Assembly (NCBI GenBank): GCA_914767715.1
Contig: OU612068.1
Span: 18,786,001-18,850,000, forward strand
DNA length: 64,000 nt
Reading direction: 5' to 3'
Origin: Membranipora membranacea
Taxonomy: Eukaryota > Bryozoa > Gymnolaemata > Cheilostomatida > Membraniporidae
Below the pieces are notes generated by a model that worked only from the letters and a program-made list of their open reading frames with translations, was not told where the DNA came from and ran no database searches. Below, piece by piece: positions 1 through 64,000 of this stretch (position 1 is its first letter; each line of letters begins with the position of its first letter). Position numbers and translations under genes: made by a program.

Positions 1-95
1 CACTACCAAAGACAAGCCACACGAGATTTAGGGGGCCCGTTGAATGGGCAGACCAATAAGATCTAGTGTATAAAGAAACAGAGATGTTAGCTTAC

Positions 96-3000
96 ATTGT
101 GGAGTATGTGTTTTTAGCGTAATCCACCATTATTATCTTTCCATCCACCTCAAATGACTGCTTTCTGTGGAAATGCTCCCTGATCTTTCTACCATCTGTA
201 GCAGTCTCGAACTCCATAAAGCCATAACTAAAAAAATTCAATATCAGTTGAGAACAGTAGGTAGTATAAATTACCTCAGGGTACTTTATAAATGTATGGT
301 ATTTTATAAATCCGAATGTCTCACAAACTTCTATCTTCAGCGAGCTTGTTTCATTAATCAGTAAAGGCTGTAATTAAACATCTCTAATTCAAGGAAACTC
401 ATTACACACCCCATTGATACGCCTGTTGTGAAATTTCTCATCACATAGCAGTTCTTAGGCTCAAGAGAGGTTATTTTCGCCAAAGCAGTAAGCAGAGTCT
501 CTTCTGTTGTGAGGGCGTCCAGTCCCCGTAATATAATAGCTAGAAACAAGTAGAAAGTATAATAATTTGTCTCGCACCGGATATCAATAACAGGAGATTT
601 TGACAGCACATGTAACAATCACATCAACATTAAACACTATACATCCAGCACAGTAAATTCGCTACTTTGACATCTTATCAAATCAATTATCAGATCTTGA
701 GACTGGAAATGAACGGCAATTATCAGTAAAAAAATGATAACTTACTATTGCAGGGGTTAGTTCCGACCTGGGTGGAGCCATCGTCATCTACTGCTGACTC
801 GTATGCTGCAAGAAGATGGAAAAAGTTTTCACACATCTTCAGATAATGTTGAACCTAATTAAGGAGGCACAGTAGGTGCAGGTCAAAGTATGACGTCATC
901 AAACTCCTTTCAGAATCTCAATCATGCAAAATTGAAATTTATATATCCATTACACACACTTCATGTACATACATTATGAAAGATGAAGAATTTAAAAGCA
1001 ATGAATATACCACACAAATTATCAGCATGGCAATGTTAGCACATATCGCTGAGTGGACTCACCCGCAGCAGTTGACTTGGGATTAGCCTGATGCCTCAGA
1101 GTTGTACATCTGAAGCACTCATTTCTCTTTGCAAAGTTAACAAAATTACACTGTAAAAAAAGAATGATTTAGATTGCAACGATTGAAGATTCATTGCAAC
1201 AATAATTAATAACTGTGATACCCTAAATCAAGCTCCACTTTGTCAGCCAAATGACTCAAGGAACCAACTATTACTAAAATCCTTCTGTATTGATCACAGT
1301 TCCATGAATCAATAAAGATGAGACAATTCTGCACAATCAATCTCACAACTTGTGATAAGTATCTCACCCTAGTGTTTGGACAGGTCCAGTCAGAACTGTT
1401 ACCACTTTCTCTATAACCAGATGACGATTTATTTGTTCTGCTATATACCAGGCCAGACACGTGATCTCTAGTCAGCTTCATCAAACCCTGAAATGAAATA
1501 AAATCTTCTTTGATAGCAGAGCTCATTTCCATTATGCAAGCGACCATTACGCGCCGAACCTGGTTCCGAATCATCTCTGTATATATTTGATGTTCATGTT
1601 GTTGACTGATTCAAGGCTATAAGAGCACTTTGGGTTCATAGCTCCAACATATTGTTTCAATTTAGCTGTAGATTGCTAGGAAAAATTTCTTGCATTCATC
1701 ATTCACTCAGTTTTTCTTTTGGTATTAGCGCTTTGGTGGGCATTTTACTTTCTTCAGTCAAGATTGTCTTTAAATGAGAATGTAATAAAATGCAAATTAA
1801 TGTTATGGGTCTTCTAATTTGTTCTCTGTTGATTAGTGTAGGAAACTTGACAATGACAAACATCCACACAAATAATTATGCTTAGCGTTCCAAAAGCACC
1901 CACAATACAGGGTCGGCCCAAAGTCTGACACAAAGTCAGTCTCACTTCATGGTTTTACCGTTATGACTAGACTAATATTATCTAATCTTAGATAAGTCAA
2001 CCTGTTGGTTATTCATCCAGTCTGCCGATTCTCGAACCGTATGAAACTCTACGAAGGCAAACGCACCGACTCTAGCACCTGTGTAATATGTATACAATGT
2101 TAATCATCGGAACAAAAACTCAAAACATTCACATCATGTCCAAGTTCGTATACCTGGTTTTCTTTTTTGTTGTTATTGTGGTGTCAGATGTGACACATGG
2201 ACCGGCGATAGGCTACTCTATCATGCAAGCGAATCCACTGGTTTGATCTTACATCCTGCAGATCCGCAGCGATATTTTCTGCGCTGCAAGTCGTTACCTT
2301 GGCAGCTGATAATGCCAAAGATCCATCTTCACATCTGATGCACTTAAACCCAACTGTAGAGCCCTTGCTAGAATTAACAAACACAGTGGAATCGCCTGCA
2401 GATTTGGAGGGAAGCTAGAAGATGGGATGAACCCAGCTAGCCAGCATTGCCACTAAGGCAATAAGTGAACAGACACACCACCGCATTCATTCCCATAATT
2501 ACCTGGCTTCTTCGAGATCAGTCTGACAGCTTTGATGTTGATATCCCTGTTCGAGAACCATTGATACAACTGTAAAATAATCGGTTTTGTTTAATGTACA
2601 CCCATTGAAATACTAAACAAATCACACCCTAGATGGAATGTTTTAGAGATGCTACTAGCAAATATTGCAAATTTTTAGAAACTGGAGTGAGAAATGGTCC
2701 TTCATAGAACAAACAAAACAAGTTCTGCACTAATGTTAACAAATTTATTTCAGTTCAATCTTGAACAGTGTATTCTTCAACCAACTTTATATGTACTCTT
2801 GTAGGGTAGTGACCAAAGCTGTGCCCTGGCTCATCTCTTTATAGAGTTGTTCCATGGGTACTTACATCAGTTTCATTAATCTCGTCAGGGACATTCTTTA
2901 TCAGCACCGTATTCACTGGTTCTTTCTGCCAACTGTCATCCCGAGGTTCTCTCTCCCTACGGTAGTCTCTGAAGTAAAACAAGGATCAACTTATCAACGA

Positions 3001-3486
3001 ACTCCTTTTTCATTGATTGAGCTAATGCTCAAAACTTTAAATGCACAATCATAACATCATTAAATAAAAAAATAAACCTATAGTGACAGTCTACTGTCAT
3101 ATAAAATCCACTCCAGATGGGAAAGACTCAAGATGAATAATGATGAGGCTCTGTCTGTCTACTATATATATGTGTGCAGTAGTAGTTGAATTCTTTATTT
3201 ATTTTATGATGATGGGAAAGAATAGTCTCCTCTTTTCAATCATCTGACGATCTCAATATTAATAATGGCTGGAGTCTTTTTGGGATGAGTGACTCAGCTT
3301 GATCTTGGAACTTTGATCCATGACCAGCATGTCCAAAAGTTCCATCCAAGGGAGGCCTTCAATTCAAGATCAAGCCAAGGGAAGGGACAGGGTCAACATG
3401 ACATACATACCTACTCCCTCTTAGTCTTACAAGTAAAATATAACCCATTACCTGTCTCTGTCATCAGGGCTGTATCTCCCACTCAT
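96..3486 (-). CDS. RBM5/10-like: RBM5/RBM10-like splicing regulator, 5' part (C-terminal part lies beyond the left edge)
   Basis: Nine exons on the minus strand: 3486-3452, 2968-2866, 2569-2503, 2078-2002, 1487-1368, 1150-1063, 805-746, 539-410 and 227-96, about 270 codons, with phases agreeing at each join. The start at 3486 opens MSGRYSPDDRDR and an Arg/Asp/Glu-rich leader. RRM1 follows (RNP2-like VLIKNV, RNP1 GAFAFVEF). Next comes a RanBP2-type zinc finger (W-x-C-x4-C-x10-C-x2-C, ending NECFRC), then RRM2 (IILRGL at its start, YGFMEF as RNP1, IMVDYAKN at its end). The order RRM-ZnF-RRM with a closing VD[FY]AK is that of RBM5/RBM6/RBM10, nuclear regulators of 3' splice-site and cassette-exon choice. 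The OCRE and G-patch parts expected for the family would lie outside the window. The last exon ends at a GTAAGC donor (phase 2), so the gene continues leftward. Any upstream 5' UTR exon was not identified. Confidence 0.86.
2298..2395 (-). other. candidate 98-bp cassette (poison) exon in the RBM5/10-like gene
   Basis: Between the third and fourth coding exons there is a pyrimidine-rich tract with CTGCAG at 2400-2396 and an AAG|GTAACG donor at 2298. The enclosed 98 bp is open in the incoming phase but is not a multiple of three. Joining it to the next exon gives a stop about ten codons later. Skipping it restores an uninterrupted RRM1. It may be a real frame-breaking exon or a chance open stretch. 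Confidence 0.35.
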
Positions 3487-4759
3487 TTTCCACGCTCTGT
3501 ATTACTAGATCAGGAAATTGGAGAGTTGAAATTTGTGGTCTATACTACAAAAGGTATTACTATTTGTTATTTATTTGCTACTCTTGCCAGAAATTTTCTT
3601 GCACATTTAGTCTGTGATGTTTTGCGATATTTTGTGAGACATGGGCGGGATAACAATTCTATCCAATGATCGTCCTATTTGTTGAGGAGTAGTTTTCTTA
3701 CTATTTTTTGTCATGCTGTTGAGATTAAGAGTTGTCTCGTCTGTCTATGGGAGCAGACAAGCACTTAGACCTGTAAATGCACATTGGAGAAACTAAGATC
3801 AGAGTTAATGACGCACGGAAATCCAAAGGATTCCAATTAAACTCCCATAACCATGTATTCTCCTTGCATGTGCCATGTCTGTGGATGGATGAGCGATGGA
3901 ACGTGCCAGCAATGAGCAAGAAGTCCATTGGTGCCAGGGATGACACATTTATGCTCTCATGATTGGCCATGATCATTATAATTATATGATCATTATCACC
4001 GATAATAAAATTAATAAAAGGTCGACCAAGGCTCCTTGCCTCGACAATCAATCGTAGTTTAAACAGAGTAATATATTTCTCTTGGTTTGGTTTTAATTAG
4101 CAAATCTCTTTGTTTGGGATTCTCTGGGTACATTGTGAATCATATATGGGATAAACCCTAGACAGGTATACTTCCGCCAAACTTTTCAGGCAAATTAATA
4201 TTAATTAATGTCGACATTGTTAAATGCAGACAGATGGTGGACACTTTTGAGGGTTTTTAATTTCAGAGAATAAATAAACATAAATAATCACATAAACAAC
4301 GTAATGTTCCATCAACATATCATTTCTCCACAACTTTCATCAAGCTACTTTGTCCGCCAGAGCTAATTGATCCAAGGATGGAGTGCTGGATAAGATGTGG
4401 TTCAAGGATGGACAACTGTGGAACAAGTGGTGGAGGAGTGATTTTGCAATAGACGGGTCCCGGGACACTCTCCTTGTTGATACACAGATTTTTAAGGATT
4501 CACAGAAAAAAACATACTTGTTCAAGGGCGACCGGTGAATGAGTATGAGTTATCCGCAACTTATCTGCATTCAGATGAAAACGGCTGGGGCACAGGTAGT
4601 TTGTCAATTAACACCTGGACGACAGAGGTTGCTTGGCACCAAAGAGCGAAAAAGATTATTTAACTTTGAATAAAGAAGTGACATCTGATAATAGAAATAA
4701 AATTGTTTCCACATCCTGAATACTTCTATTATTTTGTTGGTATTATCATAGATAAAACC

Positions 4760-4850
4760 AGCTTGATCCAATTTGCCTGCATTCCAGTTGCTCCGCAGCG
4801 ACCAATGGAGGGGAAGCAACTCTAAATGCAGGCAAATAGACCATACTTGG
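4760..4850. mobile_element. MITE family A, copy 1 (short fold-back element)
   Basis: Inverted arms: the left arm contains CTTGATCCAATTTGCCTGCA and the right arm contains TGCAGGCAAATAGACC, with an internal GTTGCTCC / GGGGAAGCAAC pairing. Related palindromic copies lie at 24118-24250, 27266-27352 and 28793-28894. It has no coding capacity, so it is probably a non-autonomous DNA transposon mobilised in trans. Confidence 0.7.
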
Positions 4851-6497
4851 TCTAATATTATCACAATACTGCTGATACAGCTTATCTGTTGTTGCTGTGA
4901 TAGATAATATGATGCACTGGGTTAAGAAAGCAGCCGATACTTGACATTCATTTATCTTCATGCTATCAAGTACCAATATCCTATCCACTAATTGAAGACC
5001 AACATTGTTTATGTAAACATATTTTTATTCCGAGCTTTTTCTTATGAAGTATACCGAATAATAAACTATATTTTTCTGTCTGCTTATAAACAGGAAATGC
5101 AGATGCACTTTTTATCAATATTTTCATGATACTATTAATTTCAATATTATTGTTAATCCAAATTCAGGCCTTTTCGGCCACTGTAACTCCGTGTGCAAAT
5201 TAAATGTTTCAAGCTAGAAGGATAAATAAATGAGGTTAAATTGCAGACTAGCACTTAGCAGGATAGTTTCCAATCACAGATTTGAGCGCTGATCGTTATA
5301 ATTCTACAAACTGTATCAGTTCTTCTGTTTTGCTGACCTTTGAGAAGCTTCATTCTACCTGCTGACTAGGCCGAATAAACAACATTAACTCATGCCTTCA
5401 GATAACAACTTGATTGCCGTATCAGCTTGGCTGGAGCCCCACAATTATCGCCAAGCTTCCTATTGGACTCATCCGTATTCGATCAACTTCACAGGTCGGC
5501 AGCACTTACAAAGGGTGTGAGCATTTACTTCCGCCTCACAGCAGACCAAGCTTGTACCTCATAACCTTATCTCTGCTAGCCTACTCATGACATGTTTATG
5601 TAGATTTGCATTCTCAAAGGTATACAGCAAGATTCATTGAGAAAACATTACAGCAACAAACAACAAGCAGCACTCGGGAAACAGACAGGCAGCACAAATA
5701 TTGAGCTATGACACGTACATTATCTTCCTTGAGTAAGTCTTTTTCAACTTTCTTGTCTATTTTCTCAATTTGGTTAACTTCCGTCTGTTGCTATGAAGTT
5801 CAGATGAGACAAATTATTTTCATATGCATTGTTACTCAGACTTCAGCCTTGTCAGTCCTCTGGTGTATTTTTGTAAAAACCAAGACAACTTTGTACCGCT
5901 TGACAGGCTATATTGGTAATTAAAAAAAGGAATTGACATTCCGGACTCATGAGCATTGGATTGACAAATATATTTTGGTTGTATATAATCTTTAGTGCTG
6001 TTTACGCAACAGCATCTGCAATGGCGCTGTTTATATTGTATCGTAGCATTAACATGATCATTCGGTTGGTGCCGGTACAGGAAGGCATGCAAGTTTGATT
6101 TACTTATGTCGCTAGGAGGGGAGTCGCGTTATGCTCCAGGTCTAGACCCTTCTACGCCCTCGGTCTTCTAACGCTGGAATTGAATATTCGACGCACAAAT
6201 GACCTTGGACAGGAATTGTTGGGGTTTTTTTTCATTGTTATTTTATTATGTGGAATTTTTTTTTAATTAACATAAGCTGTTACCACCTTTATATTCTATA
6301 TGTATCTTCAGTGCAACATTAACCGACAATATTGAGAAAAATGTGTGGAGCTTGCGTAAAAAGTTATTCCTATAATCTCGAAACTTAAAAGTTCAAAAAG
6401 CTATGTATAACCAACCAGAAGAGGAAAACCAACCAACTCTCAAGTCACAGATCGATGATTATATTCATGAGCTCTTTCACCTGAGCTTATGTATCCT

Positions 6498-6645
6498 TAG
6501 TCTAAATGCTCAGACAGCTGCAATGTGAGTTAGTGGCGTTACATTACAGCATTGCATCAAACACTCCTCAATTTCAGTGTTTGATTGAGTGTTTGATAAT
6601 GTAAAGCCACTAACTCGCACTGCAGTCATCTGAGCACTTAGACTA
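6498..6645. mobile_element. MITE family B, copy 1, with 9-bp target-site duplication
   Basis: A 148 bp element with about 50 bp terminal inverted repeats beginning TAGTCTAAATGCTCAGA on the left and ending TCTGAGCACTTAGACTA on the right. It is flanked on both sides by the exact 9 bp ATGTATCCT (6489-6497 and 6646-6654). A 9 bp duplication is typical of Mutator-like elements, though length alone does not settle the superfamily. A second, left-truncated copy is at 30183-30347. Confidence 0.85.
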
Positions 6646-9600
6646 ATGTATCCTGTACAAATTCTTAGGTCAGAGTATTCTATAGGAAGTGTGGTAATTA
6701 AACTAAATATTAGACAATAACAAGTAATCAACCAATTTTCACCTAATGAGTCAGCTGTGAATATATCATTATTCATTCTATCAATCATCAACAGTGATTA
6801 ATATTTCGATGAGGCAGAAAACATATGCCCTAACTCATCAAAATAATGCACAGGTAGACTAGGAGCGATGTCCTGCCGGAGGCAGACAGTGTACAACATA
6901 TTGAAAACAACTTTATGTTGTTATTTATTCAGTGGAACATGCAAGAGTTTTGTTGAAAACACTAGCTGTAGTTCCCATGAAGCCATAGTCTTAACAATAA
7001 GTCTATGCATGAAGCTCATTTTTACTGTTGTCGAATGAATCTGGAAGGGTGGGAGTGGGACCCTCCCTGAGTGAATTGCACTTGAGTTGCTTTCAGTAGA
7101 AGTTATCGTTCCACTGTAAGCTGAGTGTTTTTTCCGCCTTTGGGTTCCTGCTAATGAGCTGGTCTTTAGTGGGCGGTGATTTCATTGTGTCCTAAAAACT
7201 TTCCTGGAATTATCACCATGTCAGATGGCACTCAGCCTTCACACTTCAGACTCAGATAAGACAAATAATGGCAATGCTAATGGTTTTTTCCTAAGGTATA
7301 GAAGTTTATCCTTGACAGGATGTCGGGGTTGGGTGGGTGGGGCCCCTACCATCCACCCTGACAGCCTGCTCAGGCTAATAGATCTTACTGTTTCCTGTGG
7401 ATCAAATTTTAACTTATATTATCGTTCTCATGTTATATTATATGTGATTTCTCAATGAAGAACACCATAACTTTTCCGTCTTATCTCGCACTTTGAAGTG
7501 CAATATTGATCAGATTGCTTGCTACTTCACCAACTTACTGGGTTTCAAAATATTCCACAGAAAAACACACAATTTTACTCATAGTAAATAAAGGTCACCT
7601 GACCACAGATTTGCTTTTGAGATCCTTTTCTACTGCCTTGCCCAAACATAACTCTAGAAAATTCCATACCCTTAAACTACAACAAACTGCCACAAGAGTT
7701 GAGAGAACATCAATCTTATTCTTCTTTCAAACATTACATGTATCCATACCTGACAAGTCTCCCTTTTTGGTAGGGAGCCTCCAAGTTTTTAGGGGTATTT
7801 CCCTCCTCCTCCCTATCTCCCTTTTTCCTCCCTTTTTTCAGCTTCCTTCACCCAGAAGACTTTTTAAGCTTCTTGTTGCAAGAAAAACTATCTTTTCCTA
7901 CCCCCACAGTACATATACCTGGATATAATTGCCTATTAACATACCATCTCTCCTCGTTCGGATAAAGTGCAACAATATAATTTGTAAAATCAGGTAAAAT
8001 TATGCATTTCATAATATGAACGCTCTAGTTTTGGCTTAAATCAAATGACAACAACGGCCAAATTACACCTTCACTGCGGGACGCGCAGAGTGGTACTCCG
8101 GGTCGGGAGTTCGTCCACGGAGACCTCCTGATTTCTTGGTCTACCAACTTGTCATGTATGCCTGTATCACAGCATATCACTGCCATACACAATTAATTTA
8201 TTTATTTATTTATTTTCGCATAAATCAGTCATTATATTATCATAGTTTATATTTACAGTTACTATCGCACCCAGCCTTGTCACAATTCTACTGCTCATTA
8301 CATTTGCTATCTGTGTATATGGATGCTGCATATGGGAAGGAAGAAAGAAGAAAGACGGTGACTTGTTATACACCACAATACATAAAACAGAGCATCGTTC
8401 CACCTCTAGTACTGTCCTCTCACATCAAGCTATAGATAGGACCCCACCAGAACCTTATCCAGTTCATGTTCATGTAGGGCTGGTCAAGAGTGACAAATTA
8501 AGCTCCAATAACTCATCATCGGAACTTCTTATAAACAATCTTGCAACTGATAACAAAAGGTTGAAAGTTTATAGGATGAGACTACAAAAAGATGCATCCA
8601 TTGTTTGATCCAATCGTTTTAATCATATCTAACGTTCTTTTTGCATGCATATATACATAAGCGTTTTATCTGATCTCAATGGGCTGTTGGCCTAAGGAGA
8701 GGGACTTTTTTTTGTATTGTTGTAAATACAATTTTTTTGACAGTACTTTTTTTACATTATGTGTAAATAGCTTGTGGAATCAATACAATATTGCTACAAT
8801 ACAATCAACCCAGGGAATTTGTCCTTAACTGCCAGATTGTATCGGGAGGGTAAAAGCAGGGAGGGCGTGCTAATAAATAACTGAGAGTTGCCCCCTCCCA
8901 ACAAATCACATAACTACGACGGCAAAAAAAACAGTTCTTGTTCTCATTATCATAGATGCTCTCTCAGGTAATTTCCCGCTCTATCCAGTGAAGTGTCCAC
9001 AATGGTCAAAGTTATTTTTCTCCAAATAACGAAAAATGTAGCGTAGGAATGGTAACAAGTTATTGAGTTAAGGCCATAGACTTAATAATAATATTAAGTC
9101 TAGGGTAAGGGTAAGCCGTGTAACGCATATTTTTATTAACTAGAAATTTCCTTAAAACAATGGTTACTATAGAATGACTGATATTTATGTGACCTCAGTG
9201 TTATCAAAACATACTTAATATTTTACTACAAACTGTCGAGGACAGCGAAATTAAGAAATCTGATCTCTAATATTACGATTAGTTTAAAGTGTCCACTTTA
9301 TAAATAAGCACCTCAGGGTGTGTACCTAGTGACATGAATATGGTACTTTTATTTCAGTCACAATCCCGCATTGAAACAATAATATTAAACTTCAATTATT
9401 ACCCACAACCCTATTGAAACTCAACAAATTTATTTTTCCATTCTGATACTTAGAGTGTTTAATTTGTAAAATTTCAATAAAACGGAATTGAGTTTGATAA
9501 AGCCGAAGATTCAGGTATGTGGGGCTGAATTAGAAGCTTGTGTAACAATCTCTAATCAGGCTTTAAACCTTTTATATAAGTGCCGTGATTAGTAAGGGCC

Positions 9601-9699
9601 TACATGAGAGTGGCATGGTATGTTGTTTAGTGCCTATTACACGCTCACTTTCACTGGAATACTTGCTGAAGACCTGACTACGAAAAATGACGATATCGG

Positions 9700-9786
9700 A
9701 AACAGTTTCAGACTACTGGTTCGTTCGACCAAGATAAGGAATCAGTCATTAATAGAATCAACTGTTGACAGAACATCACATCAAAG
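9700..9786 (+). other. probable 5' UTR exon of the Mab-21-like gene
   Basis: A good donor (CAAAG|GTGAGTACC) ends at 9786, and the first coding exon downstream begins after TTTCAG at 10855. Read in the phase that would continue into that exon, a TGA occurs just upstream of the donor, so this exon would be untranslated and the start at 10862 is supported. The left border is not defined. Confidence 0.4.
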
Positions 9787-10861
9787 GTGAGTACCTGAAT
9801 AAAGAATTTGGTGAATTTGTAGACTGCCAGAGCTTATAGATTATAATAAGACAAAAATGCTAAATAATCGCCTCCTCCAACTTTTGAGCAGGACGGATAT
9901 TTGTTATGCTGTCAAGAGAGCATCGTTACTTGAGACCTCAGAAGATGGTGGCGCAGGGAAATCTGAAGTCACTGTTTAATGTAGGAGATGATTAAGACAC
10001 TTCATTTGCTATGAGGGAACAAAGCTTCAGTCATCGCCATCCAAGTTTGTGATATCAGATTTATTGATAAGACGGACAGATGGCACATGTCACAGGATGG
10101 TTTAATATCCAATTTTGCGGGTGGTGTATTCGTTGTCTTACCCGTCCCTCACCAAGACTTTGAGAAAATTTGCCTGAGAGGTTTTGGTGGGTCTATTCTC
10201 ATCTAGTTTACGCGTGCCGTCTGATGAGTGAAGAGGAATTATACACTGGTAGAGTTAAAACAAGTCATGAACAAAAACAATAACAGCATAAACCAGTATA
10301 CAACAGTAGACGACAGTTTATTTTATTTCTGCACTGTCGCTAGGATAGATCAATATTATAATCATTTCTAATCAGGTTTGCAATTATTTGTTAAATGGCT
10401 AAGCAAGGACAGAAACCTTCGGACAACTTTAAACATCATAAATCAATATTAATATTAAAGAGAGACAAACAAAATGCTGACTTTTAGTCAGCGTGTCGAT
10501 CAGCTGGGTGTCTACATCACACTGGTGTGCTAATGTACTGTCAGTGTGACCACCATGACAGCTACACAATACCCAAATCTCTCTGAGGTAACATTTGTTT
10601 GTTGTATTACCTAATAGATTTGTTTATCAAGTAGTAGATTTGTTATATACTGTTATAGTAATTCTGGTACATGTATGCATGAATATATTAAGTCCATATA
10701 CATTAAAATTCTTTTACACAGTAAATTCATAGACTCGTTGAGTGCTAAATAAATGTTGTTGTTATTTTAACGTTATAGGTGTGTGATATCGTTAACTTGT
10801 AGTAAAGTTTTATATTGGAAAACTTCATTTTTCTGACTTTTCGCTATTGTTTCAGGCGGAT

Positions 10862-13117
10862 ATGGAGGAAATTAGATTGAGTCTCCCGATAATTCCTAGT
10901 CCTACAAAGAAGCTATCTTTATCTTTACCAAAGAAACAGCTGAGTCTTCCAGTTTTAAAACGGATTCCCACATCAGTCAGAGGACCTCCGCTACTAATTA
11001 ACAAACTTTCATCAGCTCAACGCCTGCGAAGAGAAAAGACATTCACATCAGCTAAAACAGAAATAGGCAAAGCACTCCAGCAAATGGATGAAGAACATGT
11101 TCATGTTGAGGAACATGAAGTTGAGAATGTGCTGGAACAAGTGAAAACGTTTCTCTACACGATATCACATCGCATTAACAAGAACAGGCACAATCTCAAG
11201 TTCGGAGAACCATATCTTACAGGCCCTGCGATTAATGGATTGACTACAAAGTATAATTATAATGAGCTTACTGTTTACTTTCCACTGAAATTCAAAGACT
11301 TCCGACTGAAAGGCGCTTATCAGGGTTATACATGTATTCATACAAATCGCAATCCAAGTTTTGACCGATTTCAGACGATAAGGTCTGAAGGACATAGAAA
11401 CCTTATATCTCCAATGAAGATTAGCCAAGCTCTCCACGAGCTAATGACGCATTTATGTCAGAGTGTAGGGAGGGGCAGTACTCTCCCGTTCCACAGCAAT
11501 AACTCAGTGCATGGTGAAGGAACTCATCAAATAGTCATTTTACTAGAAGATGGAATAAGATTAACAGTCATCCCCTCCTTACATCCCAAACCACTAAAGA
11601 GGGATGAGGATGGTACTATATACATAACAAAACCCTACCACTACGACCAGGATCCTGAAAGTGATACTCTATGGAGGTAATACCCAGATTCCGATCTCTG
11701 AATTTGTTTCAGCTCTTTTCACTGGATATCTAATTGGTACACAATTAATCCTAATGTGCTCATTATGTAATGAATGAAAACTCTACTATTCCGTCATAGA
11801 ATGTTATATTTCTACTATCTTTCTTCTGTGTCCCTTAGCAATAATTCTTATAACATGCAATCAATTGGTATAACAGTAACTATTTATAATCGCTGTTTTT
11901 TGTACAGATATGACAACCCGTCAAGGGTCGGCCGCTTACTGACAGCCATGAATAGTGCCGACAGGGGAGTTAGGTCTAAAGCCCTTAGACTGATACACAT
12001 CAGCGCTAATATGGATCCTATTCTACAGACGTTCCCACAGGTAGGTCTATCCAAGCCTTGCCATTATCACCATGCTGCTCTCTCAATTCAAGTAATTTGG
12101 AGTTACCCTTCCATGCGGGTCCAGTTTCCTCTTTGGCAGGTACTCCACGGTGGAGGTCGATTGATAATTGGATGCCACTACCAGCGACCTGTGCCAAGTT
12201 CAAGCACATAATATAATAATATATAGTCTCCGAGTCAAGCATGTAAATCACATTGTTTTCAACGTAGCCATTTGTATGCATGTTTATCAGACAGCTTTAG
12301 ATATAGCTCTGTTGACACCAAAACTGTATTTGGATTGATGCAAGATTGTACAGTCATAACAAGTGTGTACAGTAGGTATTAACTTTTCTGTATTTGTATA
12401 ATTATAGGAGTTTATCACGCTGATCCTATATAACATGTTTGATGAGGATGTAGATGATCTTCCCTGTTGGCAGACTGTGGACCTGGAGAGATGCTTCGCC
12501 AACATTCTCACGTCCTGGCACACACATATGGTAGTATTCCCAACAAGCTCCATCATGGTATCCGATAGAAAATCTAAAAAGTGAAGATAGCATTGATCGA
12601 CACTATATGTTCACTTGTCATAATGCTCTCAAATATTTCTATCAATGGTTTATGGTTCATTGGTCTCCGTGACATTTACTTTCACCCATGTTAAGTCTAT
12701 GTGTTCACCCTTTCTGGATAAGTTGTAATGTCGTTGTAGCAAAATCACTGACATCAAGTGCATGTCATGTTCTTTCTGATGTGTAAGATTTTGCTACTGA
12801 GTTTCTCTCTAATTACCATATGGATTTTTCAAACAATAACCGCAGTACACCATGACCAGACCATTTATCATGATGAGCTTTGTCTGAGTAAAAGTGGAAA
12901 GCAATGCATGGTCCTCTTTTCTTTGCAGACTACGGGAAGACTGTTACACCCATTTACACCTGGATTAAATATGATGACCAGAATGTCAGAACCCAACAGG
13001 ATACAGCTGAAAAATCGCCTTACACGATTGTTGTGTAACAGAAGGGAACTGCTAAGACTCGTAACACCCGAGGCAACAAAACAAACCAAGGAGACATCTC
13101 AAAGTTCCCTCTTCTGA
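10862..13117 (+). CDS. Mab-21/cGAS-like nucleotidyltransferase-fold protein, catalytically degenerate, possibly MiD49/51-like
   Basis: Four coding exons, 10862-11676, 11908-12040, 12408-12530 and 12929-13117, give 419 residues ending in TGA. The N-terminal 70 residues are Ser/Pro/Lys-rich. A nucleotidyltransferase core follows (NELTVYFPLKF at 134-144 and RLTVIPSLHPK at 233-243), then a helical C-terminal half with the family's LWR motif, a Cys/Arg-containing helix and a closing segment rich in Leu and Arg. In active cGAS-type enzymes the core carries paired acidic residues. Here the second of the pair and the third acidic site are Thr (T137, T235), so catalysis is unlikely. The LWR-to-SKALRLI stretch resembles the mitochondrial fission adaptors MiD49/MiD51, which are also inactive, but the membrane anchor of those proteins is not visible here. 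The fold assignment is firmer than the subfamily. An AATAAA lies at 13615. Confidence 0.78.
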
Positions 13118-14050
13118 TCATTCAGAATAAGCTAGATATACGCCTATACAAGTCAACAAGACCATGATAGTTAATCCGGGTACATCAGGCCATTAATTTG
13201 CTAATCAATTATGGCTGGTAACCAAACAACATCAAATTTAATCTGCGATAATAGCAGTCACGTTAGGTTTAGATTATGCAGTTTGCTATCAGACGGAAAG
13301 TGTTACACAGGGACTACACTAATGTTAAAAAGCACTTGATCACTTGAAATGCCAAGATTAGCTCTTCCACAAATCTGAATTCATTATAAGGCTATCAATA
13401 TCTGTATCAAGAAATAGTGGCAACCACATGTACTGTCAATTCATCAACTGGACACTGATGAAATCCTTTTTGTAGTTTCTCAATTCGGTGAGGTCAGAAA
13501 CTGGACTTTTGGTATTACCTCCATAGATTAATGCTCAACAAATTCGTTGCACCAAGGTGTCTTTGATCGCACACACTCGTATCACTAATTCTCTATGCTA
13601 GTTTGTAACTGCTCAATAAACAAATGCTCAGCATTGCTCAACACAATTATCATTTTCTTTTTCCTAGTTTATTATATTTACAACATAGGGACAACATTCT
13701 CTCAAGATTGGCATAACCTTTCACTAAAACTGTCAATTCTCTTATGTAGCTGTCTTCGTATGATAATATTATTATAATGGCTTATATAGTAAAAAAGGAG
13801 AAAAACGTGAAAAACTAGACTATACAAGGTGCCATATCATGCGACCTTACGTTTGATTTGCGAAGCATCTAGCTTGATACTCAATCCACACAGAGTAGTA
13901 GATATGCATGCGATGATTCTAAGCACATAAATGTTACTTGGGGTATGAGACAACATGATGAGATTATCAGGGTAAAATATTTGGTGAATCATGTTCAAGA
14001 AGAATACGCGCAGCATTGATAAGCAACGAAATAGACTTAGTTCATTTGAT
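13118..14050. other. spacer between convergent genes
   Basis: It holds the 3' UTR of the Mab-21-like gene (AATAAA at 13615-13620) and then the 3' flank of the minus-strand HP1 gene. No further coding signal was seen. Confidence 0.6.
13615..13620 (+). terminator. polyadenylation signal, Mab-21-like gene
   Basis: AATAAA about 500 bp after the stop codon and upstream of a T-rich run. It is the best candidate between the two convergent genes. Confidence 0.45.
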
Positions 14051-15536
<1,486 letters not shown>

Positions 15537-15691
15537 GTTTTATAATTGTTAACTGAAATATACAGAACAGAGAACATGAAGCAAACAAGTATCAGCTTGC
15601 AACAGTGAATTTTGATAGGGGTTCCTACCTAAATTTTTTTTGATTGTATAATCTATCGACGACGTTCGATTTGACAGTGAGGTTTGGGAGT

Positions 15692-18128
15692 TACAACCAT
15701 AGACAAAACACACAACACTAGACATCAAAAAGTGTCCTCATTAAATACTGCGACGCAGCGACATCTCACTGTGGTAGAAAAAGCGATGATGCATGTGTTT
15801 TTCGGAATAATCTCCCTTTGATGCAGATAATTTTATAGATTTTATAGAATTTGATACAGAATAGCAGCAGCAATCTTCTGCAGCACATGTCACAGCTTTG
15901 TCTATATTCTGTCTAACTTATCACATATTTCGATTAAGCAAAAATGGCATAGAAATATAAGTTAAACAGCATATCATACTTCCAAGTAATCTAAATTCAA
16001 AAGTGGGAGATTTCAATTTACAGCGATACTGCACGTCATCGCAATGCGCCGAGGATGCGAAGTACCCGAACAATCCATATGGGGGTTTGAGGGCAGTGTG
16101 ATCCCCCGATAGGGTCCGGGATAGAACCCGGCCACTGATGCTCTGAGAGCGTTTCTAGCCACTAGGAAGAACTAAAAACACATATTTGATCCCAAATAAT
16201 TTCATCTCTAAGGCCATGATCACATATATAGCTATTTGCACTTGGAATCAAACCTAGCATCGTTTTTCTAGGGCTAGCTTTGTTATTTTGTGATGGCTGG
16301 GAATCAGAGCATTCCGCAGAATAAGAGTTTTAAAGAGTGAAGTACAGTGGGATGCGCATTTAAAGTAATACGTATGATAATATACGGGTGACAATTCCAT
16401 ATTAGTCAAATTTGGCGCAAGCACTACGGTACCAATAGAGTGTTGGACTGCCCTCTCTGTTGCATCTAAATTTTTATCTACAACAGGGTTAGTGAGTTGA
16501 GCACTCCTTGGTTGTAGGCCTCCCGATTCTTGCGGCCGAATAGAGAGCAGTCCGCTGCTGAGGGATCACTAGTTGCACTTAAAAAGTCTGCACACTCAGA
16601 GAAGTTTAGTTTTTGACCTTTAAGAATGTATTCACCTCAAAAAGATATGTATAATAAGAACTTATAATGAGCAGCCAGCCCGATACACTTAAAGATATCA
16701 ATACAGGCATATACCAACCATACAAATTATATTTTTGCTTGTAACAAATAGCATGTGGTGGTCTAGCCTGTTATCGTAAGCTTTGTTGTGGGGTAGGTGG
16801 TTCAACAAGCTTATCAAGACAGTCGGGGGTCATTCAAACATATTTGGCTTAATTAAACTGATGCATCAACTAGTCCAACGCACAAGATGATCTTGTAACA
16901 TTGTATGGTGAAAGATGGATTCCCACAATGCAATTCTAGATTGGAATTTCTAAAGGGGATGAGAAGAAAATCCTATATCCTATTATAATACTGATGGGAA
17001 CCAAACCACAATGCATTATTGGATATTGCTGCAAGGTGATTGTGACCCTGTTCTCAGTCGTTGTTTTAGGAAATGTAGAATTCATGGCTAATGATTATTG
17101 CCCTCCGGGGGCATAATATGTGAAGATGACATTCTTTCAACAATACAATATAGAGAGCTTTGAGGGGGTTGGGAGAAAGTCTTTAATGATATTATATACT
17201 GATGAGAATTAAACCACTGCGTATGTATTATGGTATATTTCAGCAAGGTTTTTGTGACTCAGTGTTCAGCAGTTTGTCTTATGAAATGAAGAATTCATAC
17301 CAATAATTTTTTCAAGGCATTATGTCAAACGATTCTTCTAATCATTGTTTTTAATGGATAACCTTGGATATTCCTAAAAAAAACGATGCTCGGTTTGATT
17401 CCGAGTGCAAAAAGCTATATATGTTATCATAGGCTTCGAGATGAGACAGTGTAGCGTGCAGGTAAATTCATTTTAAAAATGTTCAGTACCATGATTTAGG
17501 CTCCAATGGGTACTAAGTATCAGCATTATATTTACAATCACCGTTTAACTAATATTTCTGTATATGCATATGTATGTCATTTTTGCTCAATCGAAATTTA
17601 GACAAATGTGTCAAATATGCGTTTTTAGCCTATCCTAGTGGCTAGAATAGCTCTCAGAGCATCAGCGGCCGGGTTCTATCCCGGACCCTGTTGGGGGATC
17701 TCACTGGTCTCAAACCCCCATGTGGATCGCTTAGGTATTTCACACCCTCAGAGCATTGCGATGACGTGCGGTATTGCTGTAAATTGAAATCTCTCACTTT
17801 TGACTTTAGATTACTTGGCAAGTATGATATGCTATTTAACTAATATTTCTATGCCATTTTTGCTTAATCAAAATATGTGATGAGTTAGACAGAATATAGA
17901 CAAAGCTGTGACCTGTGCTGCAGAAGATTGCTGCTGCTATTCTGTATCAAATTCTATGAAATTATCTGCATAAGAGGGAGATTACTCTGAAAAACACGTG
18001 CATCATCGCTTTTTCTACCACGGTGAGATGTCGTTGCATCACAGTATTTAATGAGGACACTTTTTGATAGGATATTTACTACACAGCGTCCAGTCTAGTG
18101 TTGTGTGTTTTGTCTATGGTTACAACTA
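15692..18128. mobile_element. 2.4-kb fold-back element with tRNA-like modules in both arms
   Basis: The left arm (about 15692-16276) is repeated in inverted orientation as the right arm (about 17379-18128) with mostly point differences. The right arm carries an internal partial self-duplication of roughly 150 bp. Each arm contains a T-arm-like stem with a 7-nt loop (CCGGG-TTCTATC-CCGG at about 17672-17687 and its inverted copy near 16120-16140). Each also has a second B-box-like motif, GGTTTGATTCC, near 17393. The centre (about 16930-17330) is two diverged direct repeats of about 200 bp. No transposase frame is present. It could be a fold-back transposon that captured tRNA-derived SINEs, or two SINE-like copies inserted head to head. 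Confidence 0.75.
16930..17330. repeat. two diverged direct repeats in the centre of the fold-back element
   Basis: The segment around 16940-17115 (atactgatgggaaccaaacc, then ggatattgctgcaaggt and a Val-rich-like T/G run) recurs with substitutions at about 17130-17330 (atactgatgagaattaaacc, then tatttcagcaaggt). It has no open frame and lies between the two inverted arms. Confidence 0.6.
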
Positions 18129-18174
18129 AAGACCTCTCTCCCTGGATAACTGCTAGCAGATTTACAATTGTTCA

Positions 18175-18275
18175 TTATATGTATGTTCATTACATGTACA
18201 TTACATGTACATTACATGTACATTACATGTACATTACATGTACATTACATGTTCATTACATGTTCATTACATGTA
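18175..18275. repeat. ACATGTACATT microsatellite
   Basis: An 11-bp unit in about nine near-perfect tandem copies. Each unit is largely self-complementary (ACATGT), so the tract can form small hairpins. Confidence 0.9.
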
Positions 18276-18765
18276 TGTTTAGCTTTGTTTTAAAAAGACT
18301 TAGACTGTGTTGTTGGCTGTATATCCCTAACCAAGATGGTGTGATGTTACATGTGATGGGTACGTCCGGGAGAATACAACAATCAATGATCATGTTAAGC
18401 TAGGCCTTATTTATGCTATCATCCGAACTTATGCTTTTCCCCCCGAAAGGCGCGCCGGAGTACCCTGAAGAAGTCTGTTATTTGTGAAAACACAGGCAGG
18501 GTAGGCTTGCAACCCTCACAGTGTGACACTGAGTGTCAATGCATTGTCATAGATAGATAGAACATGATTGTGTGTATTAATTGAATTTGTCAGATGAGAT
18601 TGTCATTTGTCGAGAAGAGCAATTTAGCACAACACACAAATATGAGACAATCAATAGAATTAATTAAGATATCTGATCAATTGATTGAATAATCAAGAAA
18701 AAGGATACCAACAAACACAACACATTTTTTAAAAAATTTGTTTAGTTTACTTACATACATCACAC

Positions 18766-19122
18766 CACAGACAGCAGGTCACTGACAGTTGATTTGATGA
18801 GTTGCAGCCTTGTGTTTGTTGTGGTAAAGGTGGGCAGCTGTGCATGAACCAAGTTATCGCAGCTGCGCAGCTTCTGTACCCGCCAAATGCGTTGCTCAGA
18901 TGAGTCACTTCTCACATCTGAGTCACTTCTCCCTCATTGGTCAGACCAATGAGAGAGAAGTGACTCTATCTGAGCAACGCATTTGGCGGGTACAGAAGCT
19001 GCGCAGCTGCGATAACTTGGTTCATGCACAGCTTCCCACCACAACAAACACAAACCACACACACACACAAGGCTGCAACTCATCAAATCAACTGTCAGCT
19101 CAGTGACCTGCTGTCTGTGATC
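18766..19122. mobile_element. near-perfect 360-bp palindromic element
   Basis: The left arm starts CAGACAGCAGGTCACTGACA and the right arm ends as its reverse complement; the two match almost throughout, with a few small insertions. The centre is CTCATTGGTCAGACCAATGAG near 18942. It is non-coding. The length and low arm divergence suggest a recent MITE or an inverted duplication. A target-site duplication was not clear. Confidence 0.8.
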
Positions 19123-20204
19123 AATGAACTCCCTCTTCAGTTCACTTCATTGCTGTGATCACACTCACTTCTCACAAGTCTTCCCCAAAACCTGAGTATC
19201 TGGTAATGTTAAACTACCCCCATGTATCCAAGGAGGCTGTAAAACGATGCCAGAGACCCAGATCTTGGAGTGTACCTGTCCTGGGGCTTACATATAAAAT
19301 TATACGTAATATATTATAATAATAAATAAAATAAGAAACACACATTTCAGGGAGAATTCTCCCTGACCCTGCGCAGCAAACTGACACTAACAGCACATTA
19401 CCTCAAATCGGTGGAGTGATATATTTTTATTGCTGGTTTGTGATACAGTGATAATTCTATGGAACACCCTGGACAATCAAGTTTGAAGTTACTTGTTTGA
19501 CAAAAAGGCAATGATTAGCAAAGATTATTCTTTTTGGACAAATGAAAGGAAAAAACCATGTGAATTGCGACAATTACAGTCCTTTTTTCAGTTCCCGCGA
19601 ATTGCTTATAACCTGAATAAACAGCTTTTAATTTTATTTTGAAAATGCAAGTTTGATATTTACAATGCAGGTCATGAGCAGATACGTCTTCTAGACAGTT
19701 GTTGCAACCTGCCACAAGATACTCAAGATACTTTGATCTTGATTTTTCAACAAATCTTTTAGAAACATTTCTTTTGGAGGCTCACATATTGTAGTCTGGG
19801 AACAAGGTAATTAAAAGTAAAATGATAAATTCAATATCATAATAAATATATGCTTGCAGCTTTGATCATCAGCTACAGCATTTTGTCTGAAAAGAAAGAA
19901 AATTATTTTATCTAAAAAGTACATACATTGGCCATTTGCTTAAAACTTTGATCCGCAACTGTCCTTAAGATTAAAGATTGCTCCATTAACTCCTTCTACT
20001 ACTGCTGTTCACTGTAATTTAATTCCTTGGTGATATAAGGATATTGCACAAGTCAAAACCTAGTTGCTCAACCCGACCCGACAGCAACTACTAAAGCTAA
20101 CTCAAAACTTACATTACAACAACAAAGGGCAATTATTGGATGTCAAGACAACAATCTGCTTTGTATTAGGAGCTGATATTCATTGTTGTATACAGGAGAA
20201 CACA

Positions 20205-23200
20205 ATGGGTGATGATGTAAGTTCAGCAAATTCTTTCAAGGTTAACTTAACTTAATCCTACTAACTCACCTGAGTGAATAATTTAATATAAAAAAGAGTA
20301 ATATATGATATGAATGAAGAAGCCTACCTTTTTATTTCAGTGTAACCAAGAAGCTCTGACTCCAATATTTGACCACACTGTGTTTTACATTGCTTTGTTA
20401 AACATTTACTAAGCTACTTTCTTCTATAATAATCTTATTTAAATCAAAAAAATGTAGGCCTGTGTAAGGCAAGGGAATTTGAAGAATTGCAATGCATGAT
20501 GATGATTACAAATTTGCCATAAAATAAATCTTTTTTTTTGCATATCCATTTCTCTTGTTTTACTATTTGACAATACAACAAAAGGAGCCCTGTCACATCT
20601 GATGGCCGATAAAATATACTTAGCTTGTCATCATCAGTCATATAATACATCTTATATTATCATATGGCTTGAATGAGCCCATAAATGGTTCTGGCAATTG
20701 ATCTCATTCTTTTGCAGGATCATGAACACATGAGGAAGCTGTTTATCGGCGGACTCAACCCTAAAACTGATGATGAATCAATGCGTTCTTACTTTGCATC
20801 CTATGGGACCGTTGTCGACTGCATTGTGATGAAGGACAACCAAACTAAAAGGTCAGTGTTAACTACTTTATTGTGCATAAGAAACAGATTTGACTTTCCA
20901 GTCAAAATGGTCATTCTGTTCGGCCAACAGGTTCAGACACGTTTCTTGTTGTGTTCAAAAACCAAAAATATAAAGGAAATTCCACAGTTGGCCTATTCTG
21001 TAACAACTGATATTCCAGCTAGCGCACATAGAGAAGTCCAGTTGTTGCACTATTGTGGTAAGGAAGTGGGTAAACATAGGAAAAGAAAACCTAAACTTGC
21101 CATAATAGCATTGTCTTTATTTATGTGGAAGCTAAGGGAGACCGTTGTGTTATTGGTAGGGATTATGAAGGGATTACATACTGATACTACTGTTTTCATT
21201 GGTAAATTTCTATATTTTATAATGTTCAGAGCCAACCAACAAATTTAAAACCGCAACATGTGAGCTACCTTCTGTACTATAGCCTACCTCAAAACATACC
21301 TCCATGTCAATATGGGCAAGGCTCGAAGACAGCCTCTTAACATCACGTGTTCTAAACTGGTTGCAGAGGGGCCCGAGTTTCAGAGTTGCAGAGTTTCACT
21401 GTCGACACGGTCATGGCGTCTTATCCAAAGTATTTTCAGCATTTAAGTGTTCTCATTGCTCTGTGATGGTCATTGAAATTAGAATTTTGACTTGCTTGCT
21501 CAAAAACTTTTTCCATTGTTCTGTTCACAGACAATCTAACAAAATCACATATTATTTCCTTCATCCTCTACCTCTCTGTAAGCAGTTAGCTCAAGCTCTT
21601 GTTCCTACCTCCTAGGACCCCCGTGTGATCTTGTCAATCACTATAAAAATTTGCTGTCAACCATTTACTACCCTCTGCAATAAGTTCACTGAATTTTTCA
21701 ATTTAAAGTATCAAGCACAAAAGGGATCAGATACGGTGTGGTGTCCCTCAAATTCTATTGTTACTCAAAGATTCCTGTCGCTGATTGCTTGTTAGTTTTC
21801 TTCCCAAATGAGACCGGAATGCCTAAAAACTGCCTCTATTTTCAAATTGTTTTCTGGGGGAGGCCATAACCCCTAGCGTGAAGGTACCAACCCCGCCTGG
21901 CCCTAAAACCAATGTATACAGGCCTGGACATTCCTCCTTCTGTATCTCAAGTAAAATTTGCCCGAAAAGTGGTGCGGCCAATTGGTATGCTCCCCAACAA
22001 AAAAAGTGGCCAAACCGGAAAAAAGGTTGGCCATGTATGATCTAGTTGGTCAACATAGGCTATCTCTTCAATTTTGCTGGTGCATTTACCTCAAGTCAAT
22101 GATTTTCTTATGTATGCATGCAATTTATTTGGAATCATCTACTATGATTACAGGTCGAGAGGATTTGGATTTGTCACATTTGAAGATCCCAAACTTGTGG
22201 ACCAGATTCAGAACGAGAGACCACACATAATTGATGATAAGACCGTTGATACTAAGAGAGTGGTGCCTAAGAGCGTAAGTCTAATTTTAAAAAGAACTTT
22301 CTGCTCTAAACTTTTAAATCTGAATAGGGGCATCCACATTTACATACATGTCTTGTGCTGCTAAGATTGTTATTGACATGATAGATTTAAAATCATTTGG
22401 CGACTTGGTCATAAAGTTGGCCCAATGTTCTAAGTTTACTCTGGCAATGTTAGTAGGGCCTACGCTAATGGCACAAATGTTGGTATTTATTATTATAGTA
22501 GTTGTGCCTAATTTGTAATAATTATCAATCGTAATTTGTAGGAACGCACTGGTAACAATAATGACAGAAGTACTGTCAATAAAGTATTTGTTGGTGGATT
22601 AAAAGATCAAATTACTGAAAAGGATATGCAGACATTCTTCTCCCAATTCGGCCCAGTCGAGAAAATAGAAACCTTCACAGACAAGGAGACTGGCAGAAAG
22701 AAAGGATTCGCTTTTGTCACGTTTGGCGACTTTGACTCCGCTGATAAATGCTATTGTGAGTTACACTTGAAAGGAATGAATTTAATTGAGAGTACAGGAT
22801 ATTGAGCTGTACATATCATCTTATGTCCAGCTACAAAACATCGCAACAGTTTAGTTACTCTATCATGCGACATCCTACATGAAAACCCATCTACATATAA
22901 AATTGAACACACAGTGCGTTTAACATTGCATTTTCGATGGCATTTTCATTGCATTTTCTACTTTCCTTTACAGTGTTTGCTTCATCACAACCATTCCGTA
23001 AAGTCAACATCCAGGGTGTCAAAGTTGAAGTGAAGAAAGCACAAAACCCCACCAATAGGAACCAAGGCAATAATATGGGCGGAAGAGGGTGAGTTATTCG
23101 TTTGAGAACAATATCTTACCTCCAGTTTTCAGTACTAATGTTGAATTCCTAAACTGGAAGCAAAAAGTTCAGTTTTGGATTTGATGGTGGCCAAGGATGA

Positions 23201-25735
23201 CCCACAGTAATTCATATATTGTAATCATGTTGAAGTGCTTCGAACTGGTGTTTTTAACATTGAATCTGTAGACTGATTGTGATAACTCCCTCCCTCGCAA
23301 CTCAGAAATACCGCTGTGTATCTGTGAAATATGATTTACTACGTTATTTATTCATCTGTATAGATACAACAACATGAACCAGAATATGATGGGTATGAAC
23401 CAGATGGGCGGCGGTATGGGAATGAATAACATGATGGGAAACCAGGGTATGATGGGCAACCAAGGAATGATGGGCCAAGGTGGAATGATGGGAAATCAGG
23501 GCATGATGAACCAAGGCATGATGGGTAAGTACAGTGCTCGATCATTCAATATCTACCTATTTCAATATTGTCTCCCTGTATTTTTGTAAGTACTCAGTAA
23601 AGCATTTTAATGTCGGAATTAGTTAAGTCGCCAATATGCCAGTGTTTTTAATTCAATGTTCAATTGCATCTTTGTTAGGAAACCTTGGGAATATGAAAGA
23701 TATAGTTCCATACAAGTTGTAGATTTCATTAGTTCTCTTCTAATTAAACGCAGGCGGCCAAGGAATGATGGGAAACAATGGCATGATGGGCAACCAAGGA
23801 ATGATGGGAAATCAAGGAATGATGGGTAACCAACAAGGCATGATGGGTAACCAACAAGGCATGATGGGAAATCAGATGATGGGCAACCAGCAAGGCATGA
23901 TGGGCAACCAAGGAATGATGGGAAATCAAGGAAACATGATGGGCAACCAGCAAGGCATGATGGGCGGAAATATGGGCATGCAGGGAAATCAGATGGGCAT
24001 GCAAGGAAATCAGATGGGAATGCAAGGAAACCAAATGGGAAACCAGACAGCACAAGGTGAGATAACATGTTCAATCCAATTGTCATGATCAGATAGAATT
24101 AACTCAGTTGTAAGGTTCAAACTAGACCAATTTTGATCCAGTGTGCCTGGATTCGGAATTGCTCCCCCCTCCCCCACTCATCAGCTGAGGCTTTTCAGTG
24201 GAAGGGGATCTAACCCGAAAACAGGCAAACTGGTTGGAGCTTGATCAGGTTCACAGAGAATCACTTCAACATTTTATCTAACTATGTCAGCACATTAATC
24301 ATGTTCCATTTCAAACATCAAATTGAGGGATTATAATGTTTGTTGAATAAATATTTTTATGGCTAATTTTCAGGTGGTTACAACCAGATGCAGGGGCAAG
24401 GTTACAACCAGCACGGCAACCCAGGACATCAAGGAAATAATAATATGGGTAATACCCCAGTCTTAATTTTTAGATGGCTGTGTGACTGACTGTATGATTT
24501 TTGCATGATGCTGAGTATACTTTTGCCTTCTTTACCTCGCTTTGAACATTATTTGCTTTAAAATTGTGAATCATGTTTTGGTGAAACTGCAACCATACAA
24601 AATCTTGGTACCTGTAATTCATCCTCATGCAATATATAGACTGCATATTTTTTTATTATGACTATGCCAGATGTTCTCCTAATCCTAACCCAACCTTCCC
24701 CAAAATGTGTGTGCCACGTAGAGGTCTATTTGGTCAATGCTCTCATCCTATTTTTGTATAGCTGGTCAGGGTTATAATAACCAGATTGGTGGATATAACC
24801 AACAGCAGCAGCAGGGTTATGGGGGTCAGCAGCAACAGCAGCCACCTCAACAGCAGCAGCAACAGGGATATACCGCTCCACAGAATGGTGCATACAATGG
24901 TGCTCAAGCTGCAGATACAACAGGAGCCTATGCCCAAGGTATATACATTGATTGACATCACTTATGTTTCTTAATACCTTTTGAGGAATTGTAAAACAAT
25001 CGTCAACACTTGTTTACTGTCTTTGACGGATTTACCAATAAACTGCTGTATTTATGCCTGATTGTAAGAAGTTGTGTGCTCATTGAACCAGATGTTCAAG
25101 GGGTAGGCAACCCTTAGGAGTCCCATAAATGTTGTCATGCGTTGCATTATTTTTCATCTTCTGACAAATTTCATTAAAAAGCTATGTGTTTCAGGAGGCT
25201 ATGGGCAGGCTGCCCCTCAGCAGCAGGGTGGGTACATGACCCAGACTTCTCAGCAAGGTTATGGTACTCAGCAGTCAGGCTATGGTTCATCTACCGCTGC
25301 AGCCACAGGAGGGTATGGAGATCAGTCTCAGGAGGCTAGTGCTTATGCTGTTAAAGCTGAACCTTACTCTGCTGGTGGTGGTGGTTATGGTCAGACCTCT
25401 GGTGGAGGAGGAGGTCCTATCAAAACTCTCTCAAGTTACGGAGGATCATCTAATAGATCTGCACCTTATTCTAGTGGGGGAGGTGAGTGATGTTTGGTTA
25501 TATAATTATGTATGCAGATGTGTCACAATGTGTCTCAATATCGACTACCAATAATGATAGCGTCAATGATTGTGGCTGAATCAAGTTGATATTTTGATTG
25601 AGGTTGAAAATAATTTATCAGTTCTAACAACATTGTAATCTCATATTACAAATTCCATGTGTCAGAGAAAGTTGAAATACAACAGTTCGATGAAAAAGAT
25701 AAAATTTTGATATTGTCGTTCCAGGCCGCCGATGA
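20205..25735 (+). CDS. HNRNPA-like: hnRNP A/B-family RNA-binding protein with prion-like tail
   Basis: Eleven exons: 20205-20216, 20718-20851, 22154-22274, 22542-22755, 22974-23088, 23364-23524, 23754-24056, 24374-24448, 24762-24938, 25195-25482 and 25725-25735. They give 536 residues, starting MGDDDHEHMRKLFIGG and ending GGGRR. RRM1 (about 9-88) has RNP2 LFIGGL and RNP1 RGFGFVTF. RRM2 (about 103-180) has VFVGGL and KGFAFVTF. This tandem-RRM arrangement with a Gly-rich tail is diagnostic of hnRNP A1/A2B1-type proteins that bind pre-mRNA and shape splicing and export. Residues about 199-353 are Met/Asn/Gln/Gly repeats (GMMGNQ units); 354-534 are Tyr/Gly/Gln-rich with poly-Gln runs. Such tails phase-separate in relatives. 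All tail exons begin and end in phase 1 or close to it, so skipping most of them would preserve the frame. Confidence 0.95.
23364..24056 (+). repeat. coding minisatellite: GMMGNQ-type repeats in two exons of the hnRNP gene
   Basis: The exons at 23364-23524 and 23754-24056 consist of 15-24 bp units such as ATGATGGGAAATCAAGGA and ATGATGGGCAACCAACAAGGC, encoding GMMGNQ, GMMGNQQ and later GMQGNQM. The intron splits the array. The near-identical units suggest recent expansion and probable length variation between individuals. Confidence 0.9.
24118..24250. mobile_element. MITE family A, copy 2 (in an hnRNP intron)
   Basis: The left arm ttttgatccagtgtgcctgg pairs with ccaggcaaa..-like sequence on the right (aaacaggcaaactggttgg, then agcttgatcagg). 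The internal ggaattgctccc / gtggaaggggat parts correspond to the other copies. It is the longest and most diverged of the four. Confidence 0.6.
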
Positions 25736-27265
25736 TCTGGCAAAGATCTGAAAGCTTCTTAGTCATAAGGGTGAGTCTGAAATTGATGTGTTTTCTTCGC
25801 ACCTTTGCTGCTGGTGTGCTGTCACAAATGCCCTATTTTACTTACGTTTGCTGCAACTAGATTTACCAGCAGCCATCAGGTTTTGCATGTCCCTGCTGTT
25901 GTTATTTGATATTATGATATTGAACTCGAAATGCATTACTATCCATATCTTAGTACTTCAGCAAAATAATGTAGCCAGGCTTAATGTACAACCACTTGTC
26001 ATAATTATGGAACATTCACAGGAAGAACTAAGCAAAGCAACTATAGACATGTAATACAAATGCACCAAAATTATATTCCTCTCACCATTTATTGCTATTT
26101 TCTTAATTTTCTAGATTATTCTACTACTACGATGTATCTAAAGTCTAAACTATGTTATCTAAGATTAGCTAACGCTCCTCACCTTACCAATCAATATACA
26201 TAGCTGGAGTACGAAACATTAAACTAACTCTGTACAGAATTAAATTCCTAAACTTCATTAGTCCAAACTTATTATCGGAAGTAAATTGGAGCTTGTTATT
26301 GCTTGTTGACTCAGTTCGCTAGTTTGATAAACCTCCTATTAAATGTACTATGTACATGTATGCTGTATGTTCAATATTTCAACGTTTCGTGTTAACATAA
26401 CATGCATATCATATTAATGTAAATATATTAGTTGATGTATAAAAAATAATTAAGTCCCCTTGTTAGTAAACTGAATTGAAGTTGTTACAAAATTGGTATG
26501 CTCTCTTTGGTGCGGATTACTCCATTATTTCGAATACAGCAACTACAATATTCGGAACAGCCAACTGCGTGAGAAATTAAGTTCAGTCATCAGGGCTTAT
26601 GTCAAAACTTCTTATCCTAAACCCAACATGTAATTGTGTACAACCGTGAAGAAGTTTCTCAAAATTCCGGCCGTGGAAATTTGAGAAAACTTGTATATGA
26701 TAATTTGGTGTAGCCATGATGGTTGGTCAACTTAAAAGCGGTATTTAAGTGTGACCAAAATCATGACCTTAATCTTTTGTTGCAATTATTTTCTCAGGTA
26801 AGACGATTATCATAATAATAATTAACTTAATTTCAATTCTAGTGAACCCATGCTAAATAGATCTTTAAATTATATACACTCTTGCTAAGAATATTCTGGT
26901 TCAGGTTCTTTGCAAGGTTGAATTGCTATATATTGAAATATATATTTTATATATCCTTTAAATTAACGCTTTGTATGTTACTTGAGCAATAGACGCATGA
27001 AATACTAGTAACACTTCATATACATGCCCCAAATTAATTGGCTATTCTTAACCACTTTTGTATACAATCAGCAAGCTCAATTTATTGGTATTTATAATCA
27101 CTGTTTAGAACCAAAATCTCATTCAAATTTCTCATGAATGTTTCTAGAACTCGCTGCAAAATGCTTTGACAAATGAGGAAGATGTGATCCTGGGTGCTAT
27201 CACCGGTTAGAGAGTATGACCGCATCATAAAGTCATGGTAAGAACTAGGAGTTAGGTTGTGTGTA

Positions 27266-27352
27266 GATCAAGCTCGGTCTAGTTTTCCTGCATTCAGAGT
27301 TGCTTCCCTTCAATGTCATGCCTTAGCAGAAGGGGAGCAACTCTAAATCTAA
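27266..27352. mobile_element. MITE family A, copy 3
   Basis: Left arm part cctgcattcagagttgcttcc is matched on the right by ggggagcaactctaaat. The outer arm on the right is eroded. Confidence 0.6.
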
Positions 27353-28792
27353 GATTTTCTTGCTGAAAAACATTATTAGCAAATTTTAATTTTTTCGGGT
27401 GTCGAGTAGCTGACGTTTACTGTCAGAGAGAATATTTGAGGCAAACAGTTTTTTTTACTGCTAAAGTTTCAAACACTGCATTCAGATAGCCTACTAAAAT
27501 TGGCAAAATGACTTTTCTTCAAGACGCTAACATCCTTACCTCACCTAGGTATTGCATTGGTCAGGTGACCTGTATATAATATCATCTGTTATGCATCAAG
27601 ATCTTAGTCCTGGCTGACCAAGTTGGTCTGACAGGCGTGGTACGCTCGATGCTAGATCTCAATAACATTAAATGTAAACCAAATCACCATTCATCTTCTT
27701 ACTTTCACAGTGAGGCAATATCTTTTCTCTTTCATTGCAAACAAATGTAGGCTGTGCTCAAACTGCTGCCATTAGAATGGCATTGGTATCAGTTTACGAG
27801 CTCTACTGATAACTAGCAGATGACACTATTAAAGAGGGAATGCTAGCACGTCGTAGTTCTAGGGGAGGCAGGGGTGCTCTGCCATCCCTAGAATGCTGAA
27901 TAGAATGGCCTAAAATTGCTGTAATTGAATATAACATGTCAGAGTCAGCTCATTTGGGACTTCCATTTGCTATTTTTATCATTAAAACGCTTTGGAGCAT
28001 GGGGACTGGGAACTCAGGAGGAGCTTACAATACCCAACCTGGTGTTACTTCACACCCTCAAGAATATTTGCCTCCCCTACCATTTTTTCTTAAACTACAG
28101 TACTACTCACTCATCTATCATCTTACGGTCTTAATAACAAACTTATAGAAAACACTAGTGGCTACTATACCTGTGAAATTAACAAATCCCCCCTCCCTGG
28201 TTTAGGTAATATTATACAGGGTTAACACTAAATGGCCTCATCTCAAAGGAAGAAACAGAGACTTATTATATCAAGTCTATGGGAAGAAACTACACATTAA
28301 TTAAACTCTATATTTTGTTGAATTTAATCTTAAAGTTTAGTTACATAATGAACTGAACAAGTTCATGCCGTCAACCACATTAGAAAACGGTTTGTAATTC
28401 ATGTCTCTTTGTCTCAATGGTGTTGCTTCGAGTGTCTAAATAGTGTTGATAGATGGCAGTTGTGTCCCATAGAGTTATAGAGTATAAAACAACTCTATAG
28501 GTTGTCCTTACTATCGCCTCTATCTAAACAGCCTGAACAAAGTGATACAGTGATAGGTCACCCAGCCTGCAAGATAGCTTTGTGACATGGTCTATCTCTG
28601 CAACACAGCAATGGTGGCGCTGCCTTCCATCAAGGAAGGCAACTCCAGAGCTCAAGGTTATGAGATAGCAAAGCCAGTGTTCCATTTAAGCCAAACCACA
28701 TGCGCAGTATGGAGATAGGTTGTACCCTGCCTCACTTGTCCCTATTGGCCTTTACAATGAAAGCTTGTGATGGGACGGATTACCTCGCCAAT

Positions 28793-28894
28793 TTCAAGTT
28801 TGATCCAGTTTGTCTGCATCCGGAATTGCTCCCCCACTACTTATAAAATTATCAGGAGCAATTCCAAATGCAGCGAACTGGATCAAACTTGAGC
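28793..28894. mobile_element. MITE family A, copy 4 (best preserved)
   Basis: About 100 bp and almost fully palindromic. The left arm CAAGTTTGATCCAGTTTG continues into ctgcatccggaattgctcc. The right arm runs ggagcaattcc, aatgcag, then CGAACTGGATCAAACTTG. This copy is the best guide to the family consensus. Confidence 0.8.
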
Positions 28895-29197
28895 CTCGTA
28901 TGGATGCATTAAAAAAATTGACAAACCTAGTATTATGATCTCCTTTATTTCAAGTCGCTCTGTTCAGTCCGTCAGAATTTGACTGTCACAAAATCATACG
29001 GACAGAGAGCGATGGATGGAGATTATTCATGGCCAACGACAACATGAAAAAACCATTCAGTTTTCCAGTTCACAAATTGTGTGAGCACGGTAGACACATG
29101 ACTACATTTCTTTCCAGAAAAACTAATAGTGCAAGGTGCTGCATGTTCGGCATAATAATCAATTTCTTTCATTTTAGAAACTAATATCATAAAGGAG

Positions 29198-32100
29198 ATG
29201 AGCATGACTTCCTCAATAGGTACACTTTATCGCAGACTGCAACTTCATCTCTCAATACTCAATCAAAGACAATCACATATACTGCAAACAACTGGCAATA
29301 GCTCAGGTCAGTCACAGTCATAGACTCAATACTATTTATTTATTTATTAAGTCTATGGTCACAGTTAATATTTATTTATTTATTTATTTATTATTAAGTC
29401 TATGGTCACAGTACATTATGAAACACAATGTTTACAGAGGCAATTGTTGAAAAACCTGATTTTTTGTGAAACCTCTGGTCTGAAAGGTGGCTTTTTGGCA
29501 GTTCTAGATACTTCATTGATATGTAATCCCTTTGATGATGCTACCAGAGACTATAGATATAGTCTCTGATGCTACTGCTATTACCATGTGAATATATATT
29601 ACAATTTTAATATTTAATGTAATTATATTATTATTATTATAATATATTATAATATGATATATTATATGTTACAGGACACACACGCCTGTGTTCTAGCTAC
29701 GGAAGTAGAGTAGCGCGAGGTACTGCTCAGCGACCCAATCTGCTAGCCACTCCCCGCACGGTAGTCCATAAGAAAGGTGAATACTACTATGCTTCTGAGT
29801 TATTTATCAGACATACATGTTGCCAACGACCTCGTTCTATAGAAGTTTTCGCTATTTTAGAAGTTGCCTTTTTATTACAATGTGTCAGTGGATGACAGTT
29901 TGATATTTTACTGATTAGGTGAAATATCCTGGCATCTCGACAACCTCCAGATTTTGAGATTATTTTGGATGAAATTTTACTCGTGAAAATATATTTCATT
30001 GCAGTAAGCATGCTTTATTGTAATAATTGGGTTTGTCTGTATATTTGAAGACATTCATCTTCTCCTTGATGATGACTCATCTTTATATATGGATGACATC
30101 ACAGATGGGCTCAATGATGACATCACTGATGATATCAAATCTGATGATGAATATGAGGTTCCAGATATCGGTAAGCTTGTTACATATGGCTGCAATGCTT
30201 GTTAGTGGCATTACATTATCAAATGCACAGTTTTTGATAATGTAATGTCACTAACTCGCATAATAATGCCACTAACTCATATTGTAATGCCACTCACTCG
30301 TGTTGTAATGCCACTAACTTGCATTGCAGCCATATGAGCACTTAGACTATATATGAGGTCAAATTGTATGATGTATAATGACTATAATTCACAATTGCCA
30401 ATACATTATTACCAAGTTCTGATATGTCTCGTCAAAGACACTACATTGTACTAAAGATTTTTAGAACATTTTATCTGGTTCGTCAATAAAAAAGCTCTTT
30501 TGTAATGTGTTTGATAATGTGGCATCTCTTTACACAATTGGCCTTAACATATCCTCTAGTCTAGACACTATACAAACAGGTACTGTGTCGGCTGATTTAT
30601 ATGATACAGTAAAAATAAGCTTCCACATGGCCTTAGCATCTATATGGACAAATACGACGTAAATGGGACATTTGCAGGAGTGATTCTCTTACTGGATGGA
30701 ATGCTTGTAATTTGTGCCTCTCATACAATCTCCGATATGCTTTCACAGAGTGTGATGCTTTCTTCTGAATCCGTCCTCTTCTATTCTTGCAGATAGTGAG
30801 GCGTTTCGTAATAAAAAACAAGAAAAACCTGATATGTGTATCCTTCCTAAACATGCCGGTAAGTAATATAACATCTCACACAAACACACATAAGTTCATT
30901 GCCTTAGTAAAAAAAAGTCTTGTTTGGTAACCATGGACTTATCTTATCATGGCGCCATCTCACCATCCCCAAAAAATAATGGGTCGATGGCGCTAATTAG
31001 ATAGCCCGCTATTCAATACTCAGAGTTGTGTTCTCTCATCCCACAGCACATTCCAATCCACCATTGCCACCCTATGAAACACAGCGTACGTGTTAGGGTT
31101 ATTGGCCTTACATGGCCCATTGCTAATTAGCGCCATCAACCCATTCTTTTTTGAGGATTGTGAGATGGCGCAATAGGTTAGCGCGCTTGCTATTCACTGC
31201 CAGGCGATTAGTGCCGCAGGAGTTGTGGGTTCAAGTCCCACTGGGGTAGCTTTCATTGTTGATTGTTCCAGCCCCCAGCATCCTCGGGTGTATACCTCTC
31301 CTGTGTACTTGTCTACTGACTGACTCATGGAAAGACATGCTGACAAGCTGGAAAGACAGCTAAACCTACTACAAGGGGTCCCAGCAATGGGCCATGTAAG
31401 GCCAATAACCCTAACACGTACGCTGTGTTTCATAGGGTGGCAATGGTGGATTGGAATGTGCTGTGGGATGAGAGTACACAACTCCGAGTAGTGAATAGCG
31501 GGCTATCTAATAAGCGCCATCGACCCATTCTTTTTTGGGGATGGTGAGATGGCGCAATCGGTTAGCGCACGCGCTATTCACTGCCAGGCGATTAGTGCCG
31601 CAGGAGTTGTGTGTTCGAGTCCCACTGGGGGAGCTTTCATTGTTGATTGTTCCAGCCCCCAGCACCCTCGGGTGTATACCTCTCCTTATTGACTTATGGT
31701 CTATGCTGGTAATTTGCATACATGATATACCGTGTGTAAGGTTTGCAATCATCAGGTTAATAATAATACTGCTGCTTGTTGATAGTTAAGCATTTTGAGG
31801 TTATCATACCTGATACTGAACTAAAAATATGCTGCGTACATGACAGCTTATCATTTCCACTGACGTTAAAAAAATTATCAATAGGCATGGATAACCAACG
31901 GTGATGCAAGTGCAATCGGATTCAATGGCAAGGTGAAAACAATTTCAAATTAAATTATTTATTCATTTGTTTGCATTTTTTTTACAGAGGAGATTGTCAA
32001 GCTCATAGACAAAAAAGTTGACATTAAGAATGACAACTGTCTGTACATCAATAATAGCGCGGGTAAGTGTTGGTATATCTTACTTGCTAAACCTGTCACA

Positions 32101-35100
32101 AAACAGATGATTCATGCTTTCAGCGTCTGGATAGAGAATTCAGATGCTTAGCTAACCAAATACCGCTTGTTTGACCATGAATGCACCGGCTACCCATTCA
32201 GCATTATCGGCATGTATCAAAGACTTGAACTGTGAAATATGAAACATTGTGACAATAAAGGTTCATTCAATCGTTGCCAGCCAACTTATTATTGCTAGTA
32301 GCACATTTTTATTTACAGGAGATGGCACAATGAGCAAAGCATTACTGAAGGCTGGAGCTAAGAGGTTAGCTATGCTCTACTACGCCAGACAGCACAGAGA
32401 GAAACTGGAGGTGAGAATGCAGCGTTATTTTATTTATTATTTTATTAATATTTATTTATTTATCCTCTTCATTCACTGATCATGCGTACTGAAGGCAATG
32501 TGCATAAAAGATGGTGTGGTACATCAAGTAGTCAGGCTGATTAATTTTTCACTGAGGCAGAGTTTTCATCATACTGTCATCATCGTGTATCATAAGGCTG
32601 GCAAAAATTTAATATCAACAGAAAAAGCTTTATAGCACTGGTTATTGATGGTTATATCATGGGCACAAATATTGAGAAGTGAAATCAGCATTTAAAATTT
32701 TTGATACAAACACAATTATTGGCAGCACACATTTACCCACTAGCTACTACCCTACATGTAGGCCCACTGGTATGAATTTATGGATTAGTGGTAAAATACA
32801 CCACACAAATCACGTGATATACTATTGCATGTATATCTCTAATCCATAAGGAGTGAATTAATTCACTTAGTAGGAGTACAATCGCAAGGAATTTTGTGGG
32901 AAAACCTGTGTTCAATTTTATTAATTAGAGGTGGGTATATTTTAGGTACTGCTACCAAATTGACTCTAACGATCAGAGATACACATGTTAATAGTGTAAT
33001 CTCGATGTCAGTGTGAACATACACAGCATGGCTATTTGTTGAGATATTCCATGAGTATATTATAACTTAGTGTAATATAATATATATATCAGTGTTTATA
33101 ACCCTCTGTGTAGGCCATTAGAGACAAACATGTGAAAAAGCATCTTGAAGCTGAGATTTACATTCACAAGGCTAATCTCATGACTAGAGTACAGAAAGGA
33201 TTGCTAGATGGAGAAAACCGCGCCTTCTATGAGAGTGAAGATTATGTGAATACATATGAATGGGATGTTGACTACGATGGCAAAGATCTTACACATTTAT
33301 ATGAACGTCGACCTGGCACATCATCAGGTACCCGATACAGTACACGCCCACACTAATCACGTGATATATTATTGCATGTATATCTCTGATCGATAGAGAG
33401 TGAATTAATTCACTTAGTAAGAGTACTAGCCCTATCACAAGGAATTCGATGTGACGACCTGTAATCAATTTAATTGATTAGGTATTGCTACTAAATTGAC
33501 TCTAACAATCAGAGATTCACATTTATTTTATTTTTTTTGCATTTTACTTTATTTTGACCGATCAATGTCCATATCAAACAAATCAGACCATGTCAACAAA
33601 AGAATGAAGGATTAACAAAAAGGCATAAAAAGGCTCCTTGATAAAAGTGATGTTCGAGATTGATTATTAAGGAATCGTCCATGTGAGTCTTTAGTGGCTG
33701 GTGGTATTAATAGGTAGAGATTATGATATGGATTTTGTTTTATACTAGCCACATATGTGAGGCAGGAAATCTCCAATATTGTTGCTAGGTAGTCTACGCC
33801 ACAGATGCGTGTTCTGTCACTATAGTGTTTGGTATTTGGTGAGATTATTCTCAGGCACAAGCTTTGTACCCTCTCCAGCTTGGATATGTCTCCCCGAGAA
33901 ATATAAGGGAACCAAACCGGACACGCATACAGAAGCACAGATCTTATGATGTCCTGAAGTCCTGCATCACTAACACCGTGGCGTTTGAGGGTCAACAGTG
34001 AAATGTAATCACATGTTAATAGTGTAATCTTGATGCAAGTGTGATACAGTACACACACACACCTCTTAATTCAGACTTGACATTTCATAGCGAAAATCCT
34101 GCCAATTCAGAGACAAAATGTTTGTTCCTTCAGCCTAATCTCAATGCATTTTAACGTCACTTTTAATCATACTTTACTTAGTAAGATGTACTGATATGAA
34201 ATTTGTTCATGACATTCATGACTTTAAAAAAAATGTGCTGCACAGTTTTTGTTCAAAAAACAGAAAATTGTTTGAGCCATGTAATGGATGGATAGGGATC
34301 TGTTATAGTTGTGTGGTAGGATCAATTATGTTCCAAGAAAAGAAAAGCTTAGCCAGACTGTCCTTATAATCTCATGACGTGACACAAGAATTTCCCGCTG
34401 ATTCCCAATGCCAATTGAATGTCATCACCTTGAAAGTTAGACCATGACTTTCTCAATATTAGGATTTTAAAGCTGGAAATTGCACACATCATAAAATGTG
34501 ATACAAAATAGCAGCCTCAAAGTAAGTCTATAGGAGGCCCTAAAGTCTCATGTATGTTGACGTTATAAATGAAGTTTCTTTTTCCAGGTATTGGAACCAG
34601 AATCTTCACTACATGTGTGGGTAACTCCTGGTGGGCTGGATTATCCTCTCTGCTGCTGGAGGGATATTTTGATCACAAGTTATGTCACCGTGCCGGTGGG
34701 CTTGATGTTTATTGTCTCATGAGCAAGAGTATCTTCGAAGTTAGTGTTATAGATTATATTATAAATCTATATATATAATATTATATTATAAAAATATATT
34801 ATATATCTATATCATGGGTGGGCAACCTTTTTATGAAAAAGGCCACATTTTACTGAGTTTCAATGAAAAAGGCCGCAAAATATCTGTCTTGCTCAAAGTT
34901 GGAACAGGAGTAACAATTTTGGCAATTCTTTTGGTTAAACCATAACAGATTTAGGCGTATAAATTGCAAAATGTTGCAAGAAACATAAGCTCAGCAGAGG
35001 TACTGGTATATCTAATCTTCCGATGTTTTGTGGTGTCATGGTTCTCATGATTTGATTGTGTACATGACTATATCCCTGAGTCACGTGTGTATGGCATAAG

Positions 35101-37941
35101 GCAGGGTGGGTGCGGGAGGGGTGCTGTAGCGGCCTTCCGCAAGGGGGAAATTTTCGCAAATGCTTGTGAAATAAGAGGCAATCGGGAACATTTCAGCCTA
35201 AATGCAGCAACACTCTTGTAACATGTTGATACAAATCTGCTTTCCTTGTTCAAAATGACAGTTTTGCAAAAATGATAATTACTATAGTATTATAGATCTT
35301 TGTAATTTCAACATCTAGAGGCCACTGTTCTGAGTTAATTTGAAAATAAAGCACTTGAAAAGTAGTTTGCAACAGCATAGTTGTGATATTTTTGTAAAGA
35401 ATAGCTTTGGAAGCGAAGCTATATGCCTAAAACAGAATGGCCACCATACATGGAAAGTGTGATATCAGAGCGCTTTGTATACTTGGATATCTACAAAACA
35501 AAACGGGAATTAAAATTAATGCGTAAAAACTTTTACAGGCAAAATGCCACAATTAGGCCACAAAATATTACCCACTAGGCCGCACTGGCAACAAAGGCTG
35601 CAGGTTGCCCACAGCTGATCTATATATATATATATATATAATATTATATCATATATCCCATAGAATCACTTGGTTCTTCATAACAAGTTAGATAGTTCAG
35701 ATACCCATATGTTGAGTTTACTCATATATCAGGAAAACTATTCCAGTGCCCTTAGCCATATTGCAATCAGAAAGGAAACTCCCTGTTTCAAAGCTGATGA
35801 ATTTATGTGATTTACTTAAAGTTAAAGTCTGGATGGATCAGCTTTGCAGGTGTAGGTTAACAAATTTCTTGACAATAATAGTGTCAAGAAATTGGCCAGC
35901 GGGCAAGGCCTCTCTTATATTATTTATTATATATATTTTAATAATCATATATTTTAATAATATATATGTTATTATATATATATTATAAGAGAGGCCTTGC
36001 ACATTGATTAATTTTTATGGCACAAGCAGCTAGCTGTGTACCAACAGCGAGACAAATGAAATAGAAACTGTTACTGAGTAATAATACTACCTTGCATTTT
36101 ACTTTAATAGAAATTCCAGGCTAACAATAGGAAAGTAGCCTTTGTGAAGTTACGAGCCCTGTATGATGTGGAAATAATGGCTCATTTTCCGGGAAGTATC
36201 TTCAAATATAAGCTGACGGTAAGTGAAGGATAATTGAAACTGTTGTGTCATAAGCAATTCTTCTTTTTGACATGCTAAAGTCAAATTAACCAGTCATTCC
36301 GGAGTATAATTGGTTTTTTTGCTCTCAAAAATAATTTATCCACGCTTTTCTTTCAAATTTTAAGGCTGGCTGGATGGTCATCTAATTCTCAAGAAGAAAA
36401 GGGCGGCAAAGTGATTTCTTTGTCATTCTCATGTCAGTGATTAAATCCTATATAATAATATTAACTTTATTTGAAACTGATCAAAGCATGAGGTGGATGA
36501 GATAATTTTTTACACTGATAAAAATGGACTATAAATTGAACAACAGTATGAAGAAGATAAAATGTTATGCTGTAGCTAATAATAACCAATGCAAGTTATT
36601 TGCTGGACAGGTCATGTAAAAACTAAATACTCTCAATCAAAAATATTTTATGGTTATTCACAGGATGTATCGTTGGTGAGGTTTACATCTAAAACAGATC
36701 TGATTGACAGCGAACAGGCCGAGGACACCAGGCAGACGATGCTAGCTTCTTTCTTCATATTACAAGAATGTAGCAGACGGAATGTAATGATACCCAGAAT
36801 GCAGTAAGTCAACTAAATGGTTCTAACTGTAATACCAAGTAAATCAAAGTAACTATTTTGTTGAGCGGATGAGGAAAAAAGCATGTCAACTCTTGCTTTT
36901 GAACTGAACTGTGTTATGCCCCCCCCCCCCCCCCAATAAAGCAAGTTGACTGTTATTCAGCCCACTGCAACCTTTCCACTTCCTGTTTTTCTCACGGTAT
37001 ATTGAAAATTAATACCCTGAAATGAATAGTTGCGGAAGGCTTTGAGGAGATAATCCATCTTTTCATTCAGAATCAAATCTACCCTGTACTTATGATATTA
37101 AATTCCTAGTACTTTTGTCTGTAGTGAACTGTTAGCCGATTCCGGGCTTGAGCTTGCAGCTCTAGGACACAGATTCGATGTTGGAGTTAGGGATTTGTCG
37201 CCATCTGAACTGTACGCCTTTGTAAAGGTTTGTTTACTGTTATTTATATCATAAGTCAAAGTTACGGCATTTAATTGTAGACTGAATTTGAAGTGCCTGC
37301 TTTTATCTAGGTGCCTATATTTAATGGAACAAAATAACTTTGTTTATTAGCAGGATATAAATACACTTGATTATGAGATCACTGTAGGGGCCTTGACTAG
37401 ACCTCGGGATTTTTGACTTGTATATATTGAACAAATCAAAAACTTTTTACGTTGAGGTTTGGGCAGCCATCTAGAGGTCTATCCACAATCATGATAAGGC
37501 CAACTGAAAGTTGCACATAGGCCTACAGTCTTAGGCACACAAATTTAAGTTAGTCCTGTATATGATGCTGGAGATATGACTCCTTAATTCATAACCATTA
37601 ATGACACCTGAAGTATTAGTAATGATATGTTATGAGGTATAGGGGGCATTGGAAAAAGCCTATGGCTTATGGTTCCATGGTGCCACCAACAAATAAATAC
37701 ATCACTTCTTATTTATGTGTATAGTGCAGTGACATTTTCTTGTGTACATCGAGTTTTAAGATTTTTCTATAAAATTGAACAACTGTATCTACTCTTTCAA
37801 TAGGCGATACGGACGATGCCGAACTACAGCCAAAGTGTGTTTTGTCACCTGGAGCACCATCAGCGCGGAGAGGTCTACCCTTACTCACTGGATGGTCTCA
37901 TTAGTCTAAACAACACATGGCAGTGGCACGGTAAAGGCTAA
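29198..37941 (+). CDS. TFB2M-like: TFB2M-like mitochondrial transcription factor (rRNA dimethyladenosine-transferase fold)
   Basis: Twelve exons: 29198-29306, 29675-29776, 30051-30170, 30793-30858, 31988-32062, 32319-32410, 33114-33327, 34588-34739, 36111-36218, 36664-36803, 37125-37227 and 37804-37941. They give 472 residues with consistent phases. The N-terminus (MSMTSSIGTLYRRLQLHLS, then Arg-rich) is a plausible mitochondrial presequence, followed by an Asp-rich insert at about 72-110. The methyltransferase part starts near residue 150 (INNSAGDGTMSKALLKAGA, equivalent to motif I of KsgA/TFB proteins). Later segments DVYCLMSKSIFEKFQ and EIMAHFPGSIFKYKL match the corresponding TFB2M region in order and spacing. 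TFB2M helps mitochondrial RNA polymerase open promoters. The acidic SAM ribose-binding residue expected after motif I appears replaced (AMLYYARQ), and the NxPY-type motif is not seen, so methylation activity is doubtful. The protein is about 75 residues longer than human TFB2M. Confidence 0.78.
29345..29395. repeat. TTTA-rich duplicated segment
   Basis: Two copies of (TTTA)n followed by TTAAGTCTATGGTCACAGT lie side by side in the first TFB2M-like intron. This is a local duplication around a TTTA microsatellite. Confidence 0.7.
30183..30347. mobile_element. MITE family B, copy 2, in a TFB2M-like intron
   Basis: The right end ATGAGCACTTAGACTA equals the terminus of the family B copy at 6498-6645. 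The inner arms (catatggctgcaatgc / gcattgcagccatatg) pair. The left 14 bp of the terminal repeat are missing. The centre has expanded into three or four aatgccacta-ctc units. It begins only 12 bp after the preceding exon's donor. Confidence 0.75.
30955..31545. mobile_element. inverted-repeat element enclosing a SINE copy
   Basis: The left arm (about 30955-31135: caccatccccaaaaaa, then gggtcgatggcgc, gcccgctattca and a cacagcgtacgtgttagggt block) returns in reverse complement at about 31385-31545. A tRNA-derived SINE sits between the arms, and a second SINE follows directly on the right. Confidence 0.75.
31163..31380 (+). mobile_element. tRNA-derived SINE, copy 1
   Basis: A tRNA-like head is present: A box GGCGCAATAGGTTAGCGC (D-arm) and a perfect T-arm, GTGGG-TTCAAGT-CCCAC, at 31225-31241, with an intervening long variable-arm-like segment as in Ser/Leu tRNAs. 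A non-tRNA tail follows (agctttcattgttgattg, then ccagcccccagcatcctcgg). It is not a functional tRNA, because the acceptor stem does not pair. Confidence 0.8.
31545..31690 (+). mobile_element. tRNA-derived SINE, copy 2
   Basis: About 93% identical by eye to copy 1 over the tRNA-like head and the first 60 bp of the tail, with B box TGTTCGAGTCC. It ends near 31690, where the match to copy 1 stops. It lies in the intron before the TFB2M-like exon at 31988. Confidence 0.8.
32806..33025. repeat. intronic repeat, copy 1
   Basis: A segment beginning AATCACGTGATATACTATTG and ending near ttaatagtgtaatctcgatg recurs in the next intron at 33352-33522 plus 34009-34060, where it is interrupted by a LINE fragment. 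Blocks shared by both include tgaattaattcacttagta and aaattgactctaac. The family is unknown. Confidence 0.75.
33352..34060. repeat. intronic repeat, copy 2, split by a LINE insertion
   Basis: The same repeat as at 32806-33025. Its left part runs to about 33522 and its right part resumes at about 34009 (acatgttaatagtgtaatct). The intervening 490 bp are the LINE fragment. It starts 25 bp after the donor of the 33114-33327 exon. Confidence 0.7.
33523..34008 (-). mobile_element. 5'-truncated non-LTR retrotransposon (LINE) 3' end
   Basis: On the minus strand an open frame (34058-33612) encodes the C-terminal region typical of LINE reverse transcriptases: LLYACPVWFPYISRGDI, LERVQSLCLRIISP and SRTSLLSRSLFMPFC. 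A T-rich run at 33523-33540 is its 3' A-rich tail in reverse. TCACAT occurs at both borders (33517-33522 and 34009-34014), a possible target-site duplication. Only the last 140 or so codons remain, so it is dead. It sits antisense in an intron of the TFB2M-like gene. Confidence 0.85.
34813..35617. mobile_element. 805-bp non-autonomous hAT-type transposon with 8-bp target duplication
   Basis: The left end CATGGGTGGGCAACCTTTT and the right end AGGTTGCCCACAGCTG form imperfect terminal inverted repeats (reverse complement of the right end: CAGCTGTGGGCAACCT). Exact 8 bp duplications ATCTATAT flank the element (34805-34812 and 35618-35625). Subterminal gaaaaaggccaca / aggccacaaaata motifs recur. 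An 8 bp duplication plus a gggcaacct-type end is typical of hAT elements. No transposase is encoded. Confidence 0.85.
35905..35999. repeat. AT-rich hairpin
   Basis: gcaaggcctctcttat and ataagagaggccttgc flank an AT-only loop of about 60 bp. It may be a small MITE or slippage product in the intron before the exon at 36111. Confidence 0.7.
36919..36934 (+). repeat. poly-C tract
   Basis: Sixteen consecutive C residues in an intron of the TFB2M-like gene. Confidence 0.9.
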
Positions 37942-38009
37942 GACAAGATGATGGATACTTGTTTTTATATGTTCGTCTTACACAATCTTGGGTGTTAGAC
38001 TGGTGATTT

Positions 38010-38057
38010 GGCGGTTCAATGGCGGTTCAATGGCGGTTCAATGGCGGTTCAATGTTG
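38010..38057. repeat. 12-bp tandem repeat GGCGGTTCAATG
   Basis: Four near-exact copies of a 12-bp unit, followed by a variant (ggccggttcaa), about 70 bp after the TFB2M-like stop codon and thus in its 3' UTR. Confidence 0.9.
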
Positions 38058-38198
38058 ATGGCCGGTTCAACTGTCTCCATCTATGAATATTCGTTAAACA
38101 CACTTTAGACAACCGATTTATTTGCATTACATCAGATGGGATTGGTTTTTTTTTCCAGTCTTGTGAGTTTATAGCAACGTTAAAATTTAAATTATTGA

Positions 38199-38220
38199 AA
38201 TAAAAAAAAGTTTGAATAAA
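38199..38220 (+). terminator. polyadenylation signals of the TFB2M-like gene
   Basis: AATAAA at 38199-38204 and again at 38215-38220, about 260 bp after the stop codon at 37939-37941. Confidence 0.65.
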
Positions 38221-39449
38221 ATATGTATATTGATTTTGTCAGTCTCTATTACCCACGTGAATAGAACCCGCGTGAGCAGTTCTAAGCACATGCCACATGC
38301 CTGATTGTTTGACTTGAGAAGGCTTCAGGCATCGTACAACCATCACTCAAGGCGATGCAAATGACATGAATGTAAAGCTTTGACAAATCAGCTGTGAGAG
38401 GGCTCTGAGCTGTGAGATGAACTACTTGGTTCCATCGGAGGTGCAGGATTCTTGACCTAGGAACTCGGTGATCTACAGCCCTTTGGATGATAAAACTTCT
38501 TGGTTTGTATTGGTGATGATATAGATATCTTAATTCAACATTCAGATCTTCTTGATGTTCCAGAATACTATGATTATGACCTTTAGAGAATTCGTTTCCA
38601 GTAATAATACTATTATCATACCGGTTGGCCATGCGTTCACAGCATAGCAAAAATAACCCTGACGAGTGACGTAATGATCAGTATTCATTGTCCCCTCCTA
38701 CTTGGTGGTCCTCCAATTATCACGTAGGCTATATCAAGTCTTCGCCACAAAACTGTCTCTTGTTCATGACTTTGTCATTGAAAATTTTAATGGAGTATAA
38801 ATCTTTGTCACATTGGAATAAATGAAGAATATGGACTTATTTGTGAACCCGATAATGTTAACATCCACTACACATTGTCTGTTCTCATTATAGATATCAA
38901 TATATATATAATATATATATATATATGATTCTAAGTTGAATGTACATTCTATTGACATCTTGAAGAGGAACAACTCAGAGTCGTTCGATCAAATCTCATC
39001 ATAAAAACAATTATCCCTTAACATTAATAATAATACTCTCTTGAAATGACATTGACGTCTGGTTTCTCTCTCTCTCTCAGAAAAAAACATAGAGTTCATT
39101 TCCAATATATATTTTAATTAAACTTTGAGAATAAATATTATATTTATTCTCAAGGTTCTTCATTTCTGTTTTAGCAACATGACAGGTATGAACCAACAGA
39201 CAATTATTAAAAAGTCTCTACCACAAACTTCCAGTACAAGCTTGTCAACTATGCTTCTTTCAGCTCTTCTGGTAGAGTTCTATTTTTAAAACCTGGATTT
39301 AAAAGATGCGGATGCGGTACAGGGTATTCACTGCACGCTGCGAGGTAAAGCTGTCTTAAGTGGTGAACTTTATGCTCGCAAAATATTTAGAAAACCATTG
39401 ATTTCTCTACAGAAACTATTGATTGTGAACTAGAAACTTCGTGAAAAGA
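38221..39449. other. spacer upstream of the GPCR pair
   Basis: It includes an unassigned 122-codon minus-strand open frame (38650-38282) without recognised motifs, a short TA microsatellite near 38900 and a CT run near 39070. I see no supported gene. Confidence 0.4.
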
Positions 39450-39451
39450 GA

Positions 39452-39790
39452 TTTAAAAGATCTTTTAGTAAACAAATTACTTGAAAAATCGGAGTCCATT
39501 AGTAGTATCTTTTGTTGATAACAGATGCATTATCATTAGGACTCACAACTTCAATATGACAACAAATATGACTGAAACAGCTCTTCAGCATATACTGTGT
39601 ACTTCTGAAGAGAATTTTAATAAGAGGTCTTTTGGTGAACAAAAATTACTTGAAAAATTCAACCCATCAATATTATATTTTGTTGTTAACATAGATGTAA
39701 TATCATAAAGACTCACAACCTCAATATGACAGCAAATATGACTGAAGCAGCTCTTCCGCACATATTCTCCACAACCGAAGAAGCATCAGA
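39452..39790 (+). repeat. 170-bp tandem duplication of the GPCR1 5' end
   Basis: The stretch around 39452-39621 is repeated with substitutions at 39622-39790. Both copies contain actcacaac, then tcaatatgac and aaatatgactgaa, the sequence around the GPCR start. The first copy therefore holds a decoy ATG at 39556 whose frame ends at 39708, 17 bp before the real start. Confidence 0.8.
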
Positions 39791-40661
39791 CAAATGGACC
39801 ACATATTACTCAACAAGACCTAAATCGGCAGCAATCTATCCAACTTCAACTCTTTCTCTCATAATTTTCTGCAATACTCTGATATTGATGACTTTGAAGC
39901 GAATGAGAAAGTTGAAGTTCAATCACTACTATCTAGTGGGACTGACTGTGTCAGACTTATTGTTAGTTCCAGTTATTTCAGTGGGAGTTTATATAGCTCT
40001 GGCCGGTGGTATATCGATGACAGAGTACTACTGCAGCTTAAACGGGTTTTCTCTAGCGTTCCCACTCAGCTCAACAATATGCATACACTGTCTAATGGGT
40101 GTTGAAAAGTGTGTATCAGTTCTGAAACCTCTAACATACCGGAGATTTGTCGCTAGAGCTGACGCAAGAAGATGGGTAGTTGCCGCGATCATCTGCTGCT
40201 TTATGCTACCTTTTGTGTACATCGGTACACTCTGGCATTCTGGAATACTTGACTTTTACTATGATCACATCACATGCACCTGTTTACCCAAATGGACGAT
40301 TACCTCGTACTTGGCTTTTGGAGTAATCACTGTGATAGGACTTACTGCGCAAATTATGTCGCACATGCTTATTTATAGAAAAATAATCACGATGTCAAAG
40401 CGACGTCGCAAGAGTACCATAAAAGCTGCGAGGACATTACTTCTCACAGTTGGCTTGTACTATGTTTGCTGGCTACCCTACTCTATATACATATTGTTTC
40501 AGTTTTTTGTTGACAATATTATAGTAAATGAGTGGGGTATTTATTTTTCAGGTAACATTCTGATGCAAAACAGTTACTTGAACATCTTTGTTTATATTTT
40601 TTCTCTACCTGGCTTTAAGGAGAGCCTATTTGGCAGCCGCAAGATCGGTGTGCTTTGTTGA
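39726..40661 (+). CDS. class A (rhodopsin-like) GPCR, single exon, paralogue 1
   Basis: 311 residues, intronless, with seven hydrophobic segments at about 37-57, 69-92, 103-127, 148-167, 191-218, 234-259 and 270-292. Class A marks are visible: an N in TM1 (FCNTLIL), SDLLLVP with the TM2 aspartate, a Cys at the start of TM3 and Cys residues in extracellular loop 2, CWLPY in TM6 and NIFVY in TM7 (for NPxxY). The G-protein-coupling DRY at the end of TM3 is replaced by EKC. The N-terminus carries an N-glycosylation site (NMT). The start at 39726 follows a duplicated leader. The ligand is unknown. The nearest relative is the gene at 42548. An AATAAA lies at 40865. Confidence 0.9.
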   Translation: MTANMTEAALPHIFSTTEEASDKWTTYYSTRPKSAAIYPTSTLSLIIFCNTLILMTLKRMRKLKFNHYYLVGLTVSDLLLVPVISVGVYIALAGGISMTEYYCSLNGFSLAFPLSSTICIHCLMGVEKCVSVLKPLTYRRFVARADARRWVVAAIICCFMLPFVYIGTLWHSGILDFYYDHITCTCLPKWTITSYLAFGVITVIGLTAQIMSHMLIYRKIITMSKRRRKSTIKAARTLLLTVGLYYVCWLPYSIYILFQFFVDNIIVNEWGIYFSGNILMQNSYLNIFVYIFSLPGFKESLFGSRKIGVLC

Positions 40662-42547
40662 GCTGAGATTGATGGCAGCACAAAGGACTGAAAAAAACCG
40701 CACTTGGCCTGCAAATCATTTGAAATGATGTGTGACCAATCTAGATTAAGCAGATTACTTATTCAGGGTAGATAGAAATCTACGCCTGTCAATACTTGAA
40801 CTTGTGTGATATTATCTTGACTAGCTATCAGGTATTGATGTATTGTGTATTTGAAATTCTTTCCAATAAACAAGGCCTGATCTGCTTTTGATTTGGTAGG
40901 AGTCGCGATCTTTATATACATGGGTATATAACTCCATTCTGATATAATAAGGCAGAGAAAGCTTTGAAATTGAAATTTAGCTAATATAGCTGCTGGTATA
41001 GTATAGCTAGCTATAGGAAGGCATTCAGACTCCGGTTTACTTTAACCAGAAGATCAGAGCTGTTGTATTTCATCAAGATGAATGGATAAGTATTAACTTA
41101 TGAATATTATTAGATTTAAAATTTATATATATTATTATGCATTTGTGTGGAGTGATAGAGTCTTGCCAACTTAAATTGACATATGAGGCCAGGTCATTAC
41201 AATAATTCACCCAGACTAAGATTCATTTTGAACAATGGCTTATTTGTGGAAAGTACGGTTGCCCTTCTAAAATTATCTGTCAAGCACTAGCCAAGGCATA
41301 TGTATCAAACCTTGTTTTTTTCTTCATCGACATGTCTTTGTATGAGGACATCAAAATCGATTTGTAATTCCTCCAGCTTTTAAGAAAAAAAATCGGCTGC
41401 GCGAAGCTCCTCGTGTGAAATTATGAAACCACGTGCACATGAACTCGGTGCACGTTTTTGCCACGGCCAATGCAACGAGTTGTGCATGTAAAATCAATAA
41501 TCAAAATTATTTATATGATAATCTTTCAATCATTGATAACCATGAAGTGTTAAATGCTGGACAATTCTCTTCATATTTCATGATGATAAATTGTCACACA
41601 AGTTCTTTGATAAACAGGAAGTTTATTTTTGCTCTGAATCTGTAATCTTTAATTGAATCTTAGCTATATCTGTTGATGCGCTTCATCATACGGGAGTTGG
41701 TCTTCAGGAAATACGATATTTTTTATCTACATCAAATGAGCTGTGAACAGTTAGTTTTCTTGCATTTATACCATTCCCATCATACTTAAGCAACTGGAAC
41801 ATAGCATGGAATTTGCAACTTGTAAATCGATAACCTTGAAATTCACAAATAGAAAAAAAATTGATAACACATTCTATGCGATTACATTTTTATCATGATA
41901 TACAATTAAAAGGGACTTATTAAAAGAAACAATTATCGCTATGTATAAAAAAAATGTCTCATGGGGCCATTATTCACGTTTGAATGCCAACGCCTTTTTA
42001 GGTAACAATATACTCAAGCAATCTTGAATTTCTCGCAATAAATAAATAGATAGAGGCTTATAATTAATTATTTTCAGAACTTTCATCGAATTGTGGCAGA
42101 AACAGACAATAAATATTATCTTTATCTTTAATAAATTGGAAAACCATCATTTATTCTGGTAAAGATAATTTTTCATCTAAACTTCTCGCTATATCAATCA
42201 TCAGAGATATCATGATCAGATATTGCTTTGGGGAAATAATCTACTTCTGGGTGATATAAGTAAATTTTTACGAAGTATAGAGTATTATATCCTCTTGATG
42301 CCCTATAATGGATTTGTCCGTGTATATGTAGGCTACAATGCATTGCTATGAAGCGCAGCCATTGGTTTATTTTAAATTATGCATTATATTGTAGTGTATA
42401 TATAAGACTGTGTAATTAGATATAAGACTGACATTAGTTAAGGTTTGCATGATGTGCAATTATATCAGTCAGACAAACACATAGCCATATAGTCTGCATA
42501 GAATCAACTGAAAACTGAATAATATATTTTATGTACAATTTAAATGT
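40662..42547. other. spacer between the two GPCR genes
   Basis: AT-rich, with the GPCR1 polyadenylation signal at 40865-40870. No gene or repeat family was recognised. Confidence 0.5.
40865..40870 (+). terminator. polyadenylation signal of GPCR paralogue 1
   Basis: AATAAA 204 bp after the stop codon. Confidence 0.6.
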
Positions 42548-43552
42548 ATGATTGATGAAAACAACATGGCTAACTGGACAGTGAATACAACGCATCAACA
42601 AAGCGACATAAGATTTGAGGAAATGACATCATCCATAGGCTTGGGCCAAAAGGAAGATGACTCATGGAAGGATTACGTTTCGACAGTACCTCCATCAGCG
42701 GCAGTACTACCGACAATAATAATTATTCTCATCTTCTTCAGTAACATCATCATACTCATCGCCTTCAGTCGTATGAAAAAACTGAAATATCATCATTACT
42801 ACTTAATAGCGCTTGCCGTCTGCGACCTCATATTAATTCCAATTTTGTCTCTGACAAGCTACACGATGATTTCTGGACACGTTCTGATGAATAGCTACAT
42901 CTGTAATATGAAGGGAGTATTGATATCTTCACCACTTACAACAACTATTTGTATACATTGCTGCATGTGTATTGACAAAGCTATATCTGTCCTAAAGCCG
43001 CATGTCTATCATAATTTCGTCAGCAAGCCGAAATCCAAACAATGGATTGTCACGGCGATGGTTTGCATTTTTATTCTTCCGGTTTTTTATATTGGTGCTC
43101 TATTTCATACTGAAATTTTACATTTCTACTTTGAAAGTAGCATATGCACATGTGTACCTCAATGGACTGTCAGGTCATACTTGGCGTATGGGGTGGTTAG
43201 CGTTCTTGGTTTACTTGTGCAAGTCATATCACATTATTTAATTTTTAAGAAAATCCTCAGCATGCCAAAAACTAACGGGCAGCGACTTATGAGGGCAACT
43301 AGAACAATGCTGCTCACAGTTGGAGCTTACTATATATGCTGGCTTCCTTACTCCATTTTGATGCTTGTACAGAGTTTTTCTAGTAGCATGCGAGCTTTCA
43401 AGTGGGCGATTTACTTTTTGACAAACTTGTTGACGGTAAATAGTTGTGTCAATGTATTTATCTATTGTTTTACGCTGCCTGGATTTAGAGAGCAAATCTT
43501 TACTTCTCCACGTATCGGAGTCAGAGAGGAGCAATCTGCCCAAAACTCTTAG
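42548..43552 (+). CDS. class A (rhodopsin-like) GPCR, single exon, paralogue 2
   Basis: 334 residues, intronless, collinear with the gene at 39726 and similar throughout the seven helices. Shared stretches include KK/RKLK-HHYYL before TM2, CICTC/CTCTC plus PQW/PKW in loop 2, YYICWLPYSI in TM6 and LPGF at the C-terminal boundary. TM7 has NVFIY. The DRY position reads DKA, so the acidic residue is kept but the arginine is lost. The N-terminus is longer, with NWT and NTT glycosylation sites. A second in-frame ATG at 42566 is an alternative start. It is a tandem duplicate of paralogue 1 that has diverged. The ligand is unknown. Confidence 0.9.
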   Translation: MIDENNMANWTVNTTHQQSDIRFEEMTSSIGLGQKEDDSWKDYVSTVPPSAAVLPTIIIILIFFSNIIILIAFSRMKKLKYHHYYLIALAVCDLILIPILSLTSYTMISGHVLMNSYICNMKGVLISSPLTTTICIHCCMCIDKAISVLKPHVYHNFVSKPKSKQWIVTAMVCIFILPVFYIGALFHTEILHFYFESSICTCVPQWTVRSYLAYGVVSVLGLLVQVISHYLIFKKILSMPKTNGQRLMRATRTMLLTVGAYYICWLPYSILMLVQSFSSSMRAFKWAIYFLTNLLTVNSCVNVFIYCFTLPGFREQIFTSPRIGVREEQSAQNS

Positions 43553-46500
43553 ATAATGTTAGCTTCAAGATGCATGTAGCTTTGTAGCTCTGACGCAATT
43601 ACTCTGGAAACCATCAATAACTCATGAGACAACCCAATCCTGAAGCCCTTACATACATTAGTAACTGGGATTCTCATAAGAACTACGTAACAGCAACCGA
43701 TAGGCTAATTTTCACTAAATCTCAGACTATAGTACCGCCGAAAAAACTTACTGATAATTGTTACTATAGTTGGTCCCTAGCAGAAATATCTTTGCTTGTT
43801 ATATGTAACTATTCATTCTTGTTGTTGTGGATTTCACATTACTATTACAGGGGACACCCAACGCTAGAAACAAGTGTAGTCATAGATGTGGTAAAGACAG
43901 CACTGGTTTCACATCAGAATTATTTTTGTATTTTTGCGGATATGATCTTAAAACTTATAATAAATGGTATTTAGTAGACTAAAACACTACAATTATATAC
44001 GTATATATAGACTTGATTTGCAGACACAAGTTTTCCCAAAGCTGATTCCATATCGTGTAATACATGAACCCTAACTATTTATTAATCACCTTGAACTTTG
44101 AGCTAGTGAAACCAAGAGATTCAGTAAAAATAACTTTAATATACATATACATTATTCATTGAATATTAAATTTGGAATCTAAACAAAATCTAAGAATTCA
44201 TTAATTTTCTAATGAATAAGTACAGTGATTGTCCGTTCTCACTAACTTATCGTTTCATGAACTTGTTATATACTACAACAGCAGATCTATGCAAGATACC
44301 TGATAGTATCGCACACAGACAGAGTTGCAAGCAAATTGTGTGCTATCAATATTGCCTTCTGTAGTCCACTGATGCCATGTGACCCGGGCAGGCTGTCTGG
44401 GTTTGGTGACAGACAGCCTGCCCAGGCTTGTATCCATGCCAGATTTATCATTGATGCAAGTTTAAAAATAAAATGTTTCAATGCAGTATGAAGAGAGTCA
44501 TCTTCTCATTGGCTTATGCCGGCCATTATTTTCACTGGTGATCACGGATGAGTTCTGAGTAACCCGGGCTATTTCGATGGATATGAACTATGCGTAGACT
44601 AAGATGCGTTATACTTTATTCATATTTGGGAATATAAATAAAGGAGAGTTGGAGCCAGGAGCTGGAGGGAACTAAAACCATTGTGACATCCTTTGTTATC
44701 AATACCAGAGTTAATAATGGCACGAATAGGAGACAGGTTACTTATTTGGTCGAGGTGATGCTAGCTAACTTTAAGTCATGTCTAAACTAGCTAAGCTAAG
44801 CTTAGCTAATTTATATATTTTTATGATCGAATAGCAGAGACTACATATATCACGTTCTCATATGATGGTAAATATTGTAGATTGTAGACCGTAGAAACAT
44901 ATAACATGATCACGAAAAAACCTTTTTTGTAACTGTAAAGAGCTCACTATGTTTATGTAAATAAAATATCAACTCCATTCAGCACTGTTCCATATTATGT
45001 AAGCATTTATATTTGTTTATTACAGTGACATGACATTTATAGTGTCTATCTTATGTATCATCAATATTTAACCTTTTTTTAAAGATGGACATAACTATAG
45101 GAAGAGCATTTTATCGCAAAGATGAAATAGGGATTTTCAGTAAAAAACATGTATAGATAGTATGATATATGGAAACGACATTACTGATGTAGCAACTGCC
45201 TAACATCACTCAATTTCCATCAATCAGTGGATCATTTGCTCCATTAACCAGCCAAAGGTTTCGTTTCCTAAGCAAAGAATGCTCAGATAGCCATTTGGGA
45301 AATTCTCATTTGAGAAACCCTGTTCACTGACAAATTTCCCAAGCGGTAATTTTTTGCTATCTAGATTTCCATAATCACATCTCCTATAAAGTTGCAATCT
45401 AGGTTTCTATTGACTGCGCAGTTGTTCAGACAGAGATACAGAATTGTGTTCTCTTTTAGCTCTCATTGATTTGAATTTTACTGCAGAAAAACAGGAATGT
45501 CCATCAGCGATTAATATCTGGTTTTCGGGTGTCAATTTATTTGAGAACAATGCGATCGATCAACGCTATGAAAAGCTTCATATCATTTCCTTAATTTTGT
45601 GCAGTTCCTACTAGTTGCCAACTTATAAGATACCAAATTGATTTACAGAAATTGGCAAGCATTGAGCACAGACACTAGTTTGATATTTTATTGCTCATTT
45701 AAATTTTCTTTGAATTTAGAAGATGACATGAAGATGACATAAATATGACATGAAGATGACATGAAGATGAGTTTTGACTTTGCGGTATATAATGTGTTAT
45801 ATATAGTGTGTTATGTATAATGTGCTATATATAATGTGTTATATGTAATGTATATTCTACTCTCTATCTATAATCTATGGAATCTAGTCAGCTAAAAGCT
45901 TTCATAGTTTAGAGCCCTTATTATTAGACCTTGGACTGCTGATTTTGAAGGCAGCCTTTACCCCATCGGTATATCTAATTGGCAAATTTTGTGTGGCGTT
46001 TGGCCTGGGTGAAGTAGAGATTGTCCCAAACATGAAGCAAGAGTACTATCAAAATATTATAATAAACATATTAAATACCTCTACAATACCATAATAATAA
46101 GAATAATATCAACGCAACCAAAAATGCAATAGCCAATCGGAACAAAGTATGATAAGAGGGCAAAAAAACCGCCTGTCATGTCATGCATGAATGCACAATT
46201 GTTACATGAGTAGATAACACCAATTAAGCAATAACCAACTCCATTTAGTACCCAGCTCCCCACTATGTGGCCTGCATCCTAAATCCACCTTCTGTATTAT
46301 AAATGCATCTGAAAACAAGATAACTGGTTTATACCATATAGGAACACATTTTTATTTTCAGTAGTATGCTTAATTCAAATATAATATAAATTGATTTATT
46401 ATAGAGATTCCTGTCTTATAAATAGTTAATGGAACTTGAAATTACAGTTTCATCGATTAATGACTAAATGGCTGTAACCACGAACACAATTATGACAAAC

Positions 46501-46874
46501 CGCATGTATAACTAAAAACATAGAGTTGTGGCGAAAGGACCTCTCTTCAGTGCCCACATGCCAGAGAAAATACTAGCTAAAATCAAGAAACTGAACATGT
46601 ACCGATTGCACATCAACATTTTGTTTGCTACTGGCCCAGCTAAGCCCAAATAGCGTGGGGATTTTGAAAATTAAATGGCGCCACCTCAAATATTCATACA
46701 AAAATCTAAAGGTATCATATATAAAAATATAACATTGGGGCTATGAGATATACAGTATTTGCGTGTGAACCATTGCGGACTAAAATTTCTCAGACCTTAG
46801 AAAACTAAAACATTTCAATGTGATCACAAATTCAGTTGAGAGTTTTTGTCTCTCATTTATGTGGAGGCAACTTC
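43553..46874. other. spacer between GPCR paralogue 2 and the smoothelin-like gene
   Basis: No exon was recognised; an open frame at 43624-43974 (116 codons) looks like chance. A hairpin with a 13-bp stem (GGCAGGCTGTCTG / CAGACAGCCTGCC) lies at 44389-44422. Short tandem repeats occur at 45720-45860. The left-hand end should contain the 3' UTR of the minus-strand gene. Confidence 0.5.
45720..45860. repeat. short tandem repeats
   Basis: GATGACATGAA-like units (about four copies) are followed by an array of TATAATGTGTTATA-like units (about five diverged copies). Confidence 0.8.
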
Positions 46875-49800
46875 TTATTGTGCCATATAAGTGTGCTTGT
46901 TGTTTTCATGGTCTCGAAGCTTTCGGTAAAAGCTCTGTACGTAAGTGAACACACACTTCCAGTCTGGTTTCTTCATTCTCACCATATCCTCCACATCGAG
47001 TAGGGGTGCGATATCAGCCTTCTTCCTAAAGTCACAAACAATAGTTGCATTTAAATGTGTGTCTCTTCCTGATTAATGTTCTCATGCTATTTTCGCTAAA
47101 AGAGATCAACAGGAGAAACAAAGACAATTGCTTTGAAGCAATATCCTGATGATAAGTTTACACATAGGAAACATCCATAAGAATGTTAATAGGCCAGAAG
47201 AATGATTTGACATATGCAGAGCAATACCCAGAGCCTTCAAAGTTGCAGATACTAATTTATACTAACGACAAATTGACTTATAATGCTTTTTTTAGACCTT
47301 CAAGGACCAACACAGACCATAGTGAACACTAATCATCGTATAATCTCACCAGTTGATGAACAAAGTTTCTCAAATCCACATGGGTTTAGAGGAACGAAAA
47401 GATAAGAACTCAGGGGTCACCATGTCATTGACAGTCATATGAGCATCTTCTCATCAATAAGATAAAATAAGCACAGTGACACAATAAAATTACCCTTTTT
47501 TTATTTTCGAGGACATGGTCTCATTTTTTTAATAAGAATTTGATTGATAGAAATATAGTTCAATAAATTAAAATAAATGAAATTAACTTACTCCGCGAGG
47601 TCAAATGCAAGCTGAAAGTTTTCTCTCCTTCGTCTCTCATCGACTTTCGACCAATCAAATGAGTCGGGGTAAAAATGATGAATCAACGCCAGAAATGCCA
47701 AACCATTGTTCCAACTTGTCGAGAAATTGGTAATGGCGACATTCTAAAACAAATAGGATCAGGATTGTAATTTTTATTGAGAAACATTGGTTGTACATTG
47801 GGTTCAGTTAACACATCTGGAGGCGAAGCTGGTCATATTGGCAATGTGATGGTATTTACAGTGATCTCCATGACAATAAAGCAGGGCCTTTCAATCCATC
47901 AATCAAGCTATCATCAAGTAAAACATTGGACAACAACGGTTCGGTTACGCACATAGTTTTCACACTCAAGTTGAATGGAACATGTCAAATGCTATGATGT
48001 TAGTAAGAAAAAAAGTTGGGAAATCCCAAGGATCTAAACTACTAATGGAAAGCTACTTGAAATAGTCTACTTTTCAAACTGCACACCAAGCATGTCAGTA
48101 AAAGCAATGCAAACACTCTGGCCTTAGCCTTGTCACGTGGCCACTGGCACTGGCACGTGACAAGGCTACTCTGGTCTAAGTAAGATTGTAGCTCTGATTT
48201 TCCATTTCACTGATAGGCGTATAGCATAAACCTGCGATAGACAATTTGGCCATCATCATTATGCTGCTGGATAAGGGATATAGGCTTAGCATGTACCTCA
48301 TATTCTTGCGTTTTTGATTTGCACCAATTAAGAAGCAATTGTTTAATGGCTGTGGCACTGCGTTGTATTCCTGCTCCACCAGCTGACGATGCAGTGAGAT
48401 TTCGTGCAAAGCTACAGGAAATTATAGACAAAAAAAAGCAATAAGAAAAACGCAATCACATGAAACTTTGGACATCAGATTAAAGTTTTTACATTCATTC
48501 ATCTGCAATCAAGTCAGTGACCGTTCCTGATCATATAAGTTTCTGGACAGACATGTTACTAGGACACTGTGTTTGCTTACAAATAGAGCTTAGGTAAAGT
48601 CATTAAATTGATTTAGAAATGCAAGCAAGCAGAAAAAAAGAGATGACATGACAAAAAACTAGACAAAGATGGGAAAGGTTTAGTAAGGGATTCAGTACAA
48701 GTCATCGTCCCTACAGTTAACCTCAAAACATTTCTGTGATGTCATAACGCTGTGTAGATTAGGTGTATTTTATTCTCTGTCTACAATTCTCTTCTCATGC
48801 AGCTGAACGATAATATAATAGACATATGTAATATATGTCTATGGATAATACCAACGATCTAGTTGCACATAAAAGATCTGATGCAAAAAAGCCGAGCACA
48901 ACACAAAATCCAAGAAGAGCTAGAAACAACCTCTTAAATTTTGCATAAAATATTGGTAGCATTATGTTCAGCACTGCAGCCAAGGGGAAACAATTTCACA
49001 AAGATTTTAAAGAATAACACAGCTTGTTCTCAGAAGGGAATGTCATCAGATAAACCAAAATCAAATCACTAAAGACCATTAAAATCATGCTTTTTGAGTT
49101 GTCTGCCTCCAAATATATTAAATTTTATTGTTTCGTTTCAAATATTTATTCCCCAAACTTTTTATGATCTACCTAAGTTGGGCAAGCTGAGAATGTTTTA
49201 TGCTGACACTTTTGCGGATTTGCGGTATAACTACTTTGAAAGCAGACATTTTTGCTCTAAATTACAATATTTTATTCAAAACGACCGTGCTGCCCACAAT
49301 ACTACCTTGTACTCTTGTGTCATCATTTTACACCAGCTTAGCAAGCCTTCAACCACAGTGGGCTGACCCCCACGAGCTGCACCACCGAACCTTCAAACAC
49401 ATAGCAGAGAACTAACTATCAACTAAAACGTCTAAACCATCCTCAGAGTTTAATAGTCACAGAGGCAATGCGGGTGTTAACCGAAGACCGGGTTCACGCT
49501 GAATGCCGAGGAGCGATGTGAAGACTGAAATGAATTAGTAGAAATCATGCGGAGGGGAAACTAGGCTAAGACAATTAGTAAATCACTCAGTGCTGGTGGA
49601 GACAACTCCACCAAACTCAAGAGCAGATAACTTTACACTCTGTCTCTACCTCATAGCCTTCTGTATTCACTGAGCAGAATGTCAGCATCTCCTTTTTGAT
49701 TTCGACGATACTGACGGCTTTGCGCTTTAACATTTTGGCAGCATTTTTAGCTACTGGAATGGCATTGATTGAAACACTCGATGGTGTAGTAGAACTAAAG

Positions 49801-52800
49801 GGAAAACAACAAACAAACATTGTGTCAGGTAAGTATGAAATCAATCACTCAGCAGTCATCAACTGTTAATAATCGCTGCAGGACTTTCCAGCTAATAAAG
49901 TTGAAACATTGGTAGATAAACGCGACTATTCAGTGAAAGCCAAAACTTGCATCCAGTATGTAAAAGTGATTGTGAATCAGGTTTTTGGTATCATTCTGGA
50001 GTTCTCAGTCTAACTTAGAAAACAGCTATAAGGTTCATTAACAACATATGGCCCAGTTTCAACTCATTTTCACTCACAGTTGAGATCTGAAGGTTCTAAA
50101 AAGGTACTATTTTAATGATAGTATACACAAAATGTTCTCTTTTTTAGTACCTCCCAATCTCAAGAGTGAAAATCAGTTGAATCTGGGCCACTTGCTGTTA
50201 ATAAACCTTATAGCAGTTTTATAAATTACACTGAGAACTGTAGAATGATACCAAAATCCTGAATCTTCACAACACTTCAACTTTGACCTCCACTGATGAC
50301 TTGGAAGAAGCAGGCCACACATCTACAAAGTCGGTATCTGGCTACTGGGAAAATAACTAACATTGTAAAATCAATGATGGCAAGCCATATAATTTGGGAG
50401 GTTGGGGTATAATAATCAAATGTCCTCATAAAAACTAGATAGCTACAACGTCACACAGTGAAACTAGAAAACTGCATTGTGGGCAAGTAAATGTGAAAAT
50501 CCAGGAATAAGGTAGAAATTCATAGGACAAGGAATGAAAGTGAAGATTTGTTGGAGGAGTTGTATTCTCAATCACAGTGGCAAAACAACTAGAAGAATGT
50601 TTCTTACTTCACTTTGATTCCACGCCCAACCTACAGTCATATTAAACCAAATATCCTGTGTCATCATAAATAAAGTTTCGACATTTTAGATAGAGCTCAA
50701 ACCCGCTAGCTCCCAATCCCACTGGCCACCAGTTGCAAAACTTTCAGTAGGATAAGTCAAACACCTTCCAAATATGGGTCATGGATAGTTGGTTTAATAT
50801 GCCCTCAAAATAAAGCTATGGTTCTGAGCACCACAATCAGAACATGAACGGGTGGGTCATATGACTACCTCACATTCTGATGTATTGCTTTTCACAAAAT
50901 CAAACACTTCCTTCACATTCTTGCTCATCTGTTTACTGCAAAGGGAAGACGAATAAGACATGACGGGACATGGCAGAGTAAAACTGTCAAATTTACAAAA
51001 ATCTGGGAACACAGGCTATATGTCATTTCTTTGGGTAAATTGCTACTGTAACAGTGAAAAAATATTCTTACTCAGTGTTTATGGGTTGCTATTTTCCAAA
51101 TTTGTTAAAATCATCGATAAATTTCATTGCAAGATTTCAACCAGGGTCGCTAGCCACATCATACATCGTTGCGCAGAACCACAAAATCAAATCTGAGATC
51201 ATAAAACTACAATCTCCATCTGGTAATACAAATCCTGATAACCTGAAGATATCATAGGAATTATATAACTTACAATTAATGTGTATACATTAACAGCAGA
51301 GCTTAATGTGCTGCCAGCGTATACACATCTCATAAATAATTAGTATAAAGCTGCTGCCTATCCCCATTATAAAACAGACTCGCTTATCACTGATAGGCTA
51401 AAATTATTCCACTGACATTCAGCAGACAAGGGTCAGGAAATTCCAATAACTCTGCTTGCCCTAAAAACTACCCTAATGTGTAGGTCATTTCTGGGTAAAG
51501 GAATCAAATTGGATGTAATATCAATGATTTTCTTAGTTCATAAGAGGATAATAGCCAGAGCACTTTGACAGAACTATCATATGCTGAAGGCAATAAACTA
51601 AGATTGATAATTTACATACAGTATATTGCCCAGAACATAACTGGTTAGCTTATTATCAGAGAAACAGAAACTCACTTGGGTTTTGGTGCACCATTCGGGT
51701 TGTTTGCAGTATCCATCTGTTTGAAAGCTGCCATAGCACCACGGGAGCTTGCAGGTGCTCCTTTCCCTAAAACAGAATCATACTTATAAGGATTTGTGCA
51801 CTAATAAAAATCGCAGCAAAAACCTATGAAAATGCTCAGACATCCCATTTTAAGATATATAGTTATCCCATATATGAAATAAGGTTTCATTTTGCTGATC
51901 AAGTTATAGACATAACCATATAATTATGAAATGACATAATATAATATGTTTACGATTATATTATAACACCATGCATAAATAATATGGAATAAGTTGTCTG
52001 CGGATTACTGACTATTGAGCTGCCAATTTCCATAACCCTGCTAATTATGCTCTGGGAGTAGCTGCACGTGTTCACTCCTAAGTAAAACCATGCAAACTCA
52101 CTTCGTTATTGACATGAGCGTATGCCTCACACATCAAATGCTTTGTGTATGCAAAATCTCTTATGAGCAGATGAGAGTAAAATCATTTCCAAAATATAGG
52201 TGTGAAGAGGATTGGAAGGGAAGACAACATCATCATACAGTATATCCAAAGTCAACAAGTATGCCTATCATATCAATCGCTTTCTGTATTTTGAATTTCT
52301 TATGAGGTAATGGGAGCAACAACTTTCCCAATGTGATAAGGATTGGAAGGAAAATGACATCTTTGTACGGTATTTCCCAAAACAACGAGTGAATGGGTGA
52401 CAACTATCATGAGTTACTAGTTAGGGGAAACCATATGACATGTTATTTGAGGAAATGTTTCGAACTCCTTTTTGCTATGTTGTAATGCCTCCAATGATGA
52501 AACTGTACCTAATAGAGCTGACATCGCACCAGTTTTGCCCCAAGATTTACTGGCATTGGTTTGCGACTGGAACTTGTTTCCGCCAACATTCGATGTCCAG
52601 CTTTGATTGACAGTGACGCTTCCAGCAGTTCCGGGTTTAGAAAGTTTTCCAATTAGGGATTCTACTGTGTTATCTGCAGGGAAAATTAAGGGGTCACACA
52701 AAACACACAAAAAAAGTAACAGGCATACAAAATAAAATAAAACACAAGCTCATTCCAAAAAGAAGTCTATGTATTTATACTTCATGCCATACAAGAACAA

Positions 52801-55800
52801 GTTTGTTCCTTCCATCTGTGGTGGAACAGAGATTTAAAAAAAAAAGAGTTCCTTTTGCAATCACTCTGCTACCAGAGAGAAGAAAATTCTTCCAAGGCAG
52901 CACTTCTATTAATTTCACAAAACCCACAAGTCACTTCATGTGTATTAGAAAAAGAAGGTTCAAGGAGGATAAAATTGAAACAAAGAAGCTAGTTGGAAAC
53001 ACTGGGTCACACACCAAACAGAACAGATTAGGGTGCAGATTGTTATAAGATGAAGTGTGAGACTTACCTGCCCCTGGTCTGTTCATACCTCCTGTTGGTC
53101 TGCCTACAGACTTCAAACCTACAATATATAGTGTTTGCGTGTGAAAACCAGGCGGTTTCTTATAACCATATTGTCTATTTGTATTGACAGCATGTATACA
53201 TTGAAATATATATGTATATGTGATTGCTTACCGGTTTTGGAAAACGGTGCAGCGTCCTTGTTGTTAAGAGCACTCGAAGGCTTAGTATCTTTTATTTTAG
53301 AGTCGAGCTTTTCTGCAGTTACTACTGGTTTTACCTCTGCTGACTTTGCTGGCGCAGCGCTGTCGACTTTATCTTCTTCTATTGCTGGGAACACACAGAA
53401 TGATCATTAACGCGATATCAAACATATACAGATGAGGGTTATATCATTGTTATGTCTGTATTCTTATGTTTAGTAGTTAGGATGAACATATACACTTTTA
53501 TTACACCTCGAATAGCATCCAGCATATACAAATAGGTACACATATGAAAGAGTAGTTACATTGTTGGTTCATAATTAACATTGCTAACCATAATTACCTC
53601 ATTAGCGCCATTTTTGCCTAAAAACGCCCCTTAGCCGACATAGCTAAAGGGGCAGTAAGTAGGAAATGATTTTGACTCCATATGATCTGATTTTTTGTGC
53701 TGTGGCAACAATCCTGCACAATGGCTGAGGCAACCCGGAGGACTACTAGTATCTATTCAATTTGATCTATCCACCAAATCACAAAAATACTATAGTTCCC
53801 ATGCACCTTGGGGTGAATATCCATCATAATCGTCACATCAACTATTTTTTGCTATCTTAAAAATATTTTGGGACCCAGGACAACTTGGTTAAAAGATTTA
53901 GGTAAGAACAAATATGGCTTGTTGTTAAAATGCTATTCGCGGGTTCGATACCAAAAGGGGTGGTTATCATAATTCATAAGTGCCCAGCCAATTCAAAAGT
54001 GTCTACGTTTAAGCATAGGTGTGCGTACATTTAGGAGGAATTCCTTGTATCATCACAATGCACTAACCCATAGATTGTGCTTCCAAGCAATAACATTTAC
54101 ATTCAACCATTAATTGAAGGAGCTTTCACAGCGCAATATGTTTTAATGATCACGCTTATGCTACTGGGAAATACCAGACGTACGCCTACGTACTGTTACT
54201 GTATGTCAGTCAGCTATTTCTATCTTAGGCTAATGAAAGATATTGCCAGCATGAAGTAAAGATGCTGCCCCCCAAAATAGTGGGCGCATATAATAATAAT
54301 ATATGTGGCGGAGATGCTGCCTCAATAGTGATCACATATAATCACGGTGTTCATGGATGTCTTATGTCTATGCTTAGAAAAAAGCTTTTGAGTTGTGCTT
54401 ACAAAATCCCAAGATCAGGTATTCTGTGAATAGAAGAGTGCTATATTAAGTTCACTTATATTCAATCATAGGTATGAAGTGAGGTCAACAAGAGTCCAAC
54501 ACTATCATACTAAGATGAGGTTAGTGATGCCTAGACACCATGCGCAAGGTCACAGGCAGGCCGGGCTGCAAGACGGAGGGATGAGTTTGGCCACCTCACA
54601 CTATAGGCTAGGTTTCTATAGTACTCTATAAAGTTGATGATTTCAGAACAAGACTACTTACTTGCTGCCTTGAGGATTTCCTCACATTTACTGACTGAAT
54701 CATCCTTAGTATCCTCCGCTACGGATTGATTGTTATTCTGATCTTCTGGCTGAAATAGAAGACGAAGTCTGAGAATTCTTTTATTACAAGTCACTGCAAC
54801 CCAAATTTGACTCACAAATATAAAACACTCATAATAGCAAGTCTTGATAAGCTTTGTTGGTGGGGGACCACCAACAACCACAGACAAAGCTTGTCAAGGC
54901 AGGCTACATGCATAAGTGACATCTTTCAAACCTTAGAGAATGCAAAGAAAATAATCTGAAAACAAATAGTGCTGACCTGGTCCATTGCTGCTACTTCTAC
55001 ACTCAGAAATACTTCACACTGAATCTACGAAAGTTTACTCGCTCAACCCCATACATGTAATATTTAGCTTTAAGTGATATACAAAATATGATAAATTAAT
55101 ACAGTCTGTTAAACACTGGAAAGTTCATCATTACGAGTTTCGCTAATTGAGAATTACTTCAATTAATATCTTGTTTGAGTTACCTTAATCCGCACTGATA
55201 TAAGTGTACAACATGATTACCTAATATATCGAAAGTAAGGGCTTTCTCAGGTGTATCACTTTCTTCTTAGTTCACAATTTTTTTTATGTATGGAAGACTC
55301 GGGAGTGGTTTTTTGTACTCAGTGCCATGGACGTGGCCTTGAGACATCTTCTTTGTAATCACAACACCCAGACAGATCTTTAATTCAAATCAACCATAGT
55401 AACTTATAGTACTCACCAGCTTGGGCTTTGTGAGTTTGCTACTGGCGGGTGTTATTTTGATTTTTGGGTTATCTGTAAACAGAATTTAGAACTATCATCT
55501 CAAGAAAGCTACGTATAAATAATGTACCATTGACTTAGCAAAAAAAGGCTCTCTAAACATTGGATTACAATGAGTGGATTGAAATTAAAACCACCAAATC
55601 TAGCTAAGCAAGACGACATACCATTTCACTAATGTGGCTTTGTGATAGTTAGGTGATTTAACTGGATATGCAAATATGTTTTGGTCAGCAGTTGGGGACG
55701 AGTAGGAGAACATGAATTCATATGAATTTTGGCATGCATATATCTTAAAGGAAATATAGATCATAGAACAAACAGTGTATTGCTTTCTTGCATACACCTA

Positions 55801-58800
55801 CTGTTTATACTTACTCTGAACAGTGAGTTTGCAGAAAGAGGACGACTCCTGGTCCCCTCTTACAGCCACACATTCATAATCTCCGGAATCCTCAGGGAAA
55901 ACTTCTGATATTACAAGCTTAGCCACCAAACCATTAAAGATCTGAACAAACTCAGAATTATTCTTCATGATCTGAGGGTGAGATAGATAAGACGCTTTTC
56001 ATCAACAGAGAGACTATCATATTGTATGTTTTTGACTATTACTATTACTATGACTATTGACTAATAACACTGTTAATGACCATTTCACAAGTGTTTTAGA
56101 AATTCTGCTATGATCCTTCGAGGTCTGATCGCTCCTAGTTGAATGAGTGAGACCTGCTAGGGTTCTCGTTCCCAAACCGCTCACTTTTTTTATGGAACTT
56201 TATACATTCCCATCCGGGAATGAATTTGTCTAAATGAATGACAATGTGCAATGACTTTAAGCAGAGTGATAGTAAGCTCAAAAAAGCATTACTCTTTACC
56301 CCTGTATTATCAATCACTGAGTTGCACTTGGAAGTTCTCCTTCCTTATAGTGGATATGTTACCAATGAGGAAGCTCTAGACTCACCTTGCCACTTTTATA
56401 CCAGCTGATGTCCACATCACGGTACTTCTCTGCCAGTTTACACGTGAGGATCACATTAGTGTCTCCATCCTTTGCAGTCTGATCAGTCAGATCTTCAGCA
56501 AACAATAACTTAGTTGGAGGCGAGGGTGTTTCTGTAAAAATAAAACATTGTATGGACATTGAATGATTCGGACATATGTAGAGGTGTCTTCTCAAATATT
56601 TTATATTAGTTTTGAATTAAAAAATTTAGACTATACCTCTTTTCTCAAAATAAGTCCAATTCCACAACTGCATTGCTCATCAGATGAAAAGGAATGATAA
56701 TGCCGATATGACTACTGTCTACCAACATTCTTGAAAACTGGCAAATGGAATAGTAAAAGGATGGTAGCTCAATCAAGCCAAAAATTCTTTGATCTAACAA
56801 AATCTTACCCGTGACAGTGACGTGAGAAGATGATTCCACACAGCCATGCTTGTTTCTAGCTTTACAGACATAGACACCATTATCATCAGGGTACAGCGAC
56901 TCCTGTATGGTGAGGCTAGCGCTGGGTGCTGACCAGTTAAAACTGATGTCATTACTGGGTTTGATTTCTACTCCATCCTTTAGCCATGTGATCTTTATAG
57001 AGTCGCAATCAGCGGTATCGTCAGACTCAAACTCACAGACCAGCTTCAGCGGATCTCCATCTACCCCAGAGACATCCTCCAGAGCCTTCACCAAACGGGG
57101 CTGCAAAATAATTGATGCCCTTATTTTATGCTGATGGTGAAGCTGTAATTCTGGTATCTTTAGACATAAATGGTGATAATGTGGACAGCCCTTAATAAAA
57201 GCCAGTTGGTTTCATTGAAGAAAAACCAACATCTCAATTGTTGTAAAAAAGAAACTAAAGAAACATCCCATCAATCATAACAATATGATACAGAATTTCT
57301 GTAGATCTCAACAGAGTTTTATTCTGCACACTTACAGGATGTTTTTCTCTGACAATGGAGACTTGGAAGTTAGACACACTGTTTTCACCAGTAGTGACAG
57401 AACTATGCTTTCTCTCCATTGTAATATCTTCTTCTATTATTTGTGTGCCTCCTACACCTCCTGTCTCTTTGATGTCAACTTTGTGTCTCAAATCTGACTC
57501 TGAGGTGACTGATCCCTTTGCAGACAACTGAGGGATGATAGAAAAAGGGATCAATTTCTTAAGACTATGTGCACTCTAAATGAAAACGAGTATCTAACTC
57601 TAAGCTTATCTATGCTAACTTGCACGACTATATTCATTACACACAAAAAAAGGCTACATGATACTGTGTATTGGTGCCAAAATTCTTATCAGTCTTGTTC
57701 ATGTACCAAGCTTTGTCTTCTGACACATGAACAGATTTTACAACGCAAGAATGCATAAATCTACTTTCTGGAAATATATTCGGGTGTAATTTTAATATGT
57801 TTTTTGCTGATTTTATTGCTCAAATCTAGGGCTACCCACTAGCAGGATCGAACTTAACTCTCATTGTCCAAACCAGTAGAGAAATGAGATGGGCAATAAA
57901 CAGGATAAGGCATAGTTCATATCTAAAAAACGTAAATGAATCGAAAATCACCTTTTCTTTTGTTATGACTTCATCTTGCTCTGAGATCTGAAGTCCTCCA
58001 ACTTTTGAAATCTTGGTGACTTTTGTCGACTTTTCATAGACTTCTGACTGGCTGGTAGTTCTAGAGTGCTTACTGAAGCTTTCAATCTATGCATAATAAA
58101 GACAATAGTTGAGTTTATAGTGTAACTATGAAATTATTGCTAGATTAGTGAAACAATAAGATTTACTATATTAAATTCTCAATATTGGAATTGTGTTCCT
58201 TTTTGACACTGAGAGACAACTACTACAGTAATCTTGTATTTCTCACCTGAACATCACCATCAGCCCTGTGTAGAGTTCGAGACTCATGTTTGATTGGACT
58301 GACTATCACTTCATCATCATTCTGAGTTGTATGTAAATTGGTACACAGATCTGGTAAGTTATTGGGTTTTTCTGCTCGGCCATTAGACAGCTGTAAACAG
58401 AAAACAGGTAGTAAACATCAAAGGAAGGGTTCCCAGTTGAGTTCCGTGTTATGTAGATCTCCACTATCACTAATTATTAAACAGAAAAGATCATATTATT
58501 TCTAATGGAAAATAAAGTGATCAATATGATACATTATGTCTTGTCGCTCATATGTGGCTATAAATATAATTCTGCTTACATCTCGGAGAACACATACGGC
58601 ATCTGGGGTTGGAGGAGTTTTGGCCGTGTAAGCATCATGATCTTTATTGAGCGATGAGGCAATAGTCCTTGTAGGAGTTGTTTCTCTCACACCTGCACTT
58701 TTATTTTCTATTTGCTCAGCTGTAAGACAATGATAATTGATTCAGAGTGATAGATTGATTGACAGCCTCGAATTAGGCTAAGTAAATTTAAATAAGTAAG

Positions 58801-61800
58801 TTTAAATTTGAATATTCTAGGGGGTAAATACTGGACTTCATTGCGTCAGCATGCAGCAGTGTCAGAGTGGAAACAATAAATAATTGTTGCTTGACAGATA
58901 CCATACAAGCAAGTGTACCAGTTCAAGCATCTTTAACCCCATACAATAGTAGCCTAAATTCAAACTCAATTTAACAGTCAATGTCCGCCAAGTAAGTTTG
59001 GTTACATGATATCAATTTACACGTTGTGCATTGAAGCTATCATAAGAGTAACAGAGCGCAGCAATTTCTCTGTCACAATCTGAATTTGAGCTTATAATTA
59101 CATTGTTTTGGATATTGTAATAAGCGAAGCGGATGGGCTTTACAGGATTTACATTGACACTTTGAAGCGATTATTTAATATTGACGGAAAGCATACCAGT
59201 TTTTTTTCGGAGGTCACGGATTGCTGACCTAATCTTCTTTTTATCCTCATAGCTTGAAGTTTGATGTAACTGAAATAAAATTTATATAAAAATTATCATA
59301 GGAAATGTAACAAACTTTCATATGGTTGAAATATCGTTGTCAGATTATGAGACTTTTGGTTTTCGATTGATCAATTCAACAAAAGCCGCAGTTTACTGCT
59401 ACATTTTTTATGTAATATCCATCGTGTATATCCAATATATGATGGGACCAGGTATATGAAGGAAGGGCGGGCAGTTCCAATACTCATTGATCACTTACTA
59501 GGATTTTCAGATCCTCCTCTGTGGTGTAACCACTCAGATCTATAGTTGAGCTTTCATTCGGCTCTACAAAATACAAGTACATTAAAATGGTGCTAAAGAT
59601 GCAATGGTGAGTAATGATATCTATGCTGTACAGCAAAAGCTTCCATAACTGTGATTCTCTCTACTGTTTATTCACTAAATTCTTTAGAGGATTGCCCAGT
59701 TTTGACCAGTGAACGTAGCAATTATCACATATGGATAAAAAATAGGTTATTAAATATGGTGGTTATGCATGATCTCATCATATACTCAAAATAATAATAC
59801 ACACAGAAAACCACTATTTACGCAAACCGCATTGTACACAAAATTTCGGTCAAACACCTAGTCGTAGGGTTACTGCCCAAATAATACAAAGAGTATTGTT
59901 GAATCTTGACACCTTGCTTCATCGGCACTGCCAAAATAAGCTTGACATTTTTATTGTATAACATCATGTAGTTACAAATAATATATAGTGACATTGACTT
60001 CCATAAGGGTGCAATGGGTTACATGAATTTGTGGGTTCAACACTCTTGAGAACACATCAAAATCAATTAAATGGCTGAAATGCTTCAGCCGATCTTATCT
60101 ACACTTTATTATGGGGATATTTGAAGTAGGTTATTACTGACATCATACTTATATACATGTCTCTACGTGATATCTATCTATCTACATTGGTGCGAAACTG
60201 AGTCATCATTTTTATTGTACATGGGCAGTGAATTAATTGATTGAGACCCATTGTAGTGCCGCAAAAGGTTTATATGGCCAGATTTCACTGTCTTTTAATT
60301 ACAAGTAATCACAGGTAATAAATAAAAGTGAGGAAACTGTCCAGCGTTGTAATTGTATCATAATCGTGATCCATGCTCGATTTCAGAACCCAACAGTCAC
60401 CTTTGCTTCACTGCATATTTATTACATCATCCAAGACTTTATGGCTTTCAAATAAATGCAGTACGTACATGTAACCAAATATATTAAATATTCCAAATCG
60501 CTCCTCTACTCATTTTATGAATAAAGATTCCTTCTCTGACATTGTTTCTCTATTTATGTTGGTAATTATTTTTTACCTGAACGACTGCTGTGAGTTGTCC
60601 TCCCACTAGCGGAGTTATTATTGGAATCCCTTAGTTTTCTTATTGCAGCTCTTATGGCACGTCTTTCTTCAAATTCTTTCGTCTCCTTTAACTGAAAGAC
60701 AAAGGTATCTGACATTTACAAAAACTTCCTCTGAGAAACGATGGCATCGATAGAAAATAAAGCCCTTGACATACTAGATACTTTATAGAAGATGTCCTCT
60801 CAAACTTAAATTTCAGAGACTCATGAACTTTATGGTTGCCAGCTGAATGCGTATGAATGGCCATCCATGAAATAATGATATTTTTTATGATGCAAAATAA
60901 ATACCAGCTTCGGAGATAATAAAACGTAAACAATGTCAAACTGATGTCACCATACCTGCAAATTTATATATTGTAACATTTTATTGCCCTTATCGAATTC
61001 ATTCAGATAACACAAGGCCGTGAGACTGAGAAACACGCAACATTACTCATATATAGAATCTTTGCCTTTGATGGGAAGATAACAGAGCAATACCTCCATG
61101 AATGAACATAACTTCAAACAATTCTGTCCCAAAACAACAAATTGAGTAAGGTCTCATGAGATACTATGGAATGGATGTCTGATGTCTGATGTCTGATGTC
61201 GGATGTTGTTCAATACAAAACAACATGAATCTTACATACATACCGTGATGTTGAGTTGCTCGATGTCGCTAACATGACTGTATTTCTCTACCAGAGCAGG
61301 GTCGGCCATCTTAAGTGTGACTGAGCTAGTAAATTTTGTGCTATCTAATGACTTTTCTGTCCTTGTTGTTACTTCTATTTCCGGGGTTTTACAGATTGCG
61401 CGCTGTTCTTTGCTAGAGACTCCCGTCAATGAAGACTGAACTAAAGCAGTTGAATTGGGTCGGGGAGACCTAAAACTAGGCTGTGGGCTGGCTTTACTGT
61501 CAACCGCAACAAAACTTTGAACCCTGCGGGGGTTCGATGTTGAGTCCGGATTGCGCCTTAAAATGACTGTGTTAACTGGACGAGATCTCCGTTGAGCTTG
61601 TGTCTCAGATGTTACTGTTTGTGATTCCGATGGAGTCGGACTGGGAACTGGTGAAATAGGAATGGCATTCAGTAGAATGTTTCTAGCGTGAGATCGTTCA
61701 GAGTTTACAGATTTGACACCATTAGACAGTTTATCTAAGTTTGCAGTTGGTGTGCGAGATGTAGAGGGAGAGCTGGGTGTGTTCGGTGCTGAGTTTGTTT

Positions 61801-62375
61801 CTAAAAACTGCTGTCGCCTCAAGCGATTATTTCGGATAAGTTCTTTACTGTTTGCCTTTGCTTCTTCTGTCGGACTTGTACTAATAAAACTTTTCTGTAT
61901 AGCACCAGTAGATTTGGCTATCGTTACGTTGTTTAGATGTTGTGTGTGGGTGTTGTTCTTTGTGATATTGTTGAAGGTTTTGCTGCGACTAACAGTGACA
62001 GGGCGTGTAACACCGAATATCTGCCCAGTATCTGTAGAGTTAGGACTACCAAACTTAGATCTCAGCGAGGCTACAGAACCTTTAAGACTTTCCAATGGGA
62101 AATCTTCAAGCTATAACGAGAAAGCCAAAAATTAGGAATGTTATTTGATCCGCCCATGCAGTACAGAAACAGTGTGTAATATTGTATGTTATCAGTTGGC
62201 GCCAATTCAGATCAATATTTGCTGGCCGACATTTTAAAGTGGTATTACCTGGGAACAAGGTGTGAAAAATGCAATTAACACAGTTGCAAAAAACATACTA
62301 CATAAGAAATATAGCAAGCGAAAACAGTTAGTAAAGTAAAATTTGTACCTCTGCAACTTCCATCATGCTAGGCAT
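46875..62375 (-). CDS. SMTN-like: smoothelin-family cytoskeletal protein with two Ig domains and a C-terminal CH domain
   Basis: Minus-strand exons: 62375-62349, 62110-61244, 60691-60577, 59563-59499, 59269-59197, 58719-58580, 58390-58247, 58086-57952, 57527-57336, 57100-56809, 56531-56386, 55971-55815, 55472-55417, 54749-54662, 53384-53232, 53118-53068, 52673-52509 and 51766-51676. Then comes one of four alternatives (listed separately), followed by 47743-47592 and 47025-46875. All phases agree; the product is 1,108-1,134 residues. Features in order: a Ser/Thr/Pro-rich disordered part (10-290); two smoothelin motifs (EFEERRAIRAAIRKLRD near 303, SYEDKKKIRSAIRDLRKK near 364); two I-set Ig domains (587-684, with LVCEF, ITWLKDG and YVCKA; 684-785, with LTCKL, ISWYKSG and DYECVAV); a Lys/Ser-rich linker; and a CH domain ending LLDVEDMVRM and WKCVFTYVQSFYRKL, the smoothelin signature. 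Smoothelins associate with actin filaments in contractile cells. Confidence 0.9.
48126..48170. repeat. hairpin in the intron after exon 19d
   Basis: AGCCTTGTCACGTG and CACGTGACAAGGCT pair exactly around a 16-nt loop. It lies between alternative exon 19d and the constant exon at 47743. Confidence 0.85.
48297..48411 (-). other. alternative CH-helix exon 19d (115 bp)
   Basis: TTCCTGTAG acceptor, GAG|GTACAT donor. It enters in phase 2 and leaves in phase 0. It ends ATAIKQLLLNWCKSKTQEYE and is closest to the vertebrate smoothelin CH start, so it is perhaps the default form. Confidence 0.8.
49306..49390 (-). other. alternative CH-helix exon 19c (85 bp)
   Basis: GTTTGAAG acceptor, AAG|GTAGTA donor. 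It enters in phase 2 and leaves in phase 0. It encodes KFGGAARGGQPTVV then EGLLSWCKMMTQEYK, very close to the exon 19d ending. Confidence 0.7.
49650..49794 (-). other. alternative CH-helix exon 19b (145 bp)
   Basis: CCCTTTAG acceptor, GAG|GTAGAG donor. It enters in phase 2 and leaves in phase 0. The C-terminal part reads VEIKKEMLTFCSVNTEGYE, matching the smoothelin CH start pattern of K-x-x-L-L-x-W-C-x-x-x-T-x-x-Y-E. Confidence 0.75.
49974..50266. mobile_element. palindromic element between exons 19a and 19b
   Basis: The left arm (gaatcagg, then ttttggtatcattct, gagttctcagt and agctataaggtt) returns inverted on the right (aaccttatagc, actgagaactg, agaatgataccaaaa, cctgaatc). Arms are about 130 bp with roughly 85% identity by eye. 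It is non-coding and probably a MITE. Confidence 0.8.
50869..50935 (-). other. alternative CH-helix exon 19a (67 bp)
   Basis: CTTTGCAG acceptor, GAG|GTAGTC donor. It enters in phase 2 and leaves in phase 0, encoding NKQMSKNVKEVFDFVKSNTS then ECE. It aligns with the other three exons over the first CH helix. It is the most diverged, lacking the Trp/Cys pair. Confidence 0.65.
54838..54898. repeat. hairpin upstream of smoothelin exon 14
   Basis: cttgataagctttgttggtgg and ccaccaacaa..gacaaagcttgtcaag pair with one short bulge, about 90 bp from the acceptor of the exon starting at 54749. Confidence 0.7.
56386..57100 (-). other. Ig-domain exons of the smoothelin-like gene
   Basis: The exon 57100-56809 encodes a whole I-set domain, entering in phase 0 and leaving in phase 1. 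The exon 56531-56386 starts a second one, which is completed by the exon at 55971-55815. Both domains keep the paired Cys residues, the core Trp and the D-x-G/N-x-Y-x-C strand-F motif. The reading frame continues from the smoothelin motifs upstream and toward the CH domain downstream with no stop or start in between, so they belong to the same transcript unless splicing says otherwise. Confidence 0.85.
61172..61207. repeat. TCTGATG tandem repeat
   Basis: Four to five copies of an 8-bp-spaced gatgtctgatgtc motif in the intron just after smoothelin exon 2. Confidence 0.85.
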
Positions 62376-64000
62376 GTTAACTTGCAAGTAAATTCAAACA
62401 CAATGCTGCAGTTACGTCTTTGTTGGTAAACCTCTTAGCCATGTATGGGGGCAACCAGCAGCAGCTCATCATCCACAAAACTAATCATTTGTATTGTATG
62501 TCAATGTAACAGCCCACAACACACAAAAAATTAATGAGGAAAACATCACAAGAAAAGAAGAATTGTGATATAGTTCATGTGAGTAAAAATAATAGTGCCT
62601 GGCGGTAGCAACAAAAGGCCCAACAACTGACTCATTGTAATTGTTGTGTACTCTAAGTTTTGAGTAACAATGCCTTCTAATTAATTATCAGTCTCTTGAT
62701 TAAAAAATGCTGCATCAACTTTGTGTTCATCATAAAAAGAGAGGATGAGCAAGGTGACAATATGGTATTCAATTCTCAGGTACAATCACAAACGCATCAC
62801 AATTGCAGCGATCTTCACCTGTTCAAAAACACAATAGCGGCATTTCTCAACTCTGTGACAACAATGGAAGACAAAATCAAATCCTCATCCAAGGCTTACA
62901 GAAGTCATAAAAGATACATACCCAAGGCATATTCCACTTTGTATACTGCCGCAACAACAAATCGATGCTCAGACCTAGGCAGTCATCCTGCCTGCCAATA
63001 CAGCTGGAATGAGCTTGCAACACGTGCCCCAAACTTGGTAGTGTGAATGGCATAAACCAAATTGCACATAGATTATAATCTGGACACTTCAAATGACACT
63101 ATTATCTGTAATTTGGGACACAATTTTATACTGCACAATGGATTTTAACAATTCAGCCACAGCTTTTGTAAAGAATTATTCCATAATCGCACTATCAGAT
63201 TGTTATATGGGGACAGGTGATTGGTAAATGCATTGGTGCTTGGTAGATTTGTTTCTGTCAATTGAGGGAGTGTTGCCTAAACGCTTTACTGCTTCCCAGC
63301 TTGATAGGTACCAAAATCTTCAAGTATCTCGCAGATCATCTGCAAACATCTGAATATAGTACCAGCAAAACTCTGAGGCCAGTGGACTTCCTTATTGCTG
63401 TGCAAGAATAGAAGAGCCTGATAAATATATTAGGGCACCTGCAGACCAGTGGCAGTATACATCAAGTTTCCATGGCATGGTTAACAAAATTCATAAACCA
63501 ATAGTGGTGCAGCCAGGGTAATCTTCAGCAATTGATCAATTACCCAATTTTCTGCATTCAGTTTTTCATAAATCGGACTGTTGCCTGGATTTTTAAACAT
63601 GTAGGACAAACATATGTGAAGTAGAGTGAGGTAAATTTATTGAAAGTGACTCCTTTGATGATATGCTTCAAATGGTGCAGAATCAATCAAAAATTGAAAT
63701 TTATGACCAGTAAAATTACTTTTCCAATGTCTGTAAAGTTTAAAATGCTTAGCATGGCATGCTATTACATCATAGAGCCTCCCTGGCAAAAGTGATTTAC
63801 CCTCATAGATAGGTTATTGGGAGGCTAATCACTCCATATTGGTGAGTTGATTTAATTTCTGACGAGAACCATCCTTGGCTGGAGGTAAAAGGAGAGCCAA
63901 GAAAGAGATTATGACGAGGGGACAGTTGGGCATACACCAGCCGTGACTCCAAGGCTGACAGCCAGCCAGGGTCCGTGACAGGGTATTTAGTCGTAAGACA
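62376..64000. other. upstream flank of the smoothelin-like gene
   Basis: The promoter and any 5' UTR exons of the smoothelin-like gene must lie here or beyond. Open frames at 62696-63046 and around 63360-63520 have no recognised motif. No repeat family was identified. Confidence 0.4.

Follow-up and report, generated by a model that had tools for sequence, protein, structure and literature searches.

Mutually exclusive exon clusters are a known kind of gene organization. As far as the available parts of PMC3228551, PMC6071210 and PMC5740500 describe them, fly Mhc, Dscam and human clusters of 3-10 exons consist of tandem homologous exons with equal phases, usually with one default and several regulated members, weak splice sites, and double inclusion out of frame. 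In the actinin family, tandem exon substitution occurs in vertebrates, fly and nematode, and the human events fall in the EF-hands (PMC9741552, accessible text). The CH2 domain of vertebrate smoothelin is also varied by splicing, and in the accessible text of PMC10643981 a single helix-I exon is described (115 nt in mouse SMTNL1 exon 6, 118 nt in mouse SMTN E18), followed by a penultimate exon of 152 nt for helices II-IV and, in SMTN, a last exon of 151 nt; the variation hits helices IV-VI and is brought about by the cassette E20 and the gene copies SMTNL1/2. The literature on actin binding by this domain points both ways: one CH domain alone may not suffice for binding (PMC10643981), and SMTNL1 lost F-actin association upon deletion of the CH2 domain (PMC7240100), each according to the part of the source available. 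In contrast to the single vertebrate exon, four candidate helix-I exons were found in the smoothelin gene analyzed here, so that the variation would fall on helix I instead of helices IV-VI.

Identity and structure of the gene

The window, i.e. the whole analyzed stretch of 64,000 nt, contained on its minus strand a gene model at 46875..62375, joined on AG/GT sites and phase agreement from 18 exons upstream of the cluster, a single exon out of the four alternatives and two last exons. The first exon with the start codon (62375-62349, minus strand) was the least certain part. Two Smoothelin motifs, two Ig domains and a C-terminal CH domain were assigned to the model protein by Pfam Smoothelin, I-set and CH. 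Pfam Smoothelin (PF12510) matched in 2 stretches at 2.7e-18 and CH matched residues 1003-1105 of 1118 at 2.3e-25, while the nearest PDB relatives of the CH domain were 2d87 of smoothelin L2 (3e-42) and 2jv9 of SMTNL1 (3.3e-38). The combination that marks the smoothelin family, a Smoothelin motif and one C-terminal CH domain nearest to the type-2 CH domain of smoothelins, was present, and on these matches the gene is an invertebrate smoothelin of the muscle cytoskeleton; the preliminary description had likewise read it as a smoothelin. No second match to the Pfam Smoothelin family was detected elsewhere in the 339-Mb genome, and a second last exon like vertebrate E20 was not found in the window, where one clear match (46875-47025) was followed by the next at E 0.2. 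Unlike in vertebrates, the Smoothelin motif matched a single gene in the genome and one last coding exon of its kind was found in the window; the two Ig domains of the model are a further difference.

The cluster was flanked by constant exons, all on the minus strand. The exon before it (51766 to 51676, 91 nt) ended with the split codon AA_. The exon after it (47743 to 47592, 152 nt, beginning NVAITNF) and the last coding exon (47025 to 46875, 151 nt including the stop) correspond to helices II-IV and IV-VI, respectively, in the published exon plan.

Four candidate alternative exons and their reading frames

The candidate alternative exons were located on the minus strand as follows: exon A at 50935-50869 (67 nt, NKQMSKNVKEVFDFVKSNTSECE, weak donor GAG|GTAGTC), exon B at 49794-49650 (145 nt, ending in SIVEIKKEMLTFCSVNTEGYE, weak donor GAG|GTAGAG), exon C at 49390-49306 (85 nt, ending in PTVVEGLLSWCKMMTQEYK, weak donor AAG|GTAGTA) and exon D at 48411-48297 (115 nt, ending in SATAIKQLLLNWCKSKTQEYE, ordinary donor GAG|GTACAT). 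The five introns of the cluster measured 740, 1074, 259, 894 and 553 nt. Each exon was preceded by AG and followed by GT, and each length left a remainder of 1 on division by 3 (4/4). All four opened with 1 nt which filled the split codon AA_ left by the exon ending at 51676, and closed on a codon boundary, after which AATGTCGCC followed at 47743. Compatible GT-AG sites and identical phases, both features of mutually exclusive exon clusters, were therefore found in 4/4.

Inclusion of any single exon gave an intact protein of about 1,100 aa without internal stop in 4/4 isoforms. Differently, when the exons were joined in silico in the 12 other combinations (the skip, 6/6 pairs, 4/4 triples and the quadruple), a premature stop appeared in 12/12, lying 91-449 nt upstream of the last exon junction, far enough for targeting by nonsense-mediated decay; joint inclusion and skipping were thus unproductive, as is typical of such clusters. 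The preliminary description had reported four AG/GT segments of 67, 145, 85 and 115 bp between 51676 and 47743, any one of which restores the frame into the NVAITNF exon while none or two shifts it. Its coordinates, lengths, phases and peptides were reproduced, and the frame rule held for single exons, the skip and all six pairs and extended to the triples and the quadruple. Since in each of AD, BD and CD a premature stop lay 198 nt upstream of the last junction, A, B and C might alternatively be poison cassettes, which are included together with D to provoke decay and thereby adjust smoothelin levels without supplying alternative protein parts. A poison exon does not need a helix-I-like peptide in the right phase, yet A, B and C each encode one, and we regard this explanation as very improbable.

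Exon lengths were compared under the WebScipio default, which, as far as its description was available, accepts candidates that differ from the query exon by at most 20 aa. With D (38 codons) as the query, A, B and C differed by 16, 10 and 10 codons, respectively, all inside this limit; the gap between A and B was 26 codons. Compared to the known clusters, the lengths of A-D are unequal (22-48 codons, up to twofold) and their identity is low (3-9 identical among 15 helix-I residues). The linker before helix I also varied among the four versions, from 7 to 33 residues.

Similarity to helix I and coding signal

Scored against three known CH2 proteins, D, C and B ranked 1, 2 and 3 among 1555 exon-like segments from both strands of the window. 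Exon A ranked 6, and two unrelated segments (7464 on the minus strand and 23611 on the plus strand) outscored it, their acceptors scoring -2.1 and -5.6 bits. In dinucleotide shuffles of the interval, the score of B was reached in 0/2000, that of A in 230/2000 with the known proteins only as reference and in 95/2000 with C and D added. When an acceptor of at least 5 bits was required, the score of A was reached in 6/1500 shuffles (mean of six references) or 1/1500 (best of B, C and D), compared to 57/1500 and 16/1500 when this requirement was dropped. In a profile search, B was 12th of the 20 best matches (E 6.9) and A lay outside these 20. The Pfam CH score rose from 75.1 bits without helix I, a typed join that no in-frame splice yields, to 78.3 with A, 83.0 with B, 89.7 with C and 92.9 with D. 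The peptides of A, B and C carried hydrophobic residues at matching positions and were helix-I-like, ending in the right phase. Additionally, the ends of A, B and D across the exon/donor border belonged to one short direct-repeat family. No fifth helix-I exon was evident in the interval, since the next minus-strand candidate, at 48057, scored only 5.8 against 11.0 for A.

These comparisons indicated that the likeness of D, C and B to helix I in known CH2 domains lies above chance. The weakest case was A, whose likeness exceeded chance once acceptor quality counted. Homology among the members, which is expected of a cluster, was clear for D, C and B and weak for A. The earlier proposal of a mutually exclusive cluster born by duplication was supported in part, namely as far as the anatomy of the four exons goes.

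Codon usage served as a test separate from helix-I similarity. Compared with open intron stretches of equal length, A lay above 3272/3419, B above 494/494, C above 2174/2198 and D above 1003/1011. This result bears on the possibility that only D, or perhaps also C, is functional, A and B being decaying relics of duplication or rarely used cryptic exons. Such decay would fit the divergence of A and B, which is the greatest from known helix I, the weak donors of A, B and C, and the size of A, just 22 codons. It is unlikely, however, in view of the open frame and phase kept by all four, their acceptors in the constitutive range, and the coding-like codon usage throughout, which in B (48 codons) exceeded every intron stretch.

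Splice sites and intron elements

The donors of A, B, C and D scored 1.3, 1.7, 1.0 and 6.4 bits, compared to a constitutive mean of 7.3; only 1/19 constitutive donors, scored leave-one-out, fell below those of A-C. The acceptors of A-D scored 5.4-6.2 bits, inside the constitutive range of 1.1-11.4. Among the 259 GT of the interval, the donors ranked 66, 54, 73 and 3 (A, B, C and D, respectively), and among its 238 AG the acceptors ranked 20, 21, 16 and 24. Splice-site scores thus fail to single out A-D there. No sterically or U2/U12-incompatible pair was found, as the introns measured 259-1074 nt and all four donors, judged with the U12 consensus, were U2-like GTAG or GTAC. No clear enrichment of FOX, GCATG, STAR, CELF, MBNL, PTB, GTGTG or YCAY motifs was detected in the cluster introns, where we take these motifs to pair with their respective splicing factors. 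ACTAAY occurred 4 times in 3520 nt of cluster introns and 4 times in 8327 nt of other introns, too few for use.

An inverted repeat with 102-nt arms, transposon-like in appearance, occupied 49964..50277 in the intron between A and B. Its family comprised 83 matches listed, with 40/805 candidate places scored, and near-full-length places among the matches listed showed 81-88% identity on the better strand. Considered at 49974-50265, it was rejected as a locus-specific splicing hairpin because it belongs to this dispersed family, and it is probably no part of the exon switch.

Exon choice could be made by docker-selector RNA pairing of the fly Dscam type, as opposed to splice-site strength with trans-acting factors. 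Competing RNA structures are named as the major mechanism in the available part of PMC6071210, where steric and U2/U12 exclusion are confined to pairs of exons. Against this mechanism, the first and last introns contained no stretch whose pairing with each of the three inner introns surpassed that in shuffles (20/30 and 9/30 as good; one sequence, a weak test), and the long inverted repeat upstream of B belongs to a dispersed family. Pairing of this type is less likely here but keeps an appreciable probability.

Other CH loci in the genome

As a control, 10-kb stretches at 5 of the 7 other CH places matched in the genome were scanned. In three of them a single helix I of comparable score was seen, in alpha-actinin two, and in one none clear; a four-copy helix I was found in 0/5. 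The alpha-actinin gene, named by near-identity to an actinin PDB match, contained two 88-nt copies of the CH2 helix-I exon in the same phases, i.e. two similar copies of equal length compared with four diverged ones in smoothelin. Relatives were also sought in viral contigs, where 10 stretches fitted a pattern and 0 were confirmed.

Discussion

Exons A-D are probably tandemly duplicated alternative exons which are spliced one at a time, with D as the default and A-C regulated. They share tandem homologous arrangement and equal phases with the clusters of fly and human, and their exclusivity at this locus is a predicted one. The sizes of D (115 nt) and the following exon (152 nt, 47743-47592) agreed with those of smoothelin-family exons in the available part of PMC10643981, and the C-terminal plan D-152-151 is common with mouse SMTN E18-E19-E20/E21 and SMTNL1/SMTNL2 exons 6-7-8. 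From this fit D is likely ancestral, and its ordinary donor and best CH fit would also suit a default exon. A, B and C, with their weak GTAG donors, would be spliced in only when promoted by a factor specific to a tissue or stage. The choice of one exon would commit the transcript, and doubly spliced or skipped forms would be removed by nonsense-mediated decay.

The gene could in this way build four proteins differing in the first helix of the C-terminal CH domain. These muscle or cytoskeletal smoothelins would share one fold and vary in helix-I surface and in linker. Different CH binding faces among the isoforms, as earlier proposed, are possible; because the versions also differ in their 7-33 linker residues, a role of linker length or of the choice of partner (tropomyosin, calmodulin) is as likely as one of an actin face.

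A search of open-access papers brought up no description of alternative helix-I exons in smoothelin. We suggest tentatively, with slightly less than even confidence, that a four-way helix-I cluster in one gene achieves what in vertebrates takes three genes plus a C-terminal cassette, namely to provide several CH2 domains of one fold with different faces, and that, together with the duplicated alpha-actinin exon, CH2 helix I is a recurrent splice-swapped module, D being the default and A-C being switched on by muscle type. The role of splice-varied smoothelin CH2 domains is unknown even in vertebrates, according to the accessible text of PMC10643981, and four natural helix-I variants of an otherwise constant CH domain would make a direct test of CH2 function possible. 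Such a set would further imply that splice variation has used opposite ends of one domain in two animal lineages.

Results

The smoothelin gene was modelled on the minus strand from 62375 to 46875, with 18 upstream exons, one of four alternative exons and two last exons, all with AG/GT borders; the first exon and start codon were the least certain portion. The alternative exons A (50935-50869), B (49794-49650), C (49390-49306) and D (48411-48297), of 67, 145, 85 and 115 nt, were located exactly where the preliminary description had placed them, in the interval between the constant exons ending at 51676 and starting at 47743. In agreement with the phases given there, each exon filled the split codon AA_ of the exon ending at 51676 and terminated at a codon boundary; as it had also stated, inclusion of none or two of them broke the frame. 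None of the four single-exon isoforms (A 1102, B 1128, C 1108 and D 1118 residues) contained an internal stop, and a premature stop was found after skipping and in all six pairs, all four triples and the quadruple ABCD, in which the downstream frame was regained yet blocked by stops within out-of-frame exons. These stops preceded the last exon junction by 91 to 449 nt. Since the usual rule for nonsense-mediated decay is 50-55 nt, skip and multi-exon forms are expected to be decay targets.

Pfam analysis of the gene model detected a C-terminal CH domain, a pair of Ig domains and two stretches of Smoothelin motif (2.7e-18). For the CH domain, the closest solved structures were smoothelin splice isoform L2 and SMTNL1. 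The Ig domains (I-set type; window 55815-57100, minus strand) follow the Smoothelin motifs and precede the CH domain; such domains are not known from vertebrate smoothelin. Among three scored candidates in the 339-Mb genome, two matched the Smoothelin motif, at window 59201-59269 and 60629-60691; none matched outside this gene, in a search that a diverged paralogue could escape.

The coding nature of the four exons was evaluated by similarity. A profile built from three known proteins was run on peptides from all six frames of the window; it matched D (6e-6) and C (5.6e-5), placed B 12th (E 6.9) and did not include A in the 20 matches listed. Among 1555 exon-like segments of both strands (AG, open, 1 mod 3, GT, up to 210 nt), D, C and B took ranks 1, 2 and 3 and A rank 6 with the three proteins as reference, two unrelated segments at 7464 (-) and 23611 (+) outscoring A. 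When C and D were added to the references, so that these two were scored partly against themselves, A rose to rank 4, tied with 7464. The score of B was matched in 0 of 2000 interval shuffles with or without C and D as references, and that of A in 230 of 2000 with the known proteins and 95 of 2000 with C and D added. With six references including B, C and D, each of which thus scores partly against itself, A ranked 4 of 3016, 435 and 228 segments with no acceptor, a 3-bit or a 5-bit acceptor required, respectively; at these levels the six-reference mean of A was matched in 57, 8 and 6 of 1500 shuffles, and its best score against B, C or D in 16, 2 and 1. Codon usage, trained with A-D all excluded on two nearby receptor-like ORFs and the remainder of the smoothelin gene, was coding-like in all four exons, open intron stretches scoring as high in 147/3419 (A), 0/494 (B), 24/2198 (C) and 8/1011 (D) cases. 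These comparisons very well supported B, C and D as predicted coding exons, and suggested that A is probably one.

Splice sites were scored with a matrix from the 19 constitutive introns of the gene, whose own sites were scored leave-one-out. The acceptors of A-D (5.4-6.2 bits) fell inside the constitutive span (1.1-11.4), ranking 20, 21, 16 and 24 among the interval's 238 AG dinucleotides. Donors were weak in A, B and C (1.3, 1.7 and 1.0 bits; each GTAG), a single one of the 19 constitutive donors scoring lower, and ordinary in D (6.4 bits); among the interval's 259 GT dinucleotides the four ranked 66, 54, 73 and 3. Splice-site scores by themselves are insufficient to single out A-D. Exclusion by short introns was ruled out by intron lengths of 259-1074 nt, and U2/U12 incompatibility by the U2-like nature of all four donors. 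Competing RNA pairings in the cluster gave no signal above shuffles, a weak test on a single sequence, and splicing-factor motif counts in it gave nothing firm. The sequence separating A from B holds an inverted repeat with 102-nt arms (49964-50277), one member of a short dispersed palindromic family, transposon-like; most of the 40 places scored among 805 genome candidates were near full length, with 81-88% identity on the better strand. The intron following D holds a perfect 15-bp inverted repeat with a 14-nt loop (window 48125-48168).

The constant CH part matched seven places outside the smoothelin gene, and 10-kb stretches around five were examined. L014, L015 and L016 each had a single helix I that scored comparably, with an additional weak match in L016. 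In L017, the strand carrying the CH match showed no clear helix I. In alpha-actinin (L018, G000:C8:14222001-14232000), two 88-nt copies of the CH2 helix-I exon were found on the minus strand at 7300-7213 and 6291-6204 (TAKEGLLLWCQRKTAPYK and SAKEGLLLWCQRKTEPYN), about 1 kb apart and identical in phases, a candidate second mutually exclusive pair at the corresponding position of a CH2 domain. Duplication of the helix-I exon is thus not general in this genome, yet a second gene shows it too.

On the plus strand, past the 3' end of smoothelin, lie two receptor-like ORFs without introns, which by eye are of the seven-helix type (window 39690-40661 and 42512-43552). Exons resembling an hnRNP-type RNA-binding protein, named by eye from an RRM-like peptide and MGNQ and GGYG-rich repeats, lie at about 20685-25490 (plus strand). 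Mitochondrial COX1 of the animal was aligned to mammalian COX1 and sites were counted by eye: of 10 AGR sites, 5 corresponded to Ser and 2 to Gly in the mammal; of 6 AAA sites, 5 corresponded to Lys; and of 17 ATA sites, 11 corresponded to Met and 2 to Ile. This pattern suits the invertebrate mitochondrial code but does not suit those of vertebrates, ascidians or echinoderms.

Discussion

A-D are a real and well-formed candidate for a cluster in which four exons are spliced in a mutually exclusive way. Tandem exclusive exons are already known, and as far as the literature search showed this cluster is new as an instance. In human clusters, the usual pattern according to the text available is one default member with several regulated ones (PMC5740500), and D fits the default role. 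In the favoured mechanism, A-C would be chosen through weak, regulated donors against D, and decay of wrong forms would back up the choice.

In mouse smoothelins, the available text describes a helix-I exon of 115/118 nt, an exon of 152 nt that encodes helices II-IV and, in SMTN, a last exon of 151 nt (Garg and Fisher, PMC10643981). The window exons of 115 (D), 152 and 151 nt agree with these sizes, and D is therefore likely the original exon. Over helix I, C was closest to D, with 9 of 15 residues shared, and A and B had 6 of 15 in common. Two duplication rounds are plausible. Unlike here, the varied part in the vertebrate smoothelin literature at hand is helices IV-VI (E20); one last exon of that kind was seen in the window.

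All four peptides kept hydrophobic residues at the LL.WC positions (VF.FV, ML.FC, LL.WC and LL.WC) and shared a T at one position, a pattern to be expected should all of them pack into one CH fold; they varied in surface residues and in 7 to 33 linker residues. They may alter an actin-binding face, as the preliminary description proposed, although the published evidence is mixed: the F-actin pattern is reported to become diffuse with SMTNL1 without its CH2 domain (PMC7240100), but a single CH domain may be insufficient for actin binding (PMC10643981). SMTNL1 also has calmodulin and tropomyosin as partners, and its isolated CH domain without upstream sequence is described as binding tropomyosin very weakly (PMC5359911); altered linkers may therefore be as important as the altered helix. 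Expression, exclusivity and function of the four exons are putative. Scallop catch muscle is reported to be enriched in a smoothelin-like protein (PMC5963113), which makes a muscle role for invertebrate smoothelin plausible.
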